Assembly (NCBI RefSeq): GCF_026210795.1
Contig: NC_089443.1
Coordinates: 620,001-684,000 of the forward strand
DNA length: 64,000 nt
DNA from: Rhizophagus irregularis
Taxonomy: Eukaryota; Glomeromycota; Glomeromycetes; Glomerales; Glomeraceae
Reading direction: 5' to 3'
The translations under genes were made by a program, and so were the position numbers. The notes beneath the pieces are model-generated. The model searched no databases. It was not told where the DNA came from and saw nothing but the letters and a program-made list of their open reading frames with translations. Positions 1-64,000 of the stretch are shown here, in pieces. How positions within the stretch are numbered: position 1 is the first letter of the stretch; every line of letters starts with the position of its first letter.

Positions 1-1557
1 AGAAAATTTCGTTTCATGATGAAATAATCGATAAAATATTGAAGTATTTATTGTATATATATATTTTTAAATTTAATTCCATAATTAATTAAGAAAATTT
101 TTTTTTTTGCTTACAGTAGCAAATTGAAATGGTTTAGACAATAAAAGAATTTCTTATATATTATTTAATTCTTGTTATATTAATATTCAAATAAATACGT
201 AAAGATATTCAGTATCATTAATTATATATAAAGGAATAAAAGAAATATATTAAATATGGTATTTATTTATCATGATTAGAATCAATTTACTTACTGGTCA
301 TTTAGAGTGAATTAGCATAATTTTAAAGGTTAAATTCCTTAACTCCATCTTGCTAGATTACTATATATTGGACTTTCAAACTATATTTTTAACTTAGTTT
401 CTATTTCAAAATAAGTGTATAAATTATAAATAGGCTTCTTCATTTATAGTTAAAGTAAATTATGCATGATATAAGTATAAATATGATCCAAAGTTTTCAT
501 TGTTAAATTTAATATTATAATTTCATCACCGAGATTAAGCAAATAAATTATTAAATTGCAATTTATAAAATATTAAATCTACATTCTTTAATAAAATAAC
601 AAAATACTGCTGCTATATTTACATTATGAATAATGTTGAACCGCCCGTTTAGATAATTTTTAATTTCTTAAATTGACCATTCCGAGTTCCCGATAGAAGA
701 AAATATTTATTATCTCACGAATTAATATAAAATTTAATAATTCTATATTTGTTCTGTAAAAATTTAATTTATATTATTATTATGTAAGTTAAATCAGATG
801 AAAACAATATTATATATTGTTAAAAGTAAAATAGTTAGTTTTACCCTTATTTCGTCCTTTTTTATTATTATTCCATTAAATATTATATTAAAATAAGTTT
901 ATATGTATTCTTCAACCATAAAATTTGTATAACGCTTACTTACCTACGAGACAATAGAAAAATTTCAATTAATTATATAACAAATGGAATTTTCACTGTT
1001 TAACTTTACCTTTTATTGGTTTATTACTGTCTAAGACTTATTATTATATGTGTTTAAAAAAAAAAATATTATATGTAAAAAAAATTTTATATACTATACA
1101 TTATTTGATCGTAAATAGGCAAATCCTCGGTATCTGAGTTTGACTTATTTAACACAGTTCATTTTTATAGTAAATTTTTGAGTGTTTTTTAAACCTGGTC
1201 AAATTATGGTGCCCATCACTGGTGCAAATCGTAATAGATTTAAATGGAACCCAGAAAATTTTCATATAAATAAGGTTTAGCAAAAAAAAATTACTATTAG
1301 CCTCTTTCAGGGCCGGAATTATAATAATTCCAGCCGAAAAAATTCCTGTCAAAAATTATCACAACGATCTACATGATACCTTTACATATTTACATGAGAC
1401 TTTTCCGATTTTGATAGACAAAAAAAAATTATTACGCCTAATTATTACAGTTACACTAAACGAATTGTGCGACAAATATCGGGTAATCACCATTCCGAAA
1501 ATTAATAAATTCAGTCCTATCGACTATCGTGATACGCAAATACCTTCACTTACAAAT
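1..1557. other. Gene-free stretch, F-box 3' flank copy and F-box promoter
   Basis: No convincing coding sequence. Bases 1-60 resemble about 11310-11370, and 80-140 (T-run, TTACAG, then AAATTGAAATGGTTTA) resemble about 12000-12040. The latter lie downstream of the second F-box gene, so the window probably opens in the 3' flank of another F-box paralogue. The last ~110 bp before the first F-box start (ATTGTGCGACAAATATCGG, then GTGATACGCAAATA) are conserved before the second F-box gene at 9128-9225, so they are probably shared promoter or 5' UTR. Bases 1309-1375 (TTCAGGGCCGGAATTATAAT ... GATCTACATGAT) resemble part of the MITE at 40690-40902. Confidence 0.5.
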
Positions 1558-3114
1558 ATGTCATGCTCAAGAATATTTTCAGGAGATTTGCCTGAATTAA
1601 TGAATGATATTATAAAATATTTACAGAATGATTTTTCAACATTACATTCATGTATTTTAGTTAATAGATCATGGTGTCGTTTAACAATTCCATTACTATG
1701 GGAAAATCCATTTTCTATTCCTACAAAAAATTATAATTTTATTGAAATTTACTTAAATAATTTAAATAATAAATCAAAATTAAAATTAAATAAATATAAA
1801 ATTAATAATAATTTATTACCTTCGAATACACTTTTTAACTATCCCAGTTTTATAAAGTATTTGAATACGGGGAGTATTAGTTTTTCTATTGAAAAGTGGT
1901 TTAAAACTTTAAAACCTGAAAGTAGATATTTTTTACAAGAGTCAAATACATTTTTAGAAGTTAAATTTAAAGGCTTAATTTGGATGTTACTACTTAAATT
2001 GTTTATTGAGAATGAAGAAAATTTATATAATTTTGACATTGAAATCACCGATGATTCTAATATCTATTTTGAAGATTTTCTCGAATTAATGTTACAAAAT
2101 CCAAATTTTATTAACAATATTAGAAATTTTAAACTTTATATTGAGATTAATTCTTTATTTATCAATTGTAGAAATATGTCAATTAAAAATCGTATATCAC
2201 AAATGATTGATTCACATCAAAATCTTAAAAAAATTGTATTAGGTTATAAAAGTTTTCCTTTTTATCAATCATTATTATTATCAAATAATTGTTCAAATTC
2301 TTTAAACACAATCATATTTTATAACATCAATTTTTGTGATATAATCAATTTAGATAAAGTATTTGATCAATTAAATGTTTTAAAATCTGTTCATATAGTT
2401 TATTGTTCTTCTTTAGATAATGATTTTATTCAACAAATTATTAATTTAACTAAACCATTTAAACTTAAATCTTTATTTATAAGAGAGATATTAAAAATTA
2501 AATCATTGGAATTATTATTACAAAAATCTGGTGGTTATTTAGAAAATATTGGATATAACTTTGAGTGTGATAATGGTTTATTTAAACAAAAATTTTTAGA
2601 ATTAATTATAAAATATTGTAAAAATATTAAATTTTTTGAATTACAAGAAACTGATAATCAAATCATTTATTTAGCATTGGATTTAATTGAAAATATAAGA
2701 CAAAATATTAATTATCTTTCTATTGATATATATGGATCAAGTGATAACTGTGATTCATTTATATTAAGAAATTTAGGTCAAAAACTTCCACTTAAATTAG
2801 AATATTTATGCTTGAATCTTAATATTAATACAAATGATTTTGAAATATTCTTAAAAAATTCTCAGAATACTTTTATTAACAAGTTGTTAATCAATAATTT
2901 AAAAGCTGAAAATATTTTATCTTGTATAAAAGAAAATATCATGAAAAAGAAAAGAGTCAAATATTTAGCTATTATGAATTCTTTTGATTATATAGATTTG
3001 TTTTCATTGAAAGATGTAGTCAAGGAATTTGAGTTTTATAATATTATAATTCAAAAATATGATGATTTGATTATTTATGCGGATAGTGTAAACTTTGTAA
3101 AAGAATTGGATTAG
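1558..3114 (+). CDS. F-box protein with LRR-like C-terminal region
   Basis: A 518-residue protein in one exon. The N-terminus is an F-box (about residues 5-48): LPELMNDIIKYLQNDFSTLH, then the ILVNRSWCRLTIPLLWENPF tail typical of Glomeromycotina F-box proteins. The rest is leucine/isoleucine/asparagine-rich with irregular LRR-like periods (for example LKLEYLCLNLNINTNDFEIF). The reading frame is open upstream of the ATG, but I chose MSCSRIFSGDLPEL because the paralogue at 9226 starts at the same point and sequence before it is conserved as non-coding. F-box proteins normally recruit substrates to SCF ubiquitin ligases; the substrate cannot be inferred. It belongs to a lineage-expanded family, and its copy lies 6 kb downstream. 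Confidence 0.88.
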   Translation: MSCSRIFSGDLPELMNDIIKYLQNDFSTLHSCILVNRSWCRLTIPLLWENPFSIPTKNYNFIEIYLNNLNNKSKLKLNKYKINNNLLPSNTLFNYPSFIKYLNTGSISFSIEKWFKTLKPESRYFLQESNTFLEVKFKGLIWMLLLKLFIENEENLYNFDIEITDDSNIYFEDFLELMLQNPNFINNIRNFKLYIEINSLFINCRNMSIKNRISQMIDSHQNLKKIVLGYKSFPFYQSLLLSNNCSNSLNTIIFYNINFCDIINLDKVFDQLNVLKSVHIVYCSSLDNDFIQQIINLTKPFKLKSLFIREILKIKSLELLLQKSGGYLENIGYNFECDNGLFKQKFLELIIKYCKNIKFFELQETDNQIIYLALDLIENIRQNINYLSIDIYGSSDNCDSFILRNLGQKLPLKLEYLCLNLNINTNDFEIFLKNSQNTFINKLLINNLKAENILSCIKENIMKKKRVKYLAIMNSFDYIDLFSLKDVVKEFEFYNIIIQKYDDLIIYADSVNFVKELD

Positions 3115-3744
3115 GATATCTAATAATACTAACAAATTGATAAATATATTAATATTATTGTTATAAATTATCTTTATTATTCAATAAATCTTTATGAAAC
3201 ATTCAATATTATAAGAAAATGAACTGATAAATAAATTAATTCTCTTTTGGTTGATGTCACATGATCAGACAACATTAATATACAGATTAGGGTTCGTGGC
3301 AATTCATTCTATTTTGTTCAATACTTTTAGTTCCGAATCAGTTCTGATAGAAGCGGGTCTGTTCAATGCGATATATCTTATGAATTAAAGTAAAATTTAA
3401 TAATTCAACGTTTCTAAATTTTGAAAATTTTACAAATAAAATTTTTTATAGGGTATTATACCGAAAATTTTCTAATTACGATCAATTCATGTATGTAAGT
3501 TTGATTTAAATGTTTCTATTGTCTCGTAGCATCATAAGTAATAAGCAGGCGTTATAAATTTTATGGTCGAAATTTATATAAACTTAGCTTAATACTGTAT
3601 AATATTTAATGGGGTAAAAAAAAAAAATATACTACTTATAACGAAAAGGACGAGATAAGGTTAAATATAACATAAATTAGAGCTTTATTTATTATCACTT
3701 TTAATATTACGTAGTTTTGTTGTTATTTTAGAAAGAAATGGAAG

Positions 3745-3900
3745 CAGCTTTATGAGGTGATATTTTTGTAAAAATGAGCTTTTCACGGATCTATTCATGG
3801 AAAATGTAAATAATTCGATAAATTCCGTGATATAAGGTTATTAATTCTGGAAATGAGCCTTTTACGGAAAAAAGATGGAATATCGACTTTTTTTACAGGG
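3745..3900. repeat. Truncated CCCTGTAAAAAA-family MITE
   Basis: The right end reads TTTTTTTACAGGG at 3888-3900, the terminus of the MITEs at 15439 and 16164. The interior (TTCCGTGATATAAGGTTATTAATTC, shown only in part here as a motif class) has the same TTCACGGA/TTCCGTGA words as the 16164 element. No matching left terminus is visible, so it looks truncated. A separate TTTTTTATAGGG terminus lies at about 3440-3452. Confidence 0.45.
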
Positions 3901-4047
3901 ATATTTTAGTGTTTTAAGTTTAACTGGTTAAACTATAATTTCGACCGGAATTAAGTGGTGATCATTGCCAGTATAAATCATGATCTATTCAACTAAATCC
4001 GCAGAATGCATGTGAAAATTTTGGCGCTGCTAGAATTTGCCTAATCC

Positions 4048-4123
4048 TTTGTCATAATCATAAATCATTTGGAATTTGTCATTTGGTCATTTGCGATGCC
4101 AAATGATTATGATTATGACAAAT
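4048..4123. repeat. Imperfect palindrome near transposon left end
   Basis: Arms 4048-4072 (TTTGTCATAATCATAAATCA...) and 4099-4123 (...TGATTATGATTATGACAAA) are reverse complements except for about one base. The loop carries TTTGTCATTTGGTCATTT. It probably belongs to the subterminal transposase-binding region of the enclosing element. Confidence 0.7.
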
Positions 4124-4336
4124 GACTTGTCATTTGCTCATTTGTCATTATAATACTGAAAGATTACTGGACAATTCCTAATTGCGGAATCACGTGATTT
4201 GTAAAAAAATATTAATTCGTGATCCGTGTAACGATCGGAGCATGTGATCAAAATTTAATAATAAATCGCGGGGTTAATAAAACATAGCAAAAATAAAATT
4301 TTTTCAAATCTCCGTTTCTTTACTAATTAACTTTTT

Positions 4337-7300
4337 ATGTCTTCCACAAAACTAACAATACAACTTCTTGCTAGTGGTAGTCTAGTTTCAAGACTTCATT
4401 ATGGCATATATGCGGTAAACTGGTGGACTTTTATTGATAAAAAAATGCCCAATGAAGAGAAACAAATATGTATACCGCTAAGGCTAAACATGAGAGTCCA
4501 GTCAGAACTTAATAAAACCAAATTTATTGTTCGTATTGTTAGTGCAGAAGATGGTATTAAACCAGGTTATGTCTGTGAATCTGACGTAGCTGCAAAAGTT
4601 TATCTATCTGCTTCAGAAGCTATAAATAAAACCTACAACAACCTTTTCAATAACAAAACACGATATCCAGGACCTTCCATTTTAGGGTTTGATAACGAAA
4701 CTATTATTCAAGAACTATTATCCGATGTTTTGTTTTTTCCTTTCAAAATAATGGTCGACAAACTTTCTATTTTAGTTATAAAATTTGGTGATTCAAAAAA
4801 AAAATATGGTTGGGTATCAATCAAGTTTTATGTACAAATACAAGGAAAAGCAAAGTCTTTTTTTACAAAAAATTGAAAGTAAAAATTATTGTATAGAGGT
4901 ATTTCAAAAGAAAGAAAGAATCGCATATTACATTGATATTTCACCAACTGAAGTTTGGAAGAAAACGGGAATACTGAAAAATTATAATGGCAATGTTTTA
5001 TTTGGAATCGAGCATCCCATTACGATCAATGTTTTGAAAAATTATGAAAAATTACCAATATGTAGCGTGAATGAATGGGATAATATTGAAATAATAACCC
5101 AAGCATTCGAACAGCATCTAAAACGTAGAACTATTGCTGATCTTAATTGGCATAAGTTTTTTATTGAGTGGAAAGAGCAAGAGTCAAGTATTATAGAATT
5201 TATGACGCATCTTAAACCACTATATCCACCAAACTATGAATTTACTGATCGGGAATTACGCGCTTGGAGAAAGATGATGAAAAGCGTAGGCTGTACAAAT
5301 ATAACGCCCTATAAAAAGGAAGAGTCTAAGGTAAGTTTTTCAAATTAATCAATTGTATCTTTACAAAATTCAAATTTGATTAAAAACAAGTTGATCGTGT
5401 GGATTTTTACTAATAAAAATTTACTTTTCACTATAGCCTGAATTTTGGACTTGTGCTGTTGATCCCAGTAGTGATCACGCTGCACTTCTATACTTGTTTG
5501 ACAAGGGTTTATTAAATGGTGTTTATAAAAATGAACCTGAGTTTATAGAAAAAAACAATCAATTGAAAGTAATAATCGATAAATTCTGGAATTGTTTTAA
5601 AGAAGCGATTGGAGTTAATAAATGCGGACTGGATGGAAAGCAACGGATTCTTTCTATTATTACAGAAACTTTTGGATTTAGAGAAATACAAAAAAAATTG
5701 CAGGTAAATTTCGAATATAATGTTGTTATTTCATTTTTTTTCATAAATAAAATAAACTTACTGCAATTTCTTTTAGATTTCTAATGATTTAATTAGTACT
5801 GCAAAGAAATATAGTCGCGTAAATGGTCCAGGATGTCCTGCAAAAATTAAACCGGTTGTAACACGAAACTATATTTCTGAAATAAAAGACAAAGAATTCG
5901 AGAGCTTTTTTTCTGATAAAGATAATGTCACAATGAGTTCTTATCGTGTTGATCCAAAAACCAGCCTGCCGTTACTATATCTAAAAGATAGTAAAGAAAC
6001 CCTTTGGCAAAAATTCGAAGCAGCTTATCCTGATGGAATAAAGAGGACTTCTTTTATGGCACGCTTATCTAGTGGTCGTTATGTTTATCGAAAAGACTTG
6101 GGTGGATTATGTAATATATGTAATGAATACTGTTACGAAGTGTTTGATACGTTAATTAATTTGGTACGACTACATGTAAAAAAGGAATCACGGGTATAAC
6201 AACTAGAATAAAAATTTTTGTTTAATGAGTTTATTATAAAAAAAATTGAAAAAATAATTTTTTAAAAAACATATACTCTAATTAAATTTTTTTAAATCAC
6301 AAAAATTTCAAGAATACATTGGTAAATAAACTTGAGGAATTACGCCACCATCTAAGACGAGGCTTCGAAAATGAGCTTATTGTAAATGAAGATGGCACAG
6401 TATCACATACTGATATAATTAACCACTGCTTATTATACGCGTTTGGAGAATGTATTCAAGAACATAAGTCTCGTTGTGCCATGTGTGATCAACTGTTCGT
6501 GCTTATTGACCATTTAACTGTGGTACTTCCAGAAGATTTTCAACCTACAATTGAAGAATCACGAAATAAAATTTATTATTTTCTAGCTCACCAAGCAAGA
6601 AAAGTTTATTTAAACAATCAATTTAAAGCAAAGCTTTCAGAGCTTGACGATGATGGCGCAATCTTAGTATGTGATTACAAAATGAGAATCTTACCAAAAA
6701 GTGCTCGTGAAACTAAGGAGCAGTTCTTTGGAAAACGTGGGTGGACACTTCATACAATTTTGGTGTTTACAAAACGTGATGCCTTGCAACTAGACGTACA
6801 AGCATTTGATCACTGGTCTACCGATACCAAACAAGATGCTTGGTTTACGGCATCATCCTTTGATGCTGTTTTCGAAACGTTAGATCCAAAACCTAAGTGG
6901 ATCAAAATTTTCTCTGATAATGGTGGCCATTATCACAATTCGGAATTAATGGCCATTGTTGCAAATTGGAATCAATGGTACAACATCGATGTCCGTGGAT
7001 GGCACTTTTTTGAACCTGGAGAGGCGAAATCTAGTGTTGATTCACATCACGCACAGGTAAGTTATGATTTCATTTGTTGACGGATGAAAATATTGAATTC
7101 GTACCACAAACTATTATAATAACTGTGTGTAATTATTCCCTTTTTAGATAGCTCATTCCATCAAGAGATATGTAAGAGTTGGGTATAACTTAGATAATGG
7201 TGAGAAAATAGAGGACGCTATAAAGAATCTGGGCGGAACTTCCGTTGCTCATCTGGAACCAAAACGAAATCATGTGCCTGTTAAAACTATATCTGGCATT

Positions 7301-8088
7301 ACCAAATTATCATATTTTGAATGGCCAAATGAAGGTTCATTCATCGGTTATATTCAAGCTCAGACCTTACCGCAAATAGGTGAATGGTTACGTTATTCTC
7401 CAACTGATGTCTCAAAGTTAATCAAAGAACCTTTGCACAAGCCAACTCCCGATATTTCTACTCATACCAAACCAGTTTTACCATGGAGTTTTCCTATAAT
7501 TCGAATTAAAGGTATGTCATAAATGATGAATATTTTAGTTCAAAGGTTATAAATGATAAATGATTTTTTTTTACAGATAAAGTAAATAGAAATACTTTGG
7601 AAACTGAAAGTAATGATCAAGCCTGTTCTCTAGGTAGGTACAGTACGTTGCGCTACATTTTTTCACACAAAATATAGTTTAGAATTATCGCTGGAACGTC
7701 CATTTTTGTAGATATAAGTGATAAATTTCAGTTAGAAAAAGGATGGGCGCTCAAGAGTAACCAGAAATATGGTCAACGGGGTAGTGGAAAGCGTATAACA
7801 ATAACCGTAAAAGCTTATTTGGAAGGGTTTTTTTTGGCAGGGAATGTGAATAAAACAGATCGAATGTCTGCAAAAGATATGGTTACAGAGCTAAAAAAAT
7901 TAGCAGAAGAAGGTGAAATTCAAAATGACGAGGTGCCAGAAATAAAAACAATTGAAGGATGGATAACAAGATATTCGGCAAGCTTGCGCAAAGAATCAGC
8001 AGAGCAAAGAGTAATAAGTGAAACTAATAAAAGACTTGAAAAAGAAGATAGTAATAATAAAAGTAGTCATAAGCGGCAGAAAAGATAA
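4337..8088 (+). CDS. Seven-exon transposase-like protein, probably DDE type
   Basis: Exons 4337-5330, 5437-5703, 5777-6193, 6313-7056, 7148-7511, 7577-7633 and 7736-8088. Phases agree throughout, giving about 1,064 residues after one frameshift. The frameshift lies at 4855-4876, in a T7/A6 homopolymer area, where the first frame stops (FFTKN) and the next continues (KIESKNY). Exon 4 holds candidate acidic residues in ILVCDYKMRILPKSA, KIFSDNGGHYHNSEL and HFFEPGEAKSSVDSHHA, a D-D-E pattern. Cys pairs occur in exons 3-4 (CNICNEYC; CAMCDQL). The tail is lysine-rich and may be nuclear. I do not recognise the superfamily. The short intron before 7736 uses an acceptor reading CAGTTAG. The single lesion could be an assembly error or early decay. 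Confidence 0.7.
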
Positions 8089-9225
8089 TAATTCTGTAAT
8101 AAAAATTAATAAAATTTTGAATTTCACTTTATTTTAACATACTCAAATCTCCGTTTCCGCCATATAAAAGTTTTTAAATAGAAAACGTAAGAGACTTACA
8201 AACGAATAAATTAAAACTTTCAGATTCAATTTATCGTTTCGTCAAACCTTTTTTTTTTCAATTATATAATATTTTGTGCAATATATGTCACGTGAATACT
8301 GCGCATTAGAGATTATTTATATGATGATCGCCCCAAATTTATCATATAAATCTGCTCCGATTGATCGGCGAATTAGCAATTAAGCGAACAATTCTTTAAT
8401 TTTGCATAACTATTATATATATAATATCATTAGGTTGATTTAAATTTGTTGTTACAGTATTATTCTTCACCACTCCATACAAATTTAGAAACAAGCAAAT
8501 AAAAAAATTACATTTAAATGTCAAATTTAAAAGCAATTTCAGCTAAATAATCCAAATTTTGACTTGTATTTTGCATTTTCTATATAGCATAATTTTTTTA
8601 ATTTTAGTTTATAATTATACTTAGTTTTCATTATATAATTGATTGCATAATTTATTTACTTTAAATTATAATGCAAAAATAAATCAAGTAATGTGAAAAT
8701 AAATGAAATTATATGGATAATTTTTGATTCAAGATTGCTAATTATGCAGAAATGTTAGAACTTACTCATTTGGCTGGTCAGTAAATTTGAGTTAAATTAG
8801 TAAATTATTTAATTTTCTTTCATTAAATATAAAATTATAAATCACGTGATATAAAATCTTTTGCCACTATGAAAAAATTTTTTGTTACATAGATAAAACA
8901 AGATTTTTTTTTTATATTTTGTTTCTTTACTTTATGTTAAACAAGATTATCGATAAAAACTTTTGACTCAAATGACTCACATTTGAATTTCAAATGACAA
9001 ATGACTTGTCATTTAATTCATTTGTCATTTCAAGTCATTTGCCGAAACACTGTGCTAGATGGTTTTTATATAATATGCATTCTGCAGATCGGCGGATATG
9101 GATTTGATTGTTACGCTATTGAACATAAATTGTGCGACAATATCGGAATCCTGAAAAAAATAAATACAGTCGATATTGTGAATTTGTGATACACAAATAA
9201 CCTCTCTTTCTCTTACTTAAAAAAA

Positions 9226-10779
9226 ATGTCATGTTCAAAAATATTTTCAGGAGATTTGCCTGAATTAACATATGATATTATAAAATATTTTAAAAATGAT
9301 TTTTCAACATTACATTCATGTATTTTAGTCAACAGATTATGGTGTCGTTTAGCGATTCCATTATTATGGGAAAATCCATTTTCAATTTCTACAAAAAATT
9401 ATAATTTTATTGAATTTTACTTAAATAATTTAAATAATGATTTAAGATCAAAATTAAATGAATATAAAATTAATGATAATTTATTACCATCGAGTACACT
9501 TTTTAACTATCCCAGTTTTATAAAGTATTTGAATACGGGGAGTATTTTTTATTCTATTAGTAAGTGGTTTGATTCTTTAAAACCTGGAAGAAGATATTTT
9601 TTACTAGATTCGGATTCAGGTTCAGTACTTGAATTTAAAAAATTAATTAGTATGTTACTATTTAAATTGTTTATTGAGAATGAAGTGAATTTACATATTT
9701 TTGAAATTGAAGTTATTAATTATTTACCTTTTGATTTCTATCTTGATGATATTCTTGAATTAATATTACAAAATCAAAATTTTATCCATAATATTAAAAA
9801 TTTTAAACTTTATATTATGGTTGATTATTCAATTGATAATATTAAAATTAAATCGATTAATAATCGTATATCAGAAATGATTTCTAATTCACATCAAATT
9901 CTTAAAAGGGTTGTAAGGATTGTATTGAGTTATATAAGTTTTCCTATATATCAATCATTATTATTATCAAATAATTGTTCAAATTCTTTAAATACAATCA
10001 TATTTTATCACATCGATTTTCATGATATAATCAATTTAGATAAAGTATTTGAACAATTTAATGTTTTAGAATCTGTTCATATATTTAAATGTTTTTCTTT
10101 AAATAATTTTACTCAACAAATTATTAATTCAACTAAACCATTTAAACTAAAATCTTTTTTTTTAAGTGAGATGATAAAAATTGAATCATTAGAATTATTA
10201 TTACAAAAATCTTGTGATTATTTAGAGAATTTTTGGTATTTTTTTATGTATAATGATCATGATCTACAATTATTAGAATTAATTTTAAAATATTGCAAAA
10301 ATATCAAATTTCTTGATTTATATAATTTTAAAAATCAGTTCAATTATTTAGTTTTGGATTTAATTGAAGATATGAGACAAAAACTTAATTATCTTACTAT
10401 TGATATACATTATTTTACTGAACCCAATCCACTAAAATTAGAATATTTATGCTTGGAACTTAATATTTATACAAATGATTTTGAAATATTCTTGAAAAAT
10501 TCTCAGTATACTTTTATTAACAAGTTAGTAATCAAAAATACTAGTGGAGATCATGACAATATGTTATCCTGTATAAAAGAAAATATTATGAAAAAGAAAA
10601 GAGTCAAATATTTAGCTATTATGGATGCAGTCTTTGATGAATATAATACTATCTCTGAAAATATAGATTTGTTTTCATTGGAAAATGAAGTGAAGGAATT
10701 TGAGTTTTATAATATTATAGTTCGAGAATATATTGATCTGAAGTTTAATTTGACTGACATAAGTTTTGAAAAAATTTAA
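9226..10779 (+). CDS. F-box protein, paralogue of the gene at 1558
   Basis: A 517-residue single-exon F-box protein, similar along its whole length to the gene at 1558. The start MSCSKIFSGDLPELTYDIIK, the F-box tail WCRLAIPLLWENPFS and later blocks such as LLLSNNCSNSLNTIIFY and CIKENIMKKKRVKYLAIMD are shared. Differences are spread through the LRR-like part, with small insertions and deletions (for example around residues 155-220), as expected for recognition domains diverging after duplication. The ~100 bp before the ATG is also conserved. A 5-kb transposon begins about 170 bp upstream and separates the promoter from more distal F-box flank, which may have changed its expression. Confidence 0.88.
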   Translation: MSCSKIFSGDLPELTYDIIKYFKNDFSTLHSCILVNRLWCRLAIPLLWENPFSISTKNYNFIEFYLNNLNNDLRSKLNEYKINDNLLPSSTLFNYPSFIKYLNTGSIFYSISKWFDSLKPGRRYFLLDSDSGSVLEFKKLISMLLFKLFIENEVNLHIFEIEVINYLPFDFYLDDILELILQNQNFIHNIKNFKLYIMVDYSIDNIKIKSINNRISEMISNSHQILKRVVRIVLSYISFPIYQSLLLSNNCSNSLNTIIFYHIDFHDIINLDKVFEQFNVLESVHIFKCFSLNNFTQQIINSTKPFKLKSFFLSEMIKIESLELLLQKSCDYLENFWYFFMYNDHDLQLLELILKYCKNIKFLDLYNFKNQFNYLVLDLIEDMRQKLNYLTIDIHYFTEPNPLKLEYLCLELNIYTNDFEIFLKNSQYTFINKLVIKNTSGDHDNMLSCIKENIMKKKRVKYLAIMDAVFDEYNTISENIDLFSLENEVKEFEFYNIIVREYIDLKFNLTDISFEKI

Positions 10780-13700
10780 AGTAGATCATATAACTTTTGT
10801 TTTGATTTATAATAATTATATATATTATTTTAAAATTAGTAATCTAATATGTATTACTAGTTTAAAAGCAAATATATAATGTAATAATGCTTATAAAAGT
10901 TTTAATTAAAATAAATATTCTTCATATGTTTATTGCATCCAGAAGTATATAAGAATCGTTATTAAATCTTTAATTATTTTACATTTACATAAATCATCTC
11001 ATTTATGAATACAATTAGATATAATATAGAAAGCACAAGATGACCTCCAATTTTCTAGAAATTCCTTCAAAGAAATTTGAAATTTAAAATTACAAAAATC
11101 GAATTTCTCTTAAATTTTTTTGATGCTGATCTAATTAATATTTTGATAAGTTTTACCAGATTCTTCTTCATTTAATAGTGTTTAGTATAATCTGTTTTAT
11201 ACATTTTCAATTCTAGCTTAACAAAAATAATAATTCATATGCAAAGATACAATTTCTTTCAAGAAATAATAGATATATTTTACTTAGTCATGATTTTACA
11301 TTTTACAATTAGTGATATCATGATGAAATAATTGATAAAAATGCTTGAAGTATTTAGTATTTATTGTATATGTTTATTTTTCTTCTTAAGACTTTAAATC
11401 CATTTTATTACCGATCCGACTAAAATCGACACTGACTTACTAATAAAATTCAGGGTTAAATTTGCCGATTTTGTGCTAGAACACAAACTTCAAAAAAGGA
11501 TATTTCATAGACGATATATTAACTATAAATAAAAGACACATGATATACTGAAAAAGTACTTGAAAAAAAAAAGAATTTGCAAAAAAAAATTATACGTTCA
11601 TATGATATATATTATATATATATACTGTATATATATATCAAAGTAATGAGTTTACTATGTACGCGCGTCAGATTTACACCTTTTAAAAAATATAGGAAAT
11701 TTCGAAATTTTATTATACTATATTGCATTATTTACATTAAAAACATATAAATTTTAGCTTTCAAAATTGTTTTTATAGACTTTTTTTAAATATTTTTTAC
11801 TATTAAAACTGGGTGAAAATTGAAGAAACCAGTAACAGAAATATAATTATGACCAGTCATATTTGCTAAAAAAACACCTGTTTGTGAAATGGGTGGAAAT
11901 TTATTCCGCGCGTGAGATGCAAAAAATGCTTTTTTTTTATCGCTATTATCCCAGAATTTTATTAGTGACGCAATGCCGGATCGGCAATTAATATTAAGAA
12001 ATTTTTTTTTCATTTACAGTGGAAAGTTGAAATGGTTTAAACACAAATATCTTTATTACTGCTGTATATCTTTTTATATTTGAATAAAATGGTATAATTA
12101 TGGAAAATTATTGATGTGACGTAATAAAACTACTTATAATTATGGGAATAATAAATATATAATTGACGTAATGAAGCAACTTAATCAAAAAAATTACTTT
12201 TAAAAGTTTTTATTATACTGTAATAGTTGTAGGCCAATTCGAAATACTGATTAGTCAAGTTATGTCCAGAAATTAATATAAACCCCTATGGTAGCTATAA
12301 ATTATACGTCCCAGCTATCTGGCTCTTTAATAAAATATCAAATCTTACGTAACTTTTTGAAATTACCTATATCGATATTTACAATAGAAATACTGCAATA
12401 ACAAATTTTGTCCCGTGAAAAAAAAAGACAAAAGCAGAATAAATTTTGTTATTTGATAAAATGTTAATTTTACTTTATCAGTTTATAGGTAAAAATAATT
12501 TATAAAATATCATAAATTCGTAAATAGTTATAAGCACTGAGAATTTAGTAATAATTAATTATCATAAAAATATCATAAAAATTAAAAACTTATAATTTAC
12601 AAGCTAAAATATTTAATAATTATTTAAATAAAGAATTAACTTACTTTGCCTTCATGCCAACCCATTTTATTAGTTGATAAACTTTAATATATTATATGTT
12701 CGAGATTTCTAAAGTTTATTAATATTAAAAAAAAAAAATTTAATTCGTTACAAATATTATATTACAAATATAACGAATATACCCATCCGATATGTGTGTG
12801 CCATTGTGACACAAAAACTTCGCAAACCATTTTTTTTTCAATTTTTCCAAATAAATGTTTTTATAATAATTATTTATTTATTTGGTATATATGTAAAGTT
12901 AAAACGACATCACTAATCACCTTCCAGCTTTTAAATAAACTTATAGAAATGCCGTGAATATGCATAAAAAGAAATTTTAAAAGCTTTTTACCAGAAATGA
13001 TAAACTTTTTGTTTTATGATTATTATAAACTACTGCGCCACTAACTTAAATTCCAAGCTACATTACTCACGTGCTATTTACTTTATAATGTAACTTGCGT
13101 ACATCGCACATATTAAATAATACAATCTTTGCCTTAACAAAAAAAAAACTCTTAGAACCAAGAATACTTGAATACTTATTCTTTAAAAAGAAAAATAAAG
13201 TTATCCATATCGGCCGATAGAGGAAGTCCCTAAAATTATGGGGGATATTTTTGCGATCAGTAAGAGGGACCGTCATGTCAATTGTCAGCCAATAAATTAA
13301 ACTGCGCCACTTAAATATACTTCTGTTTATTACATTTATTTTACAATACTCTATAAACTTATTACTTATTTCACTTTCAACTATCTCTTTACCAAAAGTA
13401 GCAATGGTTAAGTGTCCCATCTGTTATAAACAATAAATATTTTGACGGATCATAGTATTTACATAATAATATACATAATAAAAAGAGGGTTAGACGCGAT
13501 TCTATAAAGTGAAAAGGGGCTTAAACGCATAAAAAAGGAAATTTTTTAGAGAATCAGATTACGTAATATAAATAGTTTAGGGAAACAATTAAGGCCAATT
13601 TCCCCAATCAACCGATATGTTATTTAAAATGCTAGAATAAAATCCGTTTGATTTTAATGACTAAGTAATCATCCATTTTTGACAGTAATACGCAAATTCA

Positions 13701-14196
13701 ATTGAACTTTATCAACTTATATATCATTTTTTAATTTCGAGAGGACCGTTATATCTAATTTTGCAATTTTCATGATCGAATTTATGAGTGACAGTCAGTT
13801 CAGTACGACGAGCCAGATTAAGCTTGTAATTTAGTGATAATTATTTAGAAAAAAATTATCGCTTATTAGTGGATAGAGCGCGAATGAGATTTTCACTTCA
13901 GGATCATTTGCATTAAACTTATTTTACAACATGCTATTGGTTGCACATTTTAATGAGTATTTGAATTGTATCTTGGAAAATTTACTAATACAATCTTTGA
14001 TTTAGGTGCAATAAAAATATTGTAACAAAAATACAATACTATGTGTTCACAATATTTGAAATAAATGTTTTTATTACTTACTGTATATCTTTTGTACTTT
14101 ATTTAGCCAAGTTGTTTGTAATTTATTTTTATTAAAAAAATAAAGATATTTTAAATATATTTAAAGTAAGATCACTTTACATAGAACTAATACTAA
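10780..14196. other. Gene-free AT-rich stretch
   Basis: Only short, low-complexity ORFs are present and none shows a recognisable domain. Bases 11300-12040 repeat features of the window start, so this is probably duplicated F-box 3' flank. An alternating TA tract lies at 11606-11640. I see no RNA gene or clear regulatory element. Confidence 0.5.
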
Positions 14197-15959
14197 TTAA
14201 CTGTTATTAAAATTATTTTCCTTGGGTACTTTGTTATTTTCATTAGAATCTATATTTTCCTTGGTTAAAAAAGATTTTTTTTTCAAATTAATGAGTTCAG
14301 AAAATACTTGTTGCATATCTGGTCTATCGTTTGGATTATCTTGCCAACATTCTGAAAAATTGTTTTGATTAAATAAAAGAGTAAGTATGTATCAATAATC
14401 AAAAGCGAAATAATAAATATATTCATACTTGTATAAATGTTAATATAATCAGTTGGTGTATCAAGAATTGGAGTTTCTCTTTTTCCATCTAGAATATGCA
14501 ACGTTAACGCTGTTTCGTCATGAGGGCTATTATAAGATTCAAATGGTTGTTGTCCAGAAGATACTTCCCATAAAAGTACTCCGACGCTGTACACATCTGA
14601 TTTCTTATCATTGTTATTTGTTTGATTTTTAAAACGTTGCGGATCAACATAAGGTATCTTTCCAAAAATATTCTTTACGTAATTTGATACTCCAGCTCTA
14701 CATGAAAGACCAAAGTCTGCTAATTTGATCTTATTCTGATGAATCAAGATATTATCAGAATGCTGTTTTATAAAAGAATTAATTATAATTAATACACTTG
14801 GATTATTTACTTGCGAATTCTAAAAGAATAAATACTTTACTAAATCATGATGTATAATATCTTTTCGATGTATACATGAGACAGCATCGGCAATTTGAAT
14901 TGCAAATTGTAATTTGATATTCCAATCCAATTTATTAAAATTATTTTTTAAATAATTTCTCAAAGTTCCATTTTCTGCATATTCAAGAACAAATAAATAA
15001 TTTGGAGGATATACTTGATCTAAAAAGAAAATGAATATGAATATATTAATGTACTATAAATTAATTTGAAATTTTATTTATTCGTTATTTTGGCTAACCC
15101 AGTCTGCAAATAATACAATAATACTTCAATAAATATACGGCGTAATACCATAGATTACACCATATATTGCACTAGAAATATTTTTTTTATATATGTATAG
15201 TATGGACATGATTGTGTGGGAGTTAACAATAAGTTGTAAATCATTCTATAAATTACTTACTTGTATCGCTGGTAATACCATAAAATTGAATAATATTTGC
15301 ATGAAAGTTAACTTTATGCATCAAAATTATCTATATGTGTAGTAAATATAAATACAATATATACTGTATATATAGCATAATGTTAACAAACGATAAGGAA
15401 ACTAAGAAAATAATAAGAATATTATACCTCATTAACAACCCTATAAAAAAAGTATGTCCGGAAATTGTAGCTGAAAACGTCCGGAAAATGTTTATTTGTC
15501 TGGAATATGTCCGGAATATTGCAATATTCCGGACGTTGGAAAATTTCCATTTTCCGGAAAATGTCCAGAAAATGTCTAGGAGGGTTCAGACCCGGCGTCC
15601 AGAAAGTGTCCGGAATATTGCAATTTTCTGGACGTTTTCCGGACACACGGACATTTTCCGGATGTTTTTAGCTACAATTTCCGGACATTTTTTTTTTACA
15701 GGGCAATTTTTTTCATAAAATCATCGTCATTTTTCAAAGATTTTAATGCAACAACGGTATTTGAATTTTCCCAATTTGCTCGATAAACATCACCAAACCC
15801 TCCATTACCTATACATGTTATATTTTGAAATTCATTATAATCGTAATAATTAATATATTCGTTGGTAATGCCATCATTAATCCATTGCGTCCATTTACTA
15901 CTTGTATCTCTATCATCATTTTTATTATTCATTTTTTTTTTAAAAAAAGAAAGAACCAT
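14197..15959 (-). CDS. TKL-type protein kinase interrupted by a MITE in exon 1
   Basis: Exons on the minus strand: 15959-15428 (containing the MITE), 15330-15261, 15019-14841, 14762-14429 and 14351-14197, all phase-consistent. Motifs in order: glycine loop CIGNGGFGDVYRA, VALK lysine, hinge FVLEYAENGTLRNYL, catalytic loop HHDLHSDN, ADFGLS, YVDPQRF, SDVYSVGVLLWEV and a C-lobe ending CWQDNPNDRP. The catalytic residues are present, so it should be an active kinase if expressed. The start is ATG 15959 or 15932. The MITE lies between the VALK lysine and helix C and brings a stop codon at once unless it is spliced out; splicing at its own ends would keep the frame (see findings). The sequence beyond the C-lobe is short (about 35 residues, Asn/Lys-rich), with no Sel1 repeats. 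Confidence 0.8.
15439..15703 (-). mobile_element. 265-bp MITE with 3-bp duplication, intron-like ends
   Basis: Terminal inverted repeats of about 46 bp start CCCTATAAAAAA on the left and CCCTGTAAAAAA read from the right, and continue into GTCCGGAAATTGTAGCT. The target duplication is CAA (15436-15438 and 15704-15706). Deleting the element plus one CAA restores the kinase reading MKKIVNE. The interior consists of many TCCGGAAAATG-type words. The 3-bp duplication and CCCTGTAAAAA ends are consistent with the CACTA/EnSpm group, by known features of that superfamily. Read in the gene's direction, the ends supply GT at 15699 and AG at 15441. Confidence 0.88.
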
Positions 15960-16163
15960 AAAATTTATTGATTTTGATTTATTATTCGTTTTATGGTTAT
16001 GATCTCGTGTAACACAATTATGTGATTATAAATAGTAAGTTATAATAGAACTTTGATCAAGAGACTAGTGAAATAATTTTTGATCGCCTATTTTGAAATA
16101 ACTAAATTTAATATTTCATTATAATTTTTTTTTTCCATAGAAAGTTTCTATATTTGTTACGAA

Positions 16164-16362
16164 CCCTATAAAAAATTTTTATCCGAATATTTCCATTATT
16201 TCTCCGTGTCTTCCGTAAAAATTCCGTGAAAATGATACATTCACGGATATCCGTGTTAGCGAGATGAAAATTTCCATGATTTAAGGCTATAAATTCCATT
16301 AAAATGATACATTCACGGAAAAAACATGGAAAGATAAAACACGGATCAGATTTTTTACAGGG
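16164..16362. mobile_element. 199-bp MITE of the same terminal family
   Basis: Starts CCCTATAAAAAATTTTTATC and ends ATTTTTTACAGGG, with a GAA duplication at 16161-16163 and 16363-16365. Termini match the 15439 element but the interior differs: it is built from ATTCACGGA/TCCGTGAA words rather than TCCGGAAAATG. It lies about 200 bp upstream of the kinase start. Confidence 0.85.
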
Positions 16363-16415
16363 GAATAAAGATACATAACCGGTTCTCCTCCATAAAACTG
16401 GTACACATAATTATT

Positions 16416-16436
16416 TTAGCCTCCGAAGGAGGCTAA
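16416..16436. other. Perfect hairpin TTAGCCTCC-gaa-GGAGGCTAA
   Basis: A 9-bp perfect stem with a GAA loop in otherwise AT-rich DNA, between the MITE and gene-free sequence. No U-tract follows. Its role is unknown; it could be a remnant of an element end. Confidence 0.6.
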
Positions 16437-18120
16437 CAATCAGATGATTCATACTTTTTTTTTAAAGAGTGACAAGATATCAAATCATTGAAATGGTATA
16501 TTGTATATTCAGTTTATTCAATAATAAATTTATAAAATAAAAGAAGGCTACGATAAATATTTTATGCAATATGCACTGTAAATATTTCTGTTACTAAAAC
16601 ATTACAAGCAGGATAGTTATTACAAAATTTCTTTTATTAAAAAAAATTTCTAAATTTAGTTTTTGATTTACTATTATTTTTACGCTTGTGTAACTAATCT
16701 GGCCTTAAAATCATTTATCCAATTTGCCTTTATGTCTGTAATAAATTATAATGGTCAAAAAAAGAAATATTATAAGAGAAGTAACAATATTTATTACAAA
16801 TATAAATATCAGATATGGAAAAAATCATAAAAATCATACCGAATAAGAAATACGAATGAAAAATTGTATTGTTTTAATTTATATTGTTTTAAAGTAAACA
16901 TGTACTTTATTTATATTAGTATAAAATATATGAATAATTTTTACAAAAATTAGGAACAAGAATGTAATCAAGTTTTTGAGAAACATGTTTATTAAATAAC
17001 ATATTCAGTCTTATTTAATAAAAAATCTTATAAAATGAAAAAACCACGAAAACCATTTATATTCTGTAAAATCTTCTTTTACTAAAACAAAAAAACGAAT
17101 TTCTTTGATATAAAATGACATTTCATTTATTAATATCATGCAAGTATTTATGATTGTGTACATTTTTAGTAAGATGTGGCGCTGTCATACTTTGATGCAC
17201 GTCAGGATTGTTGCGCGCAGTAATTTTTAAAAAATTTCGATCATTTCTCCTAAGTAAACTTGATACACAATTATATTGCTTTCTAAAAGTATATGTATAT
17301 TTGAGAAATGAGCGTGCCATATTCCAAATTAATATTATTCAAGAAATTAGTGAAATCAGAATTTTGATTATTACATATTACGTTAGTATGTCAACTATAG
17401 TAAAAGATATTTTTCCAGATTACTTTTTTGCCAAGGTAAAAATACAATTGATTTTATTTGTCAATATAATTTATTGTATTTGCTTTATTATATATATCTA
17501 GTGTATCTTCTGAATGTTTAAAAGTTAAACACTTTTTCACAAGGTATTATGAAGAAATTGACCTTGGATCAAATCTTCAATCTTTTTTAAAATTACAACT
17601 GCTGTAAATAAATTTATTTAGAATTCTCTTTATAAATAACATTTAAATTAATATATCTATAGAAACATAAAATACAAAGAAAAAAAAAGAATTGATATAC
17701 TGTAAACATTTTATATATTCACATAAAAGCCCTTCATCTCCTTCTAATGAAAAATGTATAAAAATTTATATACTTAGTTCATACAGTATAGCTGAAAAAA
17801 TACTTTATTATATGGATCAAGGAATGAACATTCTATGTAATCTTATGACCCTATAAGAAATATGTATACGGAAAGGATACGTTTTGTATACATTTTATGT
17901 ACGTTTCTATAGATTCCGTATACAAATTCCATATATTTAATAAGCAATTCATTTTTGAACATTTTTAAAAAAAACTAATGTATACGGAATGTATACGGAA
18001 TTTTTAAACTTAATATTTTAGAAGATAATTTTACAAAAATCCCGTATCATAACACGAGATCACGTGATTGTTTATTGTTTTGTTATGATACGTTTTTTGT
18101 TTTTTATATAATCAGTATAT
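16437..18120. other. Gene-free AT-rich stretch
   Basis: No supported gene. A CCCTATAAGAAATATGTATAC terminus begins near 17849 and is followed by repeated GTATACGGAA words up to about 18005. This looks like the left part of another CCCTRTA-type element, but I found no right end. A TCACGTGA palindrome lies at 18060-18067. Confidence 0.45.
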
Positions 18121-18189
18121 AAACCCTTACTTTGATGAGTTTGATCTTCCGATCTTCCTCTTTTCTCTTGTCTTATTTTTGATTTTTTC

Positions 18190-18490
18190 TAATCTTCTTT
18201 CTTCGTCACCCCCCCTTTAAAAAAAAATTTTTTTTTTGTACCTCACTTTAAAAAATTTTTTTTCGTCACACTCCTTTAAAAAAAAAATTTTTTTGATTTA
18301 TTCTTTTATTCCCACTCTTCTTTTTTTTTAAAAAAAATTTCTTCTTTCTATTTCTATTTCTTTTTCATAAAAAATTTTTTATTTTTCTAACTTTGACGTC
18401 CTCCCTTTAAAAAAAAAAATTTTTTTAACGTTCCCAACTTCGTTACCCCTCTTTTTTAAAAAAAAAATTTTTTTGATTTATTCTTTATTT
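18190..18490. repeat. Array of A-run/T-run palindromes
   Basis: At least six units of the type TTTAAAAAAAAATTTTTTT are separated by pyrimidine-rich spacers (CGTCACMC, GATTTATTCTTTATTCCC). Several spacers are near-identical (TTTGATTTATTCTTT... at about 18292 and 18474), which points to local duplication. Confidence 0.65.
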
Positions 18491-18529
18491 CCCTTTCTTT
18501 TTTATTTGTATTTATCCCTTTTTTTTATT

Positions 18530-18930
18530 TCATAGGCCAGCCGATTTTTTTTTATGAGAAGATTCAGTTTCTTTTTTCTTTTTTGTAGATCAGTTTGGGA
18601 GTCTTTCCTTTTTGTTTCTTTTTTTTTTGTAAGTTGGGTTTAGATTCTTTTCTTTTTGTAGGTTGTTTCAGTTTTGTTGCTTCAGAGTCTTCTTTTTTTG
18701 TAGGTCAGTTTTGGATTTATTTTGTTGTTCTGGTTTCTTTTTAATCAGACGCTTCATAATTCTTTTCTTTTATGTAGGTCAGACATTCTGGAGTTCTCTT
18801 TCTTTTTTTGTAGGAATGCTGACCTTTGGTGACTTGGACGATTGCAGATACTATATGAAGGGGGGTTTTGTTTCCAATTAAGTCAGACGTTCTTATGTTT
18901 CTTTTTTCTTTTTTGTTTTTTTAGGTTGTT
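18530..18930 (+). repeat. Tandem pyrimidine-tract/GTAGGTCAG repeats
   Basis: Roughly every 40-70 bp there is a long T/C tract followed by TTTTTGTAG and often GTCAG (near 18587, 18628, 18658, 18701, 18775, 18810). Each copy resembles a strong 3' splice site. The encoded ORF in this stretch is low-complexity Phe/Cys and I do not call it a gene. Confidence 0.5.
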
Positions 18931-18959
18931 TGACTCCAAATGAACATTCTTTAGCTCAT

Positions 18960-19939
18960 ATTTTTTAGGCCTTCCAAATTCTTCTAAACGATATTTGAAA
19001 TTTTCAATAGTTGATCTCCTCCGATCAATTTTGTACAGTTAAATTTTTGATAGTTTGAACTTCCTTTTGAATAATTGGTAATACCTGAAATACTTGTTTC
19101 TAAAGCCCCTCCTGCATTTGTATTTATAGCAATTTCTTTCAAATGTTCTGTAAATTTTCCAGTTGATGTTATATGTTTATTAAAATGAACTCTACCACCT
19201 AAATAACTCTCGTCGGAATAAAGTGACCATATTCCTCAATAATTTGTTTAAATTTCTCAGTGGGGTCTTTAGAAACTATAGCTCCCTCCACTTCTTTAAT
19301 AAAATCTGGAGTTAGTTCTAAATATTTAATAAATTCTAAAGCTTTAGCGTGCTTTATAAAATGATAGGAGCTGCTAGTTTCATAATTAGATTTGTTATTT
19401 TCTGTACTCCCTGTTGAGTGTTGACATTCCTAATTTTACAAAATTATCTACATTAAAATTTGCGGTAAAAAATAAGTTTGTTATCTTCATTCGCTCTTCT
19501 GTTGACTTAAATTCAACACCCCTTTTTCACATCCTTCTTCACCAATCCTTTCAATTCACAATTTTTCATTATGAATGCTCTTTTATTTGCTTTCTTAATT
19601 TCATCAAAAGCCATAATCCAATTTATTTTTTTCATTTAAATGGTTCCAATCAACACATGAATTCATATATAAGATACCTTTATCAATAATTTTGCATAAT
19701 TTAATTTTTCTTTCATCTTTAAGTTCTATTTCAGGAAGAGCATCAATTTTTTCATCATTTTCAGAATATTTCCATAAAAATTTTAATAACGTATCGTTAA
19801 TATCATAATCTTCTTTGAGCTTTTGACGAGTTATTAATAAATTGTTTGCAGTATTTAAAAGGACTACTTTAGACTTGTGTGATGGAGAAATTTTTAATAT
19901 AATTTCCTCTTTAGCATCATATGTAAGGGCGAAAACCAA
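18960..19939 (-). pseudogene. Decayed MACPF-like protein gene
   Basis: Begins MVFALTYDAKEEIILKISPS and runs about 110 residues before a frameshift near 19604. It then continues in another frame (FDEIKKANKRAFIMKNCELK), shifts again near 19515 (VEFKSTEERMKITNLFF), and continues with many stops until a readable EYGHFI and GGRVHFNKHITSTGKFTEHL block near 19200. EYGHF followed by a GG-containing strand resembles the MACPF signature (Y-G-x2-F/Y then GG). It is similar in style to the C-terminal part of the neighbouring kinase fusion at 20211. At least two frameshifts and many stops make it a pseudogene. MACPF proteins form membrane pores; that is family knowledge, not shown here. Confidence 0.6.
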
Positions 19940-20210
19940 TTTAAATATGGATAATTAAAAAGACAATGAATTTCAAAAAAAAAGAAAAACTAAGTTGGCG
20001 TATCTCCTTCGTCACACAATGTTTTGATGTGCATATATTGCATTCTCAAAAAAAGGAAATTGTGACAATATTTCGGACATTTATCCTTATTAAGCAAATA
20101 ATGAACCTGTACGGCATATTAGCAAATATCACGTGATCTTGCGTATATGATTGTCTCATGATTATCTCATAACGCCACGCCGGTCTTTCATATTCAATAC
20201 AAAATACAAA

Positions 20211-23200
20211 ATGGAATTAACTCAAAAGCCTGAAAAGTGGAAATACAATGACGAATATCAGGTAAAAGTAATTTTTTTAATTTTATAACGATAGATGATG
20301 TAAAATTTTAATATTAATTACATATTATTATTTAATAAAAAAGGTACATGTTTCTAATTCTTTAACTGAATCAGACAATGTTGATGAAAAAACAGTCTAC
20401 ATGGAAGATTTAAAAAAAAGAGAAGAAGTATATGGGATATGTGCTGAATGTAATGAACCTGGCACAGGAAAGGAATGGTGTCAACCTTGTAACGCTAGAA
20501 GGTTTGAGAAAAATTTTATAAATTGGACCAGCGGAAAAAAAGATATCGATGAATTAATACAGAATTCACAAATTACTGCCGTACATTCTACAAAATGTCT
20601 TGAATGGATACCCTACGAAAATTTTAAAAATATTGTTCCTATTAATAAAGGAAGCTCCAGCAAAATTTATTCAGCTGACTGGCCCGAAGGAAATATTTTT
20701 TCATGGAATATTGAATATCAAGAATGGAAGCGTTATTCAAATAAAAAAGTTGCACTAAAAAGTTCAGCTAATTCTTCTGATATAAATATAGACTTTTTAA
20801 ACGAGGTAATTAAAAAAAAAATTAATTTTGAATTGTATTATGAATTGAATTTACTAAGATGTTATTTAATTTATTGTTGAAATTTATGTTAGGTTAAATT
20901 TCATATTCAGATTTATACAAAGAATATTATTCAATGTTATGGTATAACACAAGATCCGAATACTAAAGATTATATGATGGTTTTACAATATTGTAAAGAT
21001 GGAAGTTTAAGAGATTATATATATCAATCTGAAAAGCATATAAATTATTTTCTAAAAATTGACCATTTATTTCAAATTTCAAGAGGTCTTTTATACATCC
21101 ACAAATCTGGAAAAATACACAGAGATCTTCATTCAGGCAATATACTATTCGATAATATTCCGTATATAAGCGATTTTGGATTGTGTCAATCAGCAACCAA
21201 TAATAAAAAACAAGAAGTTTATGGTGTGACACCTTATATAGCTCCAGAAGTTTTGCGTGAATATAAGTATACAAAAGCAACTGATATATATTCATTTGGA
21301 ATATTAATGAATGAATATATATCGCAAGAATTTCCTTATAACGATATTCCTCATGATCATATTTTGACAGTTAATATATGTAGCAAAGGACTTAGACCAA
21401 AAATTTCCGAAAATACACCAAAATTATTTGCAGATTTGATCACTAAATGCTGGGATACTAAAGCAGAAAATAGACCAACTGTTAAAGAATTATGCAAAAC
21501 TTTAAATATATGGAATAAAGAAAAATATAATAATAATAGTGAAATATATTTCCAAATAAATAAATGTAAACAAAATGAAAGTATTCGAACACATTTAGTA
21601 GAGAATTTATCATCTGAACAACAAATAATTCAACAACTTAAGTTAAATCATGGATTATTCTTAGATGGATGTAGTATAAAACCTAGTGAACACGCTATAT
21701 TCGTTGAAGATGGCGAATTAAGTATGAGTTTATATGATGATCAACCCATAGTGTATATTTCCGTAAACGAATCTGTAAACGATCATGACTCTTGCATAAA
21801 TTCATTGAGTTTCAATTCTGATGAAAGCATTAATTATGACAAAACTTTACAACCATCAGATATATGTATTAATTTTCCAGTTGCTGAAATTACTTATACT
21901 GCTAATTTAACAGAATCCTTTCTAAACTCTTCATATGATGTTACTCCATTATCTATAAAGTATGGACATCTATTTGCAAGAAAAATTTTGGTTGGTGGTA
22001 AAATATTTATCGATGACCTTGAATTGGCCACTTCAACACAAGAAGACTTGTTTAAATCTTACTTAACTTGGGCATATAGTTTAGCTAAGTATAATAAGGA
22101 AAACCCATTTACAAATCTACTTACCCCAGATGATTTTTTTCCAAGGATAAGGACATTAGATGGAGAAAATTTAAATTCTTATGATAAATTAACAAATTGG
22201 ATGATGAATTTGTATAAAAAGAATATAGTTGATATTATTTCATATAATGATTTCATTCTCGTTTCTGAATTGAGGTCCAATAAATCATCATCAATAGATG
22301 AGAAACAACCTGGAGTTTTCAATTTTAAAGAGAGATTAAGTTTTGAAGATTGGGCAGTATACGCTAATTTAATAAGATGGATTAATGAAAGTCATCTTTT
22401 CCAAGGTCTAATGATTGATAAGCAATTTGAATTAATGCGTAGCAAAAAAATGGCTATTAATTTTACCAAAATCCCCAAAGTAGAATCAAGTAATAAGTTT
22501 TATATGAAGATGATGAGTCCAACTACAAAGGTAGAAGAATTCTTAACATCTAATAATATTTTTTCAATTAAAGATGTAGAATCTTTTCCATTTATTAAAG
22601 AACTTATTAATTCTGAAAATATAAGTTATAAAGATTATGTTCATTTTTTGGTGAAGCTTGAGCAATATAGAATTACATCTGACATTTCACCTTCAGAAGA
22701 ATTCAAGCAAGCTATAGAAAAAGCACTTGAAAGTATGAAGCCACTTATGTGTTTACAAGATGTATTTGACGAATATGGGCATTTTTTTCCATTAAATGTT
22801 GTCTTAGGAAAATCTCTTAAGAATATTTTACCAAACTCCTTACCATACAAGATTGATTTGAGAACGGTATCAGTTGATTCTTTAAAATCACATTTAGATA
22901 AATTGAATATTTCGTATCTTTTAACCGAAAAAGGAGACGTTATTGATAAAAATAATTTATCTAATTGGATTCAAAATACAAATGATGATCTAGAAGTCAT
23001 TGAGTTTGAAAATATAGTTTCTTTACACCGTATTCTTGAAATAGAGCAACAGAAGAAAATAGATGTCATTTTAAATAGGAAGGGTAACCTTAAAATTATA
23101 ATGACGGGTATTGATGAATTGAAAGATTTAAATATTAACAATACTGAACATTATAAACGAATAAACATAGAACCATCATTGGAAGATGAGGATTATGAAG

Positions 23201-23817
23201 TTTTTGGATCAGTTATTTCGAAATATAATTTAAAATCAGAGGATTTTTTGGTTACATTTGAATTATATGACATTAATGGATTTTCTATAATGATCAAAAC
23301 TTTAAAGAATACAAACATTAATATTACGGAATGTTATATTTTGTGGATGGTTATTGGAAATCCTTCAAAATTATCAGTTTTTAGCCCGAGGAATCGAGAG
23401 TTTCAAGTTGATTGTATTAAAGAGTCTGTAGAATTACAACCCAATAATTTTTACTACCCAGTTAAAACTTCTTATGAACTATCTGAAGGATGTACGATTT
23501 CCGTCAATGCATACTGTTCAACAGCAAATTATGAGCCTATAAATATTAAAATTAAATTGGCTGGTTGGTCAGAAGATTGCATTTATTTACAAATAATCGA
23601 AACAAATTTAGATAGTTCAGATATTTCTGATGATTATGATCAACTCACAAGTATTGAAATAACCGTATGTGTTTTATATTCAAATTATGAAAATTTGGAG
23701 ATTGATAATAAGGAAGTTGAATGTTCTCTTAATTTAATTGGTTGCATTTTAACCGAAAGTACCAAAGGTATGAGAAATTTATTATTAAGCTTTTTTCTTC
23801 GTTTCAAAAAATTATAG
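20211..23817 (+). CDS. TKL kinase fused to a MACPF-like C-terminal region
   Basis: Exons 20211-20261, 20344-20805 and 20893-23817, phase-consistent, about 1,145 residues. An N-terminal Cys motif CAECNEPGTGKEWCQPC (about residues 49-65) is followed by the kinase domain: degenerate glycine loop INKGSSSKIYSADW, VALK, HRDLHSGN (about 246), SDFGLC, YIAPEVL and CWDTKAENRPT. The catalytic residues look intact. The next ~700 residues are not a kinase. They contain two blocks like the MACPF signature, IKYGHLFARKILVGGKIFI (about 526) and DEYGHFFPLNVVLGKSL (about 795). A C-terminal beta-rich region follows (DPxN-like YILWMVIGNPSKLSVFSP). The last exon could instead splice at GGTATGAG (23769). Upstream lies a decayed MACPF-like gene; downstream, same strand, the triple pseudokinase gene. 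The MACPF reading is inference. Confidence 0.82.
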
Positions 23818-23899
23818 ATTTTCATTATGTTTTGTACTATATCATCAAATAGTTATTCCATTTTCAAAATTTTTTCCTTTAATTTCTGAAATCAGTAAT

Positions 23900-26800
23900 A
23901 TGTTTAATGAAATTATTGAAATAACGCAAACTGCTGAACATAATAAACGAATTTGTGATATATTAAAACAACGAATTGACGCTGCAGATTTGGCAGTGCG
24001 TAATCTTAAAATTAAAAAAAATAATCAAGGATTTTTCAATCATAATAACTATATTTATTTACAAAATTTAGTTAATGTTATAACACACATTAAAAATTTT
24101 ATGTCAGAAATTTCTCAAATGAAAACTTTGTTAAAATATATACAAGCAAAAAGTATTGAGAAAACTTTTGATGATTTACGTAAAGATTTTGATAATTGCA
24201 TTAATTCATTAGCTTTTACCATCACTATTAAAAATTCTTATGAGCTCGAACAATTAAAAGCTGATCAAGAAGATTTAACTAAGGTAAGTATAAATTTATC
24301 CCTGAAAATAATATATGAAAACATATTTAACATATTTATTATTTATAATTAATAGTATCTGGAAAATACATCTAATGACAATATAACAGAAGTTGAAACT
24401 ATCATGAAATTAAAAAATAAGAATTCCTTAAATATACCAAAAACTAATAATAATTCCTATGCACATCAACTAGAAATTATTGATTATGAAAAAACTGAAG
24501 AGAAACCACGTAAAAACGGACGTGTGACAAAATGGGTTAGTGCTAAAAATAAAAGTGAAGGATTCGCTTTTAAAATTATTCATGAGGAAGAAAAAAATAC
24601 AGTACAAAATCAAATCACAATTCTTAAAGGGCTTCATGATTGGCAAAATATTATAAGAATTTATGGACTTACTTGTGAGGGAAATATTAAGTTTTTGGTA
24701 TCTGAATGGGCCAAATATGGGAATTTACGTGAATATTATACAAACTATAAAGATCGATTCAATCTTAGATTAAAATTACGTATTTCTCTTGATATCGCTC
24801 GCGGATTAAATTATTTAAGTTCCGTTGAGGTAATTATTATAAAATTTTCCTATTAATTTGATGAACTTTCTAATTTTTTTTTTAATAAATCTAGATTGTA
24901 CATCGTGACATTAGAACTGAGAATATATTAATTACATTATACGAAACAGCAAAACTAGCAAATTTTAAATTAAGCCGTTCATTATCCGCATCCACACTAA
25001 AACAAAGTCAAAATTTAGAACGAGTTCGTTATTGCGCCCCTGAATTACTAAAGAGGGCTCACAACTTCAAATATGATCATAAATGTGAAGTTTATAGCTT
25101 TGGAATTTTACTTTGGGAAATTGCAGAAGAAAGGACTCCTTATAAACAATATAAGGATATTGTAAAAATAACCGATATGGTTTGTAATTATAAATATCGA
25201 GAATCTTTTTCTAAAGATAGCCAAATGCCTTCATCATTTATAAACTTGGCGCTTAAGGGTTTGTAAATATATGTGTATGATTTAGTTTTATTACCATAAA
25301 ATAATAATTATTATTCCATTTTTAGCTGTTGATCATGATCCAAAATTTAGGCCAGAAATCTCAAAAATGCTTGAAGTTCTCAATAACTGTTTTGAGGAAT
25401 CTAAAACCCAGGTTTCATATATACCTGATATTCCGCAAAACCTAGAAGCTACTTCAAAACATATACTCCAAAATGAATATGCCATTTTAGATGATAATTT
25501 ACAAAATCTCACTGTAGCATCAAGCTCATCAAGCTCAACTATTGTCGAAGAGATTGTTCCATTTGCAAAATTTCATCCTTTAATTAATGAAATAAGAAGT
25601 ATCCTTAATGAGATTATTGAAATAACTCAAGTTGCTGAGCATAATAAACGAATTTGTGATGTATTAAAACTCCGAGTTTATGCAGTAGATTTGGCAATAT
25701 TTGAACTTAATGTTATGAGAAATAACCAAGAATTTTATAATAGAAGAAACTATTCAAGTTTACAAAGTTTAATTTCTGTTATAATGCAAATTAAAAAATT
25801 TATTACAGATATTTCTCAAATGAAAAATTTAATAAAATTAAAATATGTACACCCAGAAAAAATTGAGAAAACTTTTAAAGAATTATGCAGAGAATTTGAT
25901 ATATGCATAATTAATATTGATTTAGTGAGTTTCAGAGATATGGTTAATAATAGAATTAATAGAATTCGACCCGATGAATCATTAAAATCAGATCAAGATT
26001 TTTCTAATGTAAGTTATATATATGTATATTATAAATCAATTCTAATAAATTATTTTTCTTTTTTAATACATTACTATATTATTTAGTATTTTGCAAAAAT
26101 TATTGAAGAAATTGGAATTGATATTAAAGAATTATCTAACGAATTTATATCGATGGTTTTAAAAGTCGACGCGATGAATAATACGATGGAAAAACTTTTA
26201 GATGAAAAAAACTATTCAAAAAATGATAATGATAAAAATGTTAATGACAAATCAAATGAAATGATTCAATCGAAGATTGATAAAATCTTCGTAATACGCC
26301 AATTAAGAATATCCGATTATGAAAAAACTGATGAGAAACCACGTAAAGATGGACGCGTGACTAAATGGGTTAATATTAAAAATGAAGGTGAAGAAGTTGC
26401 GTTTAAAATTACTTCTGAGAAAGAAAGAGCTAATATACAAAATCAAGTTACAATTCTTAAAGCTCTTCATGATTGGCAAAATTTTGCAAGAATATATGGA
26501 CTTACGTGTGAAAAAAATAAATGGTATTTGGTATCTGAGTGGGCCGAATATGGTAATTTACGTGAATATTACACAAATCATAAAGATCGATTCGACATTA
26601 GATTGAAATTACGTATATCTCGTGATATTGCTTGTGGATTAAATTTTTTAAGAACTTTTGATGTAAACATCATTAATGTTTTCATTTATTTATTTACTTT
26701 TTACTTTTTTTAATTTTTTTTAATTTATTTTTGTTTTTCTTTTTAGATTGTGCATCGTGATGTTAGAGCCAAGAACATTTTAATTACATTACACGAAACA

Positions 26801-29647
26801 GCAAAACTAGCAAATTTTAAATTTAGTCGTTCATTATTCGCGGCTACATTAAAACAAAGTCAAAATTTAGAACGAGTTCGCTATTGCGCTCCTGAATTAT
26901 TAGAGAGAGCCCACAACTTCAAGTATGATCATAAATGCGAAGTTTATAGCTTTGGAATTTTACTTTGGGAAATTGCAGAAGAAAGAACTCCTTATGAACA
27001 ATATAAGGATATTGTAAAAATTACTGATATGGTTTGTAGTCATAAATATCGGGAATCATTTTCAAAAGATAGCCGAATGCCTTTATCATTCATAGATTTG
27101 GCGCTTAAAGGTTTGTAAAATATGTGTATGTTTCAGTTTTTCATTCTAAAATATTAATCATTCCATTTTTAGCTGTTGATCATGATCTAAAGCTTAGGCC
27201 AGAAATTTCAAAAATGCTTGAAGTTCTCAATAACTGTTTTGAGGAATCTAAAACCCAAGTTTCAGAAGAGATTGTTTCATTTTCAAAGTTTCTTCCTTTA
27301 ATTAATGAAATAAGAAGTATCCATGATGAGATTACTGAAATAGCCCAAGCTGCCGAGCATAATAAACGAATTTGTGATGTATTAAAACTCCGAGTTTATG
27401 CAGTAAATTTGGCAACATTTGAACTTAATGTTATGAGAAATAACCAAAAACTTTTTAACAGAAGAAACTATTCAAGTTTACAAAGTTTAGTTACTGTTAT
27501 AACACAAATTAAAAAATTTATTACAGATATTTCTCAAATGAAAAAATTAAAATACGTACAACCAAAAAATATTGAGAAAACTTTTAAAGACTTATGTAAA
27601 GAATTTGATATATGCATAATTAATATTGATTTAGCGAGTTTCAGAGATATGGTCAATAATAGAATTCGATCCGAAGAAGAAACTAAATCATTAAAATTAG
27701 ATCAAGAAGATTTATCTGATGTAAGTTAAAAAATATATATGTATATTATAAATTAATTCTAATAAAATATTTTTCTTTTTTAATACATTACTATATTTAT
27801 TTAGTATTTGGCAAAAAATATTGAAGAAGTTGGAATTGATATTAAAGGATTATCTAACAAATTTACCTCGATGGTTGTAAAAGTCAACGCGATGAATAAT
27901 GCGATGGAAAAACTTTTAGATGAACAAACTAAACAACAGTCAAAAAATGATAATGATAAAACTGTTAATGACAAATTAAAACAAATGATTCAATCGAAGA
28001 TTGATAAAATCTTCGTAATACGTCAATTAAGAATCTCTGATTACGAAAAAACTGATAAGGAACCACGTAAAGATGGGCGCGTGACTAAATGGGTTAATAT
28101 TAAAAATAAAGGCGAAGAATTCGCTTTTAAAATTGTTACTGAGGAAGAAAGAGCTAATGTACAAAATCAAGTTACAATTCTTAAAGAACTTCATGATTGG
28201 CAAAATATTACAAGAATTTATGGACTTACGTGTGAAGGGAATAAATGGTTTTTGGTATCTGAATGGGCTGAATATGGTAATTTACGTGAATATTATACAA
28301 ATTATAAAGATCGATTCGATATTAGATTGAAATTACGTATGTCTCGTGATATTGCTCGTGGATTAAATTTTTTAAGAGCTATTGAGGTAAACATTATGAA
28401 GTTTTCATTTATTGCTTTACTTATTTATTTACTTTTTTAATTGATTTTTTTGTTTTTCTTTTTAGATTGTGCATCGTGATATTAGAGCTGAGAATATATT
28501 AATTACATTATACGAAACAGCAAAGTTAGCAAATTTTAAATTTAGTCGTTCATTATTCGCAGCTACATTAAAACAAAGTCAAAATTTAGAACGAGTTCGT
28601 TATTGCGCCCCTGAATTACTAGAGAGAGCTCACAACTTCAAATATGATCATAAATGTGAAGTTTATAGCTTTGGAATTTTACTTTGGGAAATTGCAGAAG
28701 AAAGAACTCCTTATGAACAATATAATGATATTGTAAGAATAACTGATTTGGTACGTGACAAAAAATATCGGGAATCCTTTTCAAAAGATAGCCGAATGCC
28801 TCAATCATACATGGAATTAGCGAATAAAGGTATGAAGGATTATATGCATATATATATGCATTATTAAATTTTATTAATGATTTATCTGTTTTTAGCCGTT
28901 AATCATGACCCAGAATTTAGACCGAAAATTACAGATACATTTGAAGTACTTAGTCGTTGTTTTGAGGAATATGAAAAACCTCATTCAAAATCTTCTTCAA
29001 ATCCTAAAAGTTCACAATATCAAAATATCACACTTTCAAGTTCAGAACCTATTCCAAATCCAGAAAGCATCATAAATCGAGATGAATATGCTATTAAAAC
29101 TTCGTCCGATTATGAATTGTTCAAGTACATGACACTTGCTGAGGCGGCAAAACAACATAAGATGGTTGATAGGCAAGGTAAACCAGGTGACACAAAGACT
29201 GCATATAAGTGTTTTGAATCATATGCGGATGCCGATACTACAGTTCGTAACAAAATAGTAGCAAAATATTATAAAGCTTATTACATTTCAAGAGGATTAG
29301 TTGATAATATCGAAGTCAAGGACAAAGATAGAATTGTTGCTGAATTATATAAAGAAGTTGCTGATGATGAAGCAAATGAATTTCCTGAAGCGAAATTAAG
29401 GTATGGTGACTGCTTATATAATGGTAAAGGTGTTGAAAAGAATTTGCCAGAAGCTCTTAAATATTTCGAAGAAGCAGCTGATAATGGTTATAAGGTAGCA
29501 ATGTATAATGCTGGAAAATTATATTATAATGGCTATGGTGTTGAGAGAAATAAGGAGAAAGCTATTAGATATATGAAATTAGCTATTTATAATGAATATG
29601 AACCTGCCATGAAATTTTGCAGAGATAATAACATTAATTTAAATTAA
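23900..29647 (+). CDS. Three tandem MLKL-like pseudokinase modules plus Sel1 repeats
   Basis: Ten exons: 23900-24283, 24356-24829, 24895-25258, 25326-26008, 26087-26662, 26747-27110, 27173-27720, 27805-28386, 28466-28829 and 28896-29647. All phases agree and there is no stop, giving about 1,696 residues. Each module has (i) a helical bundle like the MLKL N-terminal domain (NEIIEITQTAEHNKRICDIL), (ii) a lysine/asparagine-rich brace, (iii) an N-lobe FAFKI and VSEWAEYGNLREYY, and (iv) a C-lobe HRDIRAENIL, LANFKFSRS, RYCAPELL and EVYSFGILLWEI. All three lack a glycine loop, have Gln for the helix-C Glu (QNQVTIL) and NFK in place of DFG, so they are predicted pseudokinases. The exons at 25326 and 27173 join one C-lobe directly to the next bundle. 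The C-terminus has Sel1 repeats (LRYGDCLYNGKGVEKNLPEA). Bundle similarity starts about 16 codons before the ATG, so the 5' end may be incomplete. Confidence 0.85.
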
Positions 29648-32600
29648 TTAATAACTATAATTTTTGTTCATGATAGATTTTCTTCTCCCTATAAAAAATA
29701 ATTGTTCATTAAACGTTCAAAAAATGGTAATTATTTGTTGTTCATTAATCAACTGAAAATCATTCATTATTTGTACATAATTTTACACATGATATATACA
29801 TGGTATGTAAAAAAAAATGAGCCCAAATTGAATGTTATATAAACATATTTTGCTTAAATTTTGTTTATAATAAACTGAAAGAAATTTGTTTATTTATAAG
29901 TTCAATTAATGTATATAACACGTACTTGGTTAAAACAAGGCGTGGATCTGCAAAATTTTACGTTGTAATGCCGTAACATACCTAGTAAATTTATTAATTG
30001 TGGGGCGCAGTATTATATTTAGAATTAGTGTATAAAAATTTAAAATTGTATGACCTTATAAATGTAACGTCCGAGGCGTTAAACTAACTAATTGGTTATT
30101 GAGTCACATGATTAGAATATCAAATGACAAGGTTACGCAGGAAATTGTGTAATCATGAACATGAAAATCATTTTATTGATGATGTCAAATAGCGCATCAT
30201 AAGTATTAGCTAAGGAATGAATAGAAATGGAGTATAAGAAAATTATAAAAAGGGTACGGATTTGACCAAGTTAAACCAAATTACGAATGTTGAGAATAAG
30301 TATTAATTATAATTTACCTATAGAATAGTATTAATTCGATTCTTTTTGCCTTTTTCTTATGATGAAAAAGTGCCAAATTAATTAAATTAATGGTATCATC
30401 GGGAAATTTTTACAGGTGATATATAGCGATATATATCACTTTATCGATATATATCCCATTATTTATAAAATGTGATATATATCGATAATAATTGCACTCG
30501 TCGATTATTAATGATGTGATTAAATCATCACTAACGATTATTATCTTATGGTAAAATAACGTTAGATTATTTATTGTATTAAATAACATTATATTATTTA
30601 TTGTTAGATAACGTTAAATTACATTGCAGAAATTTTTAAAATCGAAACCATATCGTGACCAAGTCAAAATTTTATCATAGACCTTATAACCAAGGCTGGT
30701 CATGACATTGTTACAATAAGTTCAAGTCAATCGTATGTATAAAGTTGACGCATATTAAGGAGATCATCACCTGATTTAACCGGGTCATACAAAAATAAGT
30801 ATCGATATTAGTAAGTTATGTTAAATAGATTTTTACTGAATATTAAATATAACTTTAATATACATTAAATATAACATTAAGTTGTATTTAATGTGCGATA
30901 AAAATATATTAAAGTTATATTTAATGCATATTAAAGTTGTATTTAACATTTGTAAAAGTTATATTTACTATATAATAAAATTGTATTCGAAGTTACATTA
31001 AATGTATTAAAATTATAATTTCGATATCACAAATAAATTTTAAAGTGTCTATAAACTTTAAGAAAAATGAAGTGTTCTATTCTAAATCCAATTGTATTCA
31101 AATCAGTTGTTCTAAATTTTAGATAAAATGAAAATTGTTCTATGAACGGTAATTAATAAACAATTAATAAATACTAGCACTTTGGTTATTTCAGCAGTTC
31201 AAGGAACTGATAACCTTAAGCAAGAAAGAGGAGAAGCATGATATGAAGAAGCATGATACAAAACTGATTCCGCGTATACCAGAAGTGACACATCATGCAA
31301 ACCTTTTGGAAACTCCACTAGTCCACTTCAAAGAATTTTTGCAGAATTAGATGGAATTAGTAAGTATCAGAAAAGAGATAAATTCAAGGATAGAGGTCCA
31401 GCGAATGATGTGGAATGATCGATGACAGTATCTGAGGATAAAGTGGTAAATACGATTAATTAGTACAGGAGAGATTTAGTTGTAAATGACTTTAAAGAAA
31501 AATTGGCAAAGGAAGAAGCACTAAAGAAAGATAATGTCTCAATGAAAGAAGTGGTAAATATCATCAACAAACAAAAGAAGGAACAAAAATTGTTAGTTCT
31601 GTACTAACATAGTACGTTGCTTCACGGCATCTCGAATTTTGATAGACAAAATGAGGGTTATTAGTCCCAAGGTCAAGAAATTAGCAGAGGTTTTTATGAT
31701 AGCAGGAGAAGAAATGGAATGGAAAAAGATCGAAATGTCAGATGAAGGTGGAAGAGATGGCAATGAAGATTAAATCTCTAGAATCCACAATTAAGCTTCA
31801 AGAAAAATTGATTAAATAGGCAGAATCACATGATTTAATGCAAAATAAAGTATACGCAGCTTAATGTGAATTTTGAAAAGAGAGTTAAGGAAGAGAATAG
31901 GGAATGAAATGAGACGAATATAAATGATAAGTGGGCGGTAAAGAGTCCAAAAGATAAACAGTTCGAGAAAAGATGGTGAGTAAAAAGTAAGTAGATTAGG
32001 ATAGTGTTTGATATTAATCTGTGTTAAAGATTTAACATTAAAAATATTTGACATAAAATAAAGATTAATATAGGGTTAAGGACTTTTTTAAGATGTATTA
32101 TATTGATCTTTCAAATTTCATGTAGTAGGTAATGGTATTATAACTTTACCATATGAGGTGAAAATTTTGGTATTGAGGGAGGAAATAGGCTTGTTCTTGA
32201 GTCTTATTTCCAAACTCTTGATGTATTTTATAGATTTTTATGTTCTTCATCATATAAATAATAAAGTATATCATTTTACCAAAAAAAAAAAAAATTTGTT
32301 GTAGGCATTAGAATAATGCAACTTACATAACAGAAAATTAGTGATTCGGTGATATTCTTGAAATGGTGGCAAATTTACTAAAAGAATATGGTATTTGTCC
32401 GTTGCTAAGAGGTTGGTCAATGATCACTTCTTTATTTGAATTCGCTTTCAAGCCTATGTCATCATCGTCCACTTCTTCATTTTCTATATCAATAGTTGGT
32501 GTCATTTCTCTGTCTTCATCATAAATATCCATGAGTCATTTCCAGCAACATTTATATTTTCTAGAAGAGTAAAAATGTTCAGTTGGTTGGAAAAGATAAG

Positions 32601-33060
32601 TATAAAAAATTTAAATTTTTATCGTATTTAGAGATGATAATTATATATTATTATAATTTACCGCTTGTATTAAAATTTATTTCATTCAACGTCGATGATA
32701 TATTAAACACGTTGTATCATTGTCTAATATAACTACATCGACTACTATTAGGAACATATTGACTTCTAAAGCGAATAAAGAAAAATGCCAAAAGGAAAAA
32801 CACATGAAAAAAAGAGATTATACTAACTGAGCTGGCCAATCAGAACCAGTTTTAGGGATCAGAGTATAACATCACATGACATTTTGTTTTATGATATACT
32901 GTCGTGGTATGGGGAAAGTCAAGTAGTTTCAGCCTTAAAACAATTGGGAAAAGTTAGCAATTCAATTTCAGCTCTTACCAACTAGTATTTGTGGTGTTTT
33001 TTAATTCTAATTTGATTAAGAGATTATGAAAAATTATTTTTAAATGAAATGTGAAAGGTA
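29648..33060. other. Gene-poor stretch with repeats and decayed coding
   Basis: No intact gene. A CCCTATAAAAAATAATTGTTC terminus near 29687 begins a stretch of TTGTTCATTAA words. Bases 30410-30620 hold palindromic GATATATATC, TTATTATCG and TAACGTTA words. Bases 30830-31000 repeat ATTAAAGTTATATTTAATG-like units. Bases 31190-31800 look like broken, lysine/glutamate-rich coding sequence of retroelement type (for example DKVVNTIN and KEEALKKDNVSMKEVVNII), with many stops. A small acidic ORF lies at 32338-32532 on the minus strand (MDIYDEDREMTPTIDIENEE); I cannot say whether it is real. Confidence 0.4.
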
Positions 33061-33435
33061 CAAATATTGGTTGAAAGCAACGAAAAAAACAAAAAAGTTA
33101 TATTTGCGCATTGGTTTCCAGGATATTACACAGCTAAAACTATAAAAGAGAAGTGCAAATGGAAGGTACTCATACAAGGTGATTCATATTTCATACGAGT
33201 TACTATCAAGACGTAGCTAAAAAGAATTATATTTTTGAATATGAAAAATTGGAGCATTTTGGAAAAAAAGATGGTATACTTTGTATACTCCAAAAATAAA
33301 AATCAGCTGGGCGCAGCTATTGCTTTGAATGAGAACGCGGATCAAACTTGGATTATTCATGGCAAGAAATATAGTGGAGTGACGATGGCACCCTTAATGG
33401 AGGGACCTACTAGTGCTCTCGTCCACGAATTTTAA
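33061..33435 (+). pseudogene. Unrecognised broken ORF
   Basis: Two overlapping readable stretches, KKVIFAHWFPGYYTAKTIKE and KMVYFVYSKNKNQLGAAIAL, are separated by a TAG near 33216. Composition looks like protein rather than intergenic sequence, but no family is recognised. It may belong to the decayed element region around it. Confidence 0.3.
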
Positions 33436-33728
33436 TGAAGATAAATCTGCCAATCAACAAAAACAAACAGTCATAACGCCAGCAACTGTAGATACGATTG
33501 ATACAGAAGAGATAGTTGATATGGTAAATAAGTTAGAAAAAACTTATTGGATGAGAGTCCATCACGAAGCGTTTCAACTTCAATAAAAGATTCTATTTCT
33601 CCAGAAGTAGTAGTTGAGGTAGTAAAAGATTTTAGGGCAGAAAGGGGAGAATAAATCAGATGTTGGAGCTTGAGTTGCAAAAGGAGGCTATGGAAGTAAA
33701 TAAAAAATATGGTTTCAATATACAAGAT

Positions 33729-34400
33729 CTGGCGTCTTACAAAAAATAAACAATGAAGTTCATTTTTTAAATTTAAAATAAAAAAATCCCCTCCTCCTTC
33801 CTCCTTTCCCCATTTCTTAACTTAAAGTCCAGTTTTGTTTCAAGCTAGAATCCTTCTACATGTCCTACAAAAAATAATGAAAAAACATTAGTTTGTTTCT
33901 TAAAATAAAAAGAAAATAAATCCCCCTTCCATTTCTTAACTTTAAAGTCCGGTTTCATGTCCAAGTCGGCGTCCTACAAAAAAAAACAATTAAGTTCATT
34001 TCTTAAATTTAAATAACAAAAAATCCCCTTTTCCTTCCCCCTTTCTCCATTTCTTATCTTTCATGCATCCTCCTACGCGTTCTACAAAAAAAAATAGCGA
34101 AAAAAACATTAGTTTGTTTCTTAAAAAATAAAAAGAAAATAAATCCCCCTTCCGTTTCTTACTTTAAAGTCCAGTTTCATGACTGCTGGCTTCCTACAAA
34201 AAAAAACAATGAAAAGAAACATTAGTTCATTTCTTAAATTAAAAAAAAAGGAAATAAATTTTCAAAGCAAATATTTGCTTCAAAACTTACCAATTCTTTC
34301 CAAGAAGCTAATAAGTGGCGTCCAACGACAAGAAATCCAACTAAAAAGTCCAATGCTGAAGGAACTGGATACCTAAAAAAAAAAGATAAAATTTAAAAAA
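33729..34400. repeat. Higher-order tandem repeat, two alternating unit types
   Basis: About five units of 105-130 bp, each opening CCTACAAAAAAAA. Type A continues CAATGAAGTTCATTTCTTAAATTT (33733, 33972, 34192 approximately) and type B GAAAAAACATTAGTTTGTTT (33862, 34081 approximately), in the order A-B-A-B-A. Each unit then has CCCC/CCTTCC, CATTTCTTA and TTTAAAGTCCRGTTT. Read on the minus strand, every unit ends in a T-run plus TGTAGG, like a 3' splice site, as in the 18.5-kb array. Confidence 0.7.
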
Positions 34401-34896
34401 TAAAGAAAAAAGTTATTAGATAAGTTTCGAATAGAAACTTACCATATTGGCATATTCGAATCCAAGCTGAAGGAACAAAAAAAAAGGATAAAATTTTAAA
34501 AAAATAAATAAAAAAAAAATATGTAAGTTTCGAAATGAACTTACAGTACTTCCAAGAAAAAGAGGCGAAGGAAAGATGTGAGAAAAAAGGTAGAAAAGGA
34601 AGGGGAAAACGAAAGGGGAAGGGAAGGACAAAAGAGAAAGGGAATGAAAAGAATCTTAAATTTATTTTGCTATTGTTAAAAAACGTGATGATTCACATGA
34701 CCAATCAGCAAAAATTTTACCAAGATAGAAATAGTAGATCATTACTAATTAGTCGAATAATTTTTAATTTTGGCCAAATATAAGCCAAATTTTTATAAGG
34801 TTTATTGATTAATTAAATAAAAAAAAATTAATTGAGATTCATCGTTGAGTAATATTTATTTTTTCGGCTAAATTTTAATGACAATTACCATCACTT

Positions 34897-34929
34897 CACC
34901 ACCTATTCACCACCTATTCACCACCTATT
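34897..34929. repeat. Three 11-bp tandem copies of CACCACCTATT
   Basis: Perfect 11-bp unit repeated three times, directly after TCACTT in AT-rich DNA. It is a short simple repeat with no inferred function. Confidence 0.85.
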
Positions 34930-35249
34930 TAATAGCATTTTACAACTTCATAGAGATATTTTATCGACAATTTCACGAAATCATTTGATACCAACTACCC
35001 CAATGGCACCCAAAAAATTCTTTGAACTCAGCCAGCGTTATGCACTGACACGTGATCGAAGAATTTAGAATGTGATGAATAACACGTGACAAATAGAATA
35101 TCATCTACTTGAAAAAATTGTCCTCAGATAAATATAAACAGTGAAACTTGTTCAGGGGTGTGACGATGTGATAAATAAAAACAGATCACGTGATCAAAGA
35201 ATTTTTCTGGGTGCTGTTAGGTTATATTTTGATACCACGTCATTACATG

Positions 35250-35590
35250 TTGGATTGTTGGGTCATCGGGCTGGATGTGGGAGGTGCAAGCACCACCTAC
35301 CTCTGGGTCTACGACCCGTCGCAGTACCTATATGGCCCCTACGAGGCTCAGGAATCCCTCATATATCCTCCACAATCCTCCACATAGATCCTCCACAAAA
35401 ATATATAACAAAAAAGAATAAAATAAGGGAAAAGAGAGGAAAATAAGAGGGAATCAGAAGAGTGTGGAGGATGTGGAGGATGTGGAGGATGTTTTAAAAA
35501 AATCAGGAGAGGAATTCCCCCAGAAAAAAGTTTTGATTTTACCCCCCCAGATCCTCCACATCTGGAACATCTTCCACACGTACAGGATTC
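35250..35590. repeat. GC-rich patch and GATCCTCCAC-word element
   Basis: Bases 35275-35365 are unusually GC-rich for this window and contain the hairpin GGAGGTG-caag-CACCACC. They are followed by repeated words TCCTCCACA and, in reverse, GTGGAGGATG (35364-35395, 35462-35492, 35550-35580), arranged as an inverted set. This is the same style of word-built element as those at 15.4, 16.2 and 49.8 kb. I found no convincing target duplication and no coding function. Confidence 0.5.
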
Positions 35591-35697
35591 CATTAATTTT
35601 CCTATTGGAAGCAGTGAGACAGCAAACCAGGTAGGTTAGCAGGTAAGCTCCTAGAAGGTCTATAGAGCCAGTAAGACCAACCCCATCCTGCCCCCGT

Positions 35698-35725
35698 CAG
35701 AAAAAATAAGTAATTGAACAATGGG
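35698..35725 (+). promoter_or_regulatory. Promoter-like box, AAAAAATAAGTAATTGAA
   Basis: Matches the boxes at 55725 and 56398 (AAAAAATGTAATTGAATAAA) that stand just before two ORFs of the other Maverick-like element. Here it precedes only a short reading frame (MGIPRRFK, then stop), so the gene it served is probably lost. Confidence 0.5.
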
Positions 35726-35772
35726 TATACCAAGACGATTCAAATGATAAAGAATGCTTTTAGAAGGCAGTA

Positions 35773-36093
35773 CTAATCTGTCTTTCTCTTTTTTGCCTCC
35801 TTAAGGCATTTATCAATGCACTGTTTACATGCATCATTGGCCTCTAAAATTTTCTGCCCGAGTTTTTTACATTGCCAATTATAAACCGTCTGATGCCTTT
35901 TGGCCGCAGTTTCTTTTTTCTTCTCCTTAGTCTTCTTTTTGATTATCCAGTCTATTCCAGTAAAAGTATTTTTATGCATACCACAAATTGTGCAGTCACC
36001 ATGCAGCCGGTAACACCCATTTGTAGTCATATCTTGTATTTCACTAGCTGTCTCAGTTTTCTTCTTGCACTTTAGGCAGTAAAAATGTGTCAT
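35773..36093 (-). CDS. Small zinc-ribbon protein, DUF5679-like
   Basis: A 106-residue basic protein. The N-terminal half carries FYCLKCKKKTET and GDCTICGMHKNTFTG, two CxxC pairs around a NGCYRLHG turn, which is the pattern of DUF5679 zinc ribbons found in large DNA viruses and related elements (recognised by eye). The C-terminal half is Lys-rich with two more Cys (CKQCIDKC). The start is 44 bp from the divergent integrase start at 36138. The stop region GACAGATTAGTACTGYC is also found at 56326-56365 as a gene tail, so this ORF is a conserved component of the element. It appears intact. Confidence 0.68.
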   Translation of the reverse strand: MTHFYCLKCKKKTETASEIQDMTTNGCYRLHGDCTICGMHKNTFTGIDWIIKKKTKEKKKETAAKRHQTVYNWQCKKLGQKILEANDACKQCIDKCLKEAKKRKTD

Positions 36094-36137
36094 CTTAAGA
36101 TTTGAAGTCTAAAACCATTCTTTTAATTTGTCGTAAT

Positions 36138-37229
36138 ATGTCACACTTAGAGAATTACTATAAGTACTACAATCTCTCTGGAATATCAGCATGAATTCTA
36201 AAAGGTGAAGAGCACTACAACCTATACAAAAAGCCCCTAAAGGAAAAGTCAACAGAACGCCCAAAGGTAATTGTATGGAAACCAAATGCAACACATCAGG
36301 CAGATCTTGCAGAGATGCCAGTTGACCTCAAAGGATTCCACTATTTCCTCGTAGTGGTGGAAGTTGCAGGAAAGAGAGTCGATGCAGAACTCCTAAAGGA
36401 TAAGACTGCAAATAGAGTTCTAAATGGATTTGTTAAAATCTACAGAAAAAATCGTATTAAGCCTCCTACACATCGACTGGAAACTGACTCTGGATCAGAA
36501 TTCACCAATGATCAGATACGTAATTTTTTCCTGAACAGCCTAGGGGTGATGATGAGGTTTGGAGAGCCGGGAAGACATAAACAGCAATCATATGCTGAAA
36601 GAGCTATCCAAGCTATCCAAGAACCCCTTCTCAAACAAATGGTGGTACAGGAGTTGAAGACTGGGGTGACATCCGTGAAATGGTCAGAAGATTTCCATAA
36701 TATAGTGAGTAAAGTAAATGAACTCTGGCAAAGAAATCCTCCAAATATTCTAACAGGGTCACCTAAAGTGTCAAAAAAGACGGATCTCCTCTCTGAAGGA
36801 ACACGTGTCAGAGTCAAGTTAGATGAACCTATTTCTGTACTTGGTAACAAACTTCACGGAAAATTCCGTACAGGAGACATAAGATGGAACCCAAACATTC
36901 GTGTAATCAAAAAAATGATACTCTCACCTGAACAACCTCCTACATATCTTCTTAACGGACCACATGGTCGATTAGGTGTATCCAGATGTGCATATACCTG
37001 AAAGGAATTGCAAGTAGTTCCTATTAATGAACGTCCTCCACCTGACTCTGTGATAAGAGGACAACCTGAAAGATTTGTTCCTGAGCAGATACTTTGGCAT
37101 CGCATTAGAAAAGGTCAAGACCAGTATTTGGTTAAGTGGGAGCGCTATCCAGACACTGAGGCTACTTGGGAACCTGCTGACCGGTTGAAGGAGGATGTCC
37201 CTGACTTAATTCGCAAATTTTGGGAATAA
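36138..37229 (+). pseudogene. Maverick/Polinton-like integrase with chromodomain
   Basis: The 364-codon frame is open except for TGA at 36192-36194 and 36999-37001. DDE core: HQADLAEM (D), HRLETDSGSEFT (D) and QQSYAERAIQ (E). A C-terminal chromodomain follows (EQILWHRIRKGQDQYLVKWE, then YPDTEATWEPADRL). The N-terminus (YYKYYNLSG) resembles Polinton integrases, but sequence between the N-terminal part and the core looks deleted relative to the family. It is related to the integrase at 63568-64000, which ends without a chromodomain. Its stop is 25 bp from that of the convergent Gag-like/protease ORF. A chromodomain would direct integration to particular histone marks. Confidence 0.78.
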
Positions 37230-39071
37230 AAAAAAATAGAAGAATTAAAGGGCCTTATTTTTTGTCTCTTCGATTCACGTCAGAAATTATCGGGATAAAA
37301 ACATTCTTCCCATCACAAGTAAGGGCTATATGTTCGCATGATTCATGGACATCATAATTGTAACGTTTCAGACACGTTCGGCTTAATCCAATCTCCCTAT
37401 GCTTGTATCCATCTAAAACTGCAAGATCCTCAGTGATAGCATAATCAGGAGTAAGTTTGATTGACACTCCCTTTACCATGCCGAATATCCTACCTGTTCC
37501 TGAAGCACCAGATATGTTGTATGTAATACTCTTGTCGATATCCAATCTTAATTCCTCAGCAGCTTCTCTCTGAATAAAAGACGCATTAGCACAAGTGTCT
37601 GCTAAACACTGAATTGCTATCCCATTAACCTCCCCATCCAGTGCTAAAAGATCTTTAGTATTCTCCAAACGAGCTATATCAATATCCATAGGATCGTCTT
37701 CCCTGATATCCTCTTCTTGTTCCTCCTCAGCTAAGTCATCTGAAATCTCTGTGACTTTTCTAGCAAACATCATCTCCTTCTAAAGAATCTCACGAAGTAA
37801 TTTCCTAAAGTCTGCAGACCTTAACAGGCTTAATAAGTCATTCTTAGTAACAGCTTTTGCAGGTGTAGACTTACTACCAGTAACTTTCACAGGAATCTTG
37901 ACAGGGGTTGCTTTGCCTTTTAAGGGCACACTAGAAGAGCTAATTGCTGTCTTATTCGGGGACGACTTAAGAAGTTTTGAGATACTCGAACCTACTTTTT
38001 TTTTGACCCAACACGAACCATATAGACATCACCATCTTTTTCTCTCAATTCTACCTTTTCACCAAAACTCACAGTATCAATGTCCATAGCATCATCGTTA
38101 AGATCGAGGTTTCTCATTGCTCGGGCCAAATCCAGATCATCACGTCTATTTTTAGCCTTCTGAAGTTGATTTGTAAGTATTTTAGATGTCCCACGTTTAT
38201 ATCCCATAATAAGATCAATAGCATTTTGATGATCATCCAAAGTCATAACAGGAGTATCAGGGTCATCACCAACATCAGGTTCTACATAACCATCATCCCA
38301 ATCAGGATCCTGATGATCCTGAACAACACGTCTCTGTGGTTTTGGTCGAACAGGTTTAATCTGCTATCTATAAACTGGTGGATTATGAACTGGCCGAGCC
38401 TGTAATTGTTTAAATTGCACCTGGAAATTCTTGGTAAGTTCTTCAGCCTGAGCCTTAAGCAACTCTTGTAATTGTTCTTGAGTAACCTCAGATGACTTTG
38501 ATGTCAGTACGACAGGTTCCTGTTTTTCTAACGGAGGTTGAGTTACATCACTGTAATCTGCTCAAAGTCGCCAATTTCTATCTTGTAACCCCAAGCGCAT
38601 TTCAGCCCTTCTCCGTTCTAAATTTCTCAGATGTTTAACCAAATCATCAGGATTAAGATTACTATACCTTTCTGCTTCAAAAATATTATCAGCCGAAAGA
38701 CCTCTAAAGAACTGGTCGATAATAAGATCATCAGTTAGTTTTAGTAATTTTCCAGCCCTCTTTACAGTTCTATAAAATGCATCAACTGGCTCATTTTCCT
38801 GATAAAGACTGTTAAAACGGATATGTTTCTTTTCATCTAAAATAGTTGGGAATTGTGTTCTAAGCCAATAAAGTGCCTGGTTAGGTTTAACATATCCGCC
38901 GATCTGCGGAATGGAAGGAATGCACCATATATATGGTCATCTAATGACGATCAGTACCAGGTTTATAATTTGGGAAATTAAACACGTAAACCATATAAAT
39001 AATCCCGTGAACCATATAAATAAACACGTGAAGATTATCACTAATAATTGAAAAAAATCTTATTTTCAACA

Positions 39072-41678
39072 ATGGAAATAATGTCCGATAGAGAAAATAT
39101 TACTGACCAAGAAAATATTGACGAATTTCAAATTGAAGAAGTTTCCACTTATCCAATAAACAATAATATTTTGTATCGTGAACGTGTAAATAAAGTCACT
39201 AAACGTAGCTTCAACAATGTAATTATAAAAGAAGGTGTTTATCCTAATGGAACTCAAACTGGACCAAAGAGTCTACAAGATTCAGTAATTTGTAGTAGTA
39301 CCAGCAACAACAAACGAAAAAAAGACCAGTTCAACAATATAAGATTCCACATGGTTATATTGTAGAAACAACTTGGGGACGTGCATCCAAAAAGAAGACT
39401 ATTCGTTGTGAAATTGATTATATTAATGAAATACCACAATTTCGTATTAAATACGGCTCCAACTTTCAATATGTTGTTTTTTCGAGCAAATCTCCATCTG
39501 ATGCAGCATATAATTATGAGAGAGTATGTACTATATAAATTTTTTACTATATAATACTAATTATTAATTAATTGCAGGTATTATTCCTTGCATTTTTTAG
39601 GCTTTAAAACCAGAAACAAAAGCTACTCTTTCAGGTCCTCTTGTGTTTGGATTACAATTAAAAAGTGTAAAAAAAGCACGTGAATCCAGGAAAAGAGGCA
39701 ATTTAATTAAACCAGCCATCAATTGTACTTCATCAACGCTTGAAAAACGTGCAAAAAAAATTGCATCAAAAGTGCGGGCTAGTTTTAATAATGATATCAA
39801 AGGAGTTTATCACCAATCTGACAAAATTGTATTAAAATCAGTTGAATTTTCAGTTAATAAACTGGATTTTCAATTAGATTACGAAGAAGGTGAAAACCAA
39901 ATGGAAAAAGGTCATCAACTTCAATCTATAGTGAAAGCTATAGATCAAGGACAAATACCAAGAGATTCTTATCGAGATTTAGCTGCTGCAGAGCATCATT
40001 TACCACGTGAAAATACTGTTTCTAATGAGCGAATTGCAATTACCAAACATATGAATAAAATAATTAAATTTTCGTTGGTGAATATGAAAGATAAAAATGA
40101 ATTAAATAATATTACATCTCAAGAACCAGATATTACGAACCCTGAGATTGTACAAGAAGTTATTAATACTATGGGATTAGGAATTCGTCGTAGTGCAAAA
40201 GATATTTTGGTCTATTTAATTCCTCAATTGCAAAAACAGCAGATCTTAAAATCATCAGATCCAATTATACATCTGCGTGTTTCTGGAGATGGTAGAAATG
40301 TTGGACGGAAGATCAAACATATCATGGTGACATTTATGATTTTAAACCATGAAAATCGACATCACCATGCAGATTATCATTACACTGTGGCATTATATCC
40401 TGGTACTGAAAAATACGATACGCTTAAATTTATGTTAAGTCTCTTTATTAATGAACTAAAATCATTCAAAGAAAATGGGTTAGAAGTCTCAGGAATTTTG
40501 TGGAAATTTGAACTATACTTCAGTTCCGATTGGAAATTTTTGGCTATTTGTCTTGGATTAAATGGCCCTACTGCAAACTATTTTTGCCCCTGGTGCGGTT
40601 GTTCAAAGAATCAAATCGGAGATTTGAATAAAAATTGGTGTATTGAAAAAAGTATAGATCAACTTATAACAAACTATAATGAAATCAACAGGACCCCGAA
40701 ATATACATAAAAGGGTCAGGTCAGAGTTTGCGTATAATGAGTCAAAAAAATCATGTAGATCATTCCTTTTATGGATAATCCCAGCCAAAATAATATTTCC
40801 TAATTTAGATAATGGCTGAAGTTATCGTAATTCCGGCCCTGAAAGAATGCGTATTTTGGACCACTTCTGGACCTGACCTCTACATATATATTTCGGGGTC
40901 CTAAATCAACGGACATATTAATCCTCCTCTCTTTAGTATGATTCCAATAGAAAACATAATCTTTGATGAATTACATGCTCTCTTACGAATTACTGATAGA
41001 CTCTGGGAATTGATGCTTGCAGAAATCCAAGAAAATGGTTTGTTTAATGATCTGACACAAAGTGTTATTTTGGGTGAAATGCAAAGATTAAAAGTGTCTT
41101 TTCACTTCTGGGAAGATGAAAAATCTCACGTTTGGAAATATACATCTCTTATGGGAGATGACAAAAAAACTGTTTTGCAGTTTTTTAATTTAAAATTACT
41201 CTTCAAACCTTCTCGTGCAGAATTAATTCGTAAGCTTTGGGATGGATTTTATGAATTGTATTGTGCCCTCCGAAATAAAAATACAGATCCAGCACAATTA
41301 AAGCAGCAATCTCTTGAGTGGTTATCTCTGTTTCTCACTCCATCACAAGGAAATCCTTCTCGTCCAAAAACATATGTTCGAGGATTATATATGCCAAATC
41401 AGATAACCCCTTATATGCATGCATTGGTTTATCACGGGTGGGAACTTTTAGAAAAGCATAAAAGATGGGGTTTTAAAGCATTTTCTTGTTCTGCTGTCGA
41501 GAAAAAGAACCATAATCAAGTCTCTACTTTTTTTCGTAAAACACTCAAAAATGGTGGTGATTTGCTTAAACGAAAATCCGCAATACAGAAGATAATAGAA
41601 TATGAAAATAGATCACTTTATTTTAATTACAATGTATTATTCAAATCTCCAAAAGTTAAGAGAATTCGCATTAAATAA
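39072..41678 (+). pseudogene. Transposase (KDZ/Plavaka-like), frameshifted and MITE-hit
   Basis: Exon 1 is 39072-39523 and exon 2 is 39601-41678. The first ~95 codons (MEIMSDRENITDQENIDEFQ) go out of frame in an A7 run at 39316-39322, after which KIPHGYIVETTWGRASKKK reads to the intron. Core motifs: IHLRVSGDGRNVGRKIKHIM, FSSDWKFLAICLGLNGPTAN with YFCPWCGCSK (zinc pair), DELHALLRITDRLWELM, FHFWEDEKS, TPYMHALVYHGWELLEKH and CSAVEKKNHNQVS. These suggest a DDE/DDD nuclease with a Cys-rich insert. A 213-bp MITE at 40690-40902 interrupts it; removing the MITE and one 8-bp duplication leaves an open frame. With one frameshift plus one insertion this copy cannot make a full transposase. Confidence 0.75.
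40690..40902. mobile_element. 213-bp hAT-type MITE with 8-bp duplication
   Basis: Target duplication AAATCAAC at 40682-40689 and 40903-40910. TIRs of about 34 bp begin AGGACCCCGAAATATA on both sides. The interior contains CGTAATTCCGGCCCTGAAAG and GTAGATCATTCC, also seen in partial form at 1309-1375 and 44930-45060. The 8-bp duplication suggests hAT-type mobilisation. Confidence 0.88.
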
Positions 41679-41880
41679 AAAGAACAATTATATTTTATTA
41701 ATTAATTTTATTTAATAAATACTTTTATTTATTTAGGCGCATTTTTGTATTTGGTTAGTTATTGTAGTTAATTAATATATTGCAATAAATTTTTATTAAC
41801 GTGTTTTACCAATTTTAATTTTTTATTTTTATTTTTTTTTTACTCTAATAAGTGATAGAGTAAATACTATATGTCTATAA

Positions 41881-42561
41881 CTATAATACAAAGGATTGTG
41901 AAATATAAAAATTGAAATATATATACCCTGCTGTACATAAATTTCCATTAATTTCTCTTGATACACGTTTTTTCCATTCCACTAAAATTTCCCCACGCGA
42001 AAATTTTGGCCGCCTAGTTTTCTTGTAATTTTTAGATTGTTGATGAATCAATTGCTCAAGAGGATCTATTTCTTCTGATTGATTATGTGAATTAGAATTC
42101 CACGGAGTAGGATTCAAACATACAACATACGTTTCTTGTTTTTGCGAATAACCTTTTTTTCCCCATTGATCAGAATTCAAAATTTCACTTAAAATTTGAT
42201 ATGCACCATCACCATGAAAGATACATTTGTAATTTCCTTTTGCTTTAGAATAATAATGAATATGCCCGGAAAAAATGGAAAAAAAAATACTTTCAGGACA
42301 TGGTATAGATACCAACTTCTTTCCCATAGACCTAAAATTTAAAACCAATTTTTTGTGTATCTCCATCACCAAAATTTCTTTAAATTCGGAAATTGTATTA
42401 GCAGGCACATCATCAAGACCTTGGCGTTGATTATATTTTTTAATTACCCTAGTGTGTTGTGTTAAGCCTCGCGAACTTTTGAATTGTCTTCCACAAGTGG
42501 AACACAGAAAGAAGTTACTTGGTGGAGGAGTATGGGGAGGAGTATGAGGAACCGTTATCAT
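41881..42561 (-). CDS. C2H2 zinc-finger accessory protein of the transposon
   Basis: The readable part gives about 226 residues. The N-terminus is Pro-rich, then a C2H2 finger CSTCGRQFKSSRGLTQHTRV, then a domain with SGHIHYYSKAKGNYKCIFHG and GDGAYQILSEILNSDQWGKK, and a basic tail (RRPKFSRGEILVEWKKRVSR). The last visible codons run into GGGTATATAT and a later TTATAG, so a 3' exon of a few codons is likely and the true end may be just past 41881. It faces the transposase tail-to-tail inside the TIRs. I infer a DNA-binding accessory role; no specific function is known to me. Confidence 0.6.
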   Translation of the reverse strand: MITVPHTPPHTPPPSNFFLCSTCGRQFKSSRGLTQHTRVIKKYNQRQGLDDVPANTISEFKEILVMEIHKKLVLNFRSMGKKLVSIPCPESIFFSIFSGHIHYYSKAKGNYKCIFHGDGAYQILSEILNSDQWGKKGYSQKQETYVVCLNPTPWNSNSHNQSEEIDPLEQLIHQQSKNYKKTRRPKFSRGEILVEWKKRVSREINGNLCTAGYIYFNFYISQSFVL

Positions 42562-43141
42562 GCTGATGGGTAAAAGAGTGAACGGCTGTTGATGAATAAA
42601 AAGTTAATAAATTTGACTATATAATTAATTAGTTTCATATTTACTATTAGAAAAAGCTGGTTTTTAAATACTAGTACCGTAACTATATAAAACTTTACAA
42701 ACAAAACGCGTCCAGCTCTTATAAAATGTATAAATGCAGTTCTTCTTCGTTAAACTCTATGAAAAGAGATATTTGTAAGTTATTTTCAATAAAAGTTTTG
42801 GCTTATAATCGCACAGCTTTGTCATTTTCTTCACCTTCAGAATCCGATGGGTTTTTGCCAAATCTAATGGGTTTTTTTTTTATTAGGGTGTTTTGAGGTG
42901 TTTACGAGGTATTCTTAGGTATTTAGATGAGGATCAACACGTTTATTGACCAATAAAATTTGAAAATTTGTCACACACGAATTCCTAAATAGGGTCCAAA
43001 ATCTGCAGATCGGCGGATATGATACCTGGAAAAACTATAGGATGATTATCATTAGCAGCAACACCAGCATCAGCAGTAGCTGGAGCAGCTCTATCTGTCG
43101 GATGAGCACCAGCACTTGATTGAATTTGCTCGGGTATTTCC

Positions 43142-43450
43142 ATCCCTAAAGAACGTAAACATTTACTTGTACCTGGTGTATTAGCCAAAAATGCAGATAC
43201 CTGGATTAAATATGTCTTTCGGGAAGCTTATGGACTTTCTGGTAAAACCTTAGGAGCTGACTTTCAGGACTTCTTAGCAAAAGTACAGGGTAGGACTGCA
43301 AAGACTGAAACTCTGAAAACTGAGAATGTGAAGGAGTTATTCTCCCGATATGAAGCCCTGAAGTCTAGTCACCCTCTGGATAATAAAAAAATAATAGAAG
43401 GTATTGAAGTCCTTCTACAGATCTTTTCTAAGAGTCATATGGACCGTTGA
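43142..43450 (+). pseudogene. Partial unrecognised protein, plus strand
   Basis: An open frame without an ATG reads IPKERKHLLVPGVLAKNADT, then WIKYVFREAYGLSGKTLGAD and a helix-rich tail ending SKSHMDR at TGA 43448. It overlaps, on the other strand, the proposed Gag-like N-terminus. Composition favours real coding. It is cut off on the left. Its tail faces the minus-strand gene ending at 43467, only 16 bp away, in the compact style of this element. Confidence 0.4.
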
Positions 43451-43466
43451 GCATTACAAGTAGGGA

Positions 43467-44027
43467 TTAATAGTATCTTGTGAGAATATCAAGTAATTCG
43501 TCTGCAGAAGCTCTAAGAATCATAGCACTTTTTTTACGGCCTTCAAAGTCAATCCTTAACATCTTAGCCTTCAACCCTATTGCTCCTAAAGCACGAGAAG
43601 CAAAGTTCTTAGTCATTGGATTACTTACATGATTTACATAGTTCTCATAGAATGTAGTGAAAGGCTTGTCAATACCATCTGAATATGTATCCCTTAGAAA
43701 TTGATATAAAGCAATTTCTCCACTGTCACAACCTATGGCTATAAGCTGTTCGAGAAGTCACTTCCTAATATCTTCATATGGCTCTCTGTCTATAATTTTC
43801 ATATCCAGTCTTTGTGTGAACAATTGTGTAAAGTCCACATTACTTGCCTGATGAATGATCTGAACTAACTTATCCCTAGCAAGTCCCAAGGCTTGTAGAG
43901 GGTCATTCTCGTCACTAATCTTCTTTATAATCTGTCTATATAATACACTGGATAATCCTCTATGTGCTGTTTTTGGAGTGATTACTCCACAGTTTTGGCA
44001 CTGGTTTATTACGATTGATGTTGACAT
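43467..44027 (-). pseudogene. Unrecognised Maverick-like element protein with a TGA
   Basis: A 187-codon frame with one in-frame TGA at 43758-43760. The N-terminus has INQCQNCGVITPKTAHRGLS (a CxxC pair). The middle is helical (DPLQALGLARDKLVQIIHQA), and the end reads LRIDFEGRKKSAMILRASAD. The start is 28 bp from the stop of the next gene upstream on the same strand, so the genes are packed as in an operon-like series. Its function is unknown; a structural or DNA-binding role in the element is possible. Confidence 0.5.
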
Positions 44028-44054
44028 GGAAAAGAATTATTTAAAATTAAGTAA

Positions 44055-44636
44055 CTATTCAGAGCAGTCCTTGCACAACTTGTCCGTTAAGTCACTTGAG
44101 CTTACAGGCATGAGACATTCCCTACACAACTCAATATTAAGCTCTGCAAGTCTCAGGATATGGTCCTCCAAAGTTCGTGGACGACCAGAAGGACCGGAGG
44201 AAGGTATCCCATTAGTCATATCCTGCTGTAAGATAAAATCATCATATTCATCTTGGTCAGCCTGAATAGCAGCCCTGATTTCTTGTATATCATTAAAAGT
44301 TAATCGCTGGCCATCAAGATTTTTCTCATTATAGCGTGTTTCATTGATGATTTCCTCTATAAGCTCCTCTTCTTCATAATGGACAAGGTAGTAGTCCTCA
44401 ACTACCTCATAGTCACTCTCAATCAGTCTATGATATGTTCTAGTACCACATCAAACATAACGTCCTGTATCTGTATTTAAATACACAGGTTGCTCCTCAG
44501 GTGGAGGTGCAGTTTGTCTATAGACAAGCCTTCCATCAATATAATCATGGGATTCCATAACTATTCGATTAAAAGTATCTCCACCAATAATAATTGGACG
44601 TCCAGTTATAGGGTTAGCTATATAAGGGTAAGACAT
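44055..44636 (-). pseudogene. 2-cysteine-adaptor-like, zinc-binding element protein
   Basis: A 194-codon frame with TGA at 44451-44453. The N-terminus reads MSYPYIANPITGRPIIIGGD followed by TFNRIV, close to the NPxTGRxIxxGGxTYNxL pattern of the 2-cysteine adaptor domain known from large DNA viruses, though the flanking Cys are not obvious. The C-terminus has CRECLMPVSSSDLTDKLCKD, a four-Cys zinc site. The middle is very acidic (EEEELIEEII). A TCTTCAATTT box lies about 40 bp upstream. The adaptor assignment is by pattern only. Confidence 0.5.
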
Positions 44637-44699
44637 GTCTTTTTTCTGTATGTGTCTACATACCTAATAGTTTTCTTCAATTTATAATAACCAAGTGAT

Positions 44700-44815
44700 A
44701 TGGTCATCAGTCCTTATCAAAAAATACAAGAATACCTGATGATAAGGTTACATGGTCATCAGTCCTTGTCGAGAAATGATAGGATACCTGATGAATAAGT
44801 TACTGGATTATTGGC
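44700..44815. repeat. Two tandem ~55-bp units
   Basis: GGTCATCAGTCCTTATC ... ATACCTGATGATAAGGTTA is repeated as GGTCATCAGTCCTTGTC ... ATACCTGATGAATAAGTTA. It sits in the gap between element genes; the rest of 44640-45151 has a partial relative of the 40690 MITE at about 44930-45060 and no gene. Confidence 0.7.
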
Positions 44816-45151
44816 CTAGAATGCATTCATAGAAAAACTATGGATTTTATTACAGAAAATGTGAACGGAGTTCATGTCATGTGATACCCTGAACAAATGT
44901 GTAGAGTGTCACGTGATTTCATGCGGTACGTAGATCATTTCCTTTTTGGGCGATTTCCATTCCACAAAAAATCGATTTTGGTAAAAATGCGTTTGGAATC
45001 TTGTATAACATAAATTTCCTTTTTCGGTAATTCGGGATTACGCGGTAATGCCGGCCGGATCTATACACGTGACATCCAATGGACGTCCGGGAGGTGTCAG
45101 GTGGGTTTACATTTATAATATAAAAAATATAAATCTGCAAGTACAAAATGC

Positions 45152-45568
45152 TTACTCCTGTTGAGTCCATTCATTCCACTCCCAGTTCAGTCCCCAAGGA
45201 TCGCCTCCCCATCTATGTTCACTTAATGCATACTCTATGGTTTCCCTCTCTTGGGGGTTCACGACCATTTCATTCCTAAGCATTTTCTCCATAATATAAA
45301 GCTGATTCTCGGTAAGGCGGTCTATCCATCTTTTATAGAAGTCATTTACATCTTCAAACGTTATCCAGTCAATATTCCCTTTTTCAAATGGCTTTCCAAG
45401 AGCTTGGACATGCCCAATTGTAGTAGCGTAATTTTTCCATCTCTAATATGCTTCTTGACAAACCTCCTACCACCACACACTATCTACCTTACTCGCTGCA
45501 ATAAGGTCAGTATCTGGAATTTTTGTAACAATGCGTTCGACTATTTTTACTGGTAACTGGTCCAACAT
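45152..45568 (-). pseudogene. F-box protein of the Maverick-like element, two stops
   Basis: A 139-codon frame starting MLDQLPVKIVERIVTKIPDT, with DLIAASKVDSVWW following: a clear F-box (L-P-x-x-I-V-x-x-I, then D-L-I-A-A-S-K-V). TAG codons interrupt it just after VWW and again after QEAY. The rest is Trp/Glu-rich with no repeats. It lies among element genes, on the same strand and with the same TCTTCAATTA box about 30 bp upstream, so it belongs to the element rather than to the host. The other element has a different F-box-like ORF at 55789. Confidence 0.62.
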
Positions 45569-45650
45569 GATGTTATGTTACTTATACTATAGCTATCTTC
45601 AATTACTGTATGCCTATTACACATGTAAACTAAATTCATATAGGAGCCGC

Positions 45651-46111
45651 TTATGCAAGAAGTTCTGCTAAGGTTTTCTCAGCCTCATTTGTAGTGACAG
45701 CTCGCTTTGGGGGACCTGTTGATGAGTCCTTAATCACATTATAATACAACTCAAAGAGGGCCTCAAGCTTGTCCAGGAGATCTTGTTTATTCTTGTATGA
45801 TTCACGAATCTTTGCTATCTTAGCAGTATATGCTGCATTATCTGGGAATAGTTTTCTGGCCACGAACTTCACATATGATACAGGAGATTTTGCCATCTGG
45901 ATTCTCTTGATATACTTCACATGATCCTGGACAAGGTAGCTGGTTTTATTAAACCCAGATATTAATGCAACTACCATAATATCTTTCAATGCACGAGGAC
46001 AGTTTCATCAGAGACAATGGTGAACTGATTGCGTGTTGCATCATAAATAACTTCATCACTAATGCTGTCAGTGCTGTTAATAATGCTTGCTAATTCAGTA
46101 TATGTTGACAT
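45651..46111 (-). pseudogene. Unrecognised element protein with one frameshift
   Basis: Starts MSTYTELASIINSTDSISDE and goes out of frame in a CC run near 45999-46003, then continues RALKDIMVVALISGFNKTSY to LAELLA. It is about 153 residues in all, mostly helical and lysine-rich, with no cysteines of note. A TCTTCAAATT box stands about 40 bp before the start. A single missing C would explain the break. Function unknown. Confidence 0.5.
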
Positions 46112-46224
46112 GATTCCTTATACTTTTTTGTACTTTGTAATAAATAGGAATCTTCAAATTGACTTTACATTCAAGCAAGAAAAAATATATATACCTACTG
46201 TAAACCCAACCGCATTCTTGGCAA

Positions 46225-47870
46225 TCATGTCCAGATAACCTTGTTTGCATTTTTCACATGGCAGTATCCTGCGGTTTCAAACTTGAGAGCTTTCAATGCT
46301 TTGGATGCATTTTCTGGACAAGTGATAAGTGTAGAACTACTTGGCTGTTCCTCTAAAATAAATCCATCTGTATGGATGCGTCGTACTTTATCCTTATATA
46401 GTTCTAATAACTCTGAAGTCGTCTTCCGTCCATGTGCTAATAAGAATGGAGTGATCCTAGGATACTCACCCTTAAAGGGACTACCTGGGTTTGTGAACTG
46501 GAATCGCCACTGGTCAGATCCTACTGGTACAATGGAGTCAAGTGTGTGGCCTTCCGGAAACTTGAATGGATCTGTTTGATCTGTGGTGAGTGTCTTGTAA
46601 TTGCGTTTCCTCTGGCAGAGTGCTCCCCATAATGTATTGAGAACTCTCTTTGCAACACGACCAGCCATGCCACCCTGGTTCTTTATATTGAAGAGAAAGT
46701 GGACATACTCACCAAATATTACAGTCCCAGGAATTCTTGCTTCTCTGTCATATATCAAGGCATTTGGCTTTCCATCCTGGATTAACTGTATATCGAGACC
46801 AAGTTTCTTTGCTTGTTGTAAGTCAATGAATGTATAGACTCCCCTCTTATTCTGTCGGAAGAGAATGCCATTACCACTTACCTTAGCACGAAATAATCCA
46901 TACAAGGCATAACCTCTGTGGTCTACAAAGTCTTTGAGTATTTGAAACTTACCTTGTTGGATTGGAAAGTTTGCATTTGATTGCTGAATACTTGGATACA
47001 AACTTGTCACGTCATATTGTCTTCCATAGCCCTTTCATTTATTGTCTGCCCAGATAAGACCTCCCATCATTGCATCACTTATCCACTCTGCTTCGACTGG
47101 ATCAAGAGAATCATTAGCTGGAACTTCTACACTAAACCGTTCGAAAAGCCAGAGAGCAGTTCTCTTGTACGACCAGTTATGATAAAATAAGTCAATTCCT
47201 AGACCAAACTTCTTTGTAGTCTGTAGGAAGAATTCTCGCCCTTCATGGATCCTCTGGTATGTTTCCTCAAGTATTTCATATATTCCAGTTTTACGATTCT
47301 TCTCAATAGGGATAAAGGAGTAACTATCAGAGTTCTTGCTTTCTGAAACTGTCCAACTGTAAGAGACTTAACTGTCTTACCATTGTATATTGTTATTACA
47401 TTATTAACCCCATCTTTACGATAAACAAAGGGAGACTTTTGTTTTCTATCTAATTTACTAGGGTGGAGTCTTCCGGGATTCAGTGCAAGAGAGTAGTGGC
47501 CTTCAAACAGGATGAGGGTTGCACGTCTGTTAGACTTGCTCTTGGAAATTCCAGTGGAATTCCCTACAATATTAAGTGCAAGGCTTCCTGCAAGTTGTTC
47601 AACCTTATCCATATATGAGACTGGAACTGGAGCATCACGATTGAGACCTAATGCCTTTTTGATATATTCAGGCTTTTTTATGGTCTCGGGTATTTTAGAG
47701 AATATACCATAAATATGCTTCAGGCATTCATACAGGCAATCATTTAGCTCTCCATTGCATCCCCCTGCAACCGGTGGAGCATCTCTCACATAAATTATGA
47801 ATCGTTCAAAGTAATCAGGATCTGCATCATCTGGTAGTTGTGCTTCATCATAGTTAAGGTTGCTTGCTGA
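46225..47870 (-). pseudogene. Protein-primed-type DNA polymerase B, decayed
   Basis: The readable N-terminal part (PDYFERFIIYVRDAPPVAGG) includes NDCLYECLKHIYG and ILFEGHYSLALN, a Cys and His pair like cysteine-protease domains seen in Maverick PolB N-termini. After a frameshift near 47330 comes SYSFIPIEKNRKTGIYEILE, then TGA near 47036, then motif A YDVTSLYPSIQQ, a motif-B-like AKRVLNTLWGALCQRK and motif C RRIHTDGFIL. These differ from the PolB at 56444 (DANNLYG; YTDTDS), so two polymerase families are present. The N-terminal end is cut at 47870 by other mobile DNA. The 3' end reads HVKNANKVIWT. Confidence 0.68.
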
Positions 47871-48096
47871 AACCTAGGGGTTTAGGCAAGATGGCGTTTC
47901 GCCAAAAAGCGAAATTCTGCCGAAACTATATTAAAGTTATATTAAAAAACTGGCGAAACTTTGGAGAAAGGCGAAACTGCCGAAACTTATTATAAATGCC
48001 GAAACTGCTGAAACTCTGCCAAAACTATAATAAATCTATAGTAAAATTTTGACGAAACTAATCGTAGGATTTTGAAGAGGTTTAGACAAGCAACCT
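47859..48096. repeat. Inverted-repeat element of GCCGAAACT words
   Basis: Ends AAGGTTGCTTG (47859) and CAAGCAACCTT (48086) are inverted copies, extended by an AAACCT match. The interior repeats GCCGAAACT and ATAATAAA words. It stands at the junction between the PolB remnant and the hAT pseudogene and may be the hAT's subterminal region. Confidence 0.5.
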
Positions 48097-48109
48097 TATA
48101 TGAGATGGA

Positions 48110-49626
48110 TTGCACATCATATCCAACTTATTTCAAGTGATATTTGTAATCACCCTTAGGCAAAAAAAGTACTTTCAGATTGTCAAAAAATAATTAGTTT
48201 TTTTAAGAATTCTTATCCTGCAGGTGCTGCTCTTAGAGAAGAAATATTTCATACATTTACTGTTGGTGGAAATTTGAAAACTTCTACAAAAACAAGGTGG
48301 TCAACAGCATGGGACTGTTGTGAATCTCTTTTAAGAAATGAAAATAACATCCGATCTGTAAGTTTTTATTTTATTTTTATAAAATTAATACAATTATAAT
48401 TAAATATTATTTTAATTTTATTAGGTTCTTGAACAAAAACCACAAATTTTTGCGCGTGTAAATGCAACTAAAAATTTGATTAATGATCGGCAATTTTGGA
48501 TTAATGTAGAACAACTTCGGAATCTCATTGCTCCAGTAAAAAAAGCGGTAAAAGATGTAGAATTTCAAAATACAATTTTAGCTGATGTATTTGTAGAATT
48601 GGTAAAAATAGCCATTGCCGTTCAAGAAATTCCTACTCCACTTAATAATCAGTTTCGTAAAGATTGTATTGCTATATACAATAAATGATGGAAGCAATTT
48701 GATACTGATCTGTATCTTTTAGCTTATTTCTTACATCCAACATATCGAGGTAATTATTTAATTATTATAAATACTTAATTATATTAAAAAATATTTTTAT
48801 TTAAATATAAAAATTGTATAATTTTAATGTATAGGTGATAATTTAACACATAATACGTACAAAAAAATTATTTTGCGTAAAGCTTTAGAAATTTGGAAGC
48901 AAACCGGAGGTGGAGAGAAGAGCGCTAAAATTCTTAAAACTCAAATGAATTTATATAGAAATCAGGAATCACCTTTTGATGATGATTTTATAGAATCTGT
49001 TGATACTGTTAAAAATTGGTGGTCATCCTGCGAACTCAAACAAAATGAAAATCATATTTCAATTTTAGCATTAAAACTTCATTCTATTACTCCTCATAAT
49101 GCTTCAACTGAACGAGTATTTTCAGTTTTAAATTGGTATTTATGTAAGAGACGAAATAAGTAAGTTTAAATTTCTTTCCAATATTATTTAATCATCTTAA
49201 CTATATTTAATATTTAAAAATATTATTAATTAAATATTTAGAATGAATATATCTCATTTGGAATCATTGGCTCAAATCCATTCTTTTTTAATTGCAAATG
49301 CTCCAGGTGAATTAAATTTTATTAATAATAACATCAGTCAAGATGAATTCACTGCTGCTTTTAACCAAATTGCTGTAGCAATGGAAGAAGGTATTGATTT
49401 ATTTGAGGAAAATGATTCATTTCCAGTTTTTGATGATGACAGTGAAGAGGATAATGATTTGCGATTGCAAAATGAAAATGGATTAAATTTAGAAATAAGC
49501 GAATTAATTCAGTTAAATGTAAATCAATCAGGTTCCATTAATGAAAATCAAGCAGACATAAATGAATCAAGAATTGAACATGGAAATAAAGATTTTAATA
49601 TTGAAGACTTATTACATGACGATTAG
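48110..49626 (+). pseudogene. hAT transposase, 5'-truncated
   Basis: Pieces: about 48110-48359, 48425-48749, 48835-49159 and 49242-49626, with good splice sites between them. It starts inside the family sequence (AHHIQLISSDICNHP). In-frame TAG at 48157-48159 and TGA at 48686-48688. Motifs: KTRWSTAWDCCESLL, LAYFLHPTYRG, and the hAT dimerisation region ISILALKLHSITPHNASTER followed by VFSVLNWYLCKRRNK. The N-terminal BED finger and the first catalytic residues are missing. It is distinct from the intact hAT at 58637. Confidence 0.78.
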
Positions 49627-49739
49627 AATAGTTTATTTTTACTAAAATATTAATATAAAATTGTAATTTCTATTATACATTTATAATACATAATAGTAAT
49701 AATCAATAAATTCATAAATAATAAAGTGAATCGTAAATT

Positions 49740-49960
49740 TGGAATTTAGTTTGGGTTTGGGATGTCCACTTTGTCCAGATTATTCCAGATTGGATTTGGG
49801 ATTTTGTCCAGTTTGTCCATATTTGTCCAGTTTATCCAGGTTTAGCCGATTTGTCCAGTTATGGCCGTCCAAACTTAATTTTTCCAGTTTTGACATTACG
49901 CCCAAATCCCATGGGATTTGGGTTTGGGTGGGCGTTTACAGAATTTTAGTTTGGATGGCA
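49740..49960. repeat. TTTGTCCAG-word cluster with palindromic end
   Basis: At least eight GTCCAG/TCCAGTTT words, ending in CCCAAATCCCATGGGATTTGGG (a 22-bp palindrome, given here only as two arms CCCAAATCCC and GGGATTTGGG around AT). It is probably the 3' terminal region of the preceding hAT remnant or of another element. Confidence 0.55.
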
Positions 49961-52019
49961 AGTATAGGTGTAACCAAAGATATGGAATAGATTACACAGA
50001 AATTAATGTTAGATAGTGATAATTAGTAAACTGAAAATATAATATGGATAAATAATTAGCCGATGGGTAAATAATTAACCGATAAATAATATTTATAGTT
50101 TAGTTTAGTTACGAGAAAGTCACATGATAATACATCTTTTATTTCTTATTATTTTCTTAAATTTTTAATAGAAAAAGAATAGTAGATAGTAGAAATAATT
50201 TTCTTAACATGTATAAATACAAGTGGGATTCATTAGGAATTCCGCAGTCAATTTTTGGCTCAATAAAATAATATTAAAATATTAATTATTAAAAGTTATT
50301 AAAATATGAATATGCTCATTGTATGCTTGAGAATTAATTAATATCATATTATAAGTCCAGAGAAGTAAAGTAAGGGAAATTATCCCAGTTTAATTATTAT
50401 ATGAATTGAAATAAGAAGTTAAGAGAACTCTCGCAGTTTGTAAGAGAAATTATGAGAATGTAAAAGATATAAATGAAAGAGAGCGAGAAGTTAAGAGATT
50501 ATAAAATCTAAACCAAGCATAATATTGAACTGAGTATGAGTTTAGTCCGCCGATATGTGGCAGGTATCGGTGACAATTTGGTACATGCTTCTGAGAAAGA
50601 AAATGATTGACTGTGTGTCATCATTCTGACTATCTTCATATAGTCAGGTACCTATGTGGTATTCCTGAGAATCTGGACTCGAGTATATAAAAGAAAAGTT
50701 ATTAAAAGTATAATGAGAAAATGAATGAAATATGGATCGAGTAGGGTTTATAGGAGAGATGTCTGTGTATTATAAACCAAGAAAACAAGTTATTAATTGA
50801 AATATGGTATAGGAAAGATCCATAAGAAATAAAAGAGAACAGGGTTGAGTAAGGTTTATCAAAAGATGTGATAGTAGTTCAATCGCCAGCGAATATGTCA
50901 ATAAAACATTGTCTTTAGACAAGAACCTTATACATGAAACTAGTGTATAAGAAGTAGTTGATTATCTTAAAGATGCGTGGTTATTTGAGTTACTAAAAGA
51001 AATGAAAATGATAAACAGATTTAATATTGTATAAAAGACCCTGAGAAAAATAAGAAATATGAAACTTATTATAAGAGAGAATTTCTGTGTACTATAATAA
51101 GTTATAAAAGACTGTAAGGATTCCGCAGTTGGAATAAAGGAATCAGAGATAAAAGAAATTAGCTGTTATTCTTCAGCTTAAATAAAAAGAACAAATATAA
51201 GAAGATTAGCTGTTATTTCTTCAGCGTGAATAAAAAGAATAAATGAAACAAAGGAGTTGTTAGTGACAAACCCGTAAACTACCGTACTTCAGTAATGAAG
51301 GTAAAGGCAAGCCCGGTATAGGTTACTGAAAGAAAAGAAAATTTAATGATGTTAACAATCATAAGAAATATAAAATTATTTAAAGAAAATAATGTTAATA
51401 AGAGAATTGTAATTGATGTTACCAGAGAAAGTATAAGTCACGTGATAAGGTGCAGTAAAATACATATATAGACCTCCCCGGTCTAAGGAGATTGTGGACT
51501 TAGATTATTTTTAGAAAATAAAGTTATATGAGAATATAGACCTCCCCAGAGCTGAGGAGATTACATAAGAATATTATGTAAGAAGTCACGTGAGTGGTAC
51601 AAATCACATGAGTAGTACAAATCATACGAATTATAAAAAGTAGATTACACAAAGCGCAGTAAAGTGATGAAAACAATAAAATAATATATACCTTGATGCA
51701 GTGGAATAAAAATAAAATGCGAAAAATTGAAATTTAAAAGGAAAAGGTGGTGTATTTATAATTTTTGGAGTGATACAGATCACGTGTTGAGAGAATAAAG
51801 AAAGAAGATAAAAGAAATAAGAGAAAGTATAAGTCACATGATAGGGCGCAGTAAATGAAAGAAAATAGAAGAAAGTACAAGTCACATGATTGATTATATA
51901 AGCATAGCAATAATATAAAAAGGACGTCCTCAGAGCTGAGGAGATTGAAATTAAAAATAATAAAATAAATTCTAGTATATAATTAACAAAAATAAAAATA
52001 CAAGTAAAAGCCATAAAAT
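49961..52019. other. Retroelement-like non-coding region with repeats
   Basis: No intact ORF. Purine-rich sequence has GAGAAGTTAAGAGA words (50390-50520), a duplicated TTAGCTGTTATTCTTCAGC segment (51160 and 51205), and a 400-bp-spaced direct repeat around TATAAGTCACRTGATARGGY (51430 and 51828). I take it to be the long 5' untranslated or terminal-repeat part of the gag-like element that follows. Confidence 0.45.
51474..51950. repeat. Three related hairpins, CTCC...GAGG type
   Basis: GACCTCCCCGGTCTAAGGAGATT (51475 region), GACCTCCCCAGAGCTGAGGAG (51542 region) and ACGTCCTCAGAGCTGAGGAG (51925 region) each fold into a short stem; only arms are quoted in the findings. They precede the first gag-like ORF. 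Confidence 0.55.
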
Positions 52020-54597
52020 ATGCAATTGAAATTTAAATTACCGAAAGAAAAATTAGAGAGAATTAAAGATAAATTAAGTACAGAAAATAATATTGAAATA
52101 GATATTTATAATGAAGAGGACGTAATAATTGAAAAATGGCATGTTACATATGAAATAATAATAAAAGAAATCAATAAGAAAGAATGCGAAATAGGAAAAG
52201 TCGAAGAAATAAAGAAGTAAATGATAAAGTTGAAGAAGGTAATAATAATATTTATAGTAACGAAGAAGAAATGGATACTGACAATAGGGATTGGAAAAGA
52301 TTCGATTAAAATCGTATCTATCGAAAATCGACAAGAATCGATTTTAAATCGATTATCGAATAAAAATCGAATCTATTTATTGTGGCGCAGTATCGTTAAT
52401 AAATGTTTATTAATAACACAAGTTAGCATTTTGCAGTATTAAACAAGGAAGTATTACGTCATTACGTGATGAAGCAGACGAACTCTTTGTTAGAATAATA
52501 TGTATTACATCATTTGTAATCAAAATATCAAAAATTTTTTTAAAGTAACTTTTAAAATGTAATGAAATTTTTATTTGCAGGTGCTTTAAAACGTCGAAAA
52601 ATTTCTATAGCTTCTAAACTAAATACTTACACGTTTATAATGATAATAATAATAATTTATTAATTAAAGATACATTTTATTGATTAAAAATATAAATATT
52701 AACAATTTTTATTTATTTATTTATTTATGGAAATAACAGAAATAATGAAAATAAAACGAAGAAAATGTGCAATAACAAAAAGAAGAGTAAGAAACAAAAT
52801 ATAATGAAAAAAATAATGAATGAAGATCAACAAAAGAAGTGAAGGGAAGAACAAAATAAATGAAGAGGAATAAAAAGTAATGAAAGAAACAAAGGTGGAG
52901 TAAAAAAAATGAAAGAAGCAAAAGAGAGGTGAAAAAAGGATGAAAAAAACGAAGGGGATAAAAAGGAACGAAAAAAATGAAGGAGTGAAAAGGAATGAAA
53001 AAAACGAAAGGAACAAAAGAAAATGAAGGCCTTTATAACATATTTTCAGCCCACTTAAGACAGAAAAAAATTTGCCAACTTCTCTGTCAATTTCTAATCA
53101 TTTGCATACGCGATATAAAACACGGGGAGTGAAAAGGAGTGAAAGAAACGAGGGATGAGCGAAAAGGAACGAAAAAAAATGAAGTGGAGTGAAAAAGAAA
53201 TGAAAAATTAAGGAAATAAAAGTAACAATGGAAACAAAAGATAAAAAAATAGTAGGGAATAAAAAAATGAAGGAAACCAACCGACCAAATAAAAACCATA
53301 AAAAAAACGAAATATGATAGACAAAATAAAAAAAATAATAAAAAAAAATAAAAGAAAGAACACACCGAGAAGAACTAAGGACCTAAAAGAAAACAAAATA
53401 AAGTTAGAAAGGAAATGTAAGGAACAAAATATAAGAAACGAAGTGTAAGAGACAAAATAAAAAAAAAACAAAAACTTCAAAAAATTGTGACTATGTAATA
53501 CTAAACACACCTTAATTGCAAAGAGCAAAAGACTGAAAGGAGTAAGAACTTAAAGAGAATAAAATAAAGTTAGCAAGAAATAAAATATAAAAACAATAAA
53601 AGAAAAAAAAAGAAAAACATACCAGCTGAGCGAAGGGTTTAAAGTTGGGAAAGTACTAGAAATAATAAACAAATAAACATTTATTGATGATGACGTAATC
53701 GCATAACCAATCAAAAACGTGGGTGTGATCGGTGTCTCAAATTATATTACTTTTAATTGAATAAATTCATTAAAATATAAAAATTCTATTATTATAAATA
53801 ATCTTTTAAGTATAATTATAAATTTGCACCGTAATTTGTATTTTTTGTGAAATATAAATTCGATTAGTTTCGATTATCAAAAATCGAAAATCGAATCTTA
53901 AAATCGATATTTGTGAAACGATTAATCGTGATTAATCGATTTTAAAATCGATTCCAATAATGGGAATCGATTCCAATCCCTAACTGACAAAGATATTGGA
54001 GAAAATGATGACAGTAGTCACAAAGAAGATATAACAAATAATGAAGATGATACTAGTAGTGAAGAATATAGATCAGGGACGGATAAGGAAGAAATTGAAA
54101 AAGAAGTAGTAATAGAAAGATCAAAAGCATTTTATGAGTTATTAAAAGACCTTAAGGTATCAACAGTGGAAGAATCACTAGAAAGTGAAGAAAATGATCA
54201 AGAGGTGACATTAGAAAGATTGTTTACTAAGGTAATAAAAGCGGAACAGGAAGCAATAAAATGTTGGTATAATGTAGGAAAAGCTGTTAGAAACAAAGTT
54301 GAAGAAGAAAGAAACAAATTAGGAATAAAAGAAAAGTCAATAAAAACTAAGTTGTATAATGAGTTAACAAAAAGACTAAAGGGATTTAACAGAAAAGTGA
54401 TACAAAGTAAGATTGAAAGAGCTGAAAGAGTTTACAAATTATTTAAGGGAATAGGAGGAAGAAGTAAAATAAATAAGATGAAAAATACCAGCATGAATAC
54501 AATAATAAACCTTAAAGAAAAGAAAGGTGAAGTTGATGAGTTAATAAGAAAAGTAAATGAAATAGAAGAAGAAAGAAATAGTATAATGGAAGAATAA
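52020..54597 (+). pseudogene. Coiled-coil element protein interrupted by a hAT
   Basis: The N-terminal part 52020-52220 (MQLKFKLPKEKLERIKDKLS) shifts frame near 52215, then reads DKVEEGNNNIYSNEEEMDTD up to 52284. A 1.7-kb hAT-type element follows, and coding resumes at 53983 (DIGENDDSSHKEDITNNEDD), ending at 54597 after a helical, very charged region (EEERNKLGIKEKSIKTKLYN). It is a lysine/glutamate-rich, probably coiled-coil protein standing just upstream of a gag-like ORF. A second copy of its start lies at 55182. Family unknown; I take it as part of a retroelement-like unit. Confidence 0.5.
52285..53982. mobile_element. 1.7-kb non-autonomous hAT-type element
   Basis: Perfect 8-bp duplication ACTGACAA at 52277-52284 and 53983-53990. 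Inverted ends TAGGGATTGGAA and TTCCAATCCCTA. Subterminal zones are full of AATCGATTTTAAAATCGATT-type words. Bases 52740-53600 have extreme strand asymmetry, with GAAAAAAATGAAGGAGTGAA-like words (purine strand up). No transposase ORF; only a short GALKRRKISIASKLNTYTF reading near 52580 might be a transposase remnant. Confidence 0.85.
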
Positions 54598-54803
54598 AAA
54601 GTTGAAATATATAGAGATGAAGTTTAAGAGTTAAATGAAATGAAATTAGAAGAAGTATAAGAAATATATGTAATAAATAAAAGAATTGATAAATAAAGAA
54701 ATAAAATATTTAAAATAAATTAAAAAAAAAAAAAAAAGTACAAATTTATATCGTGAAAAGAATAAAAGTGTAATTATATTTTGAAAATAAATAAGGTATT
54801 AAA

Positions 54804-55064
54804 ATGGAAATACCAATATTCTATGGGGTAAAAGGAGAAAATCCAAAGGAATGGACAGATCAAGTTGAGAAATATTTATTGAAAATAGGAGTTAAAGATG
54901 ATAAGAGAATATTTGAAATTGCAAGAACACATTTATTAGACAATGCGAAAAAATGGTTGGAAAATGAAGGAGTATGTATTGTAAATTGGAATAAAAATGA
55001 GATTAAATGGTTGAATTTAAAATTCAGAATAATTGATAAATATGCAAGTAATAATAGAAGTTGA
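54804..55064 (+). CDS. Retrotransposon Gag-like N-terminal fragment
   Basis: An 86-residue ORF: MEIPIFYGVKGENPKEWTDQ, then RIFEIARTHLLDNAKKWLEN and WLNLKFRIIDKYAS, the usual Gag capsid pattern (F-x-G, W, hydrophobic helix, W). It stops at TGA 55062-55064, and the following DNA is low-complexity, so this is a truncated gag with no pol. It lies 200 bp after the coiled-coil ORF. Confidence 0.5.
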   Translation: MEIPIFYGVKGENPKEWTDQVEKYLLKIGVKDDKRIFEIARTHLLDNAKKWLENEGVCIVNWNKNEIKWLNLKFRIIDKYASNNRS

Positions 55065-55181
55065 GTGACTGATTATTATAAAAGTAAAAGGAAATGGATA
55101 ATTATTATAAAAAAAAAAAGAAAATAATAATAATAATTCTTTTATAATAAAAATAAAATACAAGTAAAGAATCATAAAGTA

Positions 55182-55360
55182 TGCAATTAAATTTTAAATT
55201 ATCAAAGAAAGAATTGGGAGAATGTAGAACAACTACATGTAGGAATAATCGAAAATGCGTGAACAAATGGGATGTAGAAATTGAAAAAGTAAGAAGAATG
55301 CTAAAGGATATACTAAGTGAAGTGTTAAAAGATAAGGATCAAAATGAAAAGATATTATAA
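55182..55360 (+). pseudogene. Second copy of the coiled-coil ORF start
   Basis: ATG at 55182 with MQLNFKLSKKELGECRTTTC, matching the start of the gene at 52020, including about 30 bp of upstream sequence (ATACAAGTAAARNNCATAAARTATG). It ends at TAA near 55358 beside another repeat element. It shows that the unit was duplicated in tandem and truncated. Confidence 0.5.
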
Positions 55361-55363
55361 GAA

Positions 55364-55595
55364 GGGTAAGTAGTATGAAAACCCCAATTCTGGCTCACCT
55401 ACTTATCTCATAATCTAAACCGTTTATTAATATTTTCACCTACTTATATGCTACATATTTTATAACCTAAATCACCTTTTTTATATTTTTACCTACTTAT
55501 CTCATAATCTAAACCGTTTATTAATATTTTCACCTACTTATATCCTACTTATTTCATAATCTAAATCATTTATTAATATTTTCACCTACTTACCC
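55364..55595. repeat. 232-bp element of CACCTACTTAT words
   Basis: Starts GGGTAAGTAG and ends CTACTTACCC (inverted). Inside are four or more copies of CACCTACTTATNTC and CTAAACCGTTTATTAATATT, giving a tandem repeat with about 117-bp and 60-bp periods. No target duplication was found. Confidence 0.65.
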
Positions 55596-55724
55596 TCCAA
55601 CCAAACAAGAAATAGGATTTCAAAGCCAACGGAGCCAAAAAAGGTAAGGAATATTAACCCATCCAGGAAACCAGCCATGGAGTCAATAGAGCGGAATAGC
55701 AAGGCAAGCAATTACCCTTATACC

Positions 55725-55754
55725 GAGAAAAAATGTAATTGAATAAAAGGTAGG
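55725..55754 (+). promoter_or_regulatory. Promoter-like box before the F-box-like ORF
   Basis: AAAAAATGTAATTGAATAAA, then AGG, about 35 bp before the ATG at 55789. The same string precedes the PolB gene at 56398-56425 and, slightly changed, stands at 35698. Confidence 0.65.
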
Positions 55755-55788
55755 TACCAAGTAACTATACAGATAAATAGTACATAAC

Positions 55789-56235
55789 ATGGTATATACT
55801 GCAGAAAAGTTAGCAACAATCTTCGGCTGCACAGTTTCCAATCTTATGGCTATCAATAGGGAGATCCTAAAAAGCCAACAAAACCCGTACGCAGTATCAG
55901 TAATCCCCGAACTTGTGGGCCATATCCTGGAATACATTCCAAGTAGAAATTTCGGGACACATCTTCTAGAAGTCAGCCCAATCTGGAGAGCCGAAGCTGA
56001 ACGAATACTCTGGAAGCGGCATAAAGAAGCCGAGGAGGCATACGACAAAGCAGTAGAAAAGAAGGAAAAAGCAAATGATGCTCTTGGTCGATCAGAGGAG
56101 GAGGGTAATAGAAATCGTGACCTCCGTGAACTTGAATGGGAGGCATATCAAAAGGCTTGTAAAGAGAGAACAAATGCCGCAGTAGAGCATATTATGGTAA
56201 AAGAAGCTATTCGCCGTTGTAGCTTACAACTATAA
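55789..56235 (+). CDS. F-box-like protein of the Maverick-like element
   Basis: A 148-residue intact ORF. After an N-terminal helix (MVYTAEKLATIFGCTVSNLM), residues ~39-80 read IPELVGHILEYIPSRNFGTH, LLEVSPIWRAEAERILWKRH, fitting an F-box (P-E-L-x-x-x-I-L-x-x-I, then W-x-x-x-x-x-x-L-W). The rest is a charged helical coil (EAEEAYDKAVEKKEKANDAL). It has an element promoter box upstream and lies 209 bp before the PolB gene. No substrate-binding repeat is present. It would be expected to bind Skp1 if the F-box reading is right. Confidence 0.62.
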   Translation: MVYTAEKLATIFGCTVSNLMAINREILKSQQNPYAVSVIPELVGHILEYIPSRNFGTHLLEVSPIWRAEAERILWKRHKEAEEAYDKAVEKKEKANDALGRSEEEGNRNRDLRELEWEAYQKACKERTNAAVEHIMVKEAIRRCSLQL

Positions 56236-56325
56236 GTTACTTAAGGATAGAGTATACATCGGGACGAGGATGTGCTCAGTGACTCAGATGACAATCCCGA
56301 TGACTCAGATGGAGAGGAATAGTTT

Positions 56326-56370
56326 AGGAAGACAGTACTAATCTGTCTCCCTCTTTTTTTACCCTCATAG
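56326..56370 (-). pseudogene. Tail of a deleted DUF5679-like gene
   Basis: On the minus strand, AAAAAGAGGGAGACAGATTA, then G, matches the last codons and stop of the gene at 35773 (KKRKTD, stop), followed by the same TACTG. The upstream part of the gene is absent. It shows that this element once had the DUF5679-like gene between the F-box and PolB genes. Confidence 0.45.
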
Positions 56371-56397
56371 GGTAGGCGAACAATTAATTTTATTTTC

Positions 56398-56425
56398 AGA
56401 AAAAATGTAATTGAATAAAAGAGGA
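56398..56425 (+). promoter_or_regulatory. Promoter-like box before PolB
   Basis: AAAAAATGTAATTGAATAAA at 56400, about 20 bp before the PolB ATG at 56444; identical over 20 bp to the box at 55727. Confidence 0.65.
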
Positions 56426-58210
56426 GTATAAAAAGTTTACAAGATGTCAACACATCAAGCAAGAAGTGCCCAACACAGACAAGTCACCCGATCAGTTCTA
56501 GCTGAACTCAAGCAGGTACCTGTCAAGTCCATCCCATATCCCCGCTCAAATGCAAAATTGCAGGAATATGAGGATGAGATCCGCCAAATCCGTGAAGCAC
56601 AAGCGGCGGTAACCAATGAAGAGATAACCCGCATGATGCAAATTGATCCAGACCCACATTATGAGGTAGTCTTTGAACGTCGTGATCAGGTACGTATAGG
56701 AAAGGAGTTAACAGACTCAAACTTTACGGCTGATATTGCTATAGGAACACCTGGAGAGCATGACTATGCTTCATTTCTTACAGCACACAGTCAAACAATC
56801 CAGAATATTCTTCAGGATGAAAGAAATCGATTGGGATCAATAAAAGTAAGAATTGGAATATTTGCCACAATAAGACGTTTAGATTCTTACCTTGAGGGAT
56901 TATTCGGAGATGGTAACTTTAGTGAAGATGATGGAGTAGAGTATATCTACAGATATAATATACCATTTAAAACTCGCAATATATATGCCAATCCTACCAT
57001 CAACAGATATTAATGGTACATTTAACTTTGCATTAGCAAGAATCATGCAGAAAGTAGAAGACTATGTAAATTACGGATCAGGTTGGGAATTCTATCGTGT
57101 AGAAAAAATATTTATAGAAATCTCGCAATTCCAACCACCCACAGGAGCAGGACATATACCACTCCCAAAAGATCTTGCCACGAAAAAGGGAGTAGTAAAT
57201 CCAGCTAATGATGATGACAAATGCTTCCAGTGGGCAATCCTAGCAGCATTACATCCAGTAGAAAAGAACGCAGAAAGAATTTCCAAGTATAAGGAGTATG
57301 TAAATGAGTTAAACTTTGAAGGTATAGAATTTCCAGTACAAGCTGATGAGGTAATTCTAAGAAGATTTGAGCGACAGAATCCAACTATTGCCCTCTGCAT
57401 CTGTGAATGGCGTGACCACCGCCTATGCCCAATATATGTTACTGATAGGGATGATGCAGAGGGCCGTAAAATAATAGATTTAGTACTTATCAGTAACGGG
57501 GAAAAGCAGCACTATTGCTGGATTAAGAATATGAGCCGTTTAGTAAATAAACGTACAAAAGATGGACATGCAACATTTGTCTGCCGATGGTGTATCTCCC
57601 ACTTCACACATCAACAAGAAATCCATGACAAACATGTAGCAATATGTCGAGGATTAAAGAAAACCCCACAAGCAGACCGAATGCCATCAGTAAAGAAAGG
57701 AAATGATATATATGAATTCAAGAACTGGAAACGCCGCATGCAAGTCCCATATTACTTTGTTGCAGACTTTGAAGCCCTAGTAATGGACATACCACCCACA
57801 GATGAAGACAAAGATAAGAAAACCAAGAAAGTACAAGAGCAAATCCCCTGCTCATACTCGTATATTAAGGTAAGATATGATGGTGTAAGTGAATCACAGA
57901 AGATATTTACAGGAGAAAATGCAGCACAAAAATTTGTAATCGAAATGCTAAATGAGGCTGAAGCAATCCGTAATGAATTCAGAAACCCAATGGAAATGAT
58001 GCCGTTAACAACCCAAGAGCAAGCAAGTTATGATAATGCAATAAACTGCTGGATATGTCGTAACCCCTTAGATGGAAATAAAGTAAGAGACCACTGCCAT
58101 ATTACAGGAAGGTATCGAGGTGCAGCACATAGAGGATGTAATCTTGACTTATCCATAAAACCTCGTGAAATGCATATCCCAGTAATCTTTCACAATTTAT
58201 CAGGATATGA

Positions 58211-61200
58211 CAGTGATGTTAAATGACATTGTCATTTGACCAAATTTCAAATGACCTTAAATGACATTGAAATGATATAAGAAATTATGTCATTTAAAAA
58301 AAATGTCATTTGCAAATGACAAATGACAAAATGACATATGTCATTTCTAAGTGACAATATCATTTATGATTGTCATTATGATGATTAATCTATTTAGTGG
58401 CACATTTCATAATAACTTGTTGATCGAAACTCCAAAAAGCATAACTTAAAATTGATGATATCCAAAAATGGAATGACAAGTGTGTGATATTTATTTAATC
58501 TGGAAATTTAACAATTTATTATTATTTGTTTGTTAAATCTAAGATTTATCGATCTTTTTTGTGATTCTCGCGTTTCGTCATTATTTTTCATAACAAATTT
58601 CTTATTTCAATATATACGAGTTTGTATAAAATTAAAATGAAAGAAAAGCATAATTTTCGTGAATTTTTTTATTTATGTACACCAGATAATCCTAAAGCAA
58701 ATAAAAAAGCAGTGTGTTTTTCTTGTATAAGAAAACATACTTTACCTATTGCTATTTCTAAACCTGAATGTTTCGTATCTAATAAAGCATTATTATGCCG
58801 TAATCATCTGAAAAAATGTGAAAATTTTGCTCATGAATATCATGAGAGTGAAAGAGAAGAAATTTTATCACGTAAAGTACCTGAAGATGAGAAAAAAAAT
58901 AAAACACAAGCAATAATAAATGAAAGTGAGATGGAAACTGATAAATCTACAACTGCTGCACCATCTAATTCAATTATTAAACAATCAACCTTATCAGGAT
59001 ATGTATCCCGGCCATTTTCTAAGAAAGACATTCCTCATTTTGAAAATCTGGTATTACTAATGATGGTATCAAATGGTTTATCATTTACATTTCTGGAAAA
59101 TAAAGAAACACAAGAAGTTTTTAGATTTATTGCTCCAGCATTGAAACTTCCAGGACGTCATGCCATCAGTAATCGTATTCTTTCTAAATCTGCAAACCAA
59201 CTATCTATATCAATTGTAGAGCAGGCAAAAGGTGATGCAATTGGTGTTACTGCAGCTTTTGACGGCTGGACAAATGTTAAACAAGAACATCTTTTTGGGG
59301 TTGTACTTATTACTTCATCTGGTAAAACACTAATTTGGGGAGCTAAGGATATTAGTGATCAACGATCTAAAACTGAAGATGTTAAAATGTTAATTAAAAA
59401 TTTGATGAATAATGCCGAATTGAAACAAATAAAAATCAATTGTTTTGTTTCTGATTCAGCTGGAGAATATGCTGCAGCAAGGTGAGTACAATTTTATATT
59501 ATATATTTTATGGTATAGAATATTATTAATAAAATCTTAATTTTTTGCTTTTTTAGACGTCAATTAAGAGTAGAATATCCAAGTAAGGTATTTTTACCTT
59601 GTATGGCCCATCAGATGAATTTGGTTGTAGGAGATATTTTTAAAGAATCACTTCAATACAAGCAAGTATCAAAAAATGCAGTTCGTATTGTTAGTTATTT
59701 TCACTCCTCTCCTTATTTCACTGGATTGTTAAGAAATGAACAAACTTCATGCTATGGTCAAACAATAGCATTGATAACTCCAGGGGAAACACGCTGGAAT
59801 AGTTACTACTTTTGTTTTCACAGTATTTTAAAAACAGAAGCAGCATTAAAGGTGAGAATTATAATTTTGGCAAGTTGCTCAATAAATCAATAAATAAAAT
59901 TTTTATACCTGTTTTATTAATTTTTTTAGACTTTAATAACAAAATGCTCTCCTGAACGTATTGGAACTCCAAGTACTTCTCGAGCTGGAGTATCTCGTCA
60001 ACGTTATAGAACTAATTCAAATAATGAAAACAAATGTCTCCCTTCAGACATAATTGAAATTATTAATGATCCAGAATTTTGGATCCAACTATTTGAACTT
60101 CAAAATTTATTATTACCAATATGCAGCGCATTAAATAAATTACAAAAGGATATTGCGCGCCTATATGAAATTGCACACTGCTTTGGTTGGATAATTAAAA
60201 TATTTTCTTCTCACAAAAACGTAGAATTTGGTAATTGCATGATAGCAAGATTAGAATCACGCTGGGCACAGTGGGAACAGCCATTACTATTACTTTCAAT
60301 TGTTCTTCATCCAAAATATCGAGTTTCAAAATTTAATTCTTCTGCTAAAAATATTTCTTATACACATTTTGGACAATGGCTTATATATTACTATCAAGCA
60401 TGGTTTAATGAAACACCAAAAAGAATCCTTCGTGATTATTTATCATATCAACGTGAGCTTTTTCCTTTTAATTCTGAAACTTATAATCAGTTTGAAGAAA
60501 ATATTATTGATTTCTGGGAATCTGCCAAAGGATTGGCACCTGAACTCTCAAAATTAGCTTTACATCTTTTTGGGATCTGCGTTAATGCAGCTTCAGTGGA
60601 ACGTCTTTGGTCAAATATGGGTTTTTTACATTCAACCCGCCGAAATAAATTACATGTAAGTGTATTTTACCAAAATTTATATTATGCAAAATCACATTAA
60701 CAAAAGATTATACATTTTTAATTTTGTAGCATAAGAAAGTTTTGGCTATGGCTCAATTGCGAAGTGATATATTATGTAAAAGAAAACGTGATGATATAGA
60801 AATTTCTGAACGACAATATAAACGATTACATATTGCTGAACCAATCCAAGAATACCAATCAGATGAAGAAGACACAAATGATAATGAGTTCACATTTAAT
60901 GCTTTTAACGATAGTGATACTGAAGAACTAGAAGAAACTTCTGTTATTGATGAATGTAATGTTAATGATACCTTTGAAAAAACTAATAATAGTGATAATA
61001 TTAATTCTGAACAATGGACTAAAATAATTGAAGATTGGATTAAAATGGTTAATGCAGAAATTAATATAAATAATACAGAAGTTATAGGCGAAGAAACATA
61101 TGAATTTGAAATAGGTGGACAAAGTATTCATCCAGCAGATAATCCATTGGCTAAATGGAAGTTACTTGATTTGTTTAATGAGACTTTAGAAGCTCCAGTT

Positions 61201-61429
61201 AATATGTTTTAATAATAAATTGTGAATTTGTGATTAAGTAATTTTTACTTTTATTAAATAATACGCTATAATAAAGATTTATTATATTAAATAATTTTGG
61301 CCGGCATTACAGCTCACATGACATAATTTCAAATGACATAATATTGTCATTTACTCACTGAAATGACATAATGATACGTGACATGTCACTAATGTCATTT
61401 GTGTCATTTAATATCACTTCACAACACTG
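58211..61429 (+). mobile_element. Autonomous hAT transposon, 3.2 kb, apparently intact
   Basis: Target duplication GGATATGA at 58203-58210 and 61430-61437, exact. Ends CAGTGATGTTAAATGACA and TGTCATTTAATATCAC...ACACTG (inverted, CAGTG tips). Both subterminal zones carry many AAATGACA/TGTCATTT words (58220-58370 and 61310-61412). It contains one four-exon transposase gene without lesions. It lies within the PolB gene. Confidence 0.93.
58637..61212 (+). CDS. hAT transposase, intact four-exon gene
   Basis: Exons 58637-59481, 59557-59851, 59930-60655 and 60730-61212; 2,349 nt, about 782 residues, no stop or frameshift. An N-terminal BED-type region has Cys/His residues (CFSCIRKHTL, CRNHLKKCENF). 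RNase-H-like core: AAFDGWTNVKQEHLFGVVLI (first D), FVSDSAGEYAAARRQLRVEY (second D), CMAHQMNLVVGDIF, GETRWNSYYFC, and the dimerisation region LHLFGICVNAASVERLWSNM (E). The C-terminus is acidic (YQSDEEDTNDNEFTFNAFND). ATG 58637 is the first methionine before the BED region; an upstream TTG is not used. This copy could be active, since the termini and target site are also intact. Confidence 0.9.
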
Positions 61430-63567
61430 GGATATGATGGACACATAATTATGCAAGGAATTGGTGCAATGGAATGTGAGGATGATATTGATCCTATCCC
61501 TTATAACATGGAAAAGTATATGGCATTCAAGTTAGGTTCCCTCCGATTTATAGACAGCTTACAATTCATGAAATCAAGTCTCGACAAATTAGCATCCAAT
61601 CTAGGTGCAGAAAAATGTAGAGCACAAGAATGTAGTAATCCACAACACTTATGGCGAATTGATGCAGGTAGATGCTTTGCACATCCTGAAAACTTTAAGA
61701 TAACACGAAGTCAAATACCACCTGAATTACTCGAGATTTATCTTAAGAAAGGTGTCTACCCGTATGAATACATGGATGACTGGAAAAAGTTCGAGAAAAC
61801 TAGTTTACCACCTAAAGGAGCATTTTATAGCAAACTTAATGAAACCCACATTAGTGATAAAGAATATGAATATGCACAGTATGTATGGGAAAAAGCAGGA
61901 TGTAAAACAATGCAAGATTATCATGACATTTATCTCAAAACTGACGTCCTCCTACTAGCCGATATATTTCAGAATTTCCGAGAAATGGCCTTGAAAAAAT
62001 ATGGGTTAGATCCTCTCTGGTACTATTCAACACCAGGCTTCGCATGGGATGCACTATTCTTAATGACAAGGCAAAGATTGGATCTTATAACTGACCAGGA
62101 CATGTACATGATGGTAGAACAAGGATTACGTGGTGGAATCTCTATGGTAAGTAAACGATATGCTCGTGCAAATAATCCAGGTATGGGAGAAGGTAAATGG
62201 ACCACAGATAAGCCCAAGTCATCTATTCTATACTTAGACGCAAATAACCTATATGGATGGGCCATGTTGCAATACTTACCTACAGGTAACTTCCACTGGA
62301 TAAAGGAGGAAAACGAGTTATCTAACATTCAAAGGCAAATAAAAAGTAATGAAATACCAGATGATTCTTCTGAGGGATATATCCTTAAAGTCAAACTGGA
62401 GTACCCTCAAGCCCTCCATTCACAACACACAGATTACCCCCTTGCACCAGAACGAATGAAGGTTAAGAAGGAATGGCTTAGTAAAAAGCAGCAGGAAATA
62501 ATAGCACGTTCAGGACAACGATATACACCCACGGATAAGCTCATCCCTAACCTATTTGATAAGGATGAATATGTAGTTCATTATAGAAATCTCCAGTATT
62601 ATGTTAGCCAGGGCTTAGTAATCAAGAAGGTCTATGAAGCTATAAAATTTGAGCAGGCTCCATGGATGAAACCATATATAGAATTTAACACCGCCGAACG
62701 TGCTAAGGCTAAGAATGATTTTGAGAAGGACTTCTATAAACTCATGAATAATAGTGTATTTGGTAAAACTATGGAAAATCTCAGGAAACGTGTACGTGTC
62801 TCAGTAGTACAACCCCAAACCCATCCCAAGAAATATAAAAAGCTTACTTCAGATCCTGCATTCAAGGGTCGTAAAATATTCTCAGAAAATCTTGTTGCAA
62901 TCCACCGACGAAAAGTGGAGGTAATGCTTAACCGTCCAACATATGTGGGTATGAGTGTGCTTGACCTCTCGAAGCTCTGTATGTATCAATTCTACTATGA
63001 TACTCTTAAAGTACGATATGGTGAAAAAATCCAGTTATGTTATACAGACACAGACTCACTTCTTGTACAAATCCAAACTGAGGATATTAATGCAGACCTT
63101 ATAGATATGGCAGACCAATTTGACTTCAGTGATTATCCTAAAGATCATCCTGTACGAAAAGCATTAGGTGATAAGACTGACATAAATATGAAAATCCCAG
63201 GGAAATTTAAGGATGAATGTAATGGAGCAGTTATAGCAGAATTTATTGGCCTCCGTCCCAAAATGTACTCCATTCTCAAGGTAGGGGATGAGACCACCAA
63301 TCCAAAACATGGTATCCGTAAAGCTAAAGGTGTCCCCTCAAAGGTAGTTAAAAAAGAGTTCCACCATGAGCGGTATAATAAGGCACTCTTTGATCCTAAA
63401 CATAATGATACAGTCACCTTTAGAGCAATCCGATCTGATAGACATGTCATAAATGTTATAGAAATGTCGAAGGTGGGGTTATCCCCTATGGATGATAAAA
63501 AATGGATTGCACAAGATAATATCACAATGTATGCACATGGAGACTATAGGATACCACAACTTGAAAA

Positions 63568-64000
63568 TTAATATAATATATGAGTAGGAGGCAGCATAGT
63601 ATCAGATGGCACAACTAATAATTCTTCTCGAGTAAATATTTTTTTAGGTCCATCAGATAACCTATATATAACCGGCTGCCCATCAACAACTGTGGAAGAT
63701 TCAATTGTATAAACTTTAGTAGACCATATTGGATCAGTTGCACGTCTCCTACCTTGGTAATCTGAGTTATCAAGTAAGTATCTCACAAGAGAACCAGCTG
63801 GTAAACGTATTTCTTCTGCACCTACAGGTCTATCCTTCCGAATTTTTGAAGGTAGTGCATACACTTGATCTTTCTGGATTGCCTCAACTGGAGACATACC
63901 TAGTAGACGAGTATTAGAATTATTTAGCTCATTCACAATATCAGAAAGGTTCTTAACCCAGGCAGTATTCACACCTTCTGTAAGGAGTTCCTTTGCATCC
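63568..64000 (-). CDS. Maverick/Polinton-like integrase, C-terminal part
   Basis: Open through the right edge of the window. It reads DAKELLTEGVNTAWVKNLSD, then NNSNTRLLGMSPVEAIQKDQ, the region after the DDE core, then a C-terminal SH3-like domain (AGSLVRYLLDNSDYQGRRRA, TDPIWSTKVYTIE, IYRLSDGPKKIFTREELLVV). It ends PPTHILY with no chromodomain, unlike the integrase at 36138. Its stop overlaps that of PolB (63571). The catalytic core would lie beyond 64000. Confidence 0.75.
   Translation of the reverse strand, partial: DAKELLTEGVNTAWVKNLSDIVNELNNSNTRLLGMSPVEAIQKDQVYALPSKIRKDRPVGAEEIRLPAGSLVRYLLDNSDYQGRRRATDPIWSTKVYTIESSTVVDGQPVIYRLSDGPKKIFTREELLVVPSDTMLPPTHILY

Follow-up and report, generated by a model that had tools for sequence, protein, structure and literature searches.

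Does an array of three MLKL-like modules in Rhizophagus irregularis form a gene of its own or part of a larger one, and what could its product do? The window, that is, the whole stretch of DNA analyzed, comprises 64,000 nucleotides of contig NC_089443.1 (620,001 to 684,000); positions below are counted from its first letter.

Gene structure

Our splice model places the array in a 13-exon gene on the + strand (20211-29647), the strand of all its parts. Its predicted product of up to 2,841 aa appears to be one very large protein in which three MLKL-resembling modules are combined with a signaling kinase and a perforin-type pore domain; an alternative ATG inside the gene at 21724, the start of a public model, would give 2,393 aa. 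All 13 exons are open, and with introns of only 62-85 nt, no intergenic space is left between the parts. The initial annotation had the locus begin at 23852, which we rejected as a gene start: there is no Met, and AG|TTATTCC is a splice acceptor, whose in-frame donor is GTATGA at 23768, at the end of an upstream exon. This exon 3 (20893-23767; 958 stop-free codons, donor phase 1) carries the remainder of the N-terminal kinase and the whole MACPF region, and intron 3 (23768-23852) links it in frame to module 1. The resulting junction, ESTK|VIPF, is present exactly in the public proteins P0001, P0002, P0003, and P0010. Further upstream, exon 1 (20211-20261) provides the ATG start (MELTQKPEKWKYNDEYQ; P0002 starts with MELTQKPGKWKYNDEYQ), and exon 2 (20344-20805) encodes a Cys-containing leader and the kinase N-lobe, with 89% identity between model residues 1-188 and P0002. 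The automated models disagree on the N-terminus because that of P0001 starts only past the kinase, at aa 449, and that of P0002 leaves out about 100 kinase residues.

Across the trimer part, nine internal GT-AG introns (62-84 nt) splice in consistent phase, as originally described, although into 1,712 stop-free residues rather than about 1,696. P0001 is 100% identical to the predicted protein across the trimer and the MACPF-to-module junction. The earlier reading of three MLKL-like pseudokinase modules within one gene is supported. Two exons had been singled out as holding the end of one C-lobe and the next bundle in a single open frame, and they do so in our model: exon 7 (25326-26008) contains the module 1 C-lobe end, a linker, and the module 2 bundle, and exon 10 (27173-27720) contains the module 2 C-lobe end and the module 3 bundle. 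The C-lobe introns begin at 25259, 27111, and 28830, all in phase 1. Smaller products may arise by retention of C-lobe introns, where stops at 25264 and 27116 would truncate the protein, or from in-frame ATGs inside the array at 25367 and 27214. A tRNA scan found none. P0001 is possibly from the same strain as the window.

N-terminal kinase and MACPF region

The N-terminal domain (20635-21555; aa 115-392) is, judged by its motifs, a protein kinase with a complete catalytic set: its exon-3 part matches Pfam PK_Tyr_Ser-Thr (4e-41), and the beta-3 Lys, helix-C Glu, HRD Asp, Asn, and DFG are kept alongside a non-canonical glycine loop. The N-terminal kinases of relatives are unevenly intact among the matches listed, with the HRD Asp in 38/60 (gap in 6/60) and the DFG Asp in 43/60 (gap in 8/60); paralog L009 has HTD instead of HRD.

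The MACPF/perforin-like region, which carries beta-rich tails, probably contains two units in tandem. It comprises a possible first MACPF/CDC-like half (21631-22302; aa 418-641) with the motif YGHLFARKILVGG, a pleurotolysin-B-like MACPF domain (22354-23073; aa 659-898) with the motif YGHFF......G, and, behind it, predicted beta-rich segments (23089-23679; aa 904-1100). The MACPF fold matches those of pleurotolysin B and perforin. Pfam MACPF_1 scored 22.1 bits in the window, under its cut-off of 27.5, and was found at E ≤ 1e-3 in 37 of the 42 members of alignment A2 (41 of 51 MACPF proteins plus the window); it has 51 matches in the gene's own genome.

MLKL-like modules

The helical bundles, that of module 1 lying in exon 4 (23853-24283), may be likened to MLKL through Pfam MLKL_N (PF22215) matches in relatives and a predicted helix layout. 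The profile check suggested by the initial annotation gave a divided answer: module 1 matched MLKL_N weakly (17.4 bits, E = 0.0033) and below the cut-off of 27, modules 2 and 3 did not match, and HeLo/HELL did not appear in the part of the family list shown for 18 bundles (25 of 35 families), an absence that does not amount to exclusion. The genome has 71 MLKL_N matches at E ≤ 1e-3, all of them outside this gene. Among the matches listed, the profile was found at the same threshold in 39 of 64 single-module relatives (alignment A1: 64 of the 69 bundle-pseudokinase-Sel1 proteins no longer than 800 aa). When bundles were isolated (alignment A3: 15 of 20 bundles, the 20 chosen from 69 bundle-pseudokinase-Sel1 proteins, plus the three window bundles), 15/18 matched at E ≤ 1, with a best value of 6.8e-8 and module 3 outside these 15. 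A search of PDB sequences with a bundle profile found three entries at E ≤ 1 (lowest value, 0.42), no MLKL chain among them, and an NCBIfam scan of the 18 bundles returned 22 families, each matching 1/18. In the predicted model of the single-module relative P0117, helices at residues 19-136 and 140-240 are followed by a kinase fold.

According to the gene model, all three bundles lack a free N-terminus: module 1 is preceded by 681 residues even in the shorter P0001, and modules 2 and 3 come after pseudokinases. HeLo/MLKL-type bundles are described, in the accessible part of PMC9815663, as expelling an N-terminal helix. The missing free N-terminus argues against simple MLKL-style pores, and because the bundle is not at the N-terminus of the chain, we file the modules as MLKL-like and not as MLKL.

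The pseudokinases, delimited by domain search and motifs, lie at 24434-25399 (module 1, exons 5-7), 26240-27246 (module 2, exons 8-10), and 27964-28969 (module 3, exons 11-13). All three are alike and agree with what had been noted of them at the outset: the glycine loop is missing, its site being occupied by GRVTKWVS/N, QNQ stands at the helix-C Glu, and NFK replaces DFG; the beta-3 Lys, HRD Asp, and catalytic Asn are retained throughout. Pseudokinase status is family-wide, the DFG Asp being Asn in 139/144 domains and the helix-C Glu retained in 1/144 among the matches listed; these 144 pseudokinase domains and the 60 N-terminal kinase domains were drawn from a 335-protein survey with P0001 in and the window copies out. 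PDB sequence matches of the module 1 pseudokinase were led by EGFR and another tyrosine kinase, followed by MLKL (6vc0, 4m68, and 4btf). The P0117 model, used for module 3, had the human MLKL pseudokinase (7jxu_A, E = 2.0e-12) in the first Foldseek row, near many ordinary kinases, and its VIA-align search listed 50 entries with no MLKL among them, all of them kinase rows covering the kinase part only and including c-MET, SYK, BTK, FES, and RIPK4. Brace helices precede a pseudokinase with a lost DFG Asp in this model, and NFK occurs in 3/3 window modules. The chain closes with a Sel1 region and the stop codon (29111-29647; Pfam Sel1, 3.6e-16, two stretches). The order of bundle, NFK pseudokinase, and Sel1, together with a tree, assigns the array to the glomeromycete bundle-pseudokinase-Sel1 family. 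Since protein identity among the modules amounts to 66-81%, with dN/dS values of 0.48-0.50 (NG86) or 0.17-0.31 (YN00) between them, and since two-module relatives exist, the array is not a chance arrangement.

Relatives and origin

The survey of 335 proteins, which mixes in kinases from unrelated organisms, was assembled from three protein searches (116/116, the best 120 of 210, and the best 120 of 158 matches) that scored only the 7,983-7,995 candidates with the most shared words; domain matches covering less than 40% of a profile (20% for MACPF) were dropped. Among the matches listed, 27/335 proteins have MACPF together with a bundle-pseudokinase module, 11/335 have two or more modules, and 1/335, P0001, which is this gene, has three. 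The order kinase-MACPF-module-module-Sel1 recurs at L009, L010, L013, and L014, all on the same contig, and in the paralogs L009 (1,107 aa) and L011 (1,285 aa), a single open frame covers both MACPF and a bundle. The same domain order is found in proteins from two species, and two-module relatives occur both in the same genome and in R. clarus; given this recurrence, the trimer represents one form within a broader family of fusions. Other proteins (P0040-P0043 and P0046) have 3-4 bundles in series before a single pseudokinase, and the kinase-MACPF part and the MLKL-like part each also occur as stand-alone versions among the matches listed. The gene probably originated when a kinase-MACPF gene fused with a module-Sel1 gene, followed by duplication of the module within the gene.

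P0117 shares 83% identity with module 3 plus Sel1; we rejected it as a fragment of the trimer gene, as it has its own Met-initiated leader and closely matches the single-module gene L016 on contig C29. Genome-wide, 126 bundle matches were found, 56 of them on contigs C15 and C29, and family copies with stops exist (e.g., C15:1025175).

Comparison with known systems

As in animal MLKL, the pseudokinase that executes necroptosis, a helical bundle, brace helices, and a pseudokinase domain follow one another in that order, and pseudokinases of MLKL count among the top sequence matches and occupy the first Foldseek row. Unlike in animal MLKL, there are three copies per chain, a Sel1 tail, a fused kinase and MACPF, and bundles away from the N-terminus; here, the HRD Asp is retained, DFG reads NFK, and MLKL_N is matched only below the cut-off and only in module 1. 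In contrast to pleurotolysin B and other MACPF pore formers, the MACPF region is internal to a kinase protein and is probably a tandem pair. Plant tandem kinase/pseudokinase immunity proteins also join a kinase and a pseudokinase in one protein; to our knowledge, none has an MLKL-like triplet plus MACPF.

The initial annotation knew of no covalent trimer of such modules. No evident description of concatenated modules or of a kinase-MACPF-MLKL fusion was found in the accessible portions of the literature searched. Published work does cover Glomeromycotina MLKL homologs that carry Sel1, as family 1.A.105, in which a single module with Sel1 forms an expanded glomeromycete family (PMC8778642, available portion). 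Our bundle-pseudokinase-Sel1 arrangement appears to belong to the same family, whereas multi-module forms are not mentioned in that portion and MACPF is absent from its main text. Fungal HeLo/HELL proteins and BaMLKL (PMC9815663 and PMC12881547, available portions) are four-helix bundle effectors, some joined to kinase or pseudokinase domains, and have a short helix that separates helices 3 and 4, as the P0117 model also does (residues 105-113). Those portions connect them with NLR and amyloid signaling and do not mention module arrays, and MACPF is absent from both main texts.

Proposed function and alternatives

The combination of parts points to a device for cell death or self-recognition that is complete in itself, and we infer a function in cell death or allorecognition. 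Our leading reading, to which we give somewhat less than an even chance, is that this Rhizophagus gene of kinase, MACPF, three MLKL-like modules, and Sel1 encodes an autoinhibited membrane-attack switch, an all-in-one device for cell death, allorecognition, or defense within the fungus. Much as RIPK3 acts on MLKL, the N-terminal kinase or a partner would phosphorylate the linked pseudokinases, which would then set the bundles free; tethering of three bundles would raise their local concentration and favor oligomer assembly at the membrane, the MACPF domain, possibly with the bundles, would perforate it, and the Sel1 repeats would serve as a scaffold or sensor surface. That one polypeptide holds the full membrane-attack circuit, from initiating kinase through three pre-linked pseudokinase switches to a perforin-type pore, is a bolder proposal that we consider rather doubtful. 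If true, mycorrhizal fungi would have brought two unrelated pore-forming folds under one kinase; with a shared cytoplasm, killing at the self/non-self or nucleus level would be costly to them and kept under tight control. Necroptosis-type (pseudokinase/bundle) and perforin-type killing machineries would then be joined in one gene. Such a protein would also supply a natural, covalently tethered MLKL-like oligomer, helpful in asking how many subunits MLKL needs and how pseudokinases release bundles, and would enlarge the candidate cell-death repertoire of widespread plant symbionts.

The same single gene could instead carry modules that form no pores and only provide the MACPF pore and the N-terminal kinase with a regulatory and oligomerization scaffold, or with a decoy against foreign kinases. 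The internal bundles, the almost uniform NFK pseudokinases, and the serial bundles with one pseudokinase, which would fit an assembly role, all speak for this. In the single-module P0117, P0118, and P0127, however, the bundle lies within about 25 residues of the N-terminus, which is the MLKL layout, so that the ancestral module may be an effector; overall, we judge the scaffold reading somewhat unlikely.

The membrane-attack switch also has to be weighed against readings that deny the gene its unity or its function. The fusion might be a gene-prediction artifact in which one to three MLKL-like genes next to a kinase-MACPF gene, with transcripts of their own, were misread as a single gene, and the internal ATGs, the intron-retention stops, and the stand-alone occurrence of both parts (with L016 as a single-module gene) count in its favor. 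Yet the lack of intergenic space, the exons shared by C-lobe ends and following bundles, the uninterrupted frames of L009 and L011, and the order repeated in proteins of two species and at four further loci on the contig make it very unlikely. It is also improbable that the gene is a degenerating by-product of tandem duplication, little expressed and functionless, in a fast-turnover kinase cluster: the family is indeed large and clustered, with stop-bearing copies, but here 13/13 exons are open, dN/dS between modules is below 1, the catalytic-lysine, HRD, and NFK positions are conserved, and the P0001 cluster has 15 member sequences.

Predicted gene structure of the kinase-MACPF-module fusion

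The initial annotation had placed a single gene with three fused MLKL-like modules and a Sel1 tail at 23852-29647. Our splice model, in which sequence, open frames and splice sites were read, retained the three modules (helical bundle, brace and NFK pseudokinase, numbered 5′ to 3′) and Sel1 in a single frame and extended that frame upstream. A start at 23852 was ruled out by an AG acceptor directly before 23853 and the absence of an in-frame Met there. An upstream open frame (20893-23817) has a donor (GTATGA) at 23768 that is phase-matched to the 23853 acceptor, and removal of the resulting 85-nt intron joined this frame to module 1 without a break. Adding two more exons upstream (20211-20261, 20344-20805) gave a full model of 13 exons and a predicted 2,841 residues. 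The MACPF region (21631-23073) resembled a tandem pair of MACPF/CDC-like halves that both contain the motif YGH.F......G; comparison of the halves gave an hhalign E of 2.5e-6, and the CDC rows were weak.

From 23853 on, ten exons were predicted to encode 1,712 residues with zero stops, and all nine introns between them were GT-AG, with lengths of 62-84 nt. In each module an Ala codon is interrupted in phase 1 by the C-lobe intron, whose first nucleotide is 25259, 27111 or 28830. As originally proposed, the open frame in each of exons 25326-26008 and 27173-27720 runs unbroken from the end of a kinase C-lobe into the following module's bundle, so that no splice at the module boundary is needed to link the modules.

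A protein search identified P0001, a public R. irregularis protein (2,393 aa; 15 sequences in its cluster) that was identical throughout the trimer and ran upstream across the predicted junction ESTK|VIPF. Its start corresponds to residue 449 of the 2,841-residue model (ATG at 21724), and the public model therefore lacks the kinase. P0001 is a public gene model that may derive from the same strain as the window, and does not constitute transcript evidence. Another public protein, P0002 (4.94-Mb contig), starts at the counterpart of exon 1 of the 13-exon model and skips approximately 100 kinase residues. Locus L009 (G000:C15:702500-712400), judged by eye to be the gene of P0002, is open across this missing kinase stretch, with HTD replacing HRD, and a 1,107-aa open frame covers its kinase from helix C on, its MACPF region and its first bundle. 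In L011 (G000:C15:821500-830500), a more divergent paralog, a single 1,285-aa frame (3753-7610 of that locus, minus strand) spans a MACPF region, a bundle and the N-lobe of a kinase. With these parts sharing an open frame in the genomic DNA, the predicted fusion has a basis beyond gene prediction.

Distribution of the architecture and pseudokinase status

The window occupies G000:C15:620001-684000 of the genome searched (146.7 Mb, 32 contigs), which is presumably the 32-chromosome R. irregularis assembly, annotated with Illumina and Nanopore RNA, of PMC10234402. The module-2 bundle gave 126 genomic matches at E≤1e-5, and in 15 of 106 clusters at least two bundle matches fell within 2.2 kb on the same strand; of these 15, six, the gene under study among them, lie on contig C15 with a spacing of about 1.7 kb. 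The kinase-MACPF-module-module-Sel1 order was present in L009 and in L010, L013 and L014, the kinase being only 31-33% identical in the latter three, and related yet incomplete or divergent orders were found in L012, L015 and L017. Among the matches listed, 27 of the 335 proteins collected combined MACPF with at least one bundle-pseudokinase module, 11 had at least two modules and P0001 alone had three; the two-module architecture occurred in R. irregularis and R. clarus, and MACPF with a module was further present in Funneliformis geosporum (P0025 and P0029) and Glomus cerebriforme (P0149, a partial protein). Two open frames on contig C1 (5192766-5193899, 479 aa; 5244320-5245540, 453 aa) each had three bundle matches without kinases between the bundles, as in P0040-P0043, public proteins with 3-4 bundles in a row and a single pseudokinase after them.

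Among the fungi analyzed in one study, MLKL homologs are described as confined to Glomeromycotina and as carrying Sel1 domains (PMC8778642). No description of multi-module MLKL-like proteins or of their MACPF fusion was found in the titles and abstract openings of open-licence PMC articles, a scope that does not prove absence.

The predicted pseudokinase status of the modules was supported across the family. In 144 post-bundle pseudokinase domains, the DFG Asp position was occupied by Asn in 139 (Asp, 1; Ser, 1; gap, 3) and the helix-C Glu position by Gln in 110 and Glu in one; the beta-3 Lys (133/144), HRD Asp (137/144) and Asn (141/144) were retained. This suggests that the pseudokinase state is an old family trait and not a defect of the gene under study.

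History of the module array

Modules 2 and 3 shared 81% protein identity, with a dS of 0.21 (NG86) or 0.31 (YN00), and their bundle-brace introns were nearly identical (76 identities, 2 mismatches, 6 gap positions); either was 66-68% identical to module 1. In a midpoint-rooted FastTree phylogeny of 70 modules, with groupings read without support values, the first modules from P0002, P0003 and P0010 clustered with module 1, and the second P0002 module clustered with modules 2 and 3, as did the stand-alone single-module proteins P0117 and P0118. The simplest history would run from fusion with a stand-alone-type gene through a two-module ancestor to a recent internal duplication. The dN/dS values among modules (0.48-0.50, NG86; 0.17-0.31, YN00) fit constraint on the modules. 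Between modules 1 and 2, the C-lobe introns (25259-25325 and 27111-27172) closely resembled each other (56 identities, 4 mismatches, 9 gap positions) despite only 68% protein identity, a trace of the duplication or of gene conversion; the C-lobe intron of module 3 differed.

Possible mechanism

Beyond the domain order, linkage and conservation demonstrated here, the protein could be a multi-switch effector held in an autoinhibited state until kinase signalling freed the modules and oligomerisation carried the MACPF pore to a membrane. The chief difficulty for this mechanism lies in the internal position of the bundles: HeLo/MLKL-type domains are reported to expel an N-terminal helix (PMC9815663). 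The bundles may therefore serve in assembly, may need to be cleaved or may perturb membranes while still embedded in the chain; the main alternative to the effector mechanism is that they act as a scaffold.

Other features in the window

Downstream of the gene, an integrase core (rve; 36195-36998, 9.1e-9) and a DNA polymerase type B fragment (46228-47034, minus strand, 3.5e-8) are probably pieces of mobile elements. Strong GC skew (0.26-0.33) and an AT skew of 0.20-0.35 extended over about 6 kb (50001-56000). A kinase C-lobe open frame was found at 14286-14819 (minus strand, 1.2e-15), and an F-box-like match, under its cut-off, at 1270-3111.
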